Source of the DNA: Parietaria judaica
Taxonomy: Eukaryota; Streptophyta; Magnoliopsida; Rosales; Urticaceae
Reading direction: 5' to 3'
Length of the DNA: 64,000 bases
Assembly (NCBI GenBank): GCA_954871525.1
Contig: OX940871.1
Span: forward strand, 15,158,532 to 15,222,531
In this document: one piece after another, positions 1 through 64,000 of the stretch
Numbering within the stretch: the first letter of the stretch is position 1
Layout: each line of letters begins with the position of its first letter
Notes under the pieces: model-generated
Seen by the model: only the letters and a program-made list of their open reading frames with translations
Told to the model about the DNA's origin: nothing
Database searches by the model: none
Made by a program: the position numbers and the translations under genes

Positions 1-240
1 TAAGACATTCGAGAGACGTGGAAAATTAATTAAAGCAATAATAATTAATTAATTAATTAAATGATATAATTAAAGCAATAATAATTAATTAAAGCAATAA
101 TAATTAATTAAATGATTTAATTAAAGCAATAATAATTAATTAAATAGAATTAAACTTAAAATAATTAATTAAATAAAAGAATTAAACTTATATCATTTAA
201 TTAATTAAAATAATTAAACTAATAATAATAATTAAATTTA
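1..240. repeat. AT-rich tandem repeat
   Basis: Low-complexity sequence made of repeated taattaa blocks and several copies of a unit close to attaaagcaataataatta. No coding potential is visible. It lies immediately downstream of the minus-strand ORF at 248-781 and may extend beyond the window. Confidence 0.8.
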
Positions 241-247
241 TTAATTA

Positions 248-781
248 TTACCCGGATCGAGAACGTCGAGGATTGCCGACGGAGGCTTCAGCGGCTTGTT
301 GATGGGAAGGTTCGGGGGAACCGTCGTGGAACGAGCCGACAACAGAGCCATGGACAGAGCGCGGCGTCCGATGGTCGGCATCATCGGCGTGTTGAGTTTC
401 TTGAAAATTGGCGTCGTGGGCGCGTTGAGTTTCGTCTTCGTCGGGTTGTTGGAATTCTTCACCGGCTTGTTGTTGAAGCATGAGTTGGAAAAACGGATCG
501 TTATTTCCCGCCCTTAATTGAGCTACCGCGTCGACCAAAACTTGGGGCACACGCTCCGAATTGGCGTCGTGCGCGCCCATCGCCCGGACTAGACTAGGTC
601 GTAGAGACCGTACCGTATCGTCGGGGTAATCGGGATTTGGTGGGGAAGGAAAAATTTCTGCCGGTAGCATAACGGGCATATAGCCGTCGGGCGTAGGTTG
701 GCCGGGAGCCATGGGTTGAAATTGGGGTTCCAACCTCCTAGCCGTCCTTCGACTCCCGGAATTACCGCTTCTTCGAGACAT
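248..781 (-). CDS. Hypothetical 177-residue protein, possibly transposon-derived
   Basis: I do not recognise this protein. The ORF starts MSRRSGNSGSRRTARR (basic, Ser/Arg-rich), continues with a Pro-rich stretch, and ends in an acidic, Gln/His/Asp-rich half. There is no signal peptide, membrane segment or catalytic motif. Three things argue that it was once expressed: a continuous 177-codon frame in AT-rich DNA, much higher GC than its surroundings, and a TATA-like box about 110 bp upstream (893-900). The presumed 5' leader (783-840) is an imperfect tandem repeat of an actttgaga unit. Such low-complexity N-terminal ORFs occur in plant transposons, so it may be an element fragment. The function is unknown and the 3' side runs straight into the AT repeat. 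Confidence 0.4.
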   Translation of the reverse strand: MSRRSGNSGSRRTARRLEPQFQPMAPGQPTPDGYMPVMLPAEIFPSPPNPDYPDDTVRSLRPSLVRAMGAHDANSERVPQVLVDAVAQLRAGNNDPFFQLMLQQQAGEEFQQPDEDETQRAHDANFQETQHADDADHRTPRSVHGSVVGSFHDGSPEPSHQQAAEASVGNPRRSRSG

Positions 782-892
782 TTTGAGAACTTTGAGAAAT
801 TTAGAGAACTTTGAGAGAACTTTGAGAGAACTTTGAGAAATTGAGAGAGAGATGGAAGATTGTTGGTGAGGAAATGAGGGAGGAAGGGGTGG

Positions 893-900
893 TATTTATA
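893..900 (-). promoter_or_regulatory. Candidate TATA box for the 248-781 ORF
   Basis: TATAAATA read on the minus strand, about 110 bp upstream of the ATG at 781. The position suits a plant core promoter; there is no other support. Confidence 0.4.
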
Positions 901-1059
901 GGGTTGGAGGAGATAGTTGGGTGGGTGAATAATTATTGAGGTGGGTGAAATTTGAATTAAATTCGGGTAAAAATTTTGGGATTTACGCCCAAAAGAAACA
1001 CAATTATTTACAACCGTTGGATCGTGGAGGGATCTTCATCACAGCCGTTGGATCAAGTG

Positions 1060-1190
1060 CGCGGATCGCCACCTCGAAGTCGCGACCAAGCCCTCGCGTC
1101 GCGACGCGTCGCGAATTTCCCCCTCGCGTCGCGACTTCGAGGAGCGCGTCGCGACTCGTCGCGAGTGGCGTCCGCGGCTAAATTGTGCAG
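1060..1190. repeat. CpG-dense cluster of CGCGTCGCGA-type palindromes
   Basis: A GC-rich island in AT-rich DNA. Variants of cgcgtcgcga and tcgcgac occur about ten times within 130 bp on both strands, next to two nearby copies of ccgttggatc (1014-1055). It looks like a clustered short palindromic motif, as in subterminal regions of some DNA transposons, but I could not find matching termini. The DNA from 1191 to 1976 shows no gene and includes the 3' flank of NRPB1. Confidence 0.55.
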
Positions 1191-1976
1191 CTCTAGATAC
1201 ACACCTAATTTTTGATATTATTGAGATTTGAGCTCCCACAAATTAAAGTTAAGTTTGGAGGGGCAAATGCAGCAATGTGCAAAGCTTGATGTCATTTGAT
1301 TTGACTGAAGCAAATATTATAATTTTTTCACCAAATAAAAGGTGAGTAGATAGTTTTTTACGATTTCAAGAGAAAAATAGAAAATTGCAAACTGTCCGAA
1401 GAGAAACAAATATAAATACTTGAAAATGCACCACTCGTTGATCATAGCAGTGTCGTTTATCGAGAATACAAATACTTGAGAAGTGAGACATGGAATACGA
1501 AAGCATTACACATTACTATCATCTTTCCAAGACATTGCTTGAATCCCAAGACATCTCACACGCCTCAAAGCCCTAGTGCCTGAGCAACTTCACGCACAAG
1601 CTGGCTGCAACTTCTATAGTAGAGTCTCATGAATAATATGCTCCCATATTTTATTCAATCAAATAAATAATTTAAATACAAAATTGCACTATATATATAT
1701 AGCAATTTGCACATATCGCAATATTGATATTTGCTTTATGTAGAAACTCATCCTCTAAATTAGCCATGAGATTTTATACAGAGAAGTCCTCTATGTGAAC
1801 CCAAGAGATCAAACCTTGTTACTATCGAAATACAAAATTACACTAAATATAATATAACAACTAACTTCTTATAGTTCTACAGATATGACTGGTCAATTTG
1901 CACATATTGCGACATGATGCACTCCATTAAGGCGTCAAAAACTGACCTTTTTGCGTTTTATGATATAAGAATCTGA

Positions 1977-4900
1977 TCATTCTTTGTCGTCTTTATCGCT
2001 CGTTTGGGGAGAGTATTGGCTTGTAGATGTCGGCGAGTACCCAGGTTGACTTGGCGAATATCCAGCACTCGGACTGCAAAAAGTAGGACAAAAAATAAGA
2101 ACAAATTAACTGTTAAAAGTGATGTTTTCTGGATTAACTTGCATGAAATTTTGTTCACAGTCTTGGGCAACCCGGGAAATTTTGTACAAGGCTTTTCACT
2201 TACCTATATTGTGGAGAGCTTGGGCTATAGTCAGGGTTAACTGCCGGGTTGTATGGACTGTAAAGGTAGAAACAAATTAGAGTGTGAGTACGCATTCAAA
2301 GGGCGATAAACAGGAAAGTGGGAAACAAATACGAGCGGGTGAAGAAGTATAGAAATGCTTACCTCGAAGGAGAGTAAGACTGCGATGTGGGCGAATAAGT
2401 CGGTGATGTTGGGCTGCAAAATAAACACAAAGCTTAGCAATGAATAGTATATGATAATTTCAAAATCCCTTGAATGAGACATGTGATGTTTTATGAATTT
2501 ATTGCTATTACTGAGGCTTATGCCTCGCGGTGCTAAGGGGAAAGCGCCTCGGTTCCCAATTAAGACTTTCAAAACCTTGGTGTCACATGCCACATTTTAA
2601 TTACTTAGCTATGGTTTAAAATATTTTATTGTGTTCAAGTAATTATGTTACGTTAACACTTACCTGTAGCTGGGCGATGTGGGACTATACGGGCTCGACG
2701 GGGCTATTCTCGGACTGCTGGGAGAATAAGCGATGGATGGACTGTAGTTTGCCGACTGAGGATTGTAGCTCGGGGATGTCGGGCTATAGCTGGGCGAGGT
2801 CGGGCTGTAGCTTGGCGACGTGGGACTGTAACCAGGAGATGTGGGACTATAGGCCGGTGAAGTCGGGCTATATGAAGGCGATGTCGGGCTATAAGAAGGC
2901 GATGTGGGACTATAGCTCGGGGATGTGGGGCTGTAAGAAGGCGAAGTAGGGCTGTAAGAAGGCGACGTGGGACTGTAGGACGGTGACGTGGGGCTGTACG
3001 CCGGGGAAGTTGGGCTGTACGCCGGTGAAGTCGGACTGTAAGCCGGTGACGTTGGGCTGTAGCTCGGTGAAGTGGGAGCGTAGCTTGGTGAAGTCGGGCT
3101 GTACGAAGGCGATGTGGGACTATAGCTCGGTGATGTGGGTGAGTAAGATGGGCTAGTGGGAGAATATGCCGGGCTTGTTGGGCTGTATCCGGGAGAGCTT
3201 GGACTGTAAGTAGGAGATGTAGGACTGTAACCCGGAGACGTAGGGCTGTATCCAGGCGATGTGGGACTGTACCCGGGCGATGTGGGACTGTACCCGGGCG
3301 AAGACGGGCTGTATCCCGGTGATGACGGGCTGTAACCCGGAGAAGAAGTGGGAGAGAAGGCCATTCCTCCCACATAGGGCGAGAACTGAGCATCGCTGAT
3401 GGGCGAGAGGCGGAGATTTGGGCTCAACATGTAGTTCGGTGACATCATCCCGTCGTGATAAGGAGTGCCAGAACCCGGAGAGCGGGACGGAGTCATGCCG
3501 AAATCGAGCCCGTCCATGTAGCTCGGAAGTTGGAGCTCAATGGCATTCTTCAACATCTCGTCATTGAGGTAAAGTGCGCAACCTCCAGTCCCAATCGGCG
3601 CCAGCTGGCCAAGCATGATGTTCTCAGTCACACCCCTAAGGCAGTCGGTCTCTGCGTACACCGCTGCATCGAGAAGAATGTCCACGGTTTCCTCGAATGA
3701 GCATCGCATCATTGGGCCCGTGTCGTTTCGGTTGATCCCGTGGCGGGTGATGGCCATCAAGTGCCCGCGATACGTCATCGTGTCGCAGAGGATGGCGAGA
3801 TGCCGATAGTTAACGTAAGATCCGTCGAAAGATATGACGACGCGTAGTTCGTCCAAGAGGGAGCGTCGAACCGCCTCGATACCGAGAACTTCGATGACCT
3901 CAATCAAGTGATTGCTCGTTGTTCTCTTCGCATCGACATCATCGTGGCAGATGACAGCTAATAGGTTGACACCTTCCGTGTCGAGCATCCATTCGTTCTC
4001 GGGTTTGAATCCATCGTTCTCGTCAAACTTGTTTACTTTCCCATGCTTGATGAAGACCTTGTTGATATCGGGTATTCCACGGAGAGACATTTCCGTCAGC
4101 ATGTTGCTCTCAATTTTCTTCAAGAAAACGTCATCCTCGGCGGACTCGTCAGTTAGTTCTCCTTTGGGAGCTTCATCATTCATAATACGGATCCGAAGGA
4201 TCAGTTTCTCAGCGTTGTCGTCGTTGAATATACAAGTCAAGTCATCGTCGAATTCGAGGTTAATTTTCTCGGCAATATCAGCCATGCTCAATTTCTTGTC
4301 AACCATCATCTCACGGTTCAACTCAATGCGAAGCAACCAAGGGGAGATTTTGTCAGGGTTCACCTCTTCATCTGGCATTTCGTAGTACGAGTTGACAAAA
4401 TCGATATCCTCCTCAATGATAGTGCTCATGGGATCAGGGTCGTACCACACTTCTGTAGCTTGAGTTACACTTCGTAGAGTCGTGTACTCCAACGCACACT
4501 GAACGGTTTTAGCCCTTTCTTTCGTTTTATTTGCTTCGGACTTCAAAAAGACGGAGAGCGATGGTGTTTTGATTCTTTTGGCAACGTTAATAATTTCTCT
4601 CAACCTGGGAACACCAAGAGTGACATTCTTTGCACTCACACCAGCGTAGTGGAAGGTATTAAGAGTCATTTGCGTCGCAGGTTCACCAATGGATTGTGCA
4701 GCAACACAACCGATCATTTCCCCAGGTGCCACAAGCGACTGTAGAAAACGAGATTCTATTTCTCCAATAACCCACTCAAACGCTTCCCTTGTAAGCCTAT
4801 ACTCTTCCAGCACTCTTTTGCTAGCAAAAGTGCTTCGAAGCAATATATTGAAGAACAGCGTAGCGTTTTTCTGAGCCTCAACACTCAATGGATCATCACC

Positions 4901-7900
4901 AGGAACAACCCTTAGCCTCTCCTGAAGCTTATCAATAGCCTCCACGATTTCCATCGGGTGCATATCTGAAGTCCTGCGGAAGTCAATCTTAAACGTCTTC
5001 TGTGCATTCTGAATAAGCCTCTTCAAGTTCACAGGCAGCGGCCAAGTATTATCACCAGTGGTTGCGATTTCTGTTCCGAGCTGGAAGCGATCAGTTTCGA
5101 GTTTCGTAACCTCGGCGTCGAACACGTTTCGGAACTCTCTGATGGTTTTGAGATCTTCGTGATGCTCTGGCAGCATGTAAGTTGGATTCCAATTATCATC
5201 GTCAAACTCGTACTTGTAAACCCTCCCGAATTCTGCTTTTTTCATCTTTAAGGAATCCAACTTCTGAGACTCTATCCAAACAGAATCCATGCCATCCTCC
5301 CCGTAAAGAAACTGAATAACATCACCCAACGAATTCCTTACAGTCCCATCGTATTTGACCATAATATCCTCCATGGCCTTCACCAATCTTCTCTGGATAT
5401 ACCCTGTTTCTGAAGTCTTCACTGCAGTGTCAATAAGACCTTCTCTACCACCCATAGCATGGAAGAAGAACTCTTGAGGGGTCAATCCTCGTAAATAAGA
5501 ATTCTCCACAAAACCACGACTTTCCGGCCCATAATCATCTTTTGTAAAATGGGGCAATGTTCGATCTATAAACCCATAAGGAATCCGCTTCCCCTCAACA
5601 TTTTGCTGCCCCACACAAGCAGTCATCTGAGAAATGTTGATGAAACTTCCTTTAGAACCTGCAGTCACCATAGCTTTGAGATTGTTGGTCTCATCCAAAC
5701 TCTTCTGAGCACTACTTCCGGCATCATCACGAGCCTTATTCAACACCTGAGAGTAGCAAAGACATGTCAGCTCCTTTAGAAATTCATAGACCTAATATTT
5801 TATTCTATTAGCATTTGATAGCATTTAAATTAGTTTATTATCTTATTTCCTAGTTTTTTAACTGTTCCTATTATATTCTCGTTGGTTCTAGATATTATAT
5901 CATGCTCTGCATCAATTCTAGATCTTCCAACAATATTCCCATTAGATCTCTCAACCAGTTTTAATATCTCTACATAAGGATAATATTTGGCTCCAAATCC
6001 GGATTGGCCCGCTCCCAGCTAGGTTTCATCACAAAATCATTTTTTTTCTTTTAGAAAACTAGGAACCGACTCATGCAAAAAATGTAGATTATTGTACAGT
6101 TTAAAAAACAGGTAAGTTACAAAATTTCTAAATTATACAGCTCTCAAAAAAGCAGGTCAGCCTTGCCAAAACAAAACAAAAAAAAGGTCAACCCAAAAAC
6201 CTCTAGGTACCTGGTTGACTTTGTTTTCAAACGACTCCATCATTGTTCGCCCGGGTTCAGCCTCTAGCTCTTTTGCTTGGGCTTTCCTGATGAGTTCTTT
6301 CACATCGTTCTTCGCCTTCGATATAGTCTCGTTAATCTTTTCCATTGTTGATGCATCAGCAATGGTGTCTCCAATACCAATGCTAAAACCCTGCTGCAAA
6401 AGCCAGTAGTTGACAAGCCACTGTGTATGACCCAGAAATTTCCGAGCTGAATCCGGACCCACCTCCTCCCTGAAAGTACAGTTGTAACAGTTTATCGATA
6501 AACCAGACTTTCCAATTATATGTCAGTGAAGGACTCAACGCATGTTGAGAGAGAAAAATGCATACCAAATGACATGTATAAGACTTCCATTTGATGTCCC
6601 GAGTGTCTTCTTGCAAAGAGTTCCAGTAAGTAGCTCTCCTTTCTCTATTCTAACTATTGTGTCCCCAGGAGTAATATACCCACTTTCTGTCTCGGAGTGC
6701 CACGCAGAAGTTCTGTTCAGATTGATCTGTTTTGGGATAATAAGGTTGAAGACTTGCTTTCCAGTCCATAGAGGTCGTGGCTTCAATATTGCAGGGGCAG
6801 GAACTTTCCCATCAAAATCCTCCCACCACATCAAGATGTTCATAAAAACATCCTGCAAAAATCAAATTAGCACAAATTAGGCTCAAATAAAAGGTTACGG
6901 CTCGTATCACATATAACCGTGTCAACATTCTGAATATTATTTCAAAAGGCGAAATACACTTTTGAAAAACAAAAATTTAAGCTATAAATAAATAATATTT
7001 TGACTAATTACAACAATAATAATTAATAAACGCATATATTATTTGTAGTCTAGAAATCGAATCATACCATTTGGTTATAAATCTAATCATAACTATATTC
7101 TCATTTTCTACACTACCTTCTCTATGAAGGTATCTCTCTTCGTGATTTTGCGACAACCCAGCAGAGTGTCTTGGACAATGCCCATCACAGGCCTATTTGC
7201 CTGAGGGGACACAATGCATTTGGGCACCATCATGAGCTCCAACACTTCTGCCCTAGTCTCAAATGACTGGGGAACATGCATATTCATTTCATCACCATCA
7301 AAATCAGCATTATAAGGTGACGTGACAGATAAATTAAGCCGGAACGTCGAATATGGCATGATCTTGATCCTGTGGCCCATAATAGACATTTTATGGAGAC
7401 TAGGTTGTCGATTGAAGAGGACAAAGTCGCCATCATTTAAATGTCGCTCCACCTGTAAAATACAAAACTAGAAGCTAAGAAAGCAGAGCTAGTGACCCAT
7501 GGTCCAAATAAAACCCCACAAATATAGGATTTATTGCCTTGTATCCAAGCTCCAAATGATGGTCACTACTTTTCTTTAAGTAACGAAGATCGAGCCTCTG
7601 CCCGTCATCTCTAATGATATACTTGGCACCAGTTTTACCAGGTGGAGGATGGGGTCCATACTCGACAAGCTCCTTTAACCTGAGATAAATATACTTAATA
7701 ACAATAAACATAAAATCAAATAGGATGGGCAAGAGTATGAAGCAGCTTCATGTAAAAGAGGGCGAACCTTTCAAGATTATACGGCGTCACAGTCTCTGGA
7801 TATGTAAGATTCAAAGCAATACTCCATGGGACTCCTAGCTCATCAATGTTAATAGTCGGATCAGGGGTGATAACCGTCCGAGCAGAAAAGTCCACTCGTT

Positions 7901-9484
7901 TTCCCATCAGGTTCCCTCTAATCCGACCTTCTTTAGCCTTTAGCCTACTACATATCGACTTTATCGGTCTTCCTGATCTCTGTGTAGCCTGAAAGGTGAA
8001 CAGTGTGAAAAAGTAAGCACAAGGGTCATCACTTGACACAGTATGTACTTGTTGAGATAAAGAACTACTCAGAGAGAGGAAACAATACCCTTGGCAACCC
8101 AGGTAACTCGTTATCGAAATACGTGGCAATATGAAACTGCAACAGTTGAGCAAATTCTGAAATAATATGAGCAGGCGAACCGTTCCTTTCCTGCCTTCGG
8201 AGATTCTCATTATGTCTTATAATCATAGCCAACTGATGCGTCAAATCGTCCTACAATTAGCAAGATCACGCGTTAGAACCTAAAGACAGATGTGATTTAT
8301 ACAAAAAAAAAGAGACAGAAACCTGCCAGTTACCAGCTCAAAAAAACTAGACATACGATACGACAGTCTAAAGCGTGTTTTTAAAAACACAAAGACATCA
8401 CCATCTTAAGAAGCGAAAGCTTACCTCACTCCTTGAGGATGTGTCCATCATCACAGAAGGCCTCACAGGAGGTGGTGGAATTGGAAGAACTTGCAGAATC
8501 ATCCAATCTGGCCGAGCATACTTCGGGTTCAAGCCGAGAAGTTGACAATCCTCGTCGCTAATTCTCTTTAAAACGCTGAGAACCTGCAATGTTTTCAACC
8601 GAACCTAAATACCCAGTCACGCAAATCGTAACAGATGAAGCAAATTCTAGTTACCCTTTCTGCGGTCAGAGTCTGTTTTCTTTCTGCGGGCTCGGGAAGC
8701 TGTTCCTGGTCATCACTCTTCTTCCTCTGAGTTTTGTACTCCGCAACCATTTTCATTCCATCTATCGTGAGCTTAGGCTGCTGAGCGCCGCAGCCACCCC
8801 GACTTTTCTTCACGGGCTCTTCAGTATCTTGCCCTTGGACGTTAATATCGTCACCGCCGTCACATTTCGTCTTGTTCTTGCACGCATCCAGGATCTTCTT
8901 AAGTCTGTTTTTCGGGTTCCTTATTTTCTGAGCTTGCTTAAATTTGTGGTCCTCCTACATCAAGATTTAGCAATACACTATGAGCGAGAATCAAGAGAAC
9001 ACATTCTGCAGCTCAGTTATAAATCTCATTACCTCGTCGATCATGATTTTGGAGCAATTGAAACAAACGCAACGCATTATACTGAGCACGGTCTTCAGAA
9101 ACCCGATGTGGAACATGGGCTTGGCGAGCTCCAGGTGCCCGAAGTGGCCGGGGCACTCGGCCATGCTAGCGGTGCAAGTTTCGCATTTCATTTTCCGGTC
9201 GATCGTGCCGAGCCGAGGGTCACTCAGCCCGGCGATCTTCGGCTTCCCCGCTAGCATCGTCTCGCCGTGCTCAATCTGCACCACCGACATTTGCCGCTGC
9301 AAACAAAACAAGCAACCAAACCCCAATAAGCACAGAAAACTTCTCAAGAATCACTCCATCGCTCAAAACTCCAGAAGCGATCAAAGTTTGGAGCCATTAC
9401 GATCTCGTCGGGGCTGAGGATGCCGAACTGAACCGTTCGGACTTTGGCCACCTCCGCCGGCGAGAACGGGAAGCGGATGTCCAT
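1977..9484 (-). CDS. NRPB1: DNA-directed RNA polymerase II largest subunit (RPB1)
   Basis: Catalytic largest subunit of nuclear RNA polymerase II, which transcribes mRNA genes. I place 14 exons on the minus strand: 9484-9401, 9296-9033, 8954-8655, 8583-8425, 8250-8089, 7988-7768, 7679-7538, 7452-7117, 6852-6566, 6469-6211, 5746-2664, 2413-2363, 2257-2204 and 2073-1977. They sum to 5499 nt, or 1832 residues plus a TGA stop, close to the Arabidopsis protein. The start [12 protein letters not shown] is the family N-terminus. Visible features are clamp zinc ligands C66, C69, C76, H79, C106 and C109; the Mg-binding NADFDGD at about 492-498; and the bridge-helix/trigger-loop region with [18 protein letters not shown]. 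The C-terminal domain has roughly three dozen YSPTSPS-type heptads, consensus in the middle and degenerate at the end, followed by an acidic/Lys tail. One giant exon holds about 56% of the coding sequence. The intron at 7453-7537 needs a GC donor. No lesion was found, so it is probably functional. Confidence 0.96.
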
Positions 9485-9728
9485 GGCGATCCAGGTGAAG
9501 CAGAAATCCTAGGGTTTCGCAGAATCAAATGGCGAAAATCGAAGCTCTGAGCTTTCGAATTCGCTTGAGGAATGGGTTAGAGTTCGAATTTGGGTGTGGA
9601 TTGTGTCAGTTTTGACTGTTAATTTGGTTATATCGACTCGACAGAGAATCAACTTGGAGAAAGCTGAAACCCTCTTCGAGAGAGAACCTCCAAAGTCCAA
9701 TCGAACGAAATGGCGAGCCCTAAGGGGG

Positions 9729-9736
9729 TATTTATA
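9729..9736 (-). promoter_or_regulatory. TATA box of NRPB1
   Basis: TATAAATA on the minus strand, 245 bp upstream of the NRPB1 ATG. A start site about 30 bp further on would give a 5' leader of roughly 215 nt. The DNA from 9737 to 10360 shows no gene; it contains a short poly-C run near 9810. Confidence 0.55.
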
Positions 9737-10368
9737 GACCACGACGAGCTCGTCCAGGGATATTGGAAAGACGAAATTGCCCCGAGTTTGCCTCTGCAAT
9801 TACAATAATAGCCCCCCCCCCAGTTGACTGTGGGCTTTGCATTCTTTCTAATGTATTTGGGCCGCCCAACACAGTTTTCTAATCTCTCACAACTTTTATG
9901 AAAGAAGAAAACAAGTTATCTTTTATTTTTTATGAAAGTATATTTTTAAGGAAAATTTACTGCAGAAAGAAATCATCAATTTCTTACAAATAAGTCATCA
10001 ATGTCATGTGCGGTGTTTACCGACTTCACACTTTTTACAAATGCTATCTAACGAGGTAAAATGACATGTGGCTCGCCAAAGGGTGCGCCATGGCGTGCGC
10101 CGACGATGGTAGACAAACCAACTACAAGATTAGAAAATGTTATAATATGACTTTGCTTAAGGTATGTTATAATTTATTTTTATTTTTAAAATGCTACATT
10201 ATAATATCACTGTAATATACAAAGTCGGGAAAATTATAGGAGGTTATTATTCGCTAATGTCTGGTCGTAATCAGCTCATTTTGGTGCAGATTTCACTTAA
10301 GTGTTGAGCCTTCTCTTCTTTGTAATATTTTATCTGCAAATATCCCTTGGTCGATATTGCACCATATG

Positions 10369-13300
10369 CACTGGCGAAGCTATGTAGACTCGAGTAGGGT
10401 CGGTCGCCCCCACTTGATTCGAGTCTGTTATTTTATATATACATATATGTATACTGTAAAAAAAATTATATATATTCATTTATGTAAGTTAATATTCCAA
10501 ATTATAACCAATCTGTACGTTTGGCTTTAGTGGCTATGCATGTTCATCTAATGAAGGTTTAAAATGTTGTTTGCCGTTTTTGTTTTGCATTTTTTGTTTT
10601 ACATATATATCGTTTGCCGATGGGTATGTTGATGGGCAGATGGTAAAAAAAGGGCATGCCGCTTGCCGCATTTATCGCAATTTTCGCATGGGCATACCGC
10701 TGCCGATGGGGTTTTCGACGGATATTTTGTAAAAAATATTTAAGTATTTTCATATTCCAACTATATTTTATATGGTATTAATTTCTAAATTACCTATTTA
10801 ATAAATATGACACGTAAGCACAAAAACATATATTAATAATAAATATGACACCATAGAGTGTAGTACACACTCATCATAAGTCCATAACACACTAATAGTA
10901 AAGTCATAGAGTACAAAGTAAAAACACACATAACCATAAAGTAGTAGAGTACGGTACACACTCATAAAAATAAACTAATAACAAAGTCATAGAGTACACA
11001 AACATAGAACACTCAAAAGAAGCTCGATGAGCGTGGCTGCTGGAAAACGTGAGGCTACTCAGTCTGGAAAGAACAGTAATCATACCACGAGATCACGGAA
11101 GCGTAGTTACCTAAGTACGTCTGAACATGCGATTCGTAGTTGTACTGGTCAATATCAACGATCGTGTTAAGGATAGGAAAATTCGGATATTGACGAATCG
11201 GTGGAGGTTGTATAATCTCACCAGCGGGTCCCCGAATCGTGCTGTCTGATGTACATAATGACATTATTTTGAATCTAGATGTCAAACTGTCGATGTCGGT
11301 CGACCGCGGCGGTGAAGGAGACCGCGGCGGTGGTGAAGCCGGCGGTGTAGGGCGGCACGCCTAGCCAGAAGCTATCAAAAAAACGATCAAAGTTCTGGTT
11401 CGCATCATAATACTCATCACGTGGTGGCTGGGCACCTGGAAGAGTAAAAAAGAAAGCCGGGTGAAATAACCCATGCGACGAGGTACTCGTCCTGCCATGG
11501 GATAATCCACCGTGCGAACCCACATCCCCGTAGTATTCCGTTGTACGCCCATCACCATAGGGGTCCGGGTCTGCGATATAACCGCCATCTCTTACTCCTC
11601 CTCATCCCCCGTCATAGGAGCCATTCGGAGAATCACCTCAACGAGGTAAAGCACCTGTCGGAGATGCCCCGCCCGTCGGTGAGTTTCCTGTGGATGTACA
11701 ATCAAATATGTCATCTTCACCGCACCTTGGGTTAACGTGGGTGCAAAGCGTTTCAAGAACGTTTGTGCCATGTTCCTCCGCCGCATCAGCAACCTCGGGA
11801 TTAGGGTTCCCAAAGTCATCATCGAGGTGCGTCTCTGCTACCCACTCCAAAATCTCTAAATCGTTGGTAGAACCGGTATTCTCCATTGCAGCCGCGATCC
11901 AATCGAACGGATCAGTGAACTCGGGGTTTTTATGGGCAACCACAGTATCTCTGATTGCTAACTTGGTGTTGTAGATGCACTTCACTAGGTCGGTTATCTT
12001 TTTGTACGCCAGCCGATTCCTTTCTTTTGTGTGAACTAGCGTAAAGGTGCTCCAGTTGCGCTCACACGCCGAGGAAGAAATGGTCTGCGACAAGACCCGG
12101 ACGGCTAACTTCTGGAGAGTCGGACACTCTCCACCAAACATGAGCCACCAATCGGCTGCAAGAGTGAAGTGTAATTAGAATTCGCCAATGTAGATTTACA
12201 AAGATTGAAATCATTATATATGTTGAAGATTTACCTGGTGCCACGTTATTTCTCGCAGCAATAGCCGTTCTAGAGCGCATTTCGCCGTTACACGCTTGAA
12301 AGTGAAGCATCTACATAAATAAAACAGAAAATAACAAAAAATGTTAAAACAATCCGAATGAAAGTATGAAACACATTTTAATTTCACAAAGTATTCCACG
12401 AACATCGGCGGCTAGAGTCGCGACAGAGTCGTACAGAAACAAGACCTCATAAACTTTCGACACCTTCAATTGGCATTTATCTCGCATCTTGATCTGAGGG
12501 TCCCATTGGTGATTCGGATTCAACCAATGGGCAACCTCGTGTAGCGGATGACAGAGTTGGTCCTTCCATCGCTTGTGCACGATGTTGACGGCCTTACCCC
12601 GGCCTCTGATGCTCTTGAGCTTGCTGTGCAACAAGTCGTATACACGATACATCATGCCCATAGTGGGATATATCTCCGAGTCGGTGAAGCGTACGGCCAA
12701 ATACATGGGGTCGTATATCTAGATACAGTTGTCAATGCCCTCCCAAAAAATTGAGGACATTAACAAATCCTCGACAGCTTGCCCTTTCGTTGTCTTAATC
12801 CATGAGCTTTTGAACCACCAGGGAGAATTGAACATTTGGCGTAGGCCAGCTTTGTTATCCTTCACGCTTTTCACCATCAGGTAATTTGTGGCAAAACGCG
12901 TGGCACCGGGACGGAGGAGTTCGCATCTCGTCGTCTTCCTCATGTAGTCCAGGACGATGGTGTGGTTATAGATGAACTTCACGATCGACCTTGCCTGGTC
13001 TACCGGGATCTTGATGAGGTCACGTTTCCCAAGATCCTCAAACATGAGGTTCATGCAATGAGAAGCACATGGGGTCCAGTAAATGTGGAACTTTTTCATC
13101 AATAACTTACCGGCTTTGACGTAAGCCGATTCGTTATCTGTAACAAGCTGGACTACATTCTCAGGACCGACCTTGTGTATGACTTCCTTCAAGACATAGA
13201 AGATGTACTCTAAGTTCTTGATCTTGTCAGAAGCAACGATGGACTTCAGGAAGACCGTTTTCCCCGCCGAGTAGACCATGGTGTTAATGATCGAAACATT

Positions 13301-15459
13301 GGTTGGACCCGTCCAACCGTCCGACATGACCGTGCACCCTTTTTCTACCCAAATCTTTCGAGCCTCTTCTTTCATCCAATCGGCAGCCGCCACCTCTATG
13401 GCAAATACTTCTCTGAAATTTTGTAGGGCGAGGGCATAGGACAACCAGGACCTGGAAAAATAAAATGTTATTATCATTAATTATCGACTATAAATAAACA
13501 AATTATATAGAGCCTCTAATTACTTTTAAATGGCATTTACCTGCTTCTGTGATGTTATCCGTCATATTCAAGAAGTGTGGCGACTTCGCCTTTCTGAACG
13601 ACACGCCTTCGTGAATAAAGAACTTACTCACATTATGGCAAACTCGGTCAACCAATTGGGGGAGAATCATTCCCGGAAACTTCTTCTGTTTCGACTTATC
13701 CTTCTTCAAGTTTGAGAACGAAGACGGAATCACCGGCGATGAGGTAGGTTGCGAAGATGACGAGTTACCTGGCATACTGCCTGCAATGTGTGGGCATTGT
13801 TCCAAAAGGAATCTACCGGCCGCCGCTTGTCTTCTAGCTTTTTTTATGCGTATAATCTCAGTCTCCGTGGCCTCATCGTCTGAATCTACTTCATCTCATG
13901 TCTTCTGATATCTCTCGTACACCTCGGACAAGACCCCCGCAAGGTTGGAGCGTATCTGGCGCCTAACAATCTCTTCCATCTCGTTATCATTCTCTTTTTT
14001 CTCTCAAAATTTCCCGAGAATGCCCTGACAAACGTCTCTTGCCTCCGGCGGGGCATTTGGGCACGCTCTAGTGTTTTTTCGCAGATCGTTCCCCGCGATG
14101 TGATGCTTCATCCGCGTGATGCCACCACATTTTGTGACATGTCCGCAATAATTACATTGGAATCCAGCGCCAACTGGAGTACAATGCTCCCTGGCGGGAT
14201 CGACGGGAGGCATGTCTCACCTAAATAAAGAATCAAGATTACAATTATATTCAAAATTCGAATAACCCATTTCATTTAAAAATCAATAAATCAAAATGAA
14301 TCAATAAACTTAGTTAATTAACAAATTAACCAACCAATTAAAATCGGTCAGTGAAAATGAATCAACATATTTAATCATCTTGTGACTAAATTTAACATAA
14401 AGTTTATCAAATTTAATATAATCATTTTGAGCCTAATTTAACCATTACAAACTAAGATTTGTACCAATTTATCAACAACATCATCAAGAAGAACTTAACA
14501 TTTATCCTTCTCAGACAAAACAGAATCAACATATTCGATTTTCATAAACTCAAATACACATACTAAATAAACTAAGTAAATGTACAAGTCAAGACTCTAG
14601 AATCATGTTATGAATCATAACATCATATTAATCAAGATATCCGCCACTAATTAGTCTAAAATTAAGCCTAAACCCTAAAAAATCGCAACCATGGATTCAA
14701 GAAAACAGCCGACGAAATTTGGAAAAAATTACACACATGAGCTCGGCTTTCCACACTCCTACCTCTTGATTTCTCGCGAAAAACTGCAACTTTTGTGAAG
14801 CCATAGTCGGAAAGAGGTGCGGCAATCGGGAAAAATGCGAAAGTCGAAGGGTGGGAGGCGAGAAATGAGAAAGTGGTGAAAGGCTGCGTTTTTTTAGGGT
14901 TTTGGCGAATATCGAGCTCCATTTCGTCGTTTTGAAGGCAAAAAACGATAAAAGATTTTCCTTGCGAATGTCGTTTTATTTTTCGCGAAATTTGGTAAAA
15001 CGACAGCGAAACGAAAACGATGTCGTTCCGCATATCACTAAAAAACGAAAATCGGTCCGAATATTGCTCGACATTCGCGATATTTTGCACCTTCTAATCA
15101 ACTCATGCCCTGTGTTCGATTCCTCCTAAAATTAATTTTTTGTTTTTTTTATTATACCCTCAATATGTATTATATTTATATGTATTAAACACTTTTATAT
15201 CTAAAGAACGTGAACTATCAATTAATAAATTAAAAGATGTAATTTTTTTCAGGAAATTCAATTTTTTTTTTGAACCTAAAATCATAAGGTTGTTGTGACG
15301 ATAATGACATTGTTATGAAAAATTTTTATATCAAAAAAATTTAAAGGAAACAATTATAGTGCGGAATATATAACTAATTTCATTATCTATCGTTATCTTA
15401 AAATGACGATTTATTTTTTCGCCCCCCTCCCCACATGAATTTTCCTGGCTTCGCCCCTG
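10369..15459. mobile_element. hAT DNA transposon, 5.1 kb, with 8-bp target duplication
   Basis: The left end reads CACTGGCGAAGC. The right end, reverse-complemented, reads CAGGGGCGAAGC, giving 12-bp terminal inverted repeats with 10 matches. The element is flanked by a perfect 8-bp duplication accatatg at 10361-10368 and 15460-15467, the hallmark size for hAT insertion. Inside on the minus strand lies a decayed BED-finger/DUF659/hAT-dimerisation transposase. The remaining DNA (10380-11050 and 14220-15440) is AT-rich and non-coding. Ends and target duplication are clear; the element looks autonomous in origin but dead. Confidence 0.92.
11275..14213 (-). pseudogene. hAT transposase (BED finger, DUF659, C-terminal dimerisation), degraded
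   Basis: Transposase of the enclosing hAT element, which would excise and reinsert it in the nucleus. In transcript order: ATG at 14213 and a BED-type zinc finger with FQCNYCGH and a later His pair (14213-14010); a linker region (about 14000-13545); a DUF659/RNase-H-like catalytic region with VMSDGWTGPTN and TDNESAYVKAG (about 13453-12380); and the hAT dimerisation region with SSSACERNWSTF (from about 12140). Nonsense codons lie in frame at 14004-14006 (TGA), 13896-13898 (TGA), 12719-12721 (TAG), 11638-11640 (TGA) and 11602-11604 (TGA). Each is followed by more transposase-like or otherwise coding-like sequence in the same frame. The splice junction near 13540/13453 also appears one base out of frame. 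Four of the five stops are TGA, compatible with CGA-to-TGA deamination. Confidence 0.88.
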
Positions 15460-15467
15460 ACCATATG

Positions 15468-16334
15468 TATAGATGTTAACGACGTTAACAAAACATGTAT
15501 AGAAAATAACTATTGCATAATTTTTCTAGTTTACATACTTTTGTCGCTTAAAAATATTATCCATACCGTTAATTTTTGTAACTTTGTAATTTCACAAACT
15601 GCCTAAATAAACATAATATACATGTCACCTAAACTTTCTTAACTTAGTAAACTTTTGTAGTTCAAAAAATATTATGCACAATTGATCAAATTTTATATAT
15701 TCGATAAACTATGTGTTTATTGATTGACCTTTGAATCAAAAGTCAATTGTAGACGTATAATTTCGTCTACGAAAATTTATGTTGTTACGACGAAATCTAT
15801 CTATGTCGTGAAAATATTTGGGCTACAATCGTAAAGGCCCAACATCCACATAAGTCTAGTTGACCAAGTCAAATGGGTTTTTGGTCAGACAAGTTACGAG
15901 GAGGACAGCGACGAAGAAATACGACAAAGACCTTCACCAACAGGAAAACATACTACAATACATCTCCATCGATAAAACCTCATAGATGAAGTCCATCGCC
16001 AACGAATAGCTAAAACGACGGCTAAATCAGCGACGAGACACACCCTCGCCGACGAGGTCAAAATACAGACAACGATGACCAAATGCGTAACTTAAGCAAT
16101 CAGCGTAGCACAAACGGTGCTCTAGCGGATTGACGACGATGGTTACGCCTATGATTATAGCCATGTCATAATGGTCATTATGAGAGAATCAAACGCAATT
16201 GTAGTAATTCATTTATGAGGACTGATTCGAATCATTTAGCTGATTATAAATAGAGGGATAAAGCCCATGTACAAAGGATCGCAATGCTAATTACCAATAC
16301 ACATGGAAGGGCTTCCACATTGAGGCCCATCATT
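15468..16334. other. Intergenic DNA, no gene seen
   Basis: AT-rich DNA to about 15840, then a more complex segment containing TATAAATA at 16245-16252 on the plus strand followed by aaagcccatgtac. This could be the promoter part of a decayed LTR, but I found no termini or target duplication. No convincing ORF. Confidence 0.5.
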
Positions 16335-16339
16335 CAAAT

Positions 16340-16936
16340 TGTAGGAAATGCCCGAAACTGAGATTTGAGTTAAGTGGACTCTTGGGGTCTGGCCCAACCG
16401 CAATTAAGGTAACAGAATTTACGGCAGTCCCGGTAATTAATTAATTATGACCTAATGGGCATTAACCCTGTCACTAGGCCCAAAAGCCCATTAGGTCATT
16501 ATACCATGTGGGCTATTTAAACCACACAGGGAGGCCAAGTTCAAGGTCCACACACAAAGAGCAGAAAAGAATTCGACCTCCTTCTAGCGAAACCCCAGAG
16601 GCCGAATTCCTCCCTCCCGTGCTCCCGTCGGTTCGTCGTTCAATCCCTGAGATTAACCTAGCTGTTCTTCGAGGAGGATTTCCGGTGTTAAAGACGTTCC
16701 CGCGGCATCGTGGTGGACAAGCTAGAAGCTTTACAATCGTGAAGCTAAGATCTGAATCCCGAGCACACCACAACACATAAATCAACATTAATTGGTATTG
16801 TTGGCAAAAGTACTAATTTTTTGTAACATTCAAATCTCTATCTTGATTATCGTATTTAATATAGATCTTTTATTTTCGCTGAATTATCGGGTTATTCCGC
16901 ACCCGAGAACGAGAAAAGTCAACGAAAAACCCAACA
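16340..16936. mobile_element. Solo LTR of a Copia-type retrotransposon
   Basis: A 597-bp block beginning TGTAGG and ending CCAACA (TG...CA ends), flanked by a perfect 5-bp duplication caaat at 16335-16339 and 16937-16941. There is a TATA-like tatttaaa near 16513 and no internal coding region, so this is the product of LTR-LTR recombination. Inside is a perfect 13-bp inverted repeat, tgacctaatgggc at 16448-16460 and its complement at 16486-16498, with a 25-bp loop. Assignment to Copia rather than Gypsy rests only on length and end sequence. Confidence 0.8.
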
Positions 16937-17287
16937 CAAATCACACGACTTATTCTCTTGGACACTCTTCTCTTTAAAAATGATCGAGTTGTAACGGAAA
17001 AACTCGAGCTCTAAAGTAATCTAACCTCAAAATTATACGAACCGTAATTCCATGACTGCAGAGGTCAATTTTTCAACTCAACATCGACGAGATGGAGTAA
17101 CCATCAAGTTATTAAGTTCCATTTTTTATTTAGTTAAAAAATAAAACACTGTTATTTCAAGTTTATTGTATGAAAACAACGTCTTTCATAGTCTAAGAAA
17201 TAAAGTTATAGTTATCGATAAAAGTCTGATTTATCGCTGTGGATAAGATGTAGATTGATTTATCGAAGAACAAGATATTAAATAATT

Positions 17288-17937
17288 GGGTAAATTACGA
17301 CTAATGTACCAAATGTTTATTTTTTTGCGGATTATGTACCCAATGTTTATTTTTGACAGCTAATGTACCAAAACTTTATTCCGTTATATTTTTTCGTGTT
17401 TTCCGTCACTTGACCGTCAACGAGTAATATGTACACTTTTCGTATTTTTGACATAACTCATTCATTTTTTGTCCAAATTTTATGCACGACCTACGTTTGG
17501 AAAGAAAATAGATTGATCTACAACTTTTGTGCTTTAAGTTTTGTAAAAAAAAGTTTTTTATTATTCAAAAATTTTAATTACAACGTAAAACTGAACATTA
17601 GTTTAATACAAAATTTTTGTTTCGAGAAAATTTTAATATACTTAATGACTTTGTATGATGAAATGTTAAACTAAAAAGTTGTAGATATATCTTTTATCTT
17701 TCTAACGGTAGTTTATTTATAAATTTTGAACAAAAAATAGTGAGTTATGCAAAAAATATGAAAGATGTGATGTGAATAAACTTTTGCATTTTTAGCATAA
17801 CTCACTATTTTTTTGTCCAAAATTAATAAATAAACTACATTTAAAAAGATAAAAAATTTATGAAGTTTAACATTTTATCATAAAAAATCATTATGTAAAT
17901 TAAAATTTAATGGAAACAAAATTTTGTATTAAACTAT
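17288..17937. mobile_element. Truncated foldback element, same family as 59216-60207
   Basis: Begins gggtaaattacgactaatgtacc and continues through motifs such as cataactcattcatttttt, which reappear inverted around a centre near 17755. The same arms in the same order occur at 59216-60207. The right arm stops near 17937, so this copy has lost its outer right end. No coding capacity; this family is probably moved by another element's transposase. Confidence 0.65.
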
Positions 17938-18160
17938 GTCGAGTTTGATGAGAATAATTAATAATTAATAAATACTCAGTAAATAATCTCACGTCGTTTT
18001 AACTTTGGTCATTCAATGAAGTCACCAGTCAACGAGACTGTTCTACAGTCGGGCAAAAGTCCACCGCCAAACGCGGCTTTGAAAATTCCACGAAATTAAA
18101 TTAATAAATCCTAGAAATCTCAAACCCAAATCGTGAAATCTCCGAGGAAGATCGCCGTCA

Positions 18161-18547
18161 ATGGCGACTCCGATCTACCGATGTCGCCAGTGCGCGACAG
18201 ACCTCGGCCTCAGCGCCGCCAACCTCTTCCCGGCGGAGTTCTCCTTCGACGCCGGGAACAGAGGCACTCTCTCCTTCTCCGCCATCGCCGTCGCCGAGCC
18301 CAAGCTCCGATTTGAGAAGGAGGACAAGCTCCGACCGTTCTTCGAGACCGTCGACTACTGGGGGCTCCACCGGAACAGGACGAAGATCAAGTGCGACGGC
18401 TGCGGATTCCTCGTCGGACACGTGTACGACGACGGCCCTCCGGTGGCGGACCATCCCGGCCAGTTCCACTTCGGGCCGAGCCAGGTGGTGCCTAGGGCTC
18501 CGAGGTACAGGTTCAAGATCAAGGCTCTTCAAATCGACTCTACGTAA
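18161..18547 (+). CDS. Small zinc-binding protein, At4g08330-like family
   Basis: A single-exon, 128-residue protein starting MATPIYRCRQC in a good context (gtcaATGGCG). It has two CxxC pairs, C8/C11 and C78/C81, spaced as in a Yippee/Mis18-like beta fold that binds one zinc ion. The second pair sits in KCDGCGFLVGHVYDD. It resembles the plant-specific family containing Arabidopsis At4g08330, annotated as chloroplast-targeted there. I see no strong transit peptide here, and the biochemical role is unknown. The gene is GC-rich against an AT-rich background. An AATAAA lies 45 bp after the stop at 18593-18598. The frame is clean, so it is probably functional. Confidence 0.8.
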   Translation: MATPIYRCRQCATDLGLSAANLFPAEFSFDAGNRGTLSFSAIAVAEPKLRFEKEDKLRPFFETVDYWGLHRNRTKIKCDGCGFLVGHVYDDGPPVADHPGQFHFGPSQVVPRAPRYRFKIKALQIDST

Positions 18548-18592
18548 TGATCGTTGATGCTTATTACGGTGTAAATAACTATACGAATCTGC

Positions 18593-18598
18593 AATAAA
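18593..18598 (+). terminator. Polyadenylation signal of the 18161-18547 gene
   Basis: Canonical AATAAA located 45 bp after the stop codon of the upstream single-exon gene. Confidence 0.6.
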
Positions 18599-18711
18599 GT
18601 TGTTCATATACTGTTCTTCTTATCCATTGGCATCCGTGATTGAATTCGATCATCGAAAACGAAGATAGTAAGAACCCTAGAACTCAAATCCTTTTGCAAA
18701 TTGAGAAGAAG

Positions 18712-18970
18712 AAGCTTAATTGCTGAATTAAAAATTAATCTCCTAATTAACTTGATTTGCGAAAAAAGGGAAATCAGCCCGAGGGCGCCACTATGGTGCG
18801 TGGCGGAGTCGGGTGCTGTCAGGCCTATGGCTCGGGCCCGACACTGCATTTCTGGCTGTTATATGTTTTCTTATAAGACCGTCTGTCTGATTATCGACAG
18901 TCAGATGATGGAGATTTCCGGGGCTCTCCGATCACTTCGATTCTCTGAATTTTAAAGTTCCGCAAGTCAA
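18712..18970. repeat. Direct repeat, copy 1
   Basis: Shares long blocks with 19063-19352, including gaaaaaagggaaatcagccc, gccactatggtgc and ggagatttccggggct. Divergence is moderate, with small indels. No coding frame is shared, and it does not match any element I recognise. Confidence 0.75.
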
Positions 18971-19062
18971 GTTTTTTAGTTTTCTGGGTAAATTTATCGA
19001 ATTATAATATGAAGATTCATACCTGAAATTGACCTAATTGTAGCTAGGCCAATAATTACAAA

Positions 19063-19352
19063 GATGAACTTAAATGCCGAGTTAAAGCTTAATTACGTAA
19101 TTAACTTGAGCTGCGAAAAAAGGGAAATCAGCCCGAGGGGGCCACTATGGTGCTCGGCCAAGGCTTGGTGGAGTCGGGTTTTGTCGGGCCCAACGTTGCG
19201 GATCTGGCTGTAATATGTTTTTACTGTACCACGGATCCGGAACAGAAAGTTATAAGATCATCTGTTTCACTATCAATCATAAGCTGGTGGAGATTTCCGG
19301 GGCTGTTGGCTCGCCTCGATTATCCGAAAAAGAAAGTTCGGAAAGTCGGAAT
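19063..19352. repeat. Direct repeat, copy 2
   Basis: Second copy of the block at 18712-18970, about 350 bp downstream. It lies 220 bp upstream of the gene at 19576, so it could include its promoter. No target duplication was identified. Confidence 0.75.
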
Positions 19353-19575
19353 TCTGTGTTCATATATCCTCACTTGCTTGTCAACACCACAGTTTTAACA
19401 ACCAGTCAAGCTCTTATGAAGAAAGTTTGCTCCTTTGTCACTAAAAACATGATTTGAAGGTTAGGTTGGATCGGTAGCTTAAAATCCATCACTTGCTAAT
19501 CTCTTAATTATCTCTCTCATCACTCTCTATGATCATACCACTGACTACTCCACTCTGAAAAAAGAGTTCATCAAC

Positions 19576-20329
19576 ATGAAGCAGATTAAGGACGACTCGG
19601 GTCTCCCCGGAGCAAAGAAAAAAGCGGCGACAACTCCACCGCCACCGCCTCCGCCTCTTCCAAGGCTTAGGAGGAGTATGACGGAGAGCGTGACGAATCG
19701 AGAGATCGCCAAGTTTTGGAGGCAGAAGCGCGTAGAGGAAGAGGATCATCTCTTGGCTGCTATCAAGGCTGCTGCACGGATTAGAGCTCGGAAACTCTCG
19801 GTATGATCCTATCGCTGAAAAGAAAATGTATTTTCACGATTTTACTGGGATCGCTTTGGCTAAATTGAGAATTTGTCGTCGTTGATCTCGCTTTACTGGA
19901 ATCCCGGTTTGAGAATACCGCAACCTGGCCCTTTTCATAACTTTTGAAGCTAATACAGGAAGAAGATTACAAGTGCTTCGTCGACTCATTGGAGGACGAG
20001 GACGAGAACAAAGATGCAACCAGCGATGCCGACAAGATCGAGAATGGCAAAGAAATCCGCATAGGGATAAAGGATTGGTTAGTTAACAACTTAACATTGT
20101 CAAGACGTACCTGGTGTTGTAGATTTCTTGCATTACAAGTTTCGATAATTGTGCCGTCTGTTCCTGTTAAATGTTATGTAGGTGGACAAAGAGCAAGTAT
20201 GCTTACCTGAATCAACCGGAAACCAAGCCTGCAAACCCTCTGAAACGACGATCATCTTCTTTCGTTCCGAACTGTTTCAGCTTCAATCCCACAACCCCTC
20301 TTTACCCGACCTCTTTCGGCGTCTTTTAA
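19576..20329 (+). CDS. Conserved plant protein of unknown function, At4g16840-like
   Basis: Three exons at 19576-19800, 19959-20077 and 20182-20329 (492 nt, 163 residues), with frame preserved at both GT-AG introns. The N-terminus is Lys-rich with a poly-Pro run. A conserved block follows, RRSMTESVTNREIAKFWRQK then EEDHLLAAIKAAARIRAR, probably helical. The next exon begins EEDYKCFVDSLED and is acidic. The C-terminus has WWTKSKYAYLNQPE and ends FGVF. I recall this pattern from a small plant family that includes At4g16840, for which I know no established function. There are no membrane segments or signal peptide, so it is probably cytosolic or nuclear. The exon pattern and the absence of lesions argue for a real gene. 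Confidence 0.82.
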
Positions 20330-20668
20330 AGTCACGGGATGCTTCAATTTATGTGTGTTTACAGGAGCTCTCATGGTCTTTGGTATAAATATACATGCTC
20401 TTGATAGAAATCATTCGTCATTGTGAACATCAATTTATTTATTGTACAAGTTTTGTTCTTTCCAAGTCTGTTTTTGTTATCGTTTCACATGAGCACTGTA
20501 ATAAGATTGCTACATTTATAGTTTTTTATTTTATTTTATTGAGAGTGCCTCAAGACTCAAGAGTCTAATAAACCACATAAGATTATGAACGATCCAAAAC
20601 ACTGAAACGACAAAAAAAAAAAAAAAAAAAAAGAAGGAAGCAACCGTAAATAATTATTGATTATTTAT

Positions 20669-22226
20669 AGGGAAAATTATGGCAAAAATAACTAACTTTT
20701 GGTCAACCTTCCTCCCGTGCACCCAACCTTTAAAACTCACAACAAAAATACTCAACGTGCGTTGACCGTGACTTTGGCATGAAAACATTAATCTTTCCGT
20801 TAGCACTCGCCATGTGCCCGTTAGCGGCAAAAATACCCAACCTTTTTTTTTTGAAAAAAATAATTTTTAATCTTTTTAATTTATATTTTTCTTCTTTACT
20901 TGATTAGTGATAATTACTTGAATTCCAAATATATGGAATAACACAAAAGTTAGTCAAAACATCAATTAATTTTTTATTGTGCTTGTATAAGCTACATTCA
21001 CTGGCAAAAATCTTATTATTATGAGAAATTTTAAACATAATGTTACGAGTATTTAAAGTAATTGAACAGGGTTTTGAAAATAGGTATCTAGATTTCTAGA
21101 TCCGGATACGGGTAGTGATTTTTGGATACCCGGCGAACCGAATCCGGATACGGGTAGTTCAAAAAAACCGGATACCCGCTTCGGTTACAGCCCTAATTAC
21201 CATTTTCATTGGTAATTGACTGTTTTAAATCGAATTAGTACAGTCAATTAATGTCTCCGTATTGAAAAAAAAAAATGGCTTAAGAATATATGCCAGTAAA
21301 AAAATATTATCAATAATCAATAGGGCTTGATTAGTAATAATTCGCTAAAAGACCCCCTTCGGGATTTTATTAAAATTCATACCCTTAAATACCCATGCTA
21401 AGATATATGAATAGTGCCGAAGGAAGTTATGAAACACAATAAAAATCCACTTAAGGCATTTTCCAAAAAAGCCCTCAACGAAGGCCGATCCAACACCGCA
21501 GATCGCATCCTCATCGTGTGGGGCCTCTGGGGCCGCTAACATAAGCCCTTCTGAAGGCGCGTTGGGAGGGCATGAGAGGCGTGGTGGCTCGTGTGGGGCC
21601 TCTGGGGCCGCTCGAGGTGCGCCCAGCCCACTTTAAGGGTTCTGGGAGCATTCTGATACCATTTCTTGCACACTTTATGACTTTTTGAGTATCTTGATAT
21701 TTCTGGAAATATTTGGACACTTTATTTCGCGAGAACGGACTTCCGATGAATATCTCGGGCTAAAATTGACTTTATTTCATAATAAGAAAAATTAATTATA
21801 TAACTTTCCTTTCATTCATTTATTAAAAAATCAATTACTTAAAATACCGGTAACATTATGTTTAAAATTTCTCATAATAATAAGATTTTTATCAACAAAT
21901 GTAGCTTATACAAGCACATTAAGAAATCAATTAATGTTTTGACTAACTTTTGTGATATTCCATGTATTTGGAATGCAAGTAATTATCACTAATCAAGTAA
22001 AGAAAAAATATGTAAATTAAAAAAATTATATTAATTATATTTTTTGAAAAAAAAGTTGAGTATTTTTGCCGCTAACGGCCACATGGCGGATGTTAGCGGA
22101 AAAATTAACGTTTTTCAAGCCAAAGTCACGGTCAACGCACGTTGGGTATTTTTGCCGCCAATTTTAAAGGTTGTGTATACGAGAGACATGTTGACCAAAG
22201 GTTTGGTATTTTATCATAATTTTCCC
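20669..22226. mobile_element. Foldback element with about 395-bp arms
   Basis: Starts agggaaaattatggc and ends cataattttccct. The left arm (20669 to about 21065) and right arm (about 21830 to 22226) are inverted copies sharing, for example, accgtgactttggc/gccaaagtcacggt and cttattattatgagaaattt. The central 770 bp is unrelated. It contains a direct repeat of gtgtggggcctctggggccg at about 21515-21535 and 21591-21612, and a ggatacgggtag cluster near 21100-21170. No ORF of note. The target duplication is uncertain because the flanks are all TTA-rich. Confidence 0.65.
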
Positions 22227-22320
22227 TTATTATATTCTAAATCGTACTTTATATTATAAGATTCAAACATGTCTCATTAATTTGTCGACTCGTGTTGACC
22301 CCATCGTGTTGATTGGGCTT

Positions 22321-23072
22321 AGGGGTGAAAAATTTGTACTCGACTCCCGATTTTGTCCCGGTTCATATCCCGGTACCGGACCTTTTTGGTAACAAAATCA
22401 GTTTTTTTACCATACCCTAAAAAGGAACGTCCCGATTATCGTTTGAAAAACCAAAACCGGTTCAAATCCCTTTTTTTTACGGTTATGGTTTTGTGTCGTT
22501 TTTTTTTATAAATTTATTGTTTTTTTAACATGTCATTTCTTATCTGTCGTTTACTAGTTAGGTTTTTAATTCATTTTTTTAATTTTTCAGCCCATTACTC
22601 GGTATTTTATTTAACATGTCATTTTTTATATGTCGTTTTGTTATTAAAAAAAAAAGATTTGTTTGTACTCAGTATTTTCTATTTAACGTTTTAGATTCGG
22701 TTTTTTGCACTTAGATTTGGATTTAGTATCATGAAGTTCACGACGTGAACTCGGATCTTGAATTCGGTATTTTTGAATTTTGCGTTTGTACTCGGATTTG
22801 GTATTTTGCATTTTGGATTTGTACTCGGATTTGGTATTTTGCATTTGGATTTGCACTTAGTGGGCTTTTTTCATGTTTCTTTCTTAGATTTTGTCCTGAA
22901 AATTTCCCCGTTTTCGTCCTGAATTTTGGTCCTAAAAAAATCGAGATTTTAATCGATGTGCAGGACTTTTCGGAACCAGAACCAGAACCGAGACAAAAAA
23001 ACTGTGTCCCAATTTTTCCGGGACATGGACAAAATAGTCAAATTCTCGGTTCGCAGTTTCGGTTTCAGCCCT
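22321..23072. mobile_element. Non-autonomous hAT element related to 29141-31390
   Basis: The left end TAGGGGTGAAA is mirrored at the right by TTTCAGCCCT, with flanking octamers attgggct (22313-22320) and tttgggct (23073-23080) matching 7 of 8. It shares with the larger hAT at 29141-31390 the cccggtaccgga block and the palindrome gttcacgacgtgaac, in opposite orientation. No transposase sequence, so it is a deletion derivative that would depend on a related autonomous copy. Confidence 0.7.
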
Positions 23073-23245
23073 TTTGGGCTACTTATTTAACTCATTATTG
23101 TGTATTTAAAAGACAAATATATTTATTCATTCGTTTAACTTTGTTATTTTCATTAAATAGTATAATATTTTAAATTAATTAGGAAGATGATGTAATTAAT
23201 AAAATTAAGTATCAGTACTAAATCGCTTAAACGTTCATTGAATGC

Positions 23246-23247
<2 letters not shown>

Positions 23248-23276
<29 letters not shown>
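23248..23276. repeat. (AT)n microsatellite
   Basis: About 14 perfect AT dinucleotides. Confidence 0.9.
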
Positions 23277-23313
23277 TCTACAAAGAAAGTAGAGTAACAA
23301 TCTATCTCATTCT

Positions 23314-23522
23314 TTTTTTTTTTAATGGAGTGGCACAATCGGCCAAGGTTACAATGCACTCTCGCATGACTTAGATATATTAAGTGTAAGAACAAGTGAC
23401 ACTATTGGCCAAGTTTACAATAATGTAAAGGGGCACTCATTTGAGACCCGTGAGAGTTTGAACTCATGACCTCTTGAATAGAGGAGTGGTGGAGTTACCA
23501 CTTGGCCAAGCAAGCTTGGTTT
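23314..23522 (-). mobile_element. tRNA-derived SINE with 16-bp target duplication
   Basis: Read on the minus strand it has a Pol III A box TGGCCAAGTGG (23508-23498) and a B box GAGTTCAAACTC (23465-23454), followed by a unique body and an A tail (T run 23314-23323 on the plus strand). Perfect direct repeats caatctatctcattct flank it at 23298-23313 and 23523-23538, as expected for LINE-dependent target-primed integration. Length 209 bp. The conserved Pol III boxes suggest a fairly recent insertion. Confidence 0.88.
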
Positions 23523-23538
23523 CAATCTATCTCATTCT

Positions 23539-24168
23539 ATCTCTCATGTTCGACACAATTAGACTCGAATTATTCAAAATTAATTAAAATTTATTTAATA
23601 TCTATCATTATCATGTATCTTTTTCGTGTACAATCCCAAATCACACATTGACGACAAATTTACAAAAACAATGAAAAGAAAAAACGACAAAAGTATGACA
23701 ACTACGATCCAAAATAAGAAGTGAGGAAGGTAAAGAACGACAAAGAAAAATAAAAATGACATTTATTATGAAAATGACCTATATGGACAAACAACTATGG
23801 AAATTAGTATGTACAGTTGTTGTTGGTAACATAAATAATTAAAATATGCAAACAATGTATTACTTATGCCGCTAACCCTTTTATCTGTCTGTAAGTTTAT
23901 TGTCGTTTGCAGGTTATTCACATTGTTAATATTTCTGTCGTTTGTTTTCTTTCTTGTCGTTGACTTGTAAAACGACGCCGAGCAACGAGCTATGATGTAA
24001 AGCTCCAATGAGGCTCCTTCGTCTTTAATTCTTTTTATTTCTTTTTTAATTTAGATTTTCGGCTGATTTCTTGTAAAAGCATGCCGTTAGACTGTTACAA
24101 TTTCTATTCATTCAATCAAAAGAATTTGATTCTCTCTCAAGGTTCGAATTCTTGAAACAAATTGTTTA
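23539..24168. other. AT-rich intergenic DNA
   Basis: No supported gene. Short frames here have no recognisable domain. Confidence 0.5.
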
Positions 24169-24393
24169 GCGTTTGGTAAAAAAATTATTTAGGCTAAAAA
24201 GACTAAAATAGACTAAAACCGTATTTTGTTTTTAGAAAAAACCAAAAGCTACGAATCCTAGCTTTTACAATTCATGTACAAAAATTCAAAATCGAATTTG
24301 TGTTTTTTAGAAAAATAATTTTGCCAAACACCTGAATAACGGTTAAGTTTATTTTATAAACAAAAACATGGCTAAATAAGCTGTGCCAAACGC
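24169..24393. mobile_element. Short MITE with GCGTTTGG ends
   Basis: GCGTTTGGTA at the left is mirrored by TGCCAAACGC at the right; the body is AT-rich and non-coding, 225 bp. GCGTTTGG-type ends are common in plant hAT and Harbinger MITEs. The target duplication was not resolved, so the superfamily is open. Confidence 0.5.
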
Positions 24394-24556
24394 ATTTACT
24401 GTCAAGAGTTTTAAACTTTTAATACAGTTTAATAATGGGCTTTTTAGCAAAATACCCAATTTAGGTGAAACTTTTTTAAAAAACCCTCAAAAGTTTACCA
24501 TAATTAAATAAACCCTCATTTTGTGTTATTTGGACAATTATGCCCTTAATATATCG

Positions 24557-24715
24557 AATCCTTCATCGTCGAACAGCCTTCATCATCGAATCCTTCATCG
24601 TCGAACAGCCTTCATCATCGAATCCTTCATCGTCGAACAGCCTTCATCGTCGCCGAACAGCCTTCATCATCGAACAACCTTCATCGCCGAACAGTGAAGA
24701 AGCCTGTTTCTTCGT
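24557..24715. repeat. Tandem repeat of tcatcgtcgaacagcct units
   Basis: Imperfect copies of a 33-36-bp unit containing ccttcatcatcga and atcgtcgaacag, just inside the left end of MULE-1. It probably lies in the 5' leader region of the transposase transcript. Confidence 0.75.
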
Positions 24716-25479
24716 CGTCGAACAGTGAGCTCGATTCTTCTTCACCAAACTTCGATCATCTTCCTTCTTCGACAGAGCTCGGGATCGCGTGATTACTTGC
24801 GACTGCAAGCTTCGATCAAGTCTGGAAAATTTGGCTCCTCTGTTTGCTCCTCGAAATTCGACGAAGGTACAATGAATCAATTTGCTCCTCTGTTTCTTTG
24901 ATAGTTCAGTTATTGAATTTGAAATAATGTGATTAATAGCAATATGCCAAGTTTGGTATCGATTTTTGTTCAAATTTGAGTAGAAGGATTGATGAACTTG
25001 TCTGGATGAAGCCGTAATCCCAAATCGAAAAAGAAACCAAAACCAGAGCGAAAAAATCAATGGCGACACTGGGAATTTATAGTGGTTCGCACTAGAGGCC
25101 GTCTTCACTGTAATTGGTTCACGGTGATACACCGAATGCGTGTTAAATACCTAAAATACCCTCGCTAAACGTGTCTTCAATATAGGTTTGAAACCTGAAT
25201 ACTTGTATGTGAGAAAGTTGTAGCAAATTTCTCAACATTAGGGTTTTTGGTGCATGAATTCCATATGCGTTACTGGCATTTTTTTGTATCGTGTGACGAT
25301 GTTGCAGTATCCATTGTGAAATCCGGTGCCGATTTTAGTTGGTGATTGGTTGCAATATAGTCAGTGAAACACCTAATTATTTCCGGGTTCTAGAATTAAG
25401 TGGTTACCTTATTGCATTGACTATTAATTAGTATCAACTAAAGTTGTGCCATGTTGCACCATTTTTTGGCTATTCACAT

Positions 25480-26165
25480 AAATGTAACTTTGATTACACG
25501 TTTGTAATTGAAGTTACACTAATTTAATTGGAATGAAATTTTTGTAACTGAAGTTACATTATCGTAACCAAAGTTACAATATCGTAACTGAAGTAACACC
25601 TTTGTAACTTCGGTGTTACACGTTATATTGTGTAGGTTCATTAATGTCGGCCTCCGAAGGATCATCAAGATCGTCGCACACTAAAAATTTGGCCAACCAT
25701 GGTATATTAAGAACTCTTATTGTCTACACAATTTAAATTCTACTTGTTACATAAGTGTTACTTGTAACTACAGTTACAAACGTGTTACCAAGGTTACGTT
25801 TTTGTAACTTCACATAAATGTAACTTTGGTTACACGTTTGTAACCGAAGTTACACTAATTTAATTGAAATTAAATTTTTGTAACCGAAGTTACATTATCG
25901 TAACCGAAGTTACATTATCGTAACCAAAGTTACATTATCGTAACTGAAGTTACACCTTTGTAACTTCGGTGTTACACTTTGTAACTGGTGTTACACTGTT
26001 GTAACTTTTGTAACTCAAGTTACATAAGTGTAACCGGTGTTACACTTTTGTAATTCTAGTAATATATGGTTACACTTATGTTACACTTCAGTTACCAACG
26101 TGTAACTGAAGTTACACGTTTGTATCTGAAGTTACATTATTTCAAATATTGCAGTTATATAATAA
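25480..26165. repeat. GTAAC/GTTAC dyad cluster, intron side of transposase exon 1
   Basis: Dense copies of gtaaccgaagttac and related dyads in the 5' leader intron and first coding intron of the transposase, interrupted only by exon 1. Spacing is mostly about 20 bp. Confidence 0.85.
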
Positions 26166-26815
26166 ATTTTAAAATTACTATTGTTACAGGGCAATTCACC
26201 AGTGAAGATCTAAATAGCAGTTCATCCAACGTATTTATAGACGACGTAACCGTCGAGCATTTTCCAAAGTTGTTTGACGTGGAAAAGGGCAACATGTTCA
26301 TATCGAAGAAGCATCTGCAGAACATTATGTGCATGATTGCAATCAGAAGAAACTTCTCATTTACAACTACGAATTCTGATACATGTCGGTTTGAAATCAA
26401 ATGTTCGAGTGCCGGTTGTACGTGGAAAATGCATTCTTCAATGGACTACAATAGCTCAACGACATGGAGGATAAAATCATACAATAAAACACACTCATGC
26501 GTGAGGACGGTAACCAGTACCAAGCACCCGCATGCAAACGCTTCCGTTGTAAAGGAATGCTTGAAAACTGCATTTGGTGAAGAAGAAGAAGAAGAAGTTG
26601 AATCCATCGCTCCGAAGAAAATAATCAAGAAGATGCGAAAAGAACACGGAGTAGAAATTAGCTATTATACGGCACGGAAGGCCAAGGAATTAACTTTAGA
26701 ATCCATGCAAGGAAGTGCGGAGGATTCGTATGCAATGCTACGTAAGTATGCAGAAGCGTTAAAAGCGAAAAACCCTGGTAAAATTACTTACTTTGTTTTA
26801 CTAGTTATTACCTAA

Positions 26816-27540
26816 GTGTAACTTGTAACTATAGTTATAATAGTGTAACTTAAGTAAGTAAGTTACATTATCGTAACCAAAGTTATATTATCGTAACTGA
26901 AGTTACACTAATTTAATTTATTTTAAATTTTTGTAACCGAAGTTACATTATGGTAACCAAAGTTACATTATGGTAACCAAAGTTATATTATGGTAACAAA
27001 AGTTACATTATCGTAACTGAAGTTACACTAATTTAATTGGAATTAAATTTTTGTAACCGAAGTTACATTATCGTAACCAAAGTTACATTATGGTAACCAA
27101 AGTTATATTATGGTAACAAAAGTTACATTATCGTAACTGAAGTTATACTAATTTAATTGGAATTAAATTTTTGTAACCGAAGTTACAATACGTAACCAAA
27201 GTTACATAATGGTAACCAAAGTTACTTTATCGTAACTGAAGTTACACTAGTGTAACTGGAGTTACATTATCGTAGCTGAAGTTACACTAATGTAACTGCA
27301 GTTACACTACTGTAACTGCAGTTACACTTATGTAACTGCAGTTACACTATTTTAACTTCGGTTACAAAGATTTCAAATATGATTAAATATCATATGTGTA
27401 ACCAGAATTACTTAGCTGTAATATAAGTTACATAAAGGTAACTGCAGTTACCATTATGTAAAAAGAATTACTTTTATGTAACTACGATTACCAAATAGTA
27501 ATTGAAGTTACAGTGTAAAACTTATTAACATTTTTTACTA
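26816..27540. repeat. GTAAC/GTTAC dyad array in transposase intron 2
   Basis: Runs of the 20-bp unit taaccaaagttacattatcg and variants. They are grouped by an AT-rich spacer (ctaatttaattggaattaaa) into roughly 120-bp blocks, then pass into shorter gtaactgcagttacact units. Most of the intron is made of these copies. Confidence 0.9.
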
Positions 27541-28380
27541 ACATTTTAATGTTTAGGTACCTATACAGCGTTTAGTTCTGACAACCAGGGTCGATTCAAG
27601 TACTTCTTTCTTAGTTTTGGGGAATCGATCAATGGATGAAGCATTGTAGGCCTATACTATCTGTCGACGGAACATTTCTAAAAAACAAGTACAAAGGTAC
27701 GCTCCTTATGGCAGCAGCGATGGATGGCGAAAATCACATCTTGCCTATCGCATTTTCGATAGTGGATTCAGAGAATCATGATTCTTGGCTATGGTTCTTT
27801 GAGCAACTGAAGATTTCTATTGGAGAGCGCGAAGGTTTATACATCATATCTGACCGCAAAGATTCAATTCCGAGAGCGATCACGTTGGTTTATCCAGAAG
27901 CTGCTCAGGGTGTATGTAAACAGCACTTATCCAGAAATCTTCTAAGCCATTTCAAGAACTCTTCTATTGATTTTTTCTTCTCCAAGTGCGCATTAGCATG
28001 TACGAAAAGAGAATTTGATCATTACATGAAGGAGTTGTCGACGATCTATGCACGAATTGAACCGTATTTGCAAGATGTCGATCCAACAAAGTGGGCAAAA
28101 TTATATAGCACTCAAAGACGCTACGGCATAATGACAACAAATATCTCAGAATGTCTTAATTCAGTCTTGAGAGAAGCAAGAGACCGACCTATTATTTCAT
28201 TGGTCGAGTCTTACAGAAAGCTCTGTCAAAATTGGTATAATAAACATAGACTAGAGGGAGCGTCGATGCGTATGAGGCTGACCCCATAAGCAGAGCTGAA
28301 GATGGATGTCCAAGAAGAATTAGCACGAACATTAATCGTAAGTGTTTTCTTTACTTTTTTTATTCATTAATTATATATAC

Positions 28381-28500
28381 CTGCAGTTACTTTAGCGTAA
28401 CTTCAGTTACGGTTACGTAGCTTCAGTTACGGTTACGTAACTCCTGTTACGCTAATAGCTAGAAGTATCTCCAGTTATGTAATTATAGTTACACCTAGCC
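28381..28500. repeat. Small GTAAC/GTTAC cluster in transposase intron 3
   Basis: Several cagttac/gtaact copies between the exons ending at 28337 and starting at 28560. Confidence 0.7.
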
Positions 28501-29749
28501 AAATGACTGTATAATCATTTTAAATGTGAAAATATATTTGTAATTTTTTCAATATGCAGGTTGATTCTATAAATGAAAGCGAATATGAAGTCACTGATAA
28601 AGGCTCACAATATGTTGTTAACTTGAGCTGCGAGACGTGCAGGTGTAATGTTTGGCAAATAGACGCTTTTCCGTGTGCTCATGCTATGACTTCATTTTGG
28701 AGGATTGGGTGTGATCGTAAAGCCTATGTGTCAATATTTTACACTAGGGAGGCTTATTTAGCCACTTATGCAGGAGGTAATGCACATTTAGATTAAAATA
28801 TTCTTTATAGAATTTATTTAACACTTTATGTATTATTATGCAGGAGGTATATATCCAAGTGGTTACGAAGCTTTTTCGGAGAACTTATGTAACACTTCAA
28901 GTTTTCAGGACCCATTCTTTCCAGACACTTTACCCCCCAAAGTAAGGAGGCAAGCAGGAAGACCGGAAAAAAACAAGAATTCCTTCAAACGGTGAAGAAT
29001 TCAAGAAGTCACTTTATTATGGAGCATGTGGTAAATTAGGCCATAACAAGCGCTCTTGCCTTAAGTTTCCGAAATGATTTAATCGTTGTAACATTTTCGA
29101 AGGCCATAACAGTGATTATATCTTTACACTATAACACAAGTAGGGGTGAAAGCGGAACCGGGAACCGGGAATTTCGCCATATTTTGTCCCTGTCCCGGAA
29201 AAACCGGGACACTGTTATCTTGTCCCGGTTCTGGTTTCGGTTATGAAAATTCCTGGTTTTTTTTCAAAACCGGAACCGGGACCGGAACCGGGACGCATAC
29301 AAAAATCCTGATTTTTTTAGGTCTATAATTCGGGAAAAAAATCGTGAAAAAAAACGGGTAAAAAACCGGGACAAAATCCGGGACGAAATTCAGGACGAGA
29401 AAAAAAAAAACCAATCCAAAATGAAAATTACCAAATCCGATACCGAGTAAAAATCCAAAATACGAAATCCAAGTACAAATTCAAAATAAGAAATGCAAAA
29501 TCCGAGTTCACGTCGTGAACTTTATAACACTAACTCCAAATCGGAGTACAAACAAATCATTTTTTCTTCTTTCCTTTTCGTTAGCCTTTTCCTTTTTGTT
29601 GTTCGGAATAGCACTCACTCCGGAAATAGCAGTGGGAATCGAAGCGGATGCTATCGGAGATTCGGAAACAGAATCTGCAAGAATTATCAAAAAAAGCAAA
29701 AACATCCTATTAGTTAAACAAAACAACTCATGAATTAACCAAAACAACC

Positions 29750-30505
29750 TATAAATTATAAAAAACATACCTGGATCTTCAACTTTTAGAGCATCCATAT
29801 ACGAAGTCAATTCATCCATGTGTACGACCACTGGCCAGCACAGTATATTCATTGCTCTTGTGTAACCAGTTCCTCAATAATATTAAGGCTTCCACTGTAT
29901 TAGGCGTTAAGGAGCTCCTATAGCAATCGAGAATGCGACCTCCGCACGAAAACGCAGACTCAGACGCCACTGTAGAAACCGGCACAGCTAGTATAAAAAA
30001 TCAGATTCAACAATTGTGGCTAATTGGCTATAATGAAATCAGATTCAAAAACTGTGGCAAAAAAATTTCAGATTCAATAAATGTGGCTATAAAAAAATCA
30101 GATTCAATCAATGTGGCAAAAAAATCAAATTCAATAACAGTGGCTATAAAAAAATCCGATTCAATAACAGTGGCTATAAAAAAATCATATTCAAGAATAG
30201 AGACAATGTGATATATAAATGAATTCGTACCTCGGATCAAGAATTGTGGCAAAATAGATAACCAGATTCACTTTCTCGGGATCACCCCCCCAATACTTCT
30301 CAAACTTGGAAGTCATCAGTTGCCCCATGGTATTCAAAGTATCTTCTTCTGGTTTACTAAGAAGCATATTTAACTCCTTTTTTACTGCACAAATGTCTCT
30401 GAAGCACAAGTTTGATGTTGCATGCTTTGTACCGCTGAGCCGAATAGTTAAGTCGTAGAATGTCTTCAAGAATACGACGAATAACTGAGCTTGTTCCCAT
30501 GCCAA
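29750..30505 (-). pseudogene. hAT transposase C-terminal remnant
   Basis: Two pieces in transcript order. About 30505-30225 encodes an RNase-H-like region with FLKTFYDLTIRLSG and FATILDPRYE. About 29990-29800 encodes the hAT dimerisation block with [15 protein letters not shown] and [12 protein letters not shown]. They are separated by an AT-rich tandem repeat at 30000-30196 that lies in an intron or is a later expansion. There is no BED finger and no start, and a stop follows soon after the dimerisation block. It cannot encode an active transposase. Confidence 0.8.
30000..30196. repeat. About 27-bp tandem repeat inside the nested hAT
   Basis: Six or so imperfect copies of a unit close to gattcaataacagtggctat followed by an A-run. 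Confidence 0.8.
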
Positions 30506-31398
30506 GTCGTCGGGAAGATGTTAGTTTTAAATCCCAAACAGCAATAAATCAAATCAAATGTTAGTTTTAAATCCCAAACAACAATGAAATCCCAAGTTAA
30601 CTACAAACAAGAACCTTAACATACGTTATAAATCTCTTAACAACTTAATATAATTGAAAGAAAACAGAAGCATCCAACTAGTTATACCATACATCAAGAT
30701 CTGATTACGAATTGCTGAATAATGGATCTGATTATGACAGTAATTAGAAACAATGCCTGCCACTCTCCCATTTTCGCAAGAAAACAGAGTTTGAAGAAGC
30801 AAATAATAGACTTCATTTTTCAACTGATTCTCTCATTTTAAATCTCGAACAGACGAACACCAATGCATCTTAACGAGCCTCAATTTAATTTATATATATA
30901 TATATATATTCATACCTTCTTGGAAACTGGTATGGAACGGCGAAGCGAGGAGGCGACGCACGGCGAGGAGGAAGCGACGCACGGCGAGGACGAAGCGACG
31001 CACGGTGAGGAGGAGGCGAATCGAAGTGACGGCGTGAGGAAGTGAGGATTAGGGAAGTGAGGAAGCGAAGTGTCGGCGTGATAATGAGTATGAGAGACAA
31101 AATTAGGTTTAGGTTAGGATAGAGACCGAAAAGAAAACGACATGTGTTTAAGTGACATTTTTTAAAAACGACAGATATATTATAAAACGACATAAAATCG
31201 GAACCGGGACAAAAAAACCGGGAATTTCATATTTTAAACTGGTTTTTGGTTCTGGTTTTTCAAACCGGGACAGGGACGTCCCTTTTTAAGGTATTTAAAT
31301 AAAAAAAACTGGTTTTTTACCATAAACGGTCCGGTACCGGGACCGGAACCGGGACGAAACCGGGAAGCGAGTACAAAATTTTCACCCCTAAACACAAG

Positions 31399-33470
31399 TT
31401 ACATAATTGTAACTGACTTTACATTTATGAGATATTTACATTTATGATATATATGCTAATTAGAATTTCACTAATGTAAATGTGGTTACTCTGTTGTAAT
31501 TGGAATTAAATTTTTATGTAACCGAAGTTACATTATGGTAACCAAAGTTACATTATCGTAACTTCAGTTACAATTGTGTAACTTGGGTTACACTCCGGTG
31601 TTACGCTTTTGTAACAGGTGTTACACTTTCGTAATTCTAGTAATATATGGTTACACTTATGTTACATAATTATATTAATCCAGTTTCCATCTAAAGGTAC
31701 GTAGCAATAAGTTCACATAATTTGAGTTACAAAAAAGAATTTAAATTGAAATATTGTGAAAAAATAGTGACATACAATTATGTAATAGTATAACCACAAT
31801 TAGGTAATACTATGACCACAATTATTATAGTTACACTAATGTACATGTGGTTACACTAATTTGATTGGAATTAAATTTTGTAACCGAAGTTACGTTATCG
31901 TAAACAAAGTTACATTATCGTAACTGCAGTTACACTAATTTAATTGGAATTAAATTTTTGTAACCGAAGTTACATTATCGTAACCAAAGTTACATTATGG
32001 TAACCAAAGTTACATTATCGTAACTGAAGTTACACTAATTTAATTTATTTTAAATTTTTGTAACCGAAGTTACATTATCCTAACCAAAGTTACATTATGG
32101 TAACCAAAGTTACATTATCGTAACCGAAGTTACACTAATTTAATTGGAATTAAATATTTGTAACCGAAGTTACATTATCGTAACCAAAGTTACATTAACG
32201 TAACCAAAGTTACATTATCGTAACTGAAGTAACATTATGGTAACCGAAGTTACACTATCGTAACTGAAGTTACACTAATTTAATTGGAATTAAATTTTTG
32301 TAACTGAAGATACATTATCGTAACCAAAGTTACATTATCGTAACCAAAGTTACATTATCGTAACTGAAGTTACACTAATTTAATTGGAATTAAATTTTTG
32401 TAACCGAAGTTACATTATCGTAACCAAAGTTACATTATGGTAACCAAAGTTACATTATCGTAACTGAAGTTACACTAATTTAATTGGAATTAAATTTTTG
32501 TAACCGAAGTTACATTATCGTAACCAAAGTTACATTATGGTAACCAAAGTTACATTATCGTAACTGAAGGTACACTAATTTAATTTATTTTAAATTTTTG
32601 TAACCGAAGTTACATTATCGTAACCAAAGTTACAATATGGTAACCAAAGTTACAGTATCGTAACTGAAGTTACAATAATTTAATTGGAATTAAATTTTTG
32701 TAACCGAAGTTACATTATCGTAACCAAAGTTACATTATCGTAACTGAAGGTACACTAATTTAATTGGAATTAAATTATTGTAACCGAAGTTATATTATTG
32801 TAACCAAAATTACATTATTGTAACCAAAGTTACATTATCGTAACTGAAGTTACACTTATGTAACTTCGGTTACACTTTGTAACTGGAGGTACATTGATGT
32901 AACTGTAGTTACACTTTTGTAACCGGAGTTACAATTTCAATATATTTGTTCAAATAATAATTTAGTGCTTTTGGAGTTAATTTGGAAGTATTAAAATAAT
33001 TTTTGTAACCGGTGTTACACTTTTGTAACAGGAGTTACACTTTCGTAATTCTAGTAATATATGGTTACACTTATGTAACCGCTATGTAACTGAAGTTACA
33101 CTTTTGTAATCTTGTTACATAAGTTACAAAAGTGTAACTTATGTAACTACACAATTTAAATTCTAGTTGTTACATAAGTTATATTTATGTAACTGAAAGT
33201 TACGTTTTTGTAACTTTGGTTACACGTTTGTAACTGAAGCTATACTTATGTATAAAAGTTACATAAAACGTTACAATAATTGTAACCTCAAAGTTACAAA
33301 AGTTTAAACTTCAGTTACAAACATGTAACAAATAGTGTATCTAAAGTTAAAGTTTTGTAATTGAACTTACATAATTTTAACTTCAGTTACAAATGTGTAA
33401 CTTAAGTTACAGTTACAATTGTTCGAGTTACAATTTCGTAATTCTAGAAATTCAAGAAACATTTCTCTTC
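31399..33470. repeat. Large GTAAC-N4-GTTAC array with 100-bp higher-order units
   Basis: The core (31860-32860) is almost pure 20-bp units such as taaccaaagttacattatcg. Each carries the dyad GTAAC-N4-GTTAC. Every fifth unit is replaced by an AT-rich variant (taattggaattaaatttttg), making a 100-bp higher-order repeat with some 80- and 140-bp variants. Flanks (31399-31860 and 32870-33470) hold looser copies. It occupies the spacer between the convergent genes of MULE-1; its left edge was split off by the nested hAT. Confidence 0.93.
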
Positions 33471-33635
33471 AATTAGATAACTTTATTGTTTTAACTATGT
33501 AACATTAATTCTGATTAAACACATGTAATCCGATAAGTAAAGGTAATAGTCATAAGAGTTTAAAAGGAAGAAAAAATAAAGCAGACAAATTGGTCACAGA
33601 CCATATGTTCGAAAATGATAATGACTAAAACTAAA

Positions 33636-36600
33636 TCACACATTTGCTTTCTTTGAAGCCCTTGTAACTTTTCTTTGGAATGTCTTCAAAGATGTTGTTT
33701 CAACCTCCTCAGCTTCTTCCTACAAATATAGAGGTATGTAAGTTACTTAATTGACATAAAGTAAATGGAATTAAATATACGTAATTCAAGTTACACTTGT
33801 GTAACAAAAATTACAACCAAAAATTAAAATTGATAAAAAATGTTACCTTTTCAAGCATCTGGGTAATGCCTAGGCTGAAACTAGGAGGCTCAATGGCTTT
33901 GTCAACAAGATTTTTATCCACCTAAAAATGTAATTACAAAGAAAATATTAAACTAAATATGATTAAACTAAATATGATTACAATATAAGATGACAAGTAC
34001 CTTTGTAGCCCTTGTTATAACAGCTTCAAGGAATTTGGAATCACTATCCATTTGAAGGAGTGTCTCGTCATCCAGATACGCAGATGTAACTTTCTTTGCG
34101 TCTTCTGTGGTGTCCTCAAGTGGTGCCTTCTCGGCAATCTTTTTCTTTTTCGGTAGGGGAGGAATCTCACCATCCTACAAATATAAATGGTAATAACTTA
34201 ATAGCTATAACTGAATTGTTTATTTGTATTTGGAGTTACAATTAAGTAACTTACCGGCTTGGTGCATAGCCATAGTTGCATTAAGTTTAACTTACATAAG
34301 TGGAGCTATATAACGAATATAGTGATAAATGGATTACAAATAGTACCTCTCCCAAATCCGGTGTAGTTAGAGGCTCAGAGGGAACACTCGTAGTCTTTGT
34401 ACGAGAACTCTTTGATCTCTTAATTGGATTCTTCTTTGGCTGCCTGGCTACATGCTCGGAAACCTTTTCTCTCCCGGCCTACAAAATACAAATGGTGGTA
34501 GTTACATGAACATATTTACAATAAGTTTTATCGGAGTTACAATAATGTAACTGGACCGGAGTTACGGTATTGTAACTGGGGTTACAGTAATGTAACTGGG
34601 GTTACAGTAATGTAACTGGGGTTACAGTATTGTAACTGGGGTTACAATAATGTAACTGGGGTTACAATTACTTAAGTGGTGCTAAATTACAATTACATAA
34701 ATAAGTTGTAAATTACATTACAATCAGTACCTTGTTCAAACCAATGTGAGACATTAGCATCTCCACTTGGTTTTTCAAGAAAACAACTTCATTCTTCAAG
34801 CTAACTTGCTCAGCCTTCATCTCTTTGTTATCTTGTTTAAGCTCTGCTACTTCTTGGCGTAGCTGATCGATCATTAAAGATGAGGCTTGTTGAGGAGCTT
34901 GTGGTGAAGAACTAGGTTTTTGAGGAAGTTGTCTCTCAGAACAGTATACCGACAGAACACGTAGCTGTAATATTAGAAAAACGATAATAATATTATTAAG
35001 ATTCCAAAAACAGTGCCATGGTTATTATAACAAAATTAAATTGTAAATGAAGTAAAGCAATTCGAAAATACCTCAATGTCATCAAAATTGGAAGCAACCT
35101 TTCTAGAGCATACTTTACCACCGAGCAAACTCCAATTCAAAATTGGTGGACCGATAGTAGAATTCACCTTTGTAGCAATTTTGGCCTTGGACCACAATGG
35201 TATAGCCTGAGCTAAGTACACTAAAATTGCAGTTGGCATACCATGAAGGTGATAGCCAGTTATGGGACTGTCGGTATTTAAACTTGTGGCAGCCTTTAAC
35301 ATGAACTCCTTAGTGGTTTCGTAGACAATTATTCCCCACGGATAGGACTGAAAAGCAGAAGAAGAACTGGCTAAGTCGATGTGGGCATTCTCGATTGGTT
35401 TATCCTTTGGCTTGCTGTCGATGAATGCCTCGAAGAAGTAAATGTTCACCATTTTGAGCAGCTCGTCATCATCGATATCATCGGAAGCAGAAAAAAGATC
35501 CTCAAAGTCACTACACGTAACTCTTGATGAACTACCAAACCACTTCTCCCTTATTTCTCCTTTCCTTGGGATGACGTGGGATCGAAAGGCTGAACAGTTC
35601 AAGAAGGTCGTTGCCTGAATCTCTTTAATGCCAAACTCAACGACTTGGTCATTGAACTTGAAAGTCAGCAACTCATCTTTACCCTCCACCATATGAAACA
35701 CGAGGTTGTGTAGCAAACGAGATGGAGATGTTTGTTGCGTGAAGTTGACTAGGTAACCAAAAAGTCCATTCTTGAACTTATCTAAACAAGCTGGCCGCGG
35801 AGCCAACAACTGCTCGATGTATTTGATGGTATTGAACCGTTGATGCGTATTGATTCTAATTCCGTGTCTTCTCCTTGTCAAATCTACAAGAAACTGCAAT
35901 AAGATAGTGGTAAGTACAATTACATTGTAATTTACAATCATATAATTATAGTTAAAGTTACAATCATGTAACTATACAGTAACATATGAAACACTAACAG
36001 TATGTAACTGAAGTAACTATACAGTTACAATCATGTAACTGTAGTTACAGTTACAATTATGTAACTGAAGTTACAAACATGTAACAGTTACCTGTAACTA
36101 TAGCTACATGATTGTAACTGTAACTATAGTTACATGATTGTAACTGTAAATATATTGTTAATGTACTGTTATTGTAGTTACAGTTATGTAACTAGAATTA
36201 CATAAAGGCAGTTGTAGTTACAATCATGTAAGAGTAAGTTACATTTATATAATTCTATTTACGTAACTGTAATAACATTTATAATTATATCTGAGTTATA
36301 CAATGTAATTGGTCTTACATTTATTTCGGCTTTCTCGTTTGATGCATCTTTGGATTTAGACATCGGTTTAGAGGAGGAAGCCTTCTCGGAATCGCCACAT
36401 GTTGATTTCCTACCTAAAAGAAATTAAATGAAACATAATAAGTAAGATAATGAACCGAATTATATTGACAAACATACATTGAATAATGTGAAAAGTTTAC
36501 CAAATAAGAAACAAATTATAAAGGGATATAATTACCTGCCGATTTGCGCTTGCGCTCCACAATTTTGCATGAATCTGTGGCCGCTCCCTGCGACTGAGCC

Positions 36601-36653
36601 GCACTTGTTGCCCCGGTTTCTAGCGCCGCACTTGTTGCCTTGATTTCTACCAT
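33636..36653 (-). CDS. DUF1985 protein of MULE-1, VANC-like candidate anti-silencing factor
   Basis: Eight exons on the minus strand: 36653-36536, 36413-36319, 35893-35072, 34964-34731, 34478-34347, 34174-34001, 33921-33847 and 33719-33636. They total 1734 nt, 577 residues plus TGA, with frame kept across all seven GT-AG introns and no internal stop. Residues 1-71 are polar with a basic ERKRKS patch. Residues about 72-345 (exon 3) hold the DUF1985 domain, with NGLFGYLVNF, LLHNLVFHMVEGKDELLTF and VVEFGIKEIQATTFLNC. Exon 4 (346-423) ends in a clear coiled coil, including DQLRQEVAELKQDNKEMK. Exon 6 opens with PKKKKI, a likely nuclear signal, and the tail is Lys-rich. No C48/ULP1 protease is attached, unlike many plant transposon DUF1985 proteins. 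Known: Arabidopsis VANDAL VANC proteins carry DUF1985. Inferred: an equivalent role here. The introns are themselves dotted with the GTAAC/GTTAC motif. Confidence 0.85.
34540..34680. repeat. gtaactggggttaca repeats in DUF1985 intron 4
   Basis: Six to seven close copies of gtaactggggttacagta, a 20-bp variant of the element's dyad, inside the intron between exons 4 and 5. Confidence 0.85.
35905..36318. repeat. GTAAC/GTTAC cluster in DUF1985 intron 2
   Basis: Irregular copies of catgtaactgtagttaca and similar dyads fill most of the intron between exons 2 and 3. Confidence 0.85.
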
Positions 36654-37866
36654 CCTTACACTGTACTTTGCACACGAATTGATCAAGTCTTAGGTTAGGG
36701 CACAATTTGCAAACAAAAATCCTTAATCTATAGAGCGTATTCACATAAAATTTGGCTTTGAAACTGTAGTAACTTTTTACAGATTGTTCACAAGATAATT
36801 TGGTTCATAATGATAAAATTGATCATATAAAAAATTAAGAGCATTTAGGTAAACTACATAAACTTCATGACTCAGCTTTGCTTCCAAGAGTCAAAATCAC
36901 ACATTAAATTTTGTAAATTACATAAATCTAAAACGATCACAGTGTCATCAGTTATATTAACAAGTTAGAAGAAATAAACAAACAGTTTCAACACACAAAT
37001 GCATGCCTGGAATCACTCTACTTTGTTTCAGAATTCAATACACATTTCCGTTTTTTGACTTGCAATTTCACTTCAAACTTCGTACCCAATTTGTTGTATC
37101 ACATTATTACTTGTAAAAGGGAACATGAATTCCAAACCTAACAGTACTCTCTCATCAAGTATGGAGAATATGCCATATTAATTTAGGTGATTACTAATGG
37201 TAAAATCAAAAATCTGAAATACAGCTTGAAATGAGCTAAAAAATGGAGATTTGATTATATATATGAGCTGAGTGGGACAAGTACACTTGCTTTCTAAACT
37301 AACGTGATGAAGTATGGAAGAAGGAGATGATATTATATCAATCACAATATATTGTACATTATGTAATGAAAGATGTTGATTACCTCTGAGATTCAACGGA
37401 GATGAGAATGTCGGAGCGTCGATTGGCGATTCAAGGACGATGAGAGAAGCTCGGAATCAGAGGAGAGGAGAGCTCGTGGGTTAGGGCTCGAACCGTTTCT
37501 AGTGAAGGAGGTCGCGATTTGCAGAGTTAGGGCTCGAGGAGAAAACGCAGAGGAGAGCTCGGGATATAAGGAATAGTTAGGGCAGAGAGGAGAGCTCGAG
37601 GAAGAAGAAGCTCGCGATTTGGAGACAAGGCAGAAGGAGGAATCGCGAGACAGAAAACGCAGAGCTCGAGGAATCGCGAGAGAGAGAAGGAAAGCTAGGG
37701 CAAAGCTCGAGGGAGGAGAAGAGGGAGAAGAGGGAGAAAAGTGATTTGAGGGTAATTAAGGAAAACAAAGTTTAAAATGAGTATAATTTAGATTATTGAA
37801 ACTTTGAGTATTTTTTTAAATAGTTTGAATTTTATTGAGGATTTTGCTAATAAGCCTTTTAATAAT

Positions 37867-38224
37867 TCGATTGGACGCGAATTTCTATCATCCATCCCCA
37901 ACCCCAATCCAGATCTGTTTGGTGTTTTAAAGGTACATTTGTAAGACTATATAAAGTGAGAGAGGGTCCATGCAAACTTTTAAAAAATATGAAATAATCA
38001 TTTTATAAAATAAAAAATTATATTAAATATAGAAATACAAATTGACATTGTTGAAGGAGACAAATTTGTGGAAGAACAGTGAGTGAGAGAGTGCATCGTT
38101 TTTCGAGCTCCAAAGTGCGACCCACGTGATCAGTGATCTGTCTGCGCAGTAATGGCTGAAACCCAACAATGAAAATGAATGAGCCACACCTACTCTCTCT
38201 CTCTTCTTGAGCTAGAAACTCAAA
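37867..38224. other. Flank between MULE-1 and chitinase copy A
   Basis: No gene recognised. The last part is the presumed promoter region of the chitinase unit. Confidence 0.5.
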
Positions 38225-40600
38225 GCACACCATCGGAGGCGGAGCTTCTCTGCAACTGCATGTGTGAGTATGTGCTCTTCTTCTCCGATCTACAAGCGGC
38301 TTACTTTATCGGAACCTAATATTGTTCTTCTTAGGTGTTTGACGAAACCCCTCTTCTTAATTTCCAGATTCTGGAATTGGGATTGCTTGGGTTTGATCAT
38401 TGTTGTTACGAGTATGAAACCACAAGCACTGGTTGTATAAGAGTGAGAAATGTGGTTTAATTTCATCATCATTGCTCTTCCTTGCATGCACATATAAGCA
38501 ACTTTGTGGAATTGAAGTACAAAAATAATTTTGGACTTTGAGGTTTTTAGTTACTGAATGTTACAAGAGGGGTGTTTGATGGGCTGTGATTGAGTTATTT
38601 TCTCTGGAACATGTTTTACGGCCCGAAATCGATCTCGAGAGGTGGGAGCATTGTGAACGATCACTGACTCCCCTTTTCATTAGTTTAAGGCCACTTGAAA
38701 TAGACCACTGGATTACAACATGCTTGTCATGGAAGAAGATATGAACATTATATAGCTTATAATGACATATAATGTAATGCTCTATTTAGTGCTACTAATA
38801 AGTATAAAAAAATGTGATATTGTTTGGAAAATGACGTGTAGACCGGTTAACTTAATCCCATGAATACTTGACGGGAAACAACGGATTTTTTGGGCTAAGT
38901 TTATTTTTCTATGGATTTATCATGTTTGTGATACATACGTTTACATGTTCTTTAGACTATAAGCATTACGTAATGCCTTGACGTTTTTATGCAGGCTAGA
39001 ATTCGAATCTGATCGTGGATAATCCGACTTTGCAAAATCATAAAATGTCACTCCAAAGTTTATGTTGCTCCCCAATCAGCTGTTCCACCGCGAAGGTCAA
39101 TAATCTTGTTACTCCAATAAGATCAACCCAATCATCACAGGTCTCCAACTTCATAATCAAATCCAATCTCAGGTTTGTTACTCTATTTCGATTTCGTATC
39201 TTTTTGCTCCAGAATGAATGTTTGAGTTGAGATTAACGGGTAAAATCATGGATATTGAATCTTGAGTTCCGAAAAGGGAAATAGTAATGGTCGCTTCTAG
39301 TCCATTCTGTGCAAATCATGCTTGAAACTAATTACAAGGTTGAACTGCTAAACTTGTGAATGGCAAGGTTGAATCACTCAGCAAGAGAAGATGAAGATGA
39401 TTATGGAAAGCACAAAAGCGTTTCACTGGTTCGCAGCAACCAGGTTGTATCGGGCTCCTCCACTGAAGACTCTGGCGAAGCTCCGGTTTCCTCTCCGGCA
39501 GTACTGGACGTAAGTGACATCATCACTGAAGAGTTGTTTGAGGAGATGTTTCCGTACCGGAACGACCGTCGGTGCCCGGCCAAAGGTTTCTACACTTACG
39601 AGGCTTTCCTGACCGCCGCCAGGCGGTTTCCGGCCTTCGGTAACACTGGTACCATGGAAGCTCGCCGGAGAGAGCTTGCCGCTTTCTTTGGCCAAACATC
39701 GCATGAAACTAGGGGTATGACTTCGTAATTGTACAATAGCTTCGCTAATTGTTTGCTTAGGATTTACAAAATAATCACTCTTATTGTAGTACTAGTACTA
39801 AACAACATTACTTGGATTTGGCTGCTTTTTTTATTATGTGTTTGGAGCGTTCTTAGGCCTGCTTTTCTGAGTGTTTTGGAAGCTGTTTGGGTCCTGTTAT
39901 AAACATATTTTTTAATTTGGGTCTAAATTATACGGGTTTGTAAGAAAAATTATGCTTAACTTGAAAGGTACTGAAAAGTTTTTCATTTCTTTATTCTGTT
40001 TACACTTTCTCAGGACACGTACATACAACCAAACAGTTCCATCGGTTTTTAACTTTCAGGAAATTAAAAATTAACCAACGTTCAATTACTTATTTAAATT
40101 TGTATGTTTTAACACATTCAGGAGGATGGAGAGACGCACCGGGAGGGAGATACGTGTGGGGGTATTGCCATATTAGGCAAATGAACCCGCCAAGCGACTA
40201 TTGCGTGGAAAGTAAGAAATGGCCTGCTGTTCCCGGCCAGAAATACTACGGCCGAGGACCCATCCAGCTCACCTTGTAAGTACTCATCCCTCCCGCTATT
40301 CCCGCCATCCCCATGCCAGTCGATAATTACCAAGCTAGCTTCGTCTACGGGACTCGAAACTCGGAAGAGATGCCATTTTCTTGGATATGTCAGCAATAGG
40401 ACTAAACACTCTAACCGTAACATTGGCCTGAGTGACTAGCGGGCCGAAACTCAGTTTATGGTTTATTTTGCGGAGTCATTTATTTTACACAATTTAAATC
40501 AGGCAATTTATTATTCATTCATTAAATTTAATTGTTGTAATTAGAAAAACTTTTTTGAAAAAGCCACTTGAAACTATTAAGGTTATTCTCATTAATGAAA
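38225..40600. repeat. Segmental duplication, copy A (chitinase region)
   Basis: Matches 60834-64000 in the same orientation over the 5' leader exon, leader intron, first coding exon, chitinase exons 2-3 and the intervening introns. The offset is about 22.5-23.4 kb and grows where copy B has gained DNA. It is a direct duplication that later accumulated transposons between the copies. Confidence 0.9.
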
Positions 40601-41298
40601 AACTATCTTTCAACCAAATTACTCTAATCTCTCTCGAGCGAAGATAGATTAGAGTTTGTGTGAAAGATTGGTGCCTTTGAGAGTTTTTCTTTTCTTTTCA
40701 CGAGATCTCGATCATTTACTGTGTTACATTGTTTAAAAAACACGAAGATCCATTCCTTCTAAGATCATAAACAGATCTGAAATTTGAGTTTACACAGATA
40801 ACTATTATTCCGGTTTGCCAACTCTTGAAAGCCTAATACTAATTCCGAATCAGCAACTGGAATTACGGGCAAGCTGGGAACTATTTGGGCCTGGACCTGC
40901 TGAGCAATCCGGACTTGGTGGCCTCCGACGCTGTCGTCTCCTTCAGTGCCGCCTTGTGGTTTTGGATGACTCCACAGGTACACTTATCAAGTGGGCCGGG
41001 CCTCATTTTTCTCGTAACTCAGCGTTTTTCACACCGGGATGTACAACTATAATTGCAGGAAAACAAACCTTCCTGTCATGATGTCATCCTCGGGGCGTGG
41101 GACCCGAACGAGGCTGACCTGGCGGTGAACCGGCTCCCTGGCTATGGCATACTGACGAACATCATCAATCCGGGAGAGTGCGGCCATGGCGCCGACAACA
41201 GGGTAGCGAGTCGGATTGCGTTCTACGAGAGGTACTGCGACATGCTCGGAGTGAGCCCGGGCGATAATTTGGATTGCTACGAGCAGTGTAGATTTTGA
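39045..41298 (+). CDS. GH19 chitinase-like protein, copy A, with Gln at the second catalytic Glu
   Basis: Catalytic-domain protein of plant class I/II chitinases (hydrolysis of chitin by inversion). Exons: 39045-39172 (optional leader), 39368-39714, 40122-40275, 40854-40977 and 41059-41298; frames join throughout. With the leader the product is 330 residues. Starting instead at the ATG at 39360 gives 290. Family motifs are [28 protein letters not shown] (first catalytic Glu present), [20 protein letters not shown] and [17 protein letters not shown]. At the second catalytic position the codon at 40178-40180 is CAA (GYCHIRQMN), so Gln replaces Glu, and hydrolysis should be severely reduced. There is no chitin-binding domain and no signal peptide. 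The leader exon, [17 protein letters not shown]..., is Ser/Thr-rich and transit-peptide-like. The splice acceptor joining it (gcaag) is weak. A leader intron at about 38260-38995 is inferred. Confidence 0.82.
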
Positions 41299-41574
41299 AT
41301 ATCAACAGGTTGATGCAGGTGGTTTGGTTTGAATCCCTGCAATGTCATTTTACTTTTCTAGGTCTATTTGGAGCAAGTGAATATGACTGAGGTAGAAGCT
41401 AATATGTTATTTTGGCTTTCGCCGGTAATATATAATACATATAAAATATGTACGTTATTAATTTATGGAGTGATATTTTAATAGCGTTAGTTAGTATTAG
41501 GATCATGTAAAATTACAAAATTACCCTAATCCTAACCAAACTGGTTTTTTCTATCCATTGATTTCCCTTAGAAG

Positions 41575-41975
41575 TTACAAATCCTGTCATTCCGTAGCTG
41601 TAAACGTCGGACTTGTGCGATACCTCTCCGAAGTTTCTGCTGAAAACTTCGGGGGGCGATATAGCCCATCGTCCGTCTTGGGATCAACATTGATATGGCG
41701 CTTTCTTGCTTGGTACAAATGTTGGCAAGACCACAGTCTGATATTTTGGGGACAGAATTTGCGTCGAGAAGAATGTCTGTGAGGCTTTATGTCGAAATGG
41801 ACGATCCAGTGTTGCAATCGCGATGCAAGTACTCGAGTCCCCTTGCAATTCCAAGTGAGATTTGGTAGTGTTTTTCCCAATTCAAGTAGCGGCTACCTTC
41901 GGCTGCATTGGTTTCATCAAACACGAACTTTTCAAGAGAGCCGTTGGGCATGAACTCGTAGATTTATATGAGTAT
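41575..41975 (-). pseudogene. LRK10L/PR5K-type receptor-kinase fragment
   Basis: In shifting frames the minus strand encodes [35 protein letters not shown] and a stretch recalling NILLDENFCPKISDFG, then FSRNFGEVSHKSDVYSYG. This is the central catalytic part of a rust-resistance-kinase-like (LRK10L) Ser/Thr kinase. The HFDIKPH variant of the HRD loop is typical of that family. Frame breaks, no N-lobe, no ectodomain: a dead fragment 3' of the chitinase. Confidence 0.8.
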
Positions 41976-42239
41976 ATGCGGGATGCTGTTATTATTAGAG
42001 TCTGATAATTTTTTTCCGGCAATAAGAACACAAAAAATTAATTACCGTTATTTTTTGGAAGAAAATTGCTACTTTTGCCGATAATATAAAAAAGCCACTA
42101 ATGAGGGAAAGAATTGGCTAAAAGACCTCTTTAGAGATGTCGTTCGCTCCCTACCCTCGTTATAACATTTTATTTCTCTTACATTTATTTTTCGCTCTGA
42201 TAAATACAAGTTGCGAGTTCTCATTTATTTTTTATCCAC

Positions 42240-44150
42240 TATTTTGTGAAATTACTACTTTGCCCTTTGGTAGTTGATCCATTTATTATTTTTTACATTT
42301 TCTTTTTCAAATATATTCTCGTCTCCTCTTCACTTCGACGCTTTGTATTCCCTAGATCATCTCTTCAGACTCCGAACGTTTTCTCTTCTCCATCGTACTC
42401 CTCGTCCATCTGTTCTGTTCATTCTGGTTCGAGAACGACTTCGCGCCACTCGGCTTTCTTCTGTTTGCTTTCCTGGCACAGGACGATCCTTTCAGCGACG
42501 AGTTTCTCCGATCATCCTTTATCCTCCCCAGAGCCACACAAATGGAGGTACCCATTTATTTTTTGAGAACCTACGCTTTGTTTCGACTGTTTGAATCGTA
42601 ATGATGTTAGGGTTTATACTGTTGTTTACGTAGAACGAGAGTAGGGTTGGTTCTGTACGAATTGCAGAAATACCGCTAGAAGTTCGTCGTTGGTCCGAAT
42701 ATAATGCATTACCGCTATGTAAACATAAACGATTTTTGTACGTAGAAATACCGCTAGATATCTTACCATTACCGCTAGGGTTTATACTGATGTAATTATG
42801 ATTTGTTTATTAGCCTTCAAATGCTTGGAGATGTTTTATTGAAGAAAATGATTTGTACCACTTTCGACTGGAGACCGATGAAGGGAACTTCCGTCGGATT
42901 ACTGATCTGATCAAGTCACGATTGACCGCAAATGAGCTTCAGTGGTTTCGGACTACCCAATTTGGGCCTCTCTTGGATGTCCCCACTTTCTTTCAGTTTT
43001 CTGAAAGGGTGATCAGAAACTTGTTTTGCAGAATCTTGGCAAAACAAAGGCATAGGGAGATGTGGATGACGGTGAACCATGTTCCACTATGATACTCCAT
43101 TGACGAGTTTCAGATCATCACTGGTCTCATATGTGAAAACATTCCAGATATGTTTACAAATTGCAATTATGAATGCCCACATTGGGAATACGTCCCCCAT
43201 TGTACCTCGTCGGTTAGAGAATGAATGTCCCTTCCTACAGAAGGAGAAGTCCCACTCAACGCACTCGAGGTCCGCTTAATGTTGGGTCTCACTCTGGGAA
43301 ATGCTGATAGGAAGAGGTTGGTGTGCTTGTGCTTCGTCTACGGAGTTCTGTTATCCGGGTCCAGAATCCCCGACCTAGTTTGGGCGTTCGTGGAGGACCT
43401 CGACTCCTTCGTACAATATCCTTCGGGCCGGAGCTCATACACATATGCATTAAAGAATCTCGTGAAGACGGCAACCGTGGAACTATCAGAAAATATGCCT
43501 GAGGATAATCCTGATGTGGCTCAGAATAATCCTGGTGTGCCTATAATGCCCACGATAACCATTCGGGGGTTCCTCTTCCCACTTCAGGTATATGTGAAAT
43601 ATTTTACTTAGTTAGCGGTATTACAGTGGCCTTCATATATATCCAACTATGACATATTTATTTTCTTGCAGGTTTAGCGTACGAGTGTTTGTCGGGTGTG
43701 TAAAGAGCCGAGGCGGTCCGTCGTGAGGGATATTCAAGACCGCGTATCTACAAATGGGCAACGAATCTAGGGCATATCGAACCAAGTATCCTTGATAATG
43801 GAATTCCCGATTACGGGGATGGTGATCCGACGGTTGGTTGATATATGTTGATAGCGAAACCATTTTGATTTATGGAAGTAAAGAATAGATTTATTAATTC
43901 TAACTTTTAATATTTATAGGGACAATTGAGTATGCTACTGCGGACGGAAGTAGAAAATTGTCAACACATGCCGCTGCCGCCACAAGGAGTACCGTACCCT
44001 GAACTTGAGTTGGAAGATTTTTTTTAAGGACGAGGAGGACAACAGGATGGAGATGAACAAATATAAAGAGGAGAAAGAGAACGAGGATGACGATGATGTT
44101 TATATACGCCATGTTTTAGTATGTTTTAATATTTTGGACTAGGATAGAAG
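42240..44150 (+). pseudogene. DUF1985 gene relic D1 of MULE-2
   Basis: A likely first exon ends ATGGAG|GT near 42541. A larger exon from about 42813 encodes FRLETDEGNFRRITDLIKSR, FGPLLDVP, FSERVIRNLFCRI and MWMTVNHVP, the DUF1985 pattern. A TGA at 43090-43092 and frame shifts before 43225 break it. Later exons continue with VCLCFVYGVLLSG and LVWAFVEDLDSFVQYP, and a tail exon starts gacaattgagta near 43920. It is a diverged relative of the intact DUF1985 gene at 33636-36653, on the other strand. The introns contain TACCGCTA motifs. Confidence 0.7.
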
Positions 44151-44519
44151 AATAGATGAATTTGTATCTATCTTTTGTAATATTTTGGACAACTATGTCA
44201 ATTTAACAATGGTAATTTTGGAACTCAGATTTTAGTTGTATTAGAAAACGTTTCCGCTGTATGTAACACCCCCATTAGTCATTAAAGTTGTGATTACCGC
44301 CATATTAATATTTTTTCCCGCTAGTTACTAAACTTGCTCTTACCGCTAGCCATTATTCATGCTCTTACCACTAGTTACTAAACTTGCTCTTACCGCTAGT
44401 TACTAAACTTGGACTTACTACAAGCTATTTACATCGCTCTTACCGCTATAACTAATTGTGTTCCCGTTAGTAAATTTAAATCACTCCCGCTAGCTGTTCG
44501 TTTATCGAAATTACTAGTT

Positions 44520-46360
44520 TACTCTTTGGTAGTTGAGCGGTGGGCGATTTATTTTCATTACCCTCATTTTATTTTATAGTTTTTTTCAAACACAATCTCA
44601 CTTATTCTTGTGATTAATGCACTTTGACGCTTTCTATTCCCATTCCGACTCCGAAACATTTTTCTCTTTCCATCGTACTATCCTCGTTGCAACAAGGGTT
44701 TCTTTTCTTTGCTTTTCCGGCGATCATCGTCTTCATCCTCCCCAAAGCCACATAAATGGAGGTAATCTTTTATTGTTTGTGAAACCCGTACTTTGTTTCG
44801 ACTCGTAACGATGTTGGGGTTTACTCATTTTACATTCAATATACTATACTGTGTGGTTGACGAAGAAGAACGAGTGTAGGGTTGGTTCTGTATCTGTTAG
44901 AGCAATACTGCTCTCTATTCACGCTCCGTTCACAGAATACCGCTACAAGTTCACCGCTAGGTATCTATTTACACCGCGTTTTATATTTCCGATAGCGGTT
45001 TTCCGTTGCTCCCTATATACCTTTATACCGCTATGTATAATTTCTAGAAACTAATCAAGTTATGATTTGTTTTTTCGCGGAAATAGCTATATAATATCCT
45101 AGCGCCGGATGAGTTGTACGACTGTGAGGTCGTCACCGAGGAAGCAAACTTCTCCACGATCACGAATATGATTAAGGAGAACCTGAATGTGGGAGAGACT
45201 GAGTGGTTTCGGAGAACACACTTTGGACCTCTATTAGATGTCCCATGCACTACAAATTCTCTCCCTAACTGTTTGGAATTTGATTTCGAGAAGCACTACA
45301 CATCAAGTGCCATGTGAGGTGTGGATGTTGGTGAACAATGTTCCATTACGATACGGGGTTCGAGAATTTGCCATCATCACCGGGCTGAATTGCGCACCCC
45401 TGCCGAGCATTGAAGCTATCGTTAGACAACCAGAAAAGAACGAATCATTCAAGAAACGGATGTGGCCAAATGCAGGCCCAAATGTCACATTCAATATGGT
45501 GCTGGACGAATTAGATAACAATCATCTTTATCCGGTTGTGAGCAATGAGGACAGGAGAAGGTTGGCATGCCTCAACTTCGTCTTCGGGGTGTTGTTACCC
45601 CATCCTGGTGAAACTATTTTGCATGTGGACTACTTGCGCTTGGTGGAGGACCTTGACGTATTCGCTCAATATCCTTGGGGTTGAGAGTCATTCCTAGGAT
45701 CGGTACGGAATATCCAGATTAGAGCAGTTAAGGAGTTGCAAAAAAACATCCCTAGACAAGGACGAGAGACCCCGATGATGACAGTTTCGGGGTTCATACA
45801 TCCGCTTCTGGTATATATGTAATGGTTCAAAGTTATTTATTCACAATCGACATCTTATGTGCGAATTTAACGTGTTAAAATTCATGCAGATTTTGGCATA
45901 CGAGTGTTTGCCTGGTCTGGCGCATGTCTTAACGGACCGAAGGAGTCCGAGGAGGCACCTCTTATGTGCAAATGGAAAACGCGTCCAGTCGGGAATATTG
46001 AACTTCACTGCCTGTCAATTAAAAACGCTATTTTGCATGGGGCGGATCCGAGGGTAGTTTGATCTATTGAAAATTTATCAATATCAACTATGATTTTGGA
46101 AAATAACAATACTCTATAATTTGCAGGGACAATTGAGTGTACTAATTCCTACGGAGATGGAAGCTGAGTTACCGCATATAAACTCCCTCGATCATCCCTT
46201 TGTACCTTAACACCCAATGTTGGAGGAGCTCGTGCAGGCATTGGAACGTGGTGAAAATATCGTCCAGCGACCGTACTATCCGTTGCCGTTGCCACCGCCA
46301 CCGCCACCTCCACAGTCACCAGCGGAGACCGAAGAAGCTACTTCCTTATCGGGATAAATC
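44520..46360 (+). pseudogene. DUF1985 gene relic D2 of MULE-2 (tandem duplicate of D1)
   Basis: Same order as D1, about 2.2 kb downstream: cacataaATGGAG|GT near 44760; an exon from about 45107 with DCEVVTEEANFSTITNMIKE and FGPLLDVP; after a frame shift, CEVWMLVNNVPLRYGVREFA and IITGLNC; then LACLNFVFGVLLP and RLVEDLDVFAQYPWG. An in-frame TGA follows at 45682-45684, after which coding-like sequence continues. A tail exon starting gacaattgagtg (46127) is Pro-rich. The D1 and D2 leaders share gaaattacta-t-tttg and gcactttgacgc-like blocks, supporting tandem duplication. Confidence 0.7.
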
Positions 46361-46554
46361 TATGTTTTTTTTTGGACTATGTTTTTTTTAATCATATTTT
46401 TTTTACTAGCATATTTTTATTTTGGACTAGTAGTAGTATGTTTTAGACTAGTATGTTTTGATTCTCGCTAGTAATATTATAATATTACGTGGTACTATTC
46501 TAAATATTACCTATAATATAACTACCTCTAAATATTACCTACTAATGCTAGTGA

Positions 46555-47985
46555 TAAGTGAGATGGATAATAGCTGGGTACCGCTGAGTATTCCCTACTA
46601 GATCAATTCGTGCACGTATGCGAAGCAATGCATGTTTCAATAAGGTTCAGTAACCTTTATTTCTCCATCAAAACTACTTACCGCTAATTAATTAACGTAT
46701 CCGCCGCTAGACACCCGAAGCAATACCGCTAGATGTTACCTACTAGAGGTTGGTCACTAAACACCTAGAGGTATCGTAGCGGAATGATAGTAGGAATGGG
46801 GAAGTTCAGTGTTTCTATCATATGGATTCATTTTGCCGTCAATGTTCATTATTAGGTTCACCGTGACAACTATTGGAAAATGAGATGGATAATAGGCGGA
46901 TAATGAGTTTGATAAAAGAACTAGCTAGTTTGTTGGATCATAAAACAAGTCTATATCAATCGTGCACGTATGTGAAGCAATGCATGTTTCAATCCATCAA
47001 TTCTTTCTTATTTCCACTTAAAAGGGTTTAACACTATTAAATAAGGTTCAGTAACCTTAATTTCTCCATCAAAACTACTTACCGCTAATTAATTTACGTA
47101 TCCGCCGCTAGACACCCGAAGCAATACCGCTAGATGTTACCTACTAGAGGTTGGTCACTAAACACCTAGAGGTATCGTAGCGGGATGATAGTGGGAATGG
47201 GGAAGTTAAGTGTTTCTATCATATGGATTCATTTTTCCGTCAATGTGAATTATTAGGTTCACCGTGACAAGTTGACAACTATTGGTAAGTGAGATGGATA
47301 ATAGGCGGATAATGAGTATGATAAAAGAACTAGCTAGTTCGTTGGATCATAGAACAAGTCTATATCACTCGTGCACGTATGCGAAGCAATGCATGTTTCA
47401 ATCCATCAATTCTTTCTTATTTCTACTTTAAAAGGTTTAACACTATTAAATAAGGTTCAGTAACCTTAATTTCTGCATCAAAACTACTTACCGCTAATTA
47501 ATTTACGTATCCGCCGCTAGACATCCGAAGCAATACCTCTAGATGTTACCTACTAGAGGTGGTCACTAAACACCTAGAGGTATCGTACCGGGATGATAGT
47601 AGGAATGAGGAAGTTCAGTGTTTCTATCATATGGATTCATTTTGCCCTCAATGTGCATTATTAGGTTCACCGTGACAACTATTGGTTAGTGAGATGGATA
47701 ATAGGCGGATAATGAGTATGATAAAAGAACTAGCTAGTTCGTTGGATCATAGAACAAGTATATATCACTCGTGCACGTATGCGAAACAATGCATGTTTCA
47801 ATCCATCAATTCTTTCTTATTTACACTTAAAAGGGTTTAACACTATTAAATAAGGTTCAGTAACCTTAATTTCTCCATCAATACTACTTACCGCTAATTA
47901 ATTTACGTATCCGCCGTTAGACACCCGAAGCAATACCGCTAGATGTTACCTACGAGAGGTGGTCACTAAACACCTATATAGAGGT
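46555..47985. repeat. About 400-bp tandem repeat, 3.5 copies, with TACCGCTA motifs
   Basis: Anchors cgtgcacgtatg recur at about 46609, 46961, 47370 and 47770, so periods are 352, 409 and 400 bp. Each copy includes ccgccgctagacacccgaag, gcaataccgctagatg and aggttcaccgtgacaa. No coding frame. Confidence 0.9.
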
Positions 47986-48600
47986 ATCCGTTTAACCGTT
48001 AGTGTTTCTCATATACCGCAAAATAATTCCTCTTACCGCCAATGTTCGTGTAAATACCAATATACCCTCACTAGTACTATAAAATGGAAACGAGGAAAAC
48101 CTAAATGTTCAATCTCAATTCGCCGTTTTACATTACCACTTTGTGAAACCCTAATCCATACTCCATACCCCTTTTGGAACCCTCATACAAATCTAGATTT
48201 TTCTGTAACCCAAGTCTAACATGTTTGAGCTCAAACACCTAAGGCTTTCCATTCAAAAAAAAAAAAATTACCTAAAGCGGATGTTTGTCAATGCGCCCCC
48301 GTCTCCGCCACCGTCGTAAGATTTCTTTAAACCATTTATCTATTCTCACTTTTTTTAAAAATATTATCCTTATTCTAACTTCCTTGTTTATTTGTCTCCT
48401 GTATATTAGTGAACGACTTAACTAAGCCATTATGCTACCCAAAAAAATAGCTGGTATGAGCAGGACCGAAATCGCAAGACTTTGGATAGGTCTCTGAAAC
48501 ACATTGGTCAGAATAAGCTTTGCATAAAGAGACTGCATTAGCTGTGACAACGTTAATCTGGCCTATACTTTCTTAAAAATTATTAGCTGTGACAACGGTG

Positions 48601-48833
48601 TTTCGGACCTATACTTCTTTGCCAGATTATTGTATTTATGTATTTGTATTCCAAAGGATACAAATAATATTCTTGTATAATACAAATTGTAAAATAGCGG
48701 TAATTAGAATATGCCAGATCTCGGACCTATACTTCTTTGCTAGATTATTGTATTTATGTATTTGTTTGTATTCCAAACGATACAAATAATATTCTTGTAT
48801 TATACAAATTGTAAAATAGCGGTAATTATATTA
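48601..48833. repeat. About 117-bp tandem duplication
   Basis: Two copies of a block beginning cggacctatacttctttg and ending acaaattgtaaaatagcggt. Each ends in the TAGCGGTA motif. The flanking DNA 48000-48600 and 48840-49500 shows no gene beyond further copies of that motif. Confidence 0.85.
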
Positions 48834-49507
48834 TTATGACACAATGCTAATGATATTTGATTTTTTTTTATTTCTACATCATTTTGTCATTTACCCGATA
48901 TTCTACAAAATCACAATAGCGGTATAAGCGTTAATAACATTAATGTTGCTGGAATAAATTTAACAAGTGTAATTAATAACCCGAATTGAGATACTACTAG
49001 CCCAAATGAACTAAAGTAAGTTCAATCACTACCTCTATATCAAATAAATCATAGCGGTAAATACATATCATCACGATCACGGTGATAAATAAGGACCCCA
49101 AGTCCTGATTGACCCACGACTGACCCGAATCCCGTGTGCGGTTTTATCTCGTTCAACGGACCTCCGACTCGCACCAGACCGAATATGAGTAAGTATTAGA
49201 TATTTGAGTCAATCAGGCTTTCGCGATAACCCTTTATGAAGTAACTCCCATCACTGACAGTTGTAACGCTTGCCATAATTTTAAATGAAAGGATGCAACC
49301 CTTTACGATATGTTATTCAGTAAATGAAAGGTTCGGTTTCCATAAAGAAAAAGGAAAAAAAAACATGATACGGCCGTTCAATTTCCTCCACAACTGACGC
49401 TTGCCAAGACAAAGGCAACAAGAAAATGAAAACGACTCATATCCAAAATTCAAATACCTTAACATTATACGATACCGCTATACCACGGTCCACGATACAT
49501 ATTACCG

Positions 49508-49813
49508 CTACTTTATACACAATGTCATGTAGCAGTTACATATGGTGTCTACTTCAGGAGATACCTTTTTCACTAGCTCGACGTACAGCTGTTTCAACCT
49601 TGACGGTCTATCTGGTGTCCGAATATATGATTCGAAGTAAGGTTCATCAGCTATGGCTATTGGCTGAGTACTGTGATCAACTGTTAAAGCAGTTGCAGTA
49701 TCATTTATTCCCTCCCATGACCACTTGTAACAATATTTATCGAAATTCCATTCTCCGCCAAGACTAACAATCAAAAGGTAATCATTCATCATGCAAATGG
49801 AAAAATACTTCAA
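49508..49813 (-). pseudogene. Possible MULE transposase N-terminal fragment of MULE-2
   Basis: The minus-strand frame has YLLIVSLGGEWNFDKYCYKW and, later, SRLKQLYVELVKKV. This recalls the N-terminal region of MuDR-type transposases (a 'GG.W' motif, then a segment ending 'YEELV.K'). It faces the D1/D2 DUF1985 relics convergently, the same layout as in MULE-1. No catalytic core or SWIM finger was found nearby, so the assignment is tentative. Confidence 0.4.
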
Positions 49814-49822
49814 TATTAAATT

Positions 49823-49831
49823 TTTTCCTTT

Positions 49832-49874
<43 letters not shown>

Positions 49875-49968
49875 GATCTTTGGATTTCACTCCTACCCTA
49901 ATGGTGACTCGAACTCAAGACCTCTAATGTCTTAAGTGATGTACTTGTTACCACTAGACCAAGCACAT
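49823..49968 (-). mobile_element. Second tRNA-derived SINE, 15-bp target duplication
   Basis: On the minus strand, A box TGGTCTAGTGG (49961-49951) and B box GAGTTCGAGTC (49916-49906), a body of about 75 bp, then an (AT)n and T/A-rich tail. Direct repeats cttcaatattaaatt flank it at 49808-49822 and 49969-49983. It is shorter than, and a different family from, the SINE at 23314-23522. Confidence 0.87.
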
Positions 49969-50099
49969 CTTCAATATTAAATTAAACTGCTAATAGGCTT
50001 ATATTATACTTAAGAATTCATAGAGTACAAACTAAATTCGGCCTACAGATTACGGTACCGCTACATAACATATTCATAGCGCATAATTTATCAAAAATT

Positions 50100-50945
50100 G
50101 AAACAACAATTTGGTACTTGGTTACAGTGGCTAATCTTAGTTAATATTTTAAGGATTCATATAGTACATCCGGCCTACAGATCTCGGTAGTGATACATAA
50201 TACATTAATACCGCTATATTTTGTCCACAAATTGAAAACAATAATAAAATTACGTTATTATACTGGGATAACCTTACCTTATATTTTAATGATCTAGATA
50301 GTACATTCTGCCTACATATAGCGGTACCTCTGTATAATATATCCATACTGCTATAATTTGTCAACAAATTGAAAACAATAATAAAATTATGTTACCATAC
50401 TAGGATAACCTTACCTTATATTTTAATGATCTAGAGAGTACATTCTGCCTACATATAGCGGTACCTCTATATAATATATCCATACCGCTATATTTTGTCC
50501 ACAAATTGAAAACAATAATAAAATTACGTTATCATACTAGGATAACCTTACCTTATATTTTAATGATTTAGAGAGTACATTCTGCCTACATATAGCGATA
50601 CCTCTATATAATATATCCATACCGCTATATTTTGTCAACAAATTGAAAACAACAATAAAATTACGTTATCATACTGGGATAACCTTACTTTATATTTAAA
50701 AGATCCAGAGAGTACATTCTGCCTACAGATATAGGTACCGCTAGATAATATATACATACCGCTATATTTTGTCCACAAATTGAAAACAATAATAAAATTA
50801 CTTTATTATACTGGGGTACCCTTACCTTATATTTTAAAATCCAGAGAGTACATTCTGCCTACAGATATCGGTACCGCTAGATAATATATACATACCGCTA
50901 TATTTTGTGCACAAATTGAAAACAATAATAGAATTACTTTATTAT
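50100..50945. repeat. About 137-bp tandem repeat, six copies, with TAGCGGTA motifs
   Basis: The anchor ctgcctac recurs near 50310, 50448, 50584, 50721 and 50858, with a diverged copy near 50172, spacing 136-138 bp. Each unit contains a variant of tatagcggtacc, a taccgctatattttgt block and caaattgaaaacaataataa. Non-coding. Confidence 0.9.
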
Positions 50946-51108
50946 ACTGGGATTCAACTCTTGAAAGATTGATTCAATTTTGTGCACACCTTCGAATGAG
51001 TCAACTCTTGATATACAATCGAATTGAAAGATTCGCTAATCGTTGGCTGGGTGCAGAAGACAAAGAGAAGGAATACAGTGAATCGGCGAAAAAACAAAGG
51101 GAGCTTTA

Positions 51109-51851
51109 GGTGGCGTTTGGTTATGGTCTCCGAGACCAGTTTCTGGTTTTGGTTTCAAACAGTGTCATATTGGTTTCGCAGACCATGTTTGGTTACCAGT
51201 TGTCTCTATTTTCTGAGACCGGTCTCGCAGACCACTGAAATTTTAATGAAGGAAAACAGAAAACCACTTGAAGTTGTTTTCTGTCTTTGGTCTTCAACTC
51301 AATCGTACAAAATAAAACGATAATAAATATATTATCATTTTATAATAGTATTTAATTATAATAATAAGGTATTAACAATGAAATTAACTTATATAATAAA
51401 TTATTAAAATCATGTATATATATAATTATATATTTTAATAATATTACTATCATATTAACAAATATACTTAAATTGTGTATATTATTAAATATTAACTTAA
51501 TTACAATGATATAAAATATTGAAACAAAATATTTACTACTTTATATATTACATTATTTAAATATGTAAATAGAGTCATGAAATATGAATAAATTTTTTAT
51601 GATAACAAATATTTTTTAGACGTAATATTAGTATATATTACTTTCAAATAAAACATACTTTCTTTTTAGTAACATATATTTTATTTTATTGCATTTTTTC
51701 ATTTATATTCGACCACAGATTAACAAAATACTAACCAAACACTGTTTCAAAAATCAATCTCCCAAACTGGTTTGGGAGATTAAACTCTCAGACTGGTTTC
51801 CCAAACCAAATTGCGAAACTGATTTCCGACACTAGTTAACCAAACGCCACC
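51109..51851. mobile_element. Tourist-like MITE (PIF/Harbinger), 743 bp
   Basis: Ends GGTGGCGTTTGGTTA and its complement TAACCAAACGCCACC, flanked by TTA at 51106-51108 and 51852-51854, the 3-bp duplication typical of PIF/Harbinger. Subterminal DNA contains repeats of ggtctcnnagacc and ggtttgggaga. The interior is AT-rich and non-coding. Confidence 0.8.
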
Positions 51852-51854
51852 TTA

Positions 51855-52344
51855 GGGTTTCTCGGCAATTGGGGAATCGAAGAAGAAGAAGACTGATAAC
51901 AGAGGAGAGAGAAATATGGAGGGAAATAAATAATATTAAAAGGGAGGAGAGAGAAAAAATAATAAAATAAGAAGAGAGAGAAAATCGAGCCCAACGAACT
52001 ATAAATGGGCCCCACTTCGTTTAATGAAGGGTATGAACCAAACATGTGAACAGTGCCGAAGGTATAACCAAATACCAAATCCCACATAAGGTCATTCTTG
52101 CAATACGCCCCTAATAAGGGCGCCATTGAGTCCTTGAGCTCGGCTATGGTTTTGATTTTTGATTGACTCACATGTAACAACTAGAAAGACATATAAAAAA
52201 AGAAAAAAAACCTTAATGACAAAGTTTACAGTAATGAGATAGTCTTATTCTTACATATACACTCTCATTCTGAGGTGTATAAGGATACTCTTACGGTAGA
52301 ATTTTAAAATTTTAATTCAACATGAAAATACATTTTCAATATAT
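51855..52344. other. Non-coding flank between MITE and Gypsy element
   Basis: A purine-rich stretch with repeated gagagaaaa, then mixed sequence. No gene recognised. It could be the right terminal region of MULE-2, whose ends I could not locate. Confidence 0.4.
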
Positions 52345-52861
52345 TGTTACGTGCCCGGGATTGAGACCGAGTGACAGGTCGACTTCTTCCTTCTTCCCTT
52401 GCCGTTGACGATTGCTGCCTGCCACCCTGTGCCGCTGTTTTCCATCCTCGTGCCGTGGCTACTGTCGAACGTAATCCTAAGGTTTATTCTAGGAGATAGC
52501 GTCAAAAGTAAAAGAGCAAGAGAGAGAGGATAATTCTTCCACAAATCCTAATCTCTACGGGGGATTAAAATCTGATTTTTGGCAGCTATTTTTTTTATTA
52601 ATAAAATCAACCCTTGTATAGGCAATTTACAGCTCGCAAAATCCCTTCCAAAATAGGAACTAACTCAATAATAAATAAAATAAAATAATCCTAATTCGAC
52701 AACTAATCCTAATTCGACTAACATCCCTAAATAAAATTAAATAAAACTTAATGAAAGCCTAAATAAAACAATGACTCTTTATCCCTTATTCCTAGCCACT
52801 TATTGTCGCTTCCGTTCTTTTGCGTCTATGATACGTGTACCTAAATCTCGGGTCCGTATCA
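52345..52861 (-). repeat. 3' LTR of the Gypsy element
   Basis: 517 bp, begins tgttacgtgcccggg and ends gggtccgtatca on the plus strand. Closely similar to the LTR at 57726-58272 with scattered substitutions. Confidence 0.92.
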
Positions 52862-52875
52862 TTATTCCCCTCCTT
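52862..52875 (-). other. Polypurine tract
   Basis: AAGGAGGGGAATAA on the minus strand directly abuts the 3' LTR, the expected plus-strand priming site. Confidence 0.8.
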
Positions 52876-55800
52876 GAATATGAGCTTGTCCTCAAGCTCA
52901 AGCTCCGGGAATGCCTCCACCAATGTCGCCGCATGCTCCCACATAGCGCTTTCCGGTGCGTTGCTGTCCCATTGAACCAAAACTTCTCTTTCCCCCAATC
53001 GGCGTCGTGCTCGGAGTAGTTTGGCTGGTCTCTCCGGAATAGTGTGGCCCTCGAAGAGCTTCGGTAAGGTTCCCGCATCCGTTGGTTGTTCTCCTTTATG
53101 CGCCTTGAGCAAGGAAACATGAAACACGTCGTGGATTTGTGTACCCGTTGGCATCTTCAATCGATAAGTCACTGAACCGACTCTCTCCACCACTGAGAAT
53201 GGTCCATAAAAGCGTGGAGAAAACTTGTGATACGCCGCTTTAGAGGCTGTAATTTGACGACACGGGTGTAGTTTTAACCACACCCAATCCCCCGCCTTGA
53301 ATTCCACTAGTCGATGGATTCCATGGTACACTTCCTTCATTCACCGTTGTGCCTCGACTAATCGTGTCCGTGCCTCGGAAAGAATTACCGTACGATGTGT
53401 AAGTGCCACATCCTCCACAATCGTACTTCCCGCCGTATAGTCCAAAAGTCGAGGCTGCTCTCGCCCGTAAACCAAGTGAAATGGCGTCGTCTTTATTGCT
53501 AAGTGAAACGATGTATTATAAACGAACTCGAGCCATGGTAGCCACTTGAGCCACCGTTTCGGGTTGTCCCGCGTTGTACACCGAAGATACATCTCCAAAG
53601 TGCGATTCACCACCTCGGTTTGCCCGTCCGATTGAGGATGGTAGGCCGTAGAAAAATTCAGTGTTGTACCCGCAAGTCAAAAAAGCTCTCGCCAAAATTT
53701 GCTACGAAAAACCTTGTCCCGATCGGATAGGATGGACTCCGAAAACCCGTGTAACCGAACAATATCGTCAAAGAAATCCTTTGCCACGGTTGTGGCGGTA
53801 AATGGGTGACTCGTGGGAATAAAGTGCGCATATTTTGAAAACCGATCCATTACAACCATGATGACGTTTTTCCCGTGCGATGACGGAAGCGCCTCCACAA
53901 AGTCCATTGATATATCGGCCCACACTCTATGAGTAATTGGTAGGGGATGTAGTAAACCCCCCGGTTGGAGCGCTTCCCATTTATTTTTTTGGCATGTTTG
54001 ACATTTTGCCACGAACTCTTGAACACTATTCTTCCATCCGCGCCAATAGTAATCCCGCCTAATTCGCTCCATCTTCTTTTGTACCTCTCGTGTCCAAGGT
54101 TGTGAAACCCCGCAATAACATCATCAATTAAAGGCGACGTCTCTCCTAACACTGCTCGTTTCTTGTACCAAATCAGCCATTCGCGGATCTCCCAATGATC
54201 GGCCATCTTTCCCGCCAAAACCCGATCTTAGAGCTCTTGGAGAGCCTTGACCGAACTGATCTCGGCCCGAAGCTTGGCCGTGAAGCTCGTGCTACCAACA
54301 CCGAACGTGTGTAAGATACACTTCGCCCCTCCCTCCTCCGGTTCATCTCTTCATGAGAGTGCATCCGCTACTTTGTTCAATGATCCCGCACGGTATTCGA
54401 CTGTAAAGTCGTAACCGAGAAGCTTGCTCACCCAACGAATTTTTCGGGGAGGGGGGGTCGTTAGATGCTGCTCCAATAAGTGCTTTAGGCTAGAAAGATC
54501 GGTCTGAATCGTTAACTTGCGTCCCCAAAGATACGGTCGCCAATGTATAACCACCTTAGCGAGTCCGATGAGCTCACGCTCGTACGCCGCGAGTTTGGAG
54601 TGTCTATCCGCTAGTTTGTGGCTGAAAAATGCAACCAGGTGTCCCGTTGTTGTAGCACTGCTCCCATGCCACTTCCGGAATCGTCGCATTCCACTATAAA
54701 TGTATCAGTGAAATCCGGTAAGGCGAGAACCGGAGACTCGGAAAGTGCCTTTTTTAGACAGTTGAATGCCTCGGACGCTAGACCATCCCAATGAATTTCG
54801 TTTCGCCGGAGAAGACTCGTCAACGGGGCTGCGATGACCCCATAATCCCGAATGAATTTCCGATAGTATCCGGAGAGACCGAGGAAGCCCCTTACCCTAC
54901 GAGTTGTCGTCGGAGGTGGCCAAGCGGTGACCGCCTCTACCTTTGTCTCGTCGACCCGAGCTCCGGCATAGGAGATAACATGACCGAGGTACTCGACTTC
55001 CGTTCGTCCAAATGCACATTTTTTTATCTTAAGAAACAGCCCGTGCGTACGAAGACGCTCAAAAACAGCGCGCACGTGGGTAATATGTTCGTCCCACGTT
55101 CGACTAAACACGAGGATGTCGTAAAAAAAAAAAAAAAACTAGCACGCTTTTCCGGAGCATATCGTCGAACACCGAATTCATGAGTCCTTGAAATGTCGTT
55201 GGAGCGTTCGAGAGGCCAAATGGCATAACGAGGAACTCAAAGTGGCCATGGTGTGTTCGGAAAGCCGTCTTCTCGATTTCTTCTTTGTGCATTCGAATTT
55301 GGTGGTAACCGGCTGTGAGATCGAGTTTGGTGAAATAACGAGCTCCGTGGAGTTCATCGAGCAGCTCGTCGACCACCGGAATTGGAAATTTGTCCTTAAC
55401 GGTGACTTTGTTTAATTTCCGCAAATCCATACACATCCTCCACGAGCCGTCCGACTTCTTGACAAGGAGAACCGGTGACGAGAATGGGGATGTACTTCGC
55501 CTAATAATGCCCGCCTTGAGCATCTCCGCGCATTGACGTTCAATCTCATCTTTTTGGAGATGCGGGTACCGTTACGGGCGTACAGAGACGGGGTTAGTAC
55601 CGGTTATAAGCCGAATACGGTGGTCGCAATCCCGCCGCGGTGGCAGTCCCTTTGGCAGCGCAAAAATATCATCAAATTCCTCAATGAGTCGGCCAATATA
55701 CGAGTCTTTACCCCCTTTAGCGAGAGTCCATAACTCCATCTTCGCTGCTCGGTGTTCTTGTAATTCGGCCGAGGGTGGAATGGGTGGTTTGGTGATGAAA

Positions 55801-56666
55801 ACTTCCGCATCGTCGAACCATGCTTCCAAATCTTTGTCCGGCGCAAGGTATAAATGATTTAGGCTTGCATCTAAAGCTTTCTTGTCGGCCTCACTTGTCC
55901 ACTGAACCGTACGTTCTCCAAGATTGAAAGCTACGGTGGAATTTTTGTCGTTCCATAATACCTCCCCAAGCGCGTTTAACGATGACATGCCTAGTATAAT
56001 GTCAAAACCCTCGAGTGAGATAACAAAACAATTAACATAGAATGTTACCCCTTGTACCGTCATAGGTACGTTCTTGCAATAGCCCTCGATGTTGAGTCGT
56101 CCACCGTTGGGCAATCCCACCGAGAGTCCGGGCTTTTTGAGGATCGGAAGGCCGAGCTCGTCGAAAAAACTCTTCTTGATAAAATTGTGGGAACTTCCGG
56201 TGTCTAAGAGTGTCCAGCCGCTGCCCTGCTCCACCTTGGTCCGAACTTGGAAGGTCCGAGCCGTCTTTTTCCCCATGAAGGCGCATTCCGAATGCGGACT
56301 CAATTTATTCGTCAAAGAAGTCTTCCGGATCGACGTTGGTGTCTCCCGCGGGCATAAGAACTGTGTGAAATAGGACTTTCTTACACACGTGCCCAAAGAT
56401 AAATTGGTCGTCGCAATTGAAGCAAAGCCCATGTTTACGTCTCTCCTCCATCTCGGCGTGTGTGAGCTTCTTCTTCCATGGCTTTTTCGGTTCGCTGCCT
56501 TTATTCTCAGTTGTACAGTTGTCCGTATTGCTCGCTCGTGTACTTGTGAGCCGATTAGGAGCTGCTCCTCGAATACCGCTTGATTCTCGGATGGGATTTG
56601 GCGCATAAAAGTCGTTGAAGGAGCGGGTTTTGTCGTAGGGAATATGGAAATCCGTGTTACGAGCAA
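52876..56666 (-). pseudogene. pol region: protease, RT, RNase H, integrase, chromodomain (broken)
   Basis: In transcript order: aspartic protease with LLDTGSSHNF (about 56200); reverse transcriptase with [16 protein letters not shown] and [13 protein letters not shown] (55523-55140); RNase H with RKLTIQTDLSSLKHLLE (about 54700-54350); integrase with CQTCQKNKW and core motifs SMDFVEALP and SDRDKVF (about 54060-53690); and a C-terminal chromodomain near EVLVQWDSNAPESAMWE (about 52960-52900). Damage: a 16-A run (55123-55138) disrupts the catalytic YxDD area of RT and shifts the frame; there is a frame change between the integrase zinc region and core near 54070; and TGA codons lie in frame at 53677-53679 and 53341-53343. 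The element cannot move on its own. Confidence 0.88.
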
Positions 56667-57420
56667 ACTTCGTGGCTTCGAATATAGAGGTTGGTCGTTG
56701 GTGCTCGACCTCGCGTCGGAGTTCGTCGGTTAATCCAACGCAAAACAGCCACATAAGTAGTTGATGGGACAATTCATGATGCTTATTATTGAGCTTCGTG
56801 AAAGCCTTGCAGTAATCGTCCACCGTCCCCGTGTGTCGGAGATTGGAAAACTCTACGAGGGGGTTCGCCGTATAAGTAATGCCAAATATGTCCATGCACA
56901 CTGCTTTGAATTCCCTCCAAGTGAGATGACTATCGACCAGATTTTGGAGGCTATCGTACCACCCGTGAGCAGTTTCGGTGAGAGCGCCTCGAGCTTGTCA
57001 GACTTTGGCGTCGTCGTCGGTGGTACATTGGTCGTCGAAATAGTCTTCCCAATTTTTAAGCCATATGGCCGGGTTGGACCCGGGCTTTCCGTCGAAGGTG
57101 GGGAAATCCCCCCTCGAGATTGGGTTCTGTCCGGCTATTTTTTCTGGTGGTTTTCCTCCTCCTTCACGTGTGCTTGCGCCATATGGTTTAACAGGCCAGT
57201 TTCTTCCAAATTCTTCACTGGATTTTTCCTTCTGAGTGTAATCATTGTGTCTTGTTTTCATGGCATCATCGTACCTCACATCGCTAGGAGTGTACTGGTT
57301 CCTTGGGTAGACCGAGCTTTCTGCGTCTCCGTCTAAAGGTCTTTTGTCTTGACGAGGCGTCTCCTTTGGACGTGGTCCCTGAAAAACCTGTTCTGGTGGT
57401 TTGTGTGGACGTCGTTCCAT
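56305..57420 (-). pseudogene. gag of the Gypsy element
   Basis: Structural protein. It starts with a polar N-terminal segment, then a capsid-like region with AIWLKNWEDYFD and LVEFSNLRHTGTVDDYCKAF, and ends near a zinc knuckle, CFNCDDQFIFGHVC, which departs from the usual CCHC spacing. An in-frame TGA at 56998-57000 interrupts it, with gag-like sequence continuing in the same frame. The upstream start is uncertain. 57421-57710 is the untranslated leader. Confidence 0.75.
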
Positions 57421-57710
57421 CCATTCTCAATTGCGCCCTTCTGAATTTTCGAACATCTCCATGAGTCTAGCTATGTTCTCACTCAATCCTCCTGTGGCTT
57501 TCCCAACCTCGCTGGAAATCAGTTAGCTGACTTTTCCCAGAATTCTTTGCTCTGCTGCGTTGATGTCGTCCGTCGTTACGGCCTTCTGATGAGCCAAAGC
57601 CCGCTGAACCTCTTCCTGCGTTGCCCCCCTTCCAGGCGATTCGCTTTTGTCCCGGGATTTCTCCCGAAGCGAAGCTCCATCTGAATACATCGATCCGTCC
57701 TTCCCGGTTG

Positions 57711-57722
57711 GCTCTGATACCA
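57711..57722 (-). other. Primer-binding site (initiator tRNA-Met)
   Basis: TGGTATCAGAGC on the minus strand lies a few bases inside the 5' LTR boundary. It is the standard plant retrotransposon site complementary to the 3' end of tRNA-iMet. Confidence 0.88.
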
Positions 57723-57725
57723 AAT

Positions 57726-58272
57726 TGTTACGTGCCCGGGATTGAGACCGAGTGACAGGTCGACTTCTTCCGTCTTCCCTTGCTGTTGACGATTGTTGCC
57801 TGCCTCCCTGTGTCGCTGTTTTTCTTCCTCGTGCCGTGGCTACTGTCAAATGTAATCCTAGGGTTTATTCAAGGAGATTTCGTCAAAAGTAAAAGAGCAA
57901 GAGAGAGAGAATAATTCTTCCACAAATCCTAATCTCTAGGAGATAAAAATCTGATTTTTGGAAGTTATTTTTTTATTAATAAAATCAGCCCTTATATAGG
58001 CAATTTGCAGCTCGCAAAAGCCCCTCCAAAATAGGAACTAACTCAATAATAAATAAAATAAAATGATCCTAATTCGACAACTAATCCTAATTCAACCAAC
58101 TAATTAATTCGACCATTAATTAAATCGACTAACATCCCTAAATAAAATTAAATAAAACTTAATGAAAGCCTAAATAAAATAATGACTCTTTAGCCCTTAT
58201 TCCTAGCCACTTATTGTCGCTTCCATTCTTTTGTGTCTATGATAAGTGTACCTAAATCTCGGGTACGTATCA
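57726..58272 (-). repeat. 5' LTR of the Gypsy element
   Basis: 547 bp, begins tgttacgtgcccggg and ends gggtacgtatca on the plus strand. Paired with 52345-52861. Confidence 0.92.
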
Positions 58273-58980
58273 CATATTAAAATTAATCATAACATTTAAA
58301 ACGATAAACATACATTCATGCAAAATAATTTTAACGTACAGAAAAGTTTGAATAAATCCGAAAAATCGTATTACTATAAAAGATTAGGATTACTTACAAG
58401 TCGGGAATGTATTCATGGTTTTCATCGTCGATCTTCGCGAGTCTTCTATCCGTCTTTGATCAAACCACCACAATGGATGTTAACTTACTCTTTCACCCCT
58501 CCTTAGTTATTATTTCATAAAATCCTTTGTTGGTTGTGAATGAAAAATACATAAAGTGAGGTGTCACATTAGTGAGTACCATGTCTTGTTTGTTCATTCA
58601 CACTTCAAAGAACAAAGCATGATGTGATAACGTCGTAGCATTATTTATGTTCGTACTTCGTACTCTATGTTCGTATTTATGTTCATACTTTATGACTTTA
58701 TTATGATGCCTAGCTTATTTTATGTTATGTCCACATTATGTTATGAGTTATGACTTTTATGTTATATTTTTGTGTTATGCTATGATTTAGAGTGTGTTTT
58801 CTAGGCTATAACTATGTGTCATATTTATTAAATAGGTAATGTAGAAACTATATAAAAATATTGATTGAATTGCTAAAAATATTTTCCAAAATATTTGTCG
58901 ATATTTTGATCGGCAAGAGATATATCCGTGAAATTTATGCGGTAGTATCGACAAGCGATATATCTATTTTTTCCCATTTA
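58273..58980. other. AT-rich intergenic DNA
   Basis: Contains imperfect repeats of ttatgttcgtact and ttatgttatg between 58640 and 58780. No gene recognised. Confidence 0.5.
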
Positions 58981-58988
58981 TCTGTCGG

Positions 58989-60550
58989 CAATGGCGAAGC
59001 TATGGAGGAATTAGGGGGAACACGTGCCCACTCTCAATTATCTATTTTTTATTATTATTTTAATAGTCAAACTTGATTGGTAGCTCATATCACCCGTAGG
59101 AATAGGAACAAAATTTAATTATACACCATATATATGAATACGTGTATTATGTATACTTACTAACCCATGGAAATAGGAACTAACCTCAACATTGATTTAC
59201 ATGTATATATTTTTTAGGGTAAACTGTGGCTAATGTACCCAATGTTTGATATTTTGCGAATTATGTACCTAATGTTTATTTTTGGCGGCTAATGTACCCA
59301 ATGTTTGATCTGTTAGATATTTTCGTGTTTTCCGTTAGTTGACCGTTAGAGAGTTATCCTCATCTACATGTACACTTTTTGTATTTTTGACATAACTCAC
59401 TCATTTTTTTGTCCAAATTTTATGCACGACCTATGGTTAGAAAGATAAGAGATAGATCTACAACTTTGTTGTTTTAAGTTTTATAAAGTAAGTTTTAGAA
59501 AAATAGGAAATTTCAAATACAACGTAAAATTAGACGTTAGTTTAATACAAAATATTTGTTTCGAGCAAATTTTAATACATTTAATGACTTTATATGGTGA
59601 AACGTAAAACTAAAATTATATATATATTTTTTATCTTTCTAACGAGTGTTTATTTATAAATTTTGGATAAAAAACGAGTGACTTATGCCAAAAATATGAA
59701 ATATGTGATGTGAAATAATCTTTCATATTTTTGGCATAAATTACTCATCTTTTGTCCAAAATTTATAAATAAACATCCGCTGGAAAGATAAAATATTTAT
59801 CTTCAACTTTTTAGTTTTACATTTCATCATAAAAAGTCATTAATTATAGTAAAAGTTTCTCGGAACAAATATTTTGCATTAAACTTACGTCCAATTTTAC
59901 GTTGTATTTGAAATTTCGTATTTTTCGAAAACTTATTTTACAAAACTTAAAACATAAAAGTTGTAGATCTATCTCTTTTCTGTCCAACCATAGGTCATGC
60001 ATAAAATTTGGACAAACAATGAGTGAGTTATGTCAAAAATACAAAAAGTGTGCATATAGAGGAGGATAACTCTCTAGAGGTCAATTAACGGAAAACACGA
60101 AAATATCTAACAGATCAAACATTGGGTACATTAGCCACCAAAAATAAACATTGAGTACATAATTCACAATAGATCAAATATTGGGTACATTAGCCGCAGT
60201 TTACCCTATTTTTAATGAGTTTTAATTTACCCATAGATATGGTAGAGCTAAATAAGCTACAACATAAAACTAATTTAACTGGTTATTATATAGATGATAG
60301 ATAACTTGATATACTCTTATGCTAGTAATATTTTTTTTTACTGAATATGGATTAAGCATACAACTTATTTGTATTTTGTTGAATAATTATCATCTTTTTA
60401 AAATTATTACTATAATTTTTATCAGTCTTCGATATATAGTATGATCAATCCTTGAGATAAATTAAATAAATTAAAAAAACCGTATATTAGACATTATGTT
60501 TAATATATATTAGTCCCCTTCCTAGCTGAAATAACTAGCTTCGCCACTTG
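58989..60550. mobile_element. Small hAT-like element, split by a nested foldback
   Basis: The left end caatggcgaagcta is mirrored at the right by tagcttcgccacttg, resembling the ends of the 5.1-kb hAT at 10369-15459. Flanking octamers tctgtcgg (58981-58988) and accgtcgg (60551-60558) match 6 of 8. Without the inserted foldback it is about 570 bp and has no coding capacity. Confidence 0.5.
59216..60207. mobile_element. Near-palindromic foldback element, about 1 kb
   Basis: The left end agggtaaactgtggctaatg is mirrored by the right end with few mismatches. Both halves carry the same motifs (catatttttgacataactca, atttataaataaac) inverted about a centre near 59710, so nearly the whole element is a hairpin. 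Related truncated copy at 17288-17937. No ORF. Flanks are AT-rich; the target duplication is not certain. Confidence 0.8.
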
Positions 60551-61823
60551 ACCGTCGGCATACACATCGACAAACGATGTATTTGTAAAATGGAACATGC
60601 GAAACGATATCGATATCGCAAACTCTTAATATAAGAATGAATATTTAATTTTATTGAATTCTCAACAAAATAACAAAAACGACTTTATTCAATTAATATA
60701 CTTACTATTTTATCGAGTACGTTATTAATAAACTATTCTATTTGCTAAAAGTACTTCACGTCTCACCTACTAGTCTACTACTCCCTCCGAGCTAATGATT
60801 CAAATTCATTGAAGAGAGAAGCTTAAACACTTCACCACCATCGGAGCTTCTCTGCACTGTAAGTGAGTATCTGCTCTTCTTCTCCGATCTAGAAGTGGCT
60901 CGGTTATCGGACCCTGAGATTGAATGTCGCAGCTTTGCTGAAATTCCTTTTACCAGATTGTGAAAATGGGATTGCTAGGGTTTTGGGGCTTCTTGTTGTG
61001 ACTGGTGATTGAGAAGAAGAAGAAGAAGAATAAGTATGAAAACCAAAGAGAGAAATGTTGTCTAGTTTCATGATCATTCAGTTTGGTGATTGCCCATTTG
61101 ACTCAACCTCTTCCTTGCTATATATAGGGCTTGAAATCGCAGAGCTGGGTGGTCATGAGTGTATGTATATGTATATATAGTATAACTAGACACCGTTGGG
61201 TGATCGTAAGGAACTTTGTGGAAATGGAATAGTGAAGTACGAAAATAAATTTGGACATTGAGATTTGTTCTTATTGTATGTTAGAACACGGGTTTGACGG
61301 GCTGCGATTGAGGTACTTTCCGTTAGCAAAACCGATCTCGATCTCGAGAGATGGGAGCGCTGCCTAGTTTTCACTAAGTACAATGTCTTTTCTTTGAGAG
61401 CAATGTGATGTCTTGTGTAGTGCTAATCTGTGAGAAACCTCCTAAACAATCTTAAGTGAATATAAAAACGTGTGCGATATTGTATGCTAAATGACGTGTA
61501 GCACAGTTGACTTACTCTCGTGATTTTTCTACACCGTCGTATACGGAATGTACACGGAGACAGATAATTTAAAAGGTTGATGACATTAATTTAGGAGAGT
61601 TCTTGAGATTTTGAGTGAATACTTGACAGAAGAAAAGAAAAGAAAAAATACTGACTTAGAGCTAAGTTCAATTTTTGTATGGATTTATCATGTTTGTAAT
61701 AGAAGACTATACATATGTTTACATGTTCTTTTGAATATAAACATTACAGAATGCCTTGACGTTTTTTCCGCAGGCTAGAATTCTAAGCTGACTGGGGATC
61801 ATCGCACTTTGCAAAATCATAAA

Positions 61824-64000
61824 ATGTCACCCCAAAGTTTATGTTGCTCCCCGATCAGCTGTTCCACCGCGAAGGTCAATAATCTTGTTACTCCAAGAAG
61901 ATCAACCCAATCATCACTTTTCTCCAACTTCATTACCAAATCCAATCTCAGGTTTGTTACTCTATTTGGATTTTGCATCTTTTCGCTCCAGAATGCAATG
62001 TTTGTGTTGAGATTAACGGGTAAAATCATGGGTATTGAATCTTGACTCTCGGCAAAGGGAAATAGTTATGGTTGCTTCTAGTCCATTCTTCGCAAATCAT
62101 GCTCAAAACTAATTACATATAAGTTAGACAGGAAAGTTAAAAGAGTAGTTAATGATTGTGCTTAAAGTTATACATTGGACACCGGTTATTGCACCAGAAC
62201 TTGATTTTTCTGAAAGCTATCTGTTTTTCTGCGGAAACGGGTTTCTGATGCGATTCGATATGAAAATGATCACACAAAAACGCAGAATATAATACGGCCA
62301 ACGGGAATTCACCAAAGCGATGAATTCTATTCTTCTTTATTAATTAAAAATCGTAAAATCAATAGTTCGGACCAATCCTTCGAGATCGAGGCCGAGACAT
62401 ATCCAAACTAGTTAGCATGAAAATGTTTGACGGTAATCGCTGAACCATATAACTATAAGTCTATAACTAAGGCTTCACCCCTAAATTTTATTACAAAATT
62501 GAGAAAAGACCTAAGTGCCCTTATTGGGTCAATTAAAACTTTATTAATAAACAGGAAATAAACTAATTGCTATTGCATCCCTAGGCTTTGGTACTGGTTT
62601 TCAGTAAGAAAATATGGTTCGTTTTTCCCGATTTTGGTTTTGATAATGGCGAAAAATGAGAACCGGAATGGTGGTTTTACCCCTATCTGAATGATGTAAC
62701 TTAAACTTGTGAATTGCAAGGTTGAACCACTCAGCAAGAGAAGATGATCACAGAAAGCACAAAAGCCTTTCACTGGTTCGCAGCAACCAGGTTGGAGCTC
62801 CGGTAGCCTCTCCAGAAATACTCGACATAAGTGACATCATCACCGAGGAGTTGTTTGAGGAGATGTTTCCGTACCGAAACGACCGTCGGTGCCCAGCCAA
62901 AGGTTTCTACACGTACGAGGCTTTCCTGGCTGCCGCCACGCGGTTTCCAGCCTTCGGTAACACTGGTACCATGGAAGCTCGCCGGAGAGAGCTCGCCGCT
63001 TTCTTTGGACAAACATCGCATGAAACTAGGGGTATGAGTAACGTCATTGCAAAATAGCTTCGCTAATTGTTTGCTTAGGATTTACAAAATATTACTCTTA
63101 TTGTAGCACTAAACAACATTACTTGAATTTGGATAGATTTTTGATTATGTGTTTGGAGCGTTCTTAGGCCTGTTTTTCTGCTTATATGGCATGGTGACAA
63201 GAATAAAGTCTGGGTTGGTTATGTTTTCCGAGTGTTTTCGAAGCTGTTTGGTTCCCGTTTCGAAACTGATTTTTCTGCTCTCGTTTTTTGAACAGATAAC
63301 ACATTCTTATGAACACATTTTTTAATATATATACGGGTTTGTATAAAAAATATGCTTTACTCGAAAGGTACTATTTTTTTTATTTCTTTATTCTGTTTAC
63401 ACTTTCTCACGACACGTACATACAACCGAACACTTCCATCGGTTTTAACTTTCCGGACATTTAAAAGTTAACCAGCGTTCGATTGCTTATTTACGTTAGT
63501 ATGTTTTAACACATTCAGGAGGATGGAGAGACGCACCGGGAGGGAGATACGTGTGGGGGTATTGCCATATTAGGGAAATGAACCCACGAAGTGACTATTG
63601 CGTGGAAAGCAAGATATGTCCTGCTGTTCCCGGCCAGAAATACTACGGCCGAGGACCCATCCAGCTCACCTTGTAAGTACTCATCCCTCGCATTATATCC
63701 CGCCATCTCCATGGCAATCGATAATTACTAAGCTAGCTTTGCCTATGGGACTCGAAACTCGGAAGAGATGCTATTTTCTTGGATATGTCAGCAATAGGAC
63801 TAAACATTCTAATGAATCTTCATCAATTTCCCCGTGATAACCGTAACATTGGCCCGAGTGACTGGCAGGCCGAAACTCGGGTGTGGGCATTTTTATTTCT
63901 GCTTTATGATTTATTTTACAGAATAAAATAGTGTATTATTATTCAGTCATTGATGAGGTTATTCTCATTAATGAAAACCATCTTTCAACCAAATTACTCT
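61824..64000 (+). CDS. GH19 chitinase copy B, partial at window end, both catalytic Glu present
   Basis: Paralogue of 39045-41298. Exons seen: 61824-61951 (leader), 62721-63031 and 63519-63672; the third catalytic exon lies outside. The first catalytic Glu is in SHETRGGW. The second is intact here ([12 protein letters not shown] at 63575-63577), where copy A has Gln. The ATG used by the short model of copy A is ATT here, so translation must start in the leader exon. That exon has the same length (128 nt) and phase as in copy A and begins [17 protein letters not shown]. Joined this way the frame stays open. No chitin-binding domain, and no obvious secretion signal. The linker after the leader is 12 codons shorter than in copy A. 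Confidence 0.72.
62120..62695. mobile_element. Unclassified insertion in intron 1 of chitinase copy B
   Basis: The intron between the leader exon and the next exon is 195 bp in copy A but 769 bp in copy B. The extra DNA contains ttcacccctaaattttatta and gtggttttacccctatctga blocks. Its ends and class are unclear. Confidence 0.55.

Follow-up and report, generated by a model that had tools for sequence, protein, structure and literature searches.

Two DUF1985 loci lie in the 64-kb stretch of DNA analysed here (the window), each accompanied by a short non-coding motif of its own. Because differing DUF1985 proteins with private non-coding motifs are the VANC pattern, we read both loci, at a probability of about 0.7, as VANC-type anti-silencing systems of Mutator-like elements (MULEs) with new motifs. 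In Arabidopsis, the motifs of VANC21 (YAGTATTAY) and VANC6 (AGTTGTCC/AGTTGTAC) stand in non-coding tandem repeats of the proteins' own families and differ between families, according to the portion of PMC5735166 used here.

The limits of the first locus, element 1, are exact because both copies of the 9-bp target-site duplication (TSD) TTTAATAAT flank them, which bears out the MULE with a 9-bp duplication proposed in an earlier sequence-only reading. The element measures 13,421 bp, or ~11.2 kb without a nested hAT-like insert, and its ends match one another in inverted orientation at 76% over 95 alignment columns. VANDAL elements are described as having a 9-bp TSD and terminal inverted repeats (TIRs) that are absent or short and degenerate, with TIRs in some members of the clade (PMC6446971, in part); in element 1 the TSD is of that length and the inverted match of the ends is imperfect but present. 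The features are as follows:

24428..24436: target-site duplication, left copy, TTTAATAAT, 9 bp
24437..37857: element 1, MULE, defined by TSD and inverted ends
25644..29077, plus strand: MURA-type transposase gene, ~5 exons (Pfam PF03108, PF10551, PF04434)
29141..31390: hAT-like insert, nested in element 1, 8-bp duplication AACACAAG
33636..36653, minus strand: VANC-like DUF1985 gene with an open frame of 577 codons in 8 exons (PF09331, E 7.5e-15)
35072..35893, minus strand: exon 3 of that gene, bearing the DUF1985 domain (gene model and Pfam match)
37858..37866: target-site duplication, right copy, TTTAATAAT, 9 bp

The uninterrupted DUF1985 gene described in the sequence-only reading holds: its introns are GT..AG, there are zero internal stops over the 577 codons, and the PF09331 match is above the curated cut-off. 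The lack of an attached ULP1 protease agrees with the Pfam scan, in which no ULP1 domain appeared among the pieces of the window scanned, and the coiled coil proposed for the protein stands in part, matches to DivIC, ZapB and bZIP_1 near residues 377-415 pointing to a putative one while all fall below the curated cut-offs. A PDB sequence search with the protein gave 0 matches up to E 1, and none of the best 7,987 candidates by common words scored in the protein database reached E 0.001. Viral contigs scanned with a peptide pattern yielded 10 matching stretches, none coding for a relative, and a second scan of viral contigs, for the array unit, found no exact copy. An AlphaFold model of the DUF1985 exon, from a 3-row alignment, was set aside at a mean pLDDT of 34.

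MULE, SWIM and DBD_Tnp_Mut domains were found in element 1 (Pfam), and the MURA transposase reads as broken by two frameshifts (~27.63 kb and ~28.97 kb) and one stop (28287-28289), its exon limits and lesions being a reading of the frames alone, without alignment to an intact relative. The element 1 copy is therefore probably not autonomous. The earlier reading did not contain the broken MURA. That DUF1985 is unbroken while the neighbouring MURA carries three lesions suggests constraint only weakly (P 0.06).

The dyad GTAAC-N4-GTTAC occurs 85 times in element 1 and 0 times in the remaining 50.6 kb (50,580 nt) of the window; 1000 first-order Markov simulations of element 1 gave a mean of 0.04 and a maximum of 2. 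By compartment, the dyads number:

30 in MURA introns (1,548 nt)
45 between the MURA and DUF1985 genes (2,298 nt)
8 in DUF1985 introns (1,284 nt)
2 on the 5' side of MURA (1,209 nt)
0 in MURA exons (1,883 nt)
0 in DUF1985 exons (1,734 nt)
0 in the nested hAT insert (2,260 nt as labelled)
0 right of the DUF1985 start codon (1,204 nt)

Introns and spacers are packed with dyads as had been claimed, 0 of the 85 falling in coding exons or the hAT, and the equal density inside and outside that would speak against a private motif is absent within the 64-kb window. Single half-sites do occur in the exons, 7 times (GTAAC) and once (GTTAC) in 3,617 nt, and outside element 1 they number 41 and 47 in 50,580 nt. 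The hAT insert, free of dyads, serves as a natural control. It also amasses a word of its own, AACCGGGA (log10 P -13.5; 10 contexts in the windows covering the insert), and a private word alone is for that reason no proof of anti-silencing.

The dyads are distributed over six arrays:

25480..26190: A1, 13 dyads on the 5' side of MURA and in its first intron
26780..27556: A2, 17 dyads in a MURA intron, on a 20-bp lattice within repeats of 120 bp
28338..28559: A3, 2 dyads in a MURA intron
31398..33635: A4, 45 dyads in the space separating the two genes, on a 20-bp lattice within repeats of 80-140 bp, mostly 100 bp
33720..34730: A5, 5 dyads in DUF1985 introns, inner bases TGGG in all
35894..36318: A6, 3 dyads in DUF1985 intron 2, with a 26-bp local repeat

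Most dyads belong to an array homogenised at a 20-bp period and organised into higher-order repeats of 100-120 bp, and only 8 of the 85 lie in clearly unrelated contexts; in these eight the half-sites are fixed by the search itself, and the inner four bases vary, the first being T in 7. Adjacent half-sites alternate in orientation at 9 and 11 bp in 163 of 286 pairs. Within the 20-bp lattice the core bases vary less than the others (8/430 vs 23/430, P 0.009), which is not sound evidence of selection because 10 of the 23 changes come from a single column mixing repeat classes. CpG ratios give no clear footprint of methylation or of protection from it.

The second DUF1985 locus, element 2, was absent from the earlier reading. 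Its limits are approximate because a search for TIRs and a TSD returned weak, AT-rich matches only:

~42050..51100: element 2, second DUF1985 locus
42814..43608, plus strand: decayed DUF1985 copy A with in-frame stop codons (Pfam pieces and tblastn)
45087..46354, plus strand: decayed DUF1985 copy B with a frame break and a stop (PF09331, E 1.4e-24)
42671..50900: TACCGCTA, 33 copies, 26 on the plus and 7 on the minus strand, all outside the marked DUF1985 frames

The two decayed genes stand in tandem. Two Pfam pieces of copy A match at E 8.1e-5 and 8.1e-4, both under the curated cut-off, a third piece is without a match, and copy B finds copy A by tblastn at E 6e-17. Element 2 and element 1 DUF1985 sequences are 22% identical over 122 columns. 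At E 0.01, a tblastn search of all 64 kb with the window's own domains gave neither a third DUF1985 nor a second transposase. With a second-order Markov model as background TACCGCTA reaches log10 P -16.2, compared with -4.2 to -7.8 for the best word in each of eight 9-kb windows that avoid element 1 and overlap element 2 by no more than 100 bp; element 1 is little outstanding in such a plain 8-mer search (log10 P -6.6). The strands of TACCGCTA are arranged in blocks, and its copies, partly in tandem repeats (400-bp and 137-bp arrays), occupy 14 unrelated contexts, or 13 if a different threshold is applied, without a common flank, where 0.4 would be expected.

The two motifs are mutually exclusive between the loci: counts of dyad and TACCGCTA are 85 and 0 in element 1, 0 and 33 in element 2, and 0 and 0 in the remaining 41.5 kb. 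The VANC interpretation gains support from this second locus, whose DUF1985 has diverged and whose non-coding motif is a separate one. Neither motif is that of VANC21 or VANC6. As the sequence-only reading had it, the dyad differs from YAGTATTAY, which occurs once in element 1 and 0 times in element 2 and the rest of the window; the VANC6 motif, which differs from both, occurs 0 times in element 1, 2 in element 2 and 4 in the rest, with no accumulation. There are hints of a common recognition frame, AG-NNN-TA, with a changeable middle triplet, which fits TAGCGGTA (TACCGCTA on the other strand), the AGTATTAY of VANC21 and the AC-type VANC6 motif AGTTGTAC, but neither the CC-type AGTTGTCC nor the element 1 half-site. 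It is only a lead, because a random 8-mer has a 2.3% chance of fitting and the pattern was noticed afterwards.

Such motifs might instead have nothing to do with DUF1985. The arrays could be an ordinary satellite-like tandem repeat of one origin, carried into further introns by duplication or conversion and bound by no protein, and the strong 20-, 100- and 120-bp periodicity, the few dyads in clearly different contexts and the compromised core variation all agree with this. We nonetheless regard it as unlikely, since half-sites and spacing are common to six separate non-coding places with many different inner tetramers, the exons are spared, and TACCGCTA recurs in unrelated contexts. It is a little less likely still that the MULE transposase binds the motifs, which would then be comparable to the subterminal repeats of other DNA transposons, with DUF1985 incidental: the hAT insert illustrates that transposons amass short words, and in element 2, which lacks defined ends, a subterminal position is possible, but the dyads of element 1 are separated from its ends by 1,106 bp on the left and 1,724 bp on the right, hence are not terminal, and they fill introns and intergenic space.

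Recruitment of a host transcription or splicing factor that aids transcription of the element would suit motifs that occupy introns and the region upstream of MURA, positions from which enhancers act. A common host factor does not, however, predict two DUF1985 loci with non-overlapping motifs, and we think it very improbable. A MYB core, TAACTG, fits only dyads whose inner bases start with TG, and the dyad as a MYB site was rejected because the inner bases vary, with 22 CAAA and 17 CGAA dyads among them.

The VANC interpretation has close precedents. VANC21 of VANDAL21 (Hiun) in Arabidopsis thaliana is likewise a DUF1985 protein in a MULE, and its short private motif is dense in introns, between genes and in terminal non-coding sequence, frequently as tandem repeats; VANC6/VANDAL6 and VANDAL8 combine a related protein with a different motif and different target families, the motif again in non-coding tandem repeats (PMC5735166, in part). 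In the window, element 1 and copy B of element 2 have the DUF1985 domain; a MULE transposase lies beside it in element 1, and no transposase domain was found in the pieces of element 2 scanned; both loci hold a private non-coding motif within the same element, in tandem repeats in element 1 and only partly so in element 2. The single motif orientation reported for VANDAL21 in that source, which may not define the VANC family, is found at neither locus, the dyad being palindromic and TACCGCTA lying on both strands. Hosaka et al., in the part drawn on, place a DUF287 domain in VANC proteins, whereas the Pfam scan of the element 1 pieces matched none. Kaonashi/KIU MULEs, with similar ones in melon, grapevine and rice, also bear a VANC gene beside the transposase, but theirs carries a captured Ulp1 domain, and the review reporting them credits Sasaki et al. 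2022 with Ulp1-bearing VANCs that recognise their own motifs (PMC13317346, in part).

From the Arabidopsis work we infer binding, demethylation and derepression. The element 1 protein would most likely bind GTAAC/GTTAC half-sites that alternate in orientation at intervals of roughly one helical turn, with a coiled-coil dimer probably sitting on each dyad. Bound densely across introns and spacers, it would bring about the removal of DNA methylation from array-bearing elements and spare the rest of the genome. Element 2 would be what remains of a separate system, one with a protein that recognised TACCGCTA. The anti-silencing system proposed in the sequence-only reading is supported in part: its anatomy fits the VANC model closely, and the second locus strengthens it. 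With a MURA that reads as broken, anti-silencing could benefit only further members of the family or be a remnant, the element 1 copy acting only in trans for relatives or itself decaying. A doubtful further idea is a dimeric VANC branch, in which the coiled coil of element 1 made a one-sided reader read inverted half-sites about a helical turn apart and locus 2 stayed one-sided. What may be new is the combination of a palindromic dyad at helical spacing with a protein that probably contains a coiled coil.

Motif density and helical spacing reportedly matter in the work of Sasaki et al. 2022. By its title, that paper (EMBO J 41:e110070) concerns fast co-evolution of Mu-like transposon anti-silencing systems in eudicots, and such systems are in that sense already attributed to eudicots. 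The window adds two candidate protein-motif pairs in one 64-kb stretch, predicted from sequence alone, and both differ from the two Arabidopsis pairs in the part of PMC5735166 considered. If the pairs hold, a DUF1985 gene together with an over-represented non-coding word could make protein specificity readable genome by genome, and DUF1985 proteins could be usable as sequence-addressed tools for lifting silencing, a use the VANC authors themselves suggest for VANC proteins (PMC5735166).

Two diverged DUF1985 loci lie in the window, and, as with the VANC proteins of Arabidopsis (DUF1985 anti-silencing proteins encoded in VANDAL Mutator-like elements, or MULEs), each has a word of its own that is limited to its own non-coding DNA. 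The features concerned are these:

24437-37857: element 1, a MULE flanked on both sides by the 9-bp duplication TTTAATAAT
+ strand, in element 1: MURA-type transposase gene (DBD_Tnp_Mut, E 4.9e-7; MULE, E 7.6e-22; SWIM, E 5.7e-6)
minus strand, in element 1: open DUF1985 gene, 8 exons, 577 codons
29141-31390: hAT-like insert in element 1, with an 8-bp duplication and a hAT RNase-H domain (E 6e-16)
42050-51100 (approximate limits): element 2, two decayed tandem DUF1985 gene copies, A and B, with their own motif, TACCGCTA

The sequence-only reading had described a MULE with a 9-bp target duplication and an uninterrupted 8-exon DUF1985 gene, and both descriptions hold; the inverted ends of element 1 match at 76% over 95 columns. 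The coiled coil it also ascribed to the protein is kept as probable only, at about residues 377-415, where the Pfam matches are sub-threshold, and a test for selection on the gene did not demonstrate it (P 0.06). The MURA gene, as read from its frames, is broken by two frameshifts, near 27.63 and 28.97 kb, with a stop between them at 28287-28289.

All 85 copies of the dyad GTAAC-N4-GTTAC in the 64-kb window fall inside element 1 and none outside it; that element's own first-order composition predicts 0.04. The MURA introns hold 30 of them and the DUF1985 introns 8, another 45 lie in the stretch that separates the genes, and the last 2 are located 5' of MURA; there are none in the exons of either gene, in the hAT insert or in the 1.2 kb to the right of the DUF1985 start. 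The earlier picture of introns and spacers packed with the motif is borne out. Among 286 adjacent pairs of half-sites, 85 have GTTAC 9 bp after GTAAC and 78 have GTAAC 11 bp after GTTAC, forming a lattice with a 20-bp repeat period, and the inner tetramer varies among arrays (CAAA, CGAA, TGAA, TGCA, TGGG and others). At 26913-32760 a variant unit replaces the half-sites once per 80-140-bp repeat; seven of ten units compared read TTAAT-N4-ATTAA, keeping the dyad symmetry, and three lack it. Because arrays grow through duplication, dyads were also tallied by context, with eight differing at half or more of their letters; selection on the motif was tested and not demonstrated.

In element 2, translation gives two frames that resemble DUF1985, at 42.8-43.6 kb (copy A) and at 45.1-46.4 kb (copy B). 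Copy B matches Pfam DUF1985 at E 1.4e-24. Two pieces of copy A match only weakly, under the curated cut-off (8.1e-5 and 8.1e-4), and a third has no match in the Pfam scan, but copy A aligns with copy B at E 6e-17. Stops or frame breaks interrupt both, and over 122 columns copy B shares 22% identity with the element-1 domain. The pieces scanned contain no recognised transposase domain, and terminal ends were looked for and not found. A - strand frame at 49511-49837 resembles by eye an N-terminal MULE transposase exon, without a Pfam match for one. At the edge (51109-51851) lies what is probably a small insert of hAT-like type, also read by eye, whose inverted ends are GGTGGCGTTTGGTTA / TAACCAAACGCCACC. 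Three C-terminal pieces scanned, from a decayed gene with guessed exons, gave 0 matches to coiled-coil families; a link between coiled coil and palindrome may exist, this being one of the two cases behind it.

In a search for over-represented 8-mers that counts unrelated contexts only, TACCGCTA ranked first in element 2 (33 copies; 14 contexts against 0.43 expected; log10 P -16.2), with all 33 copies outside the marked DUF1985 frames. In the eight nine-kb control windows, which exclude element 1 wholly and element 2 save 100 bp, the top word scored between -4.2 and -7.8. Element 1 itself scored weakly (-6.6) because its abundant half-site lifts the background model; for this element the dyad count is the appropriate test. 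Counts of dyads and TACCGCTA are 85 and 0 in element 1, 0 and 33 in element 2, and 0 and 0 in the other 41.5 kb.

Elsewhere, translation read by eye suggests an RNA polymerase II largest-subunit gene with a heptad-repeat tail (2663-9800, - strand). Class I chitinase pieces at 39360-41300 and 62713-63834 are apparently two copies (39360-39725 by domain scan, the other copy by eye); a chitinase gene of this class and the MULE both point to plant DNA. Gypsy-type retrotransposon remains occupy 52798-57430 (SH3_Tf2-1, Integrase_p58_C and a weak Chromo in 52798-53340, the rest by eye).

In Arabidopsis, VANC21 binds the motif YAGTATTAY, which is often tandemly repeated in the non-coding DNA of VANDAL21, and the copies concerned lose methylation; VANC6 has a different target set with the motif AGTTGTCC/AGTTGTAC (PMC5735166). 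The two loci here use neither Arabidopsis word. Accumulated words can probably also be ones bound by a transposase, as the hAT insert reminds us: AACCGGGA is accumulated in it (log10 P -13.5 and -13.2 in two windows spanning the entire insert), its copies being perhaps transposase-binding subterminal repeats. Since the VANC pattern recurs in two diverged loci, we take the dyad and TACCGCTA to be, probably, the targets of their respective DUF1985 proteins. Each protein would bind its own motif, and binding would lead to demethylation of the DNA that bears it. Element 1, should its transposase be non-functional, could do no more than help relatives.

To judge by its title, a 2022 paper treats eudicot systems by which Mu-like transposons counter silencing, so both loci are at best additions to systems already known, and that paper may include these motifs. 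Arabidopsis RdDM is reported to target the same non-coding regions (PMC10398659), which would give the motifs reason to diverge fast.
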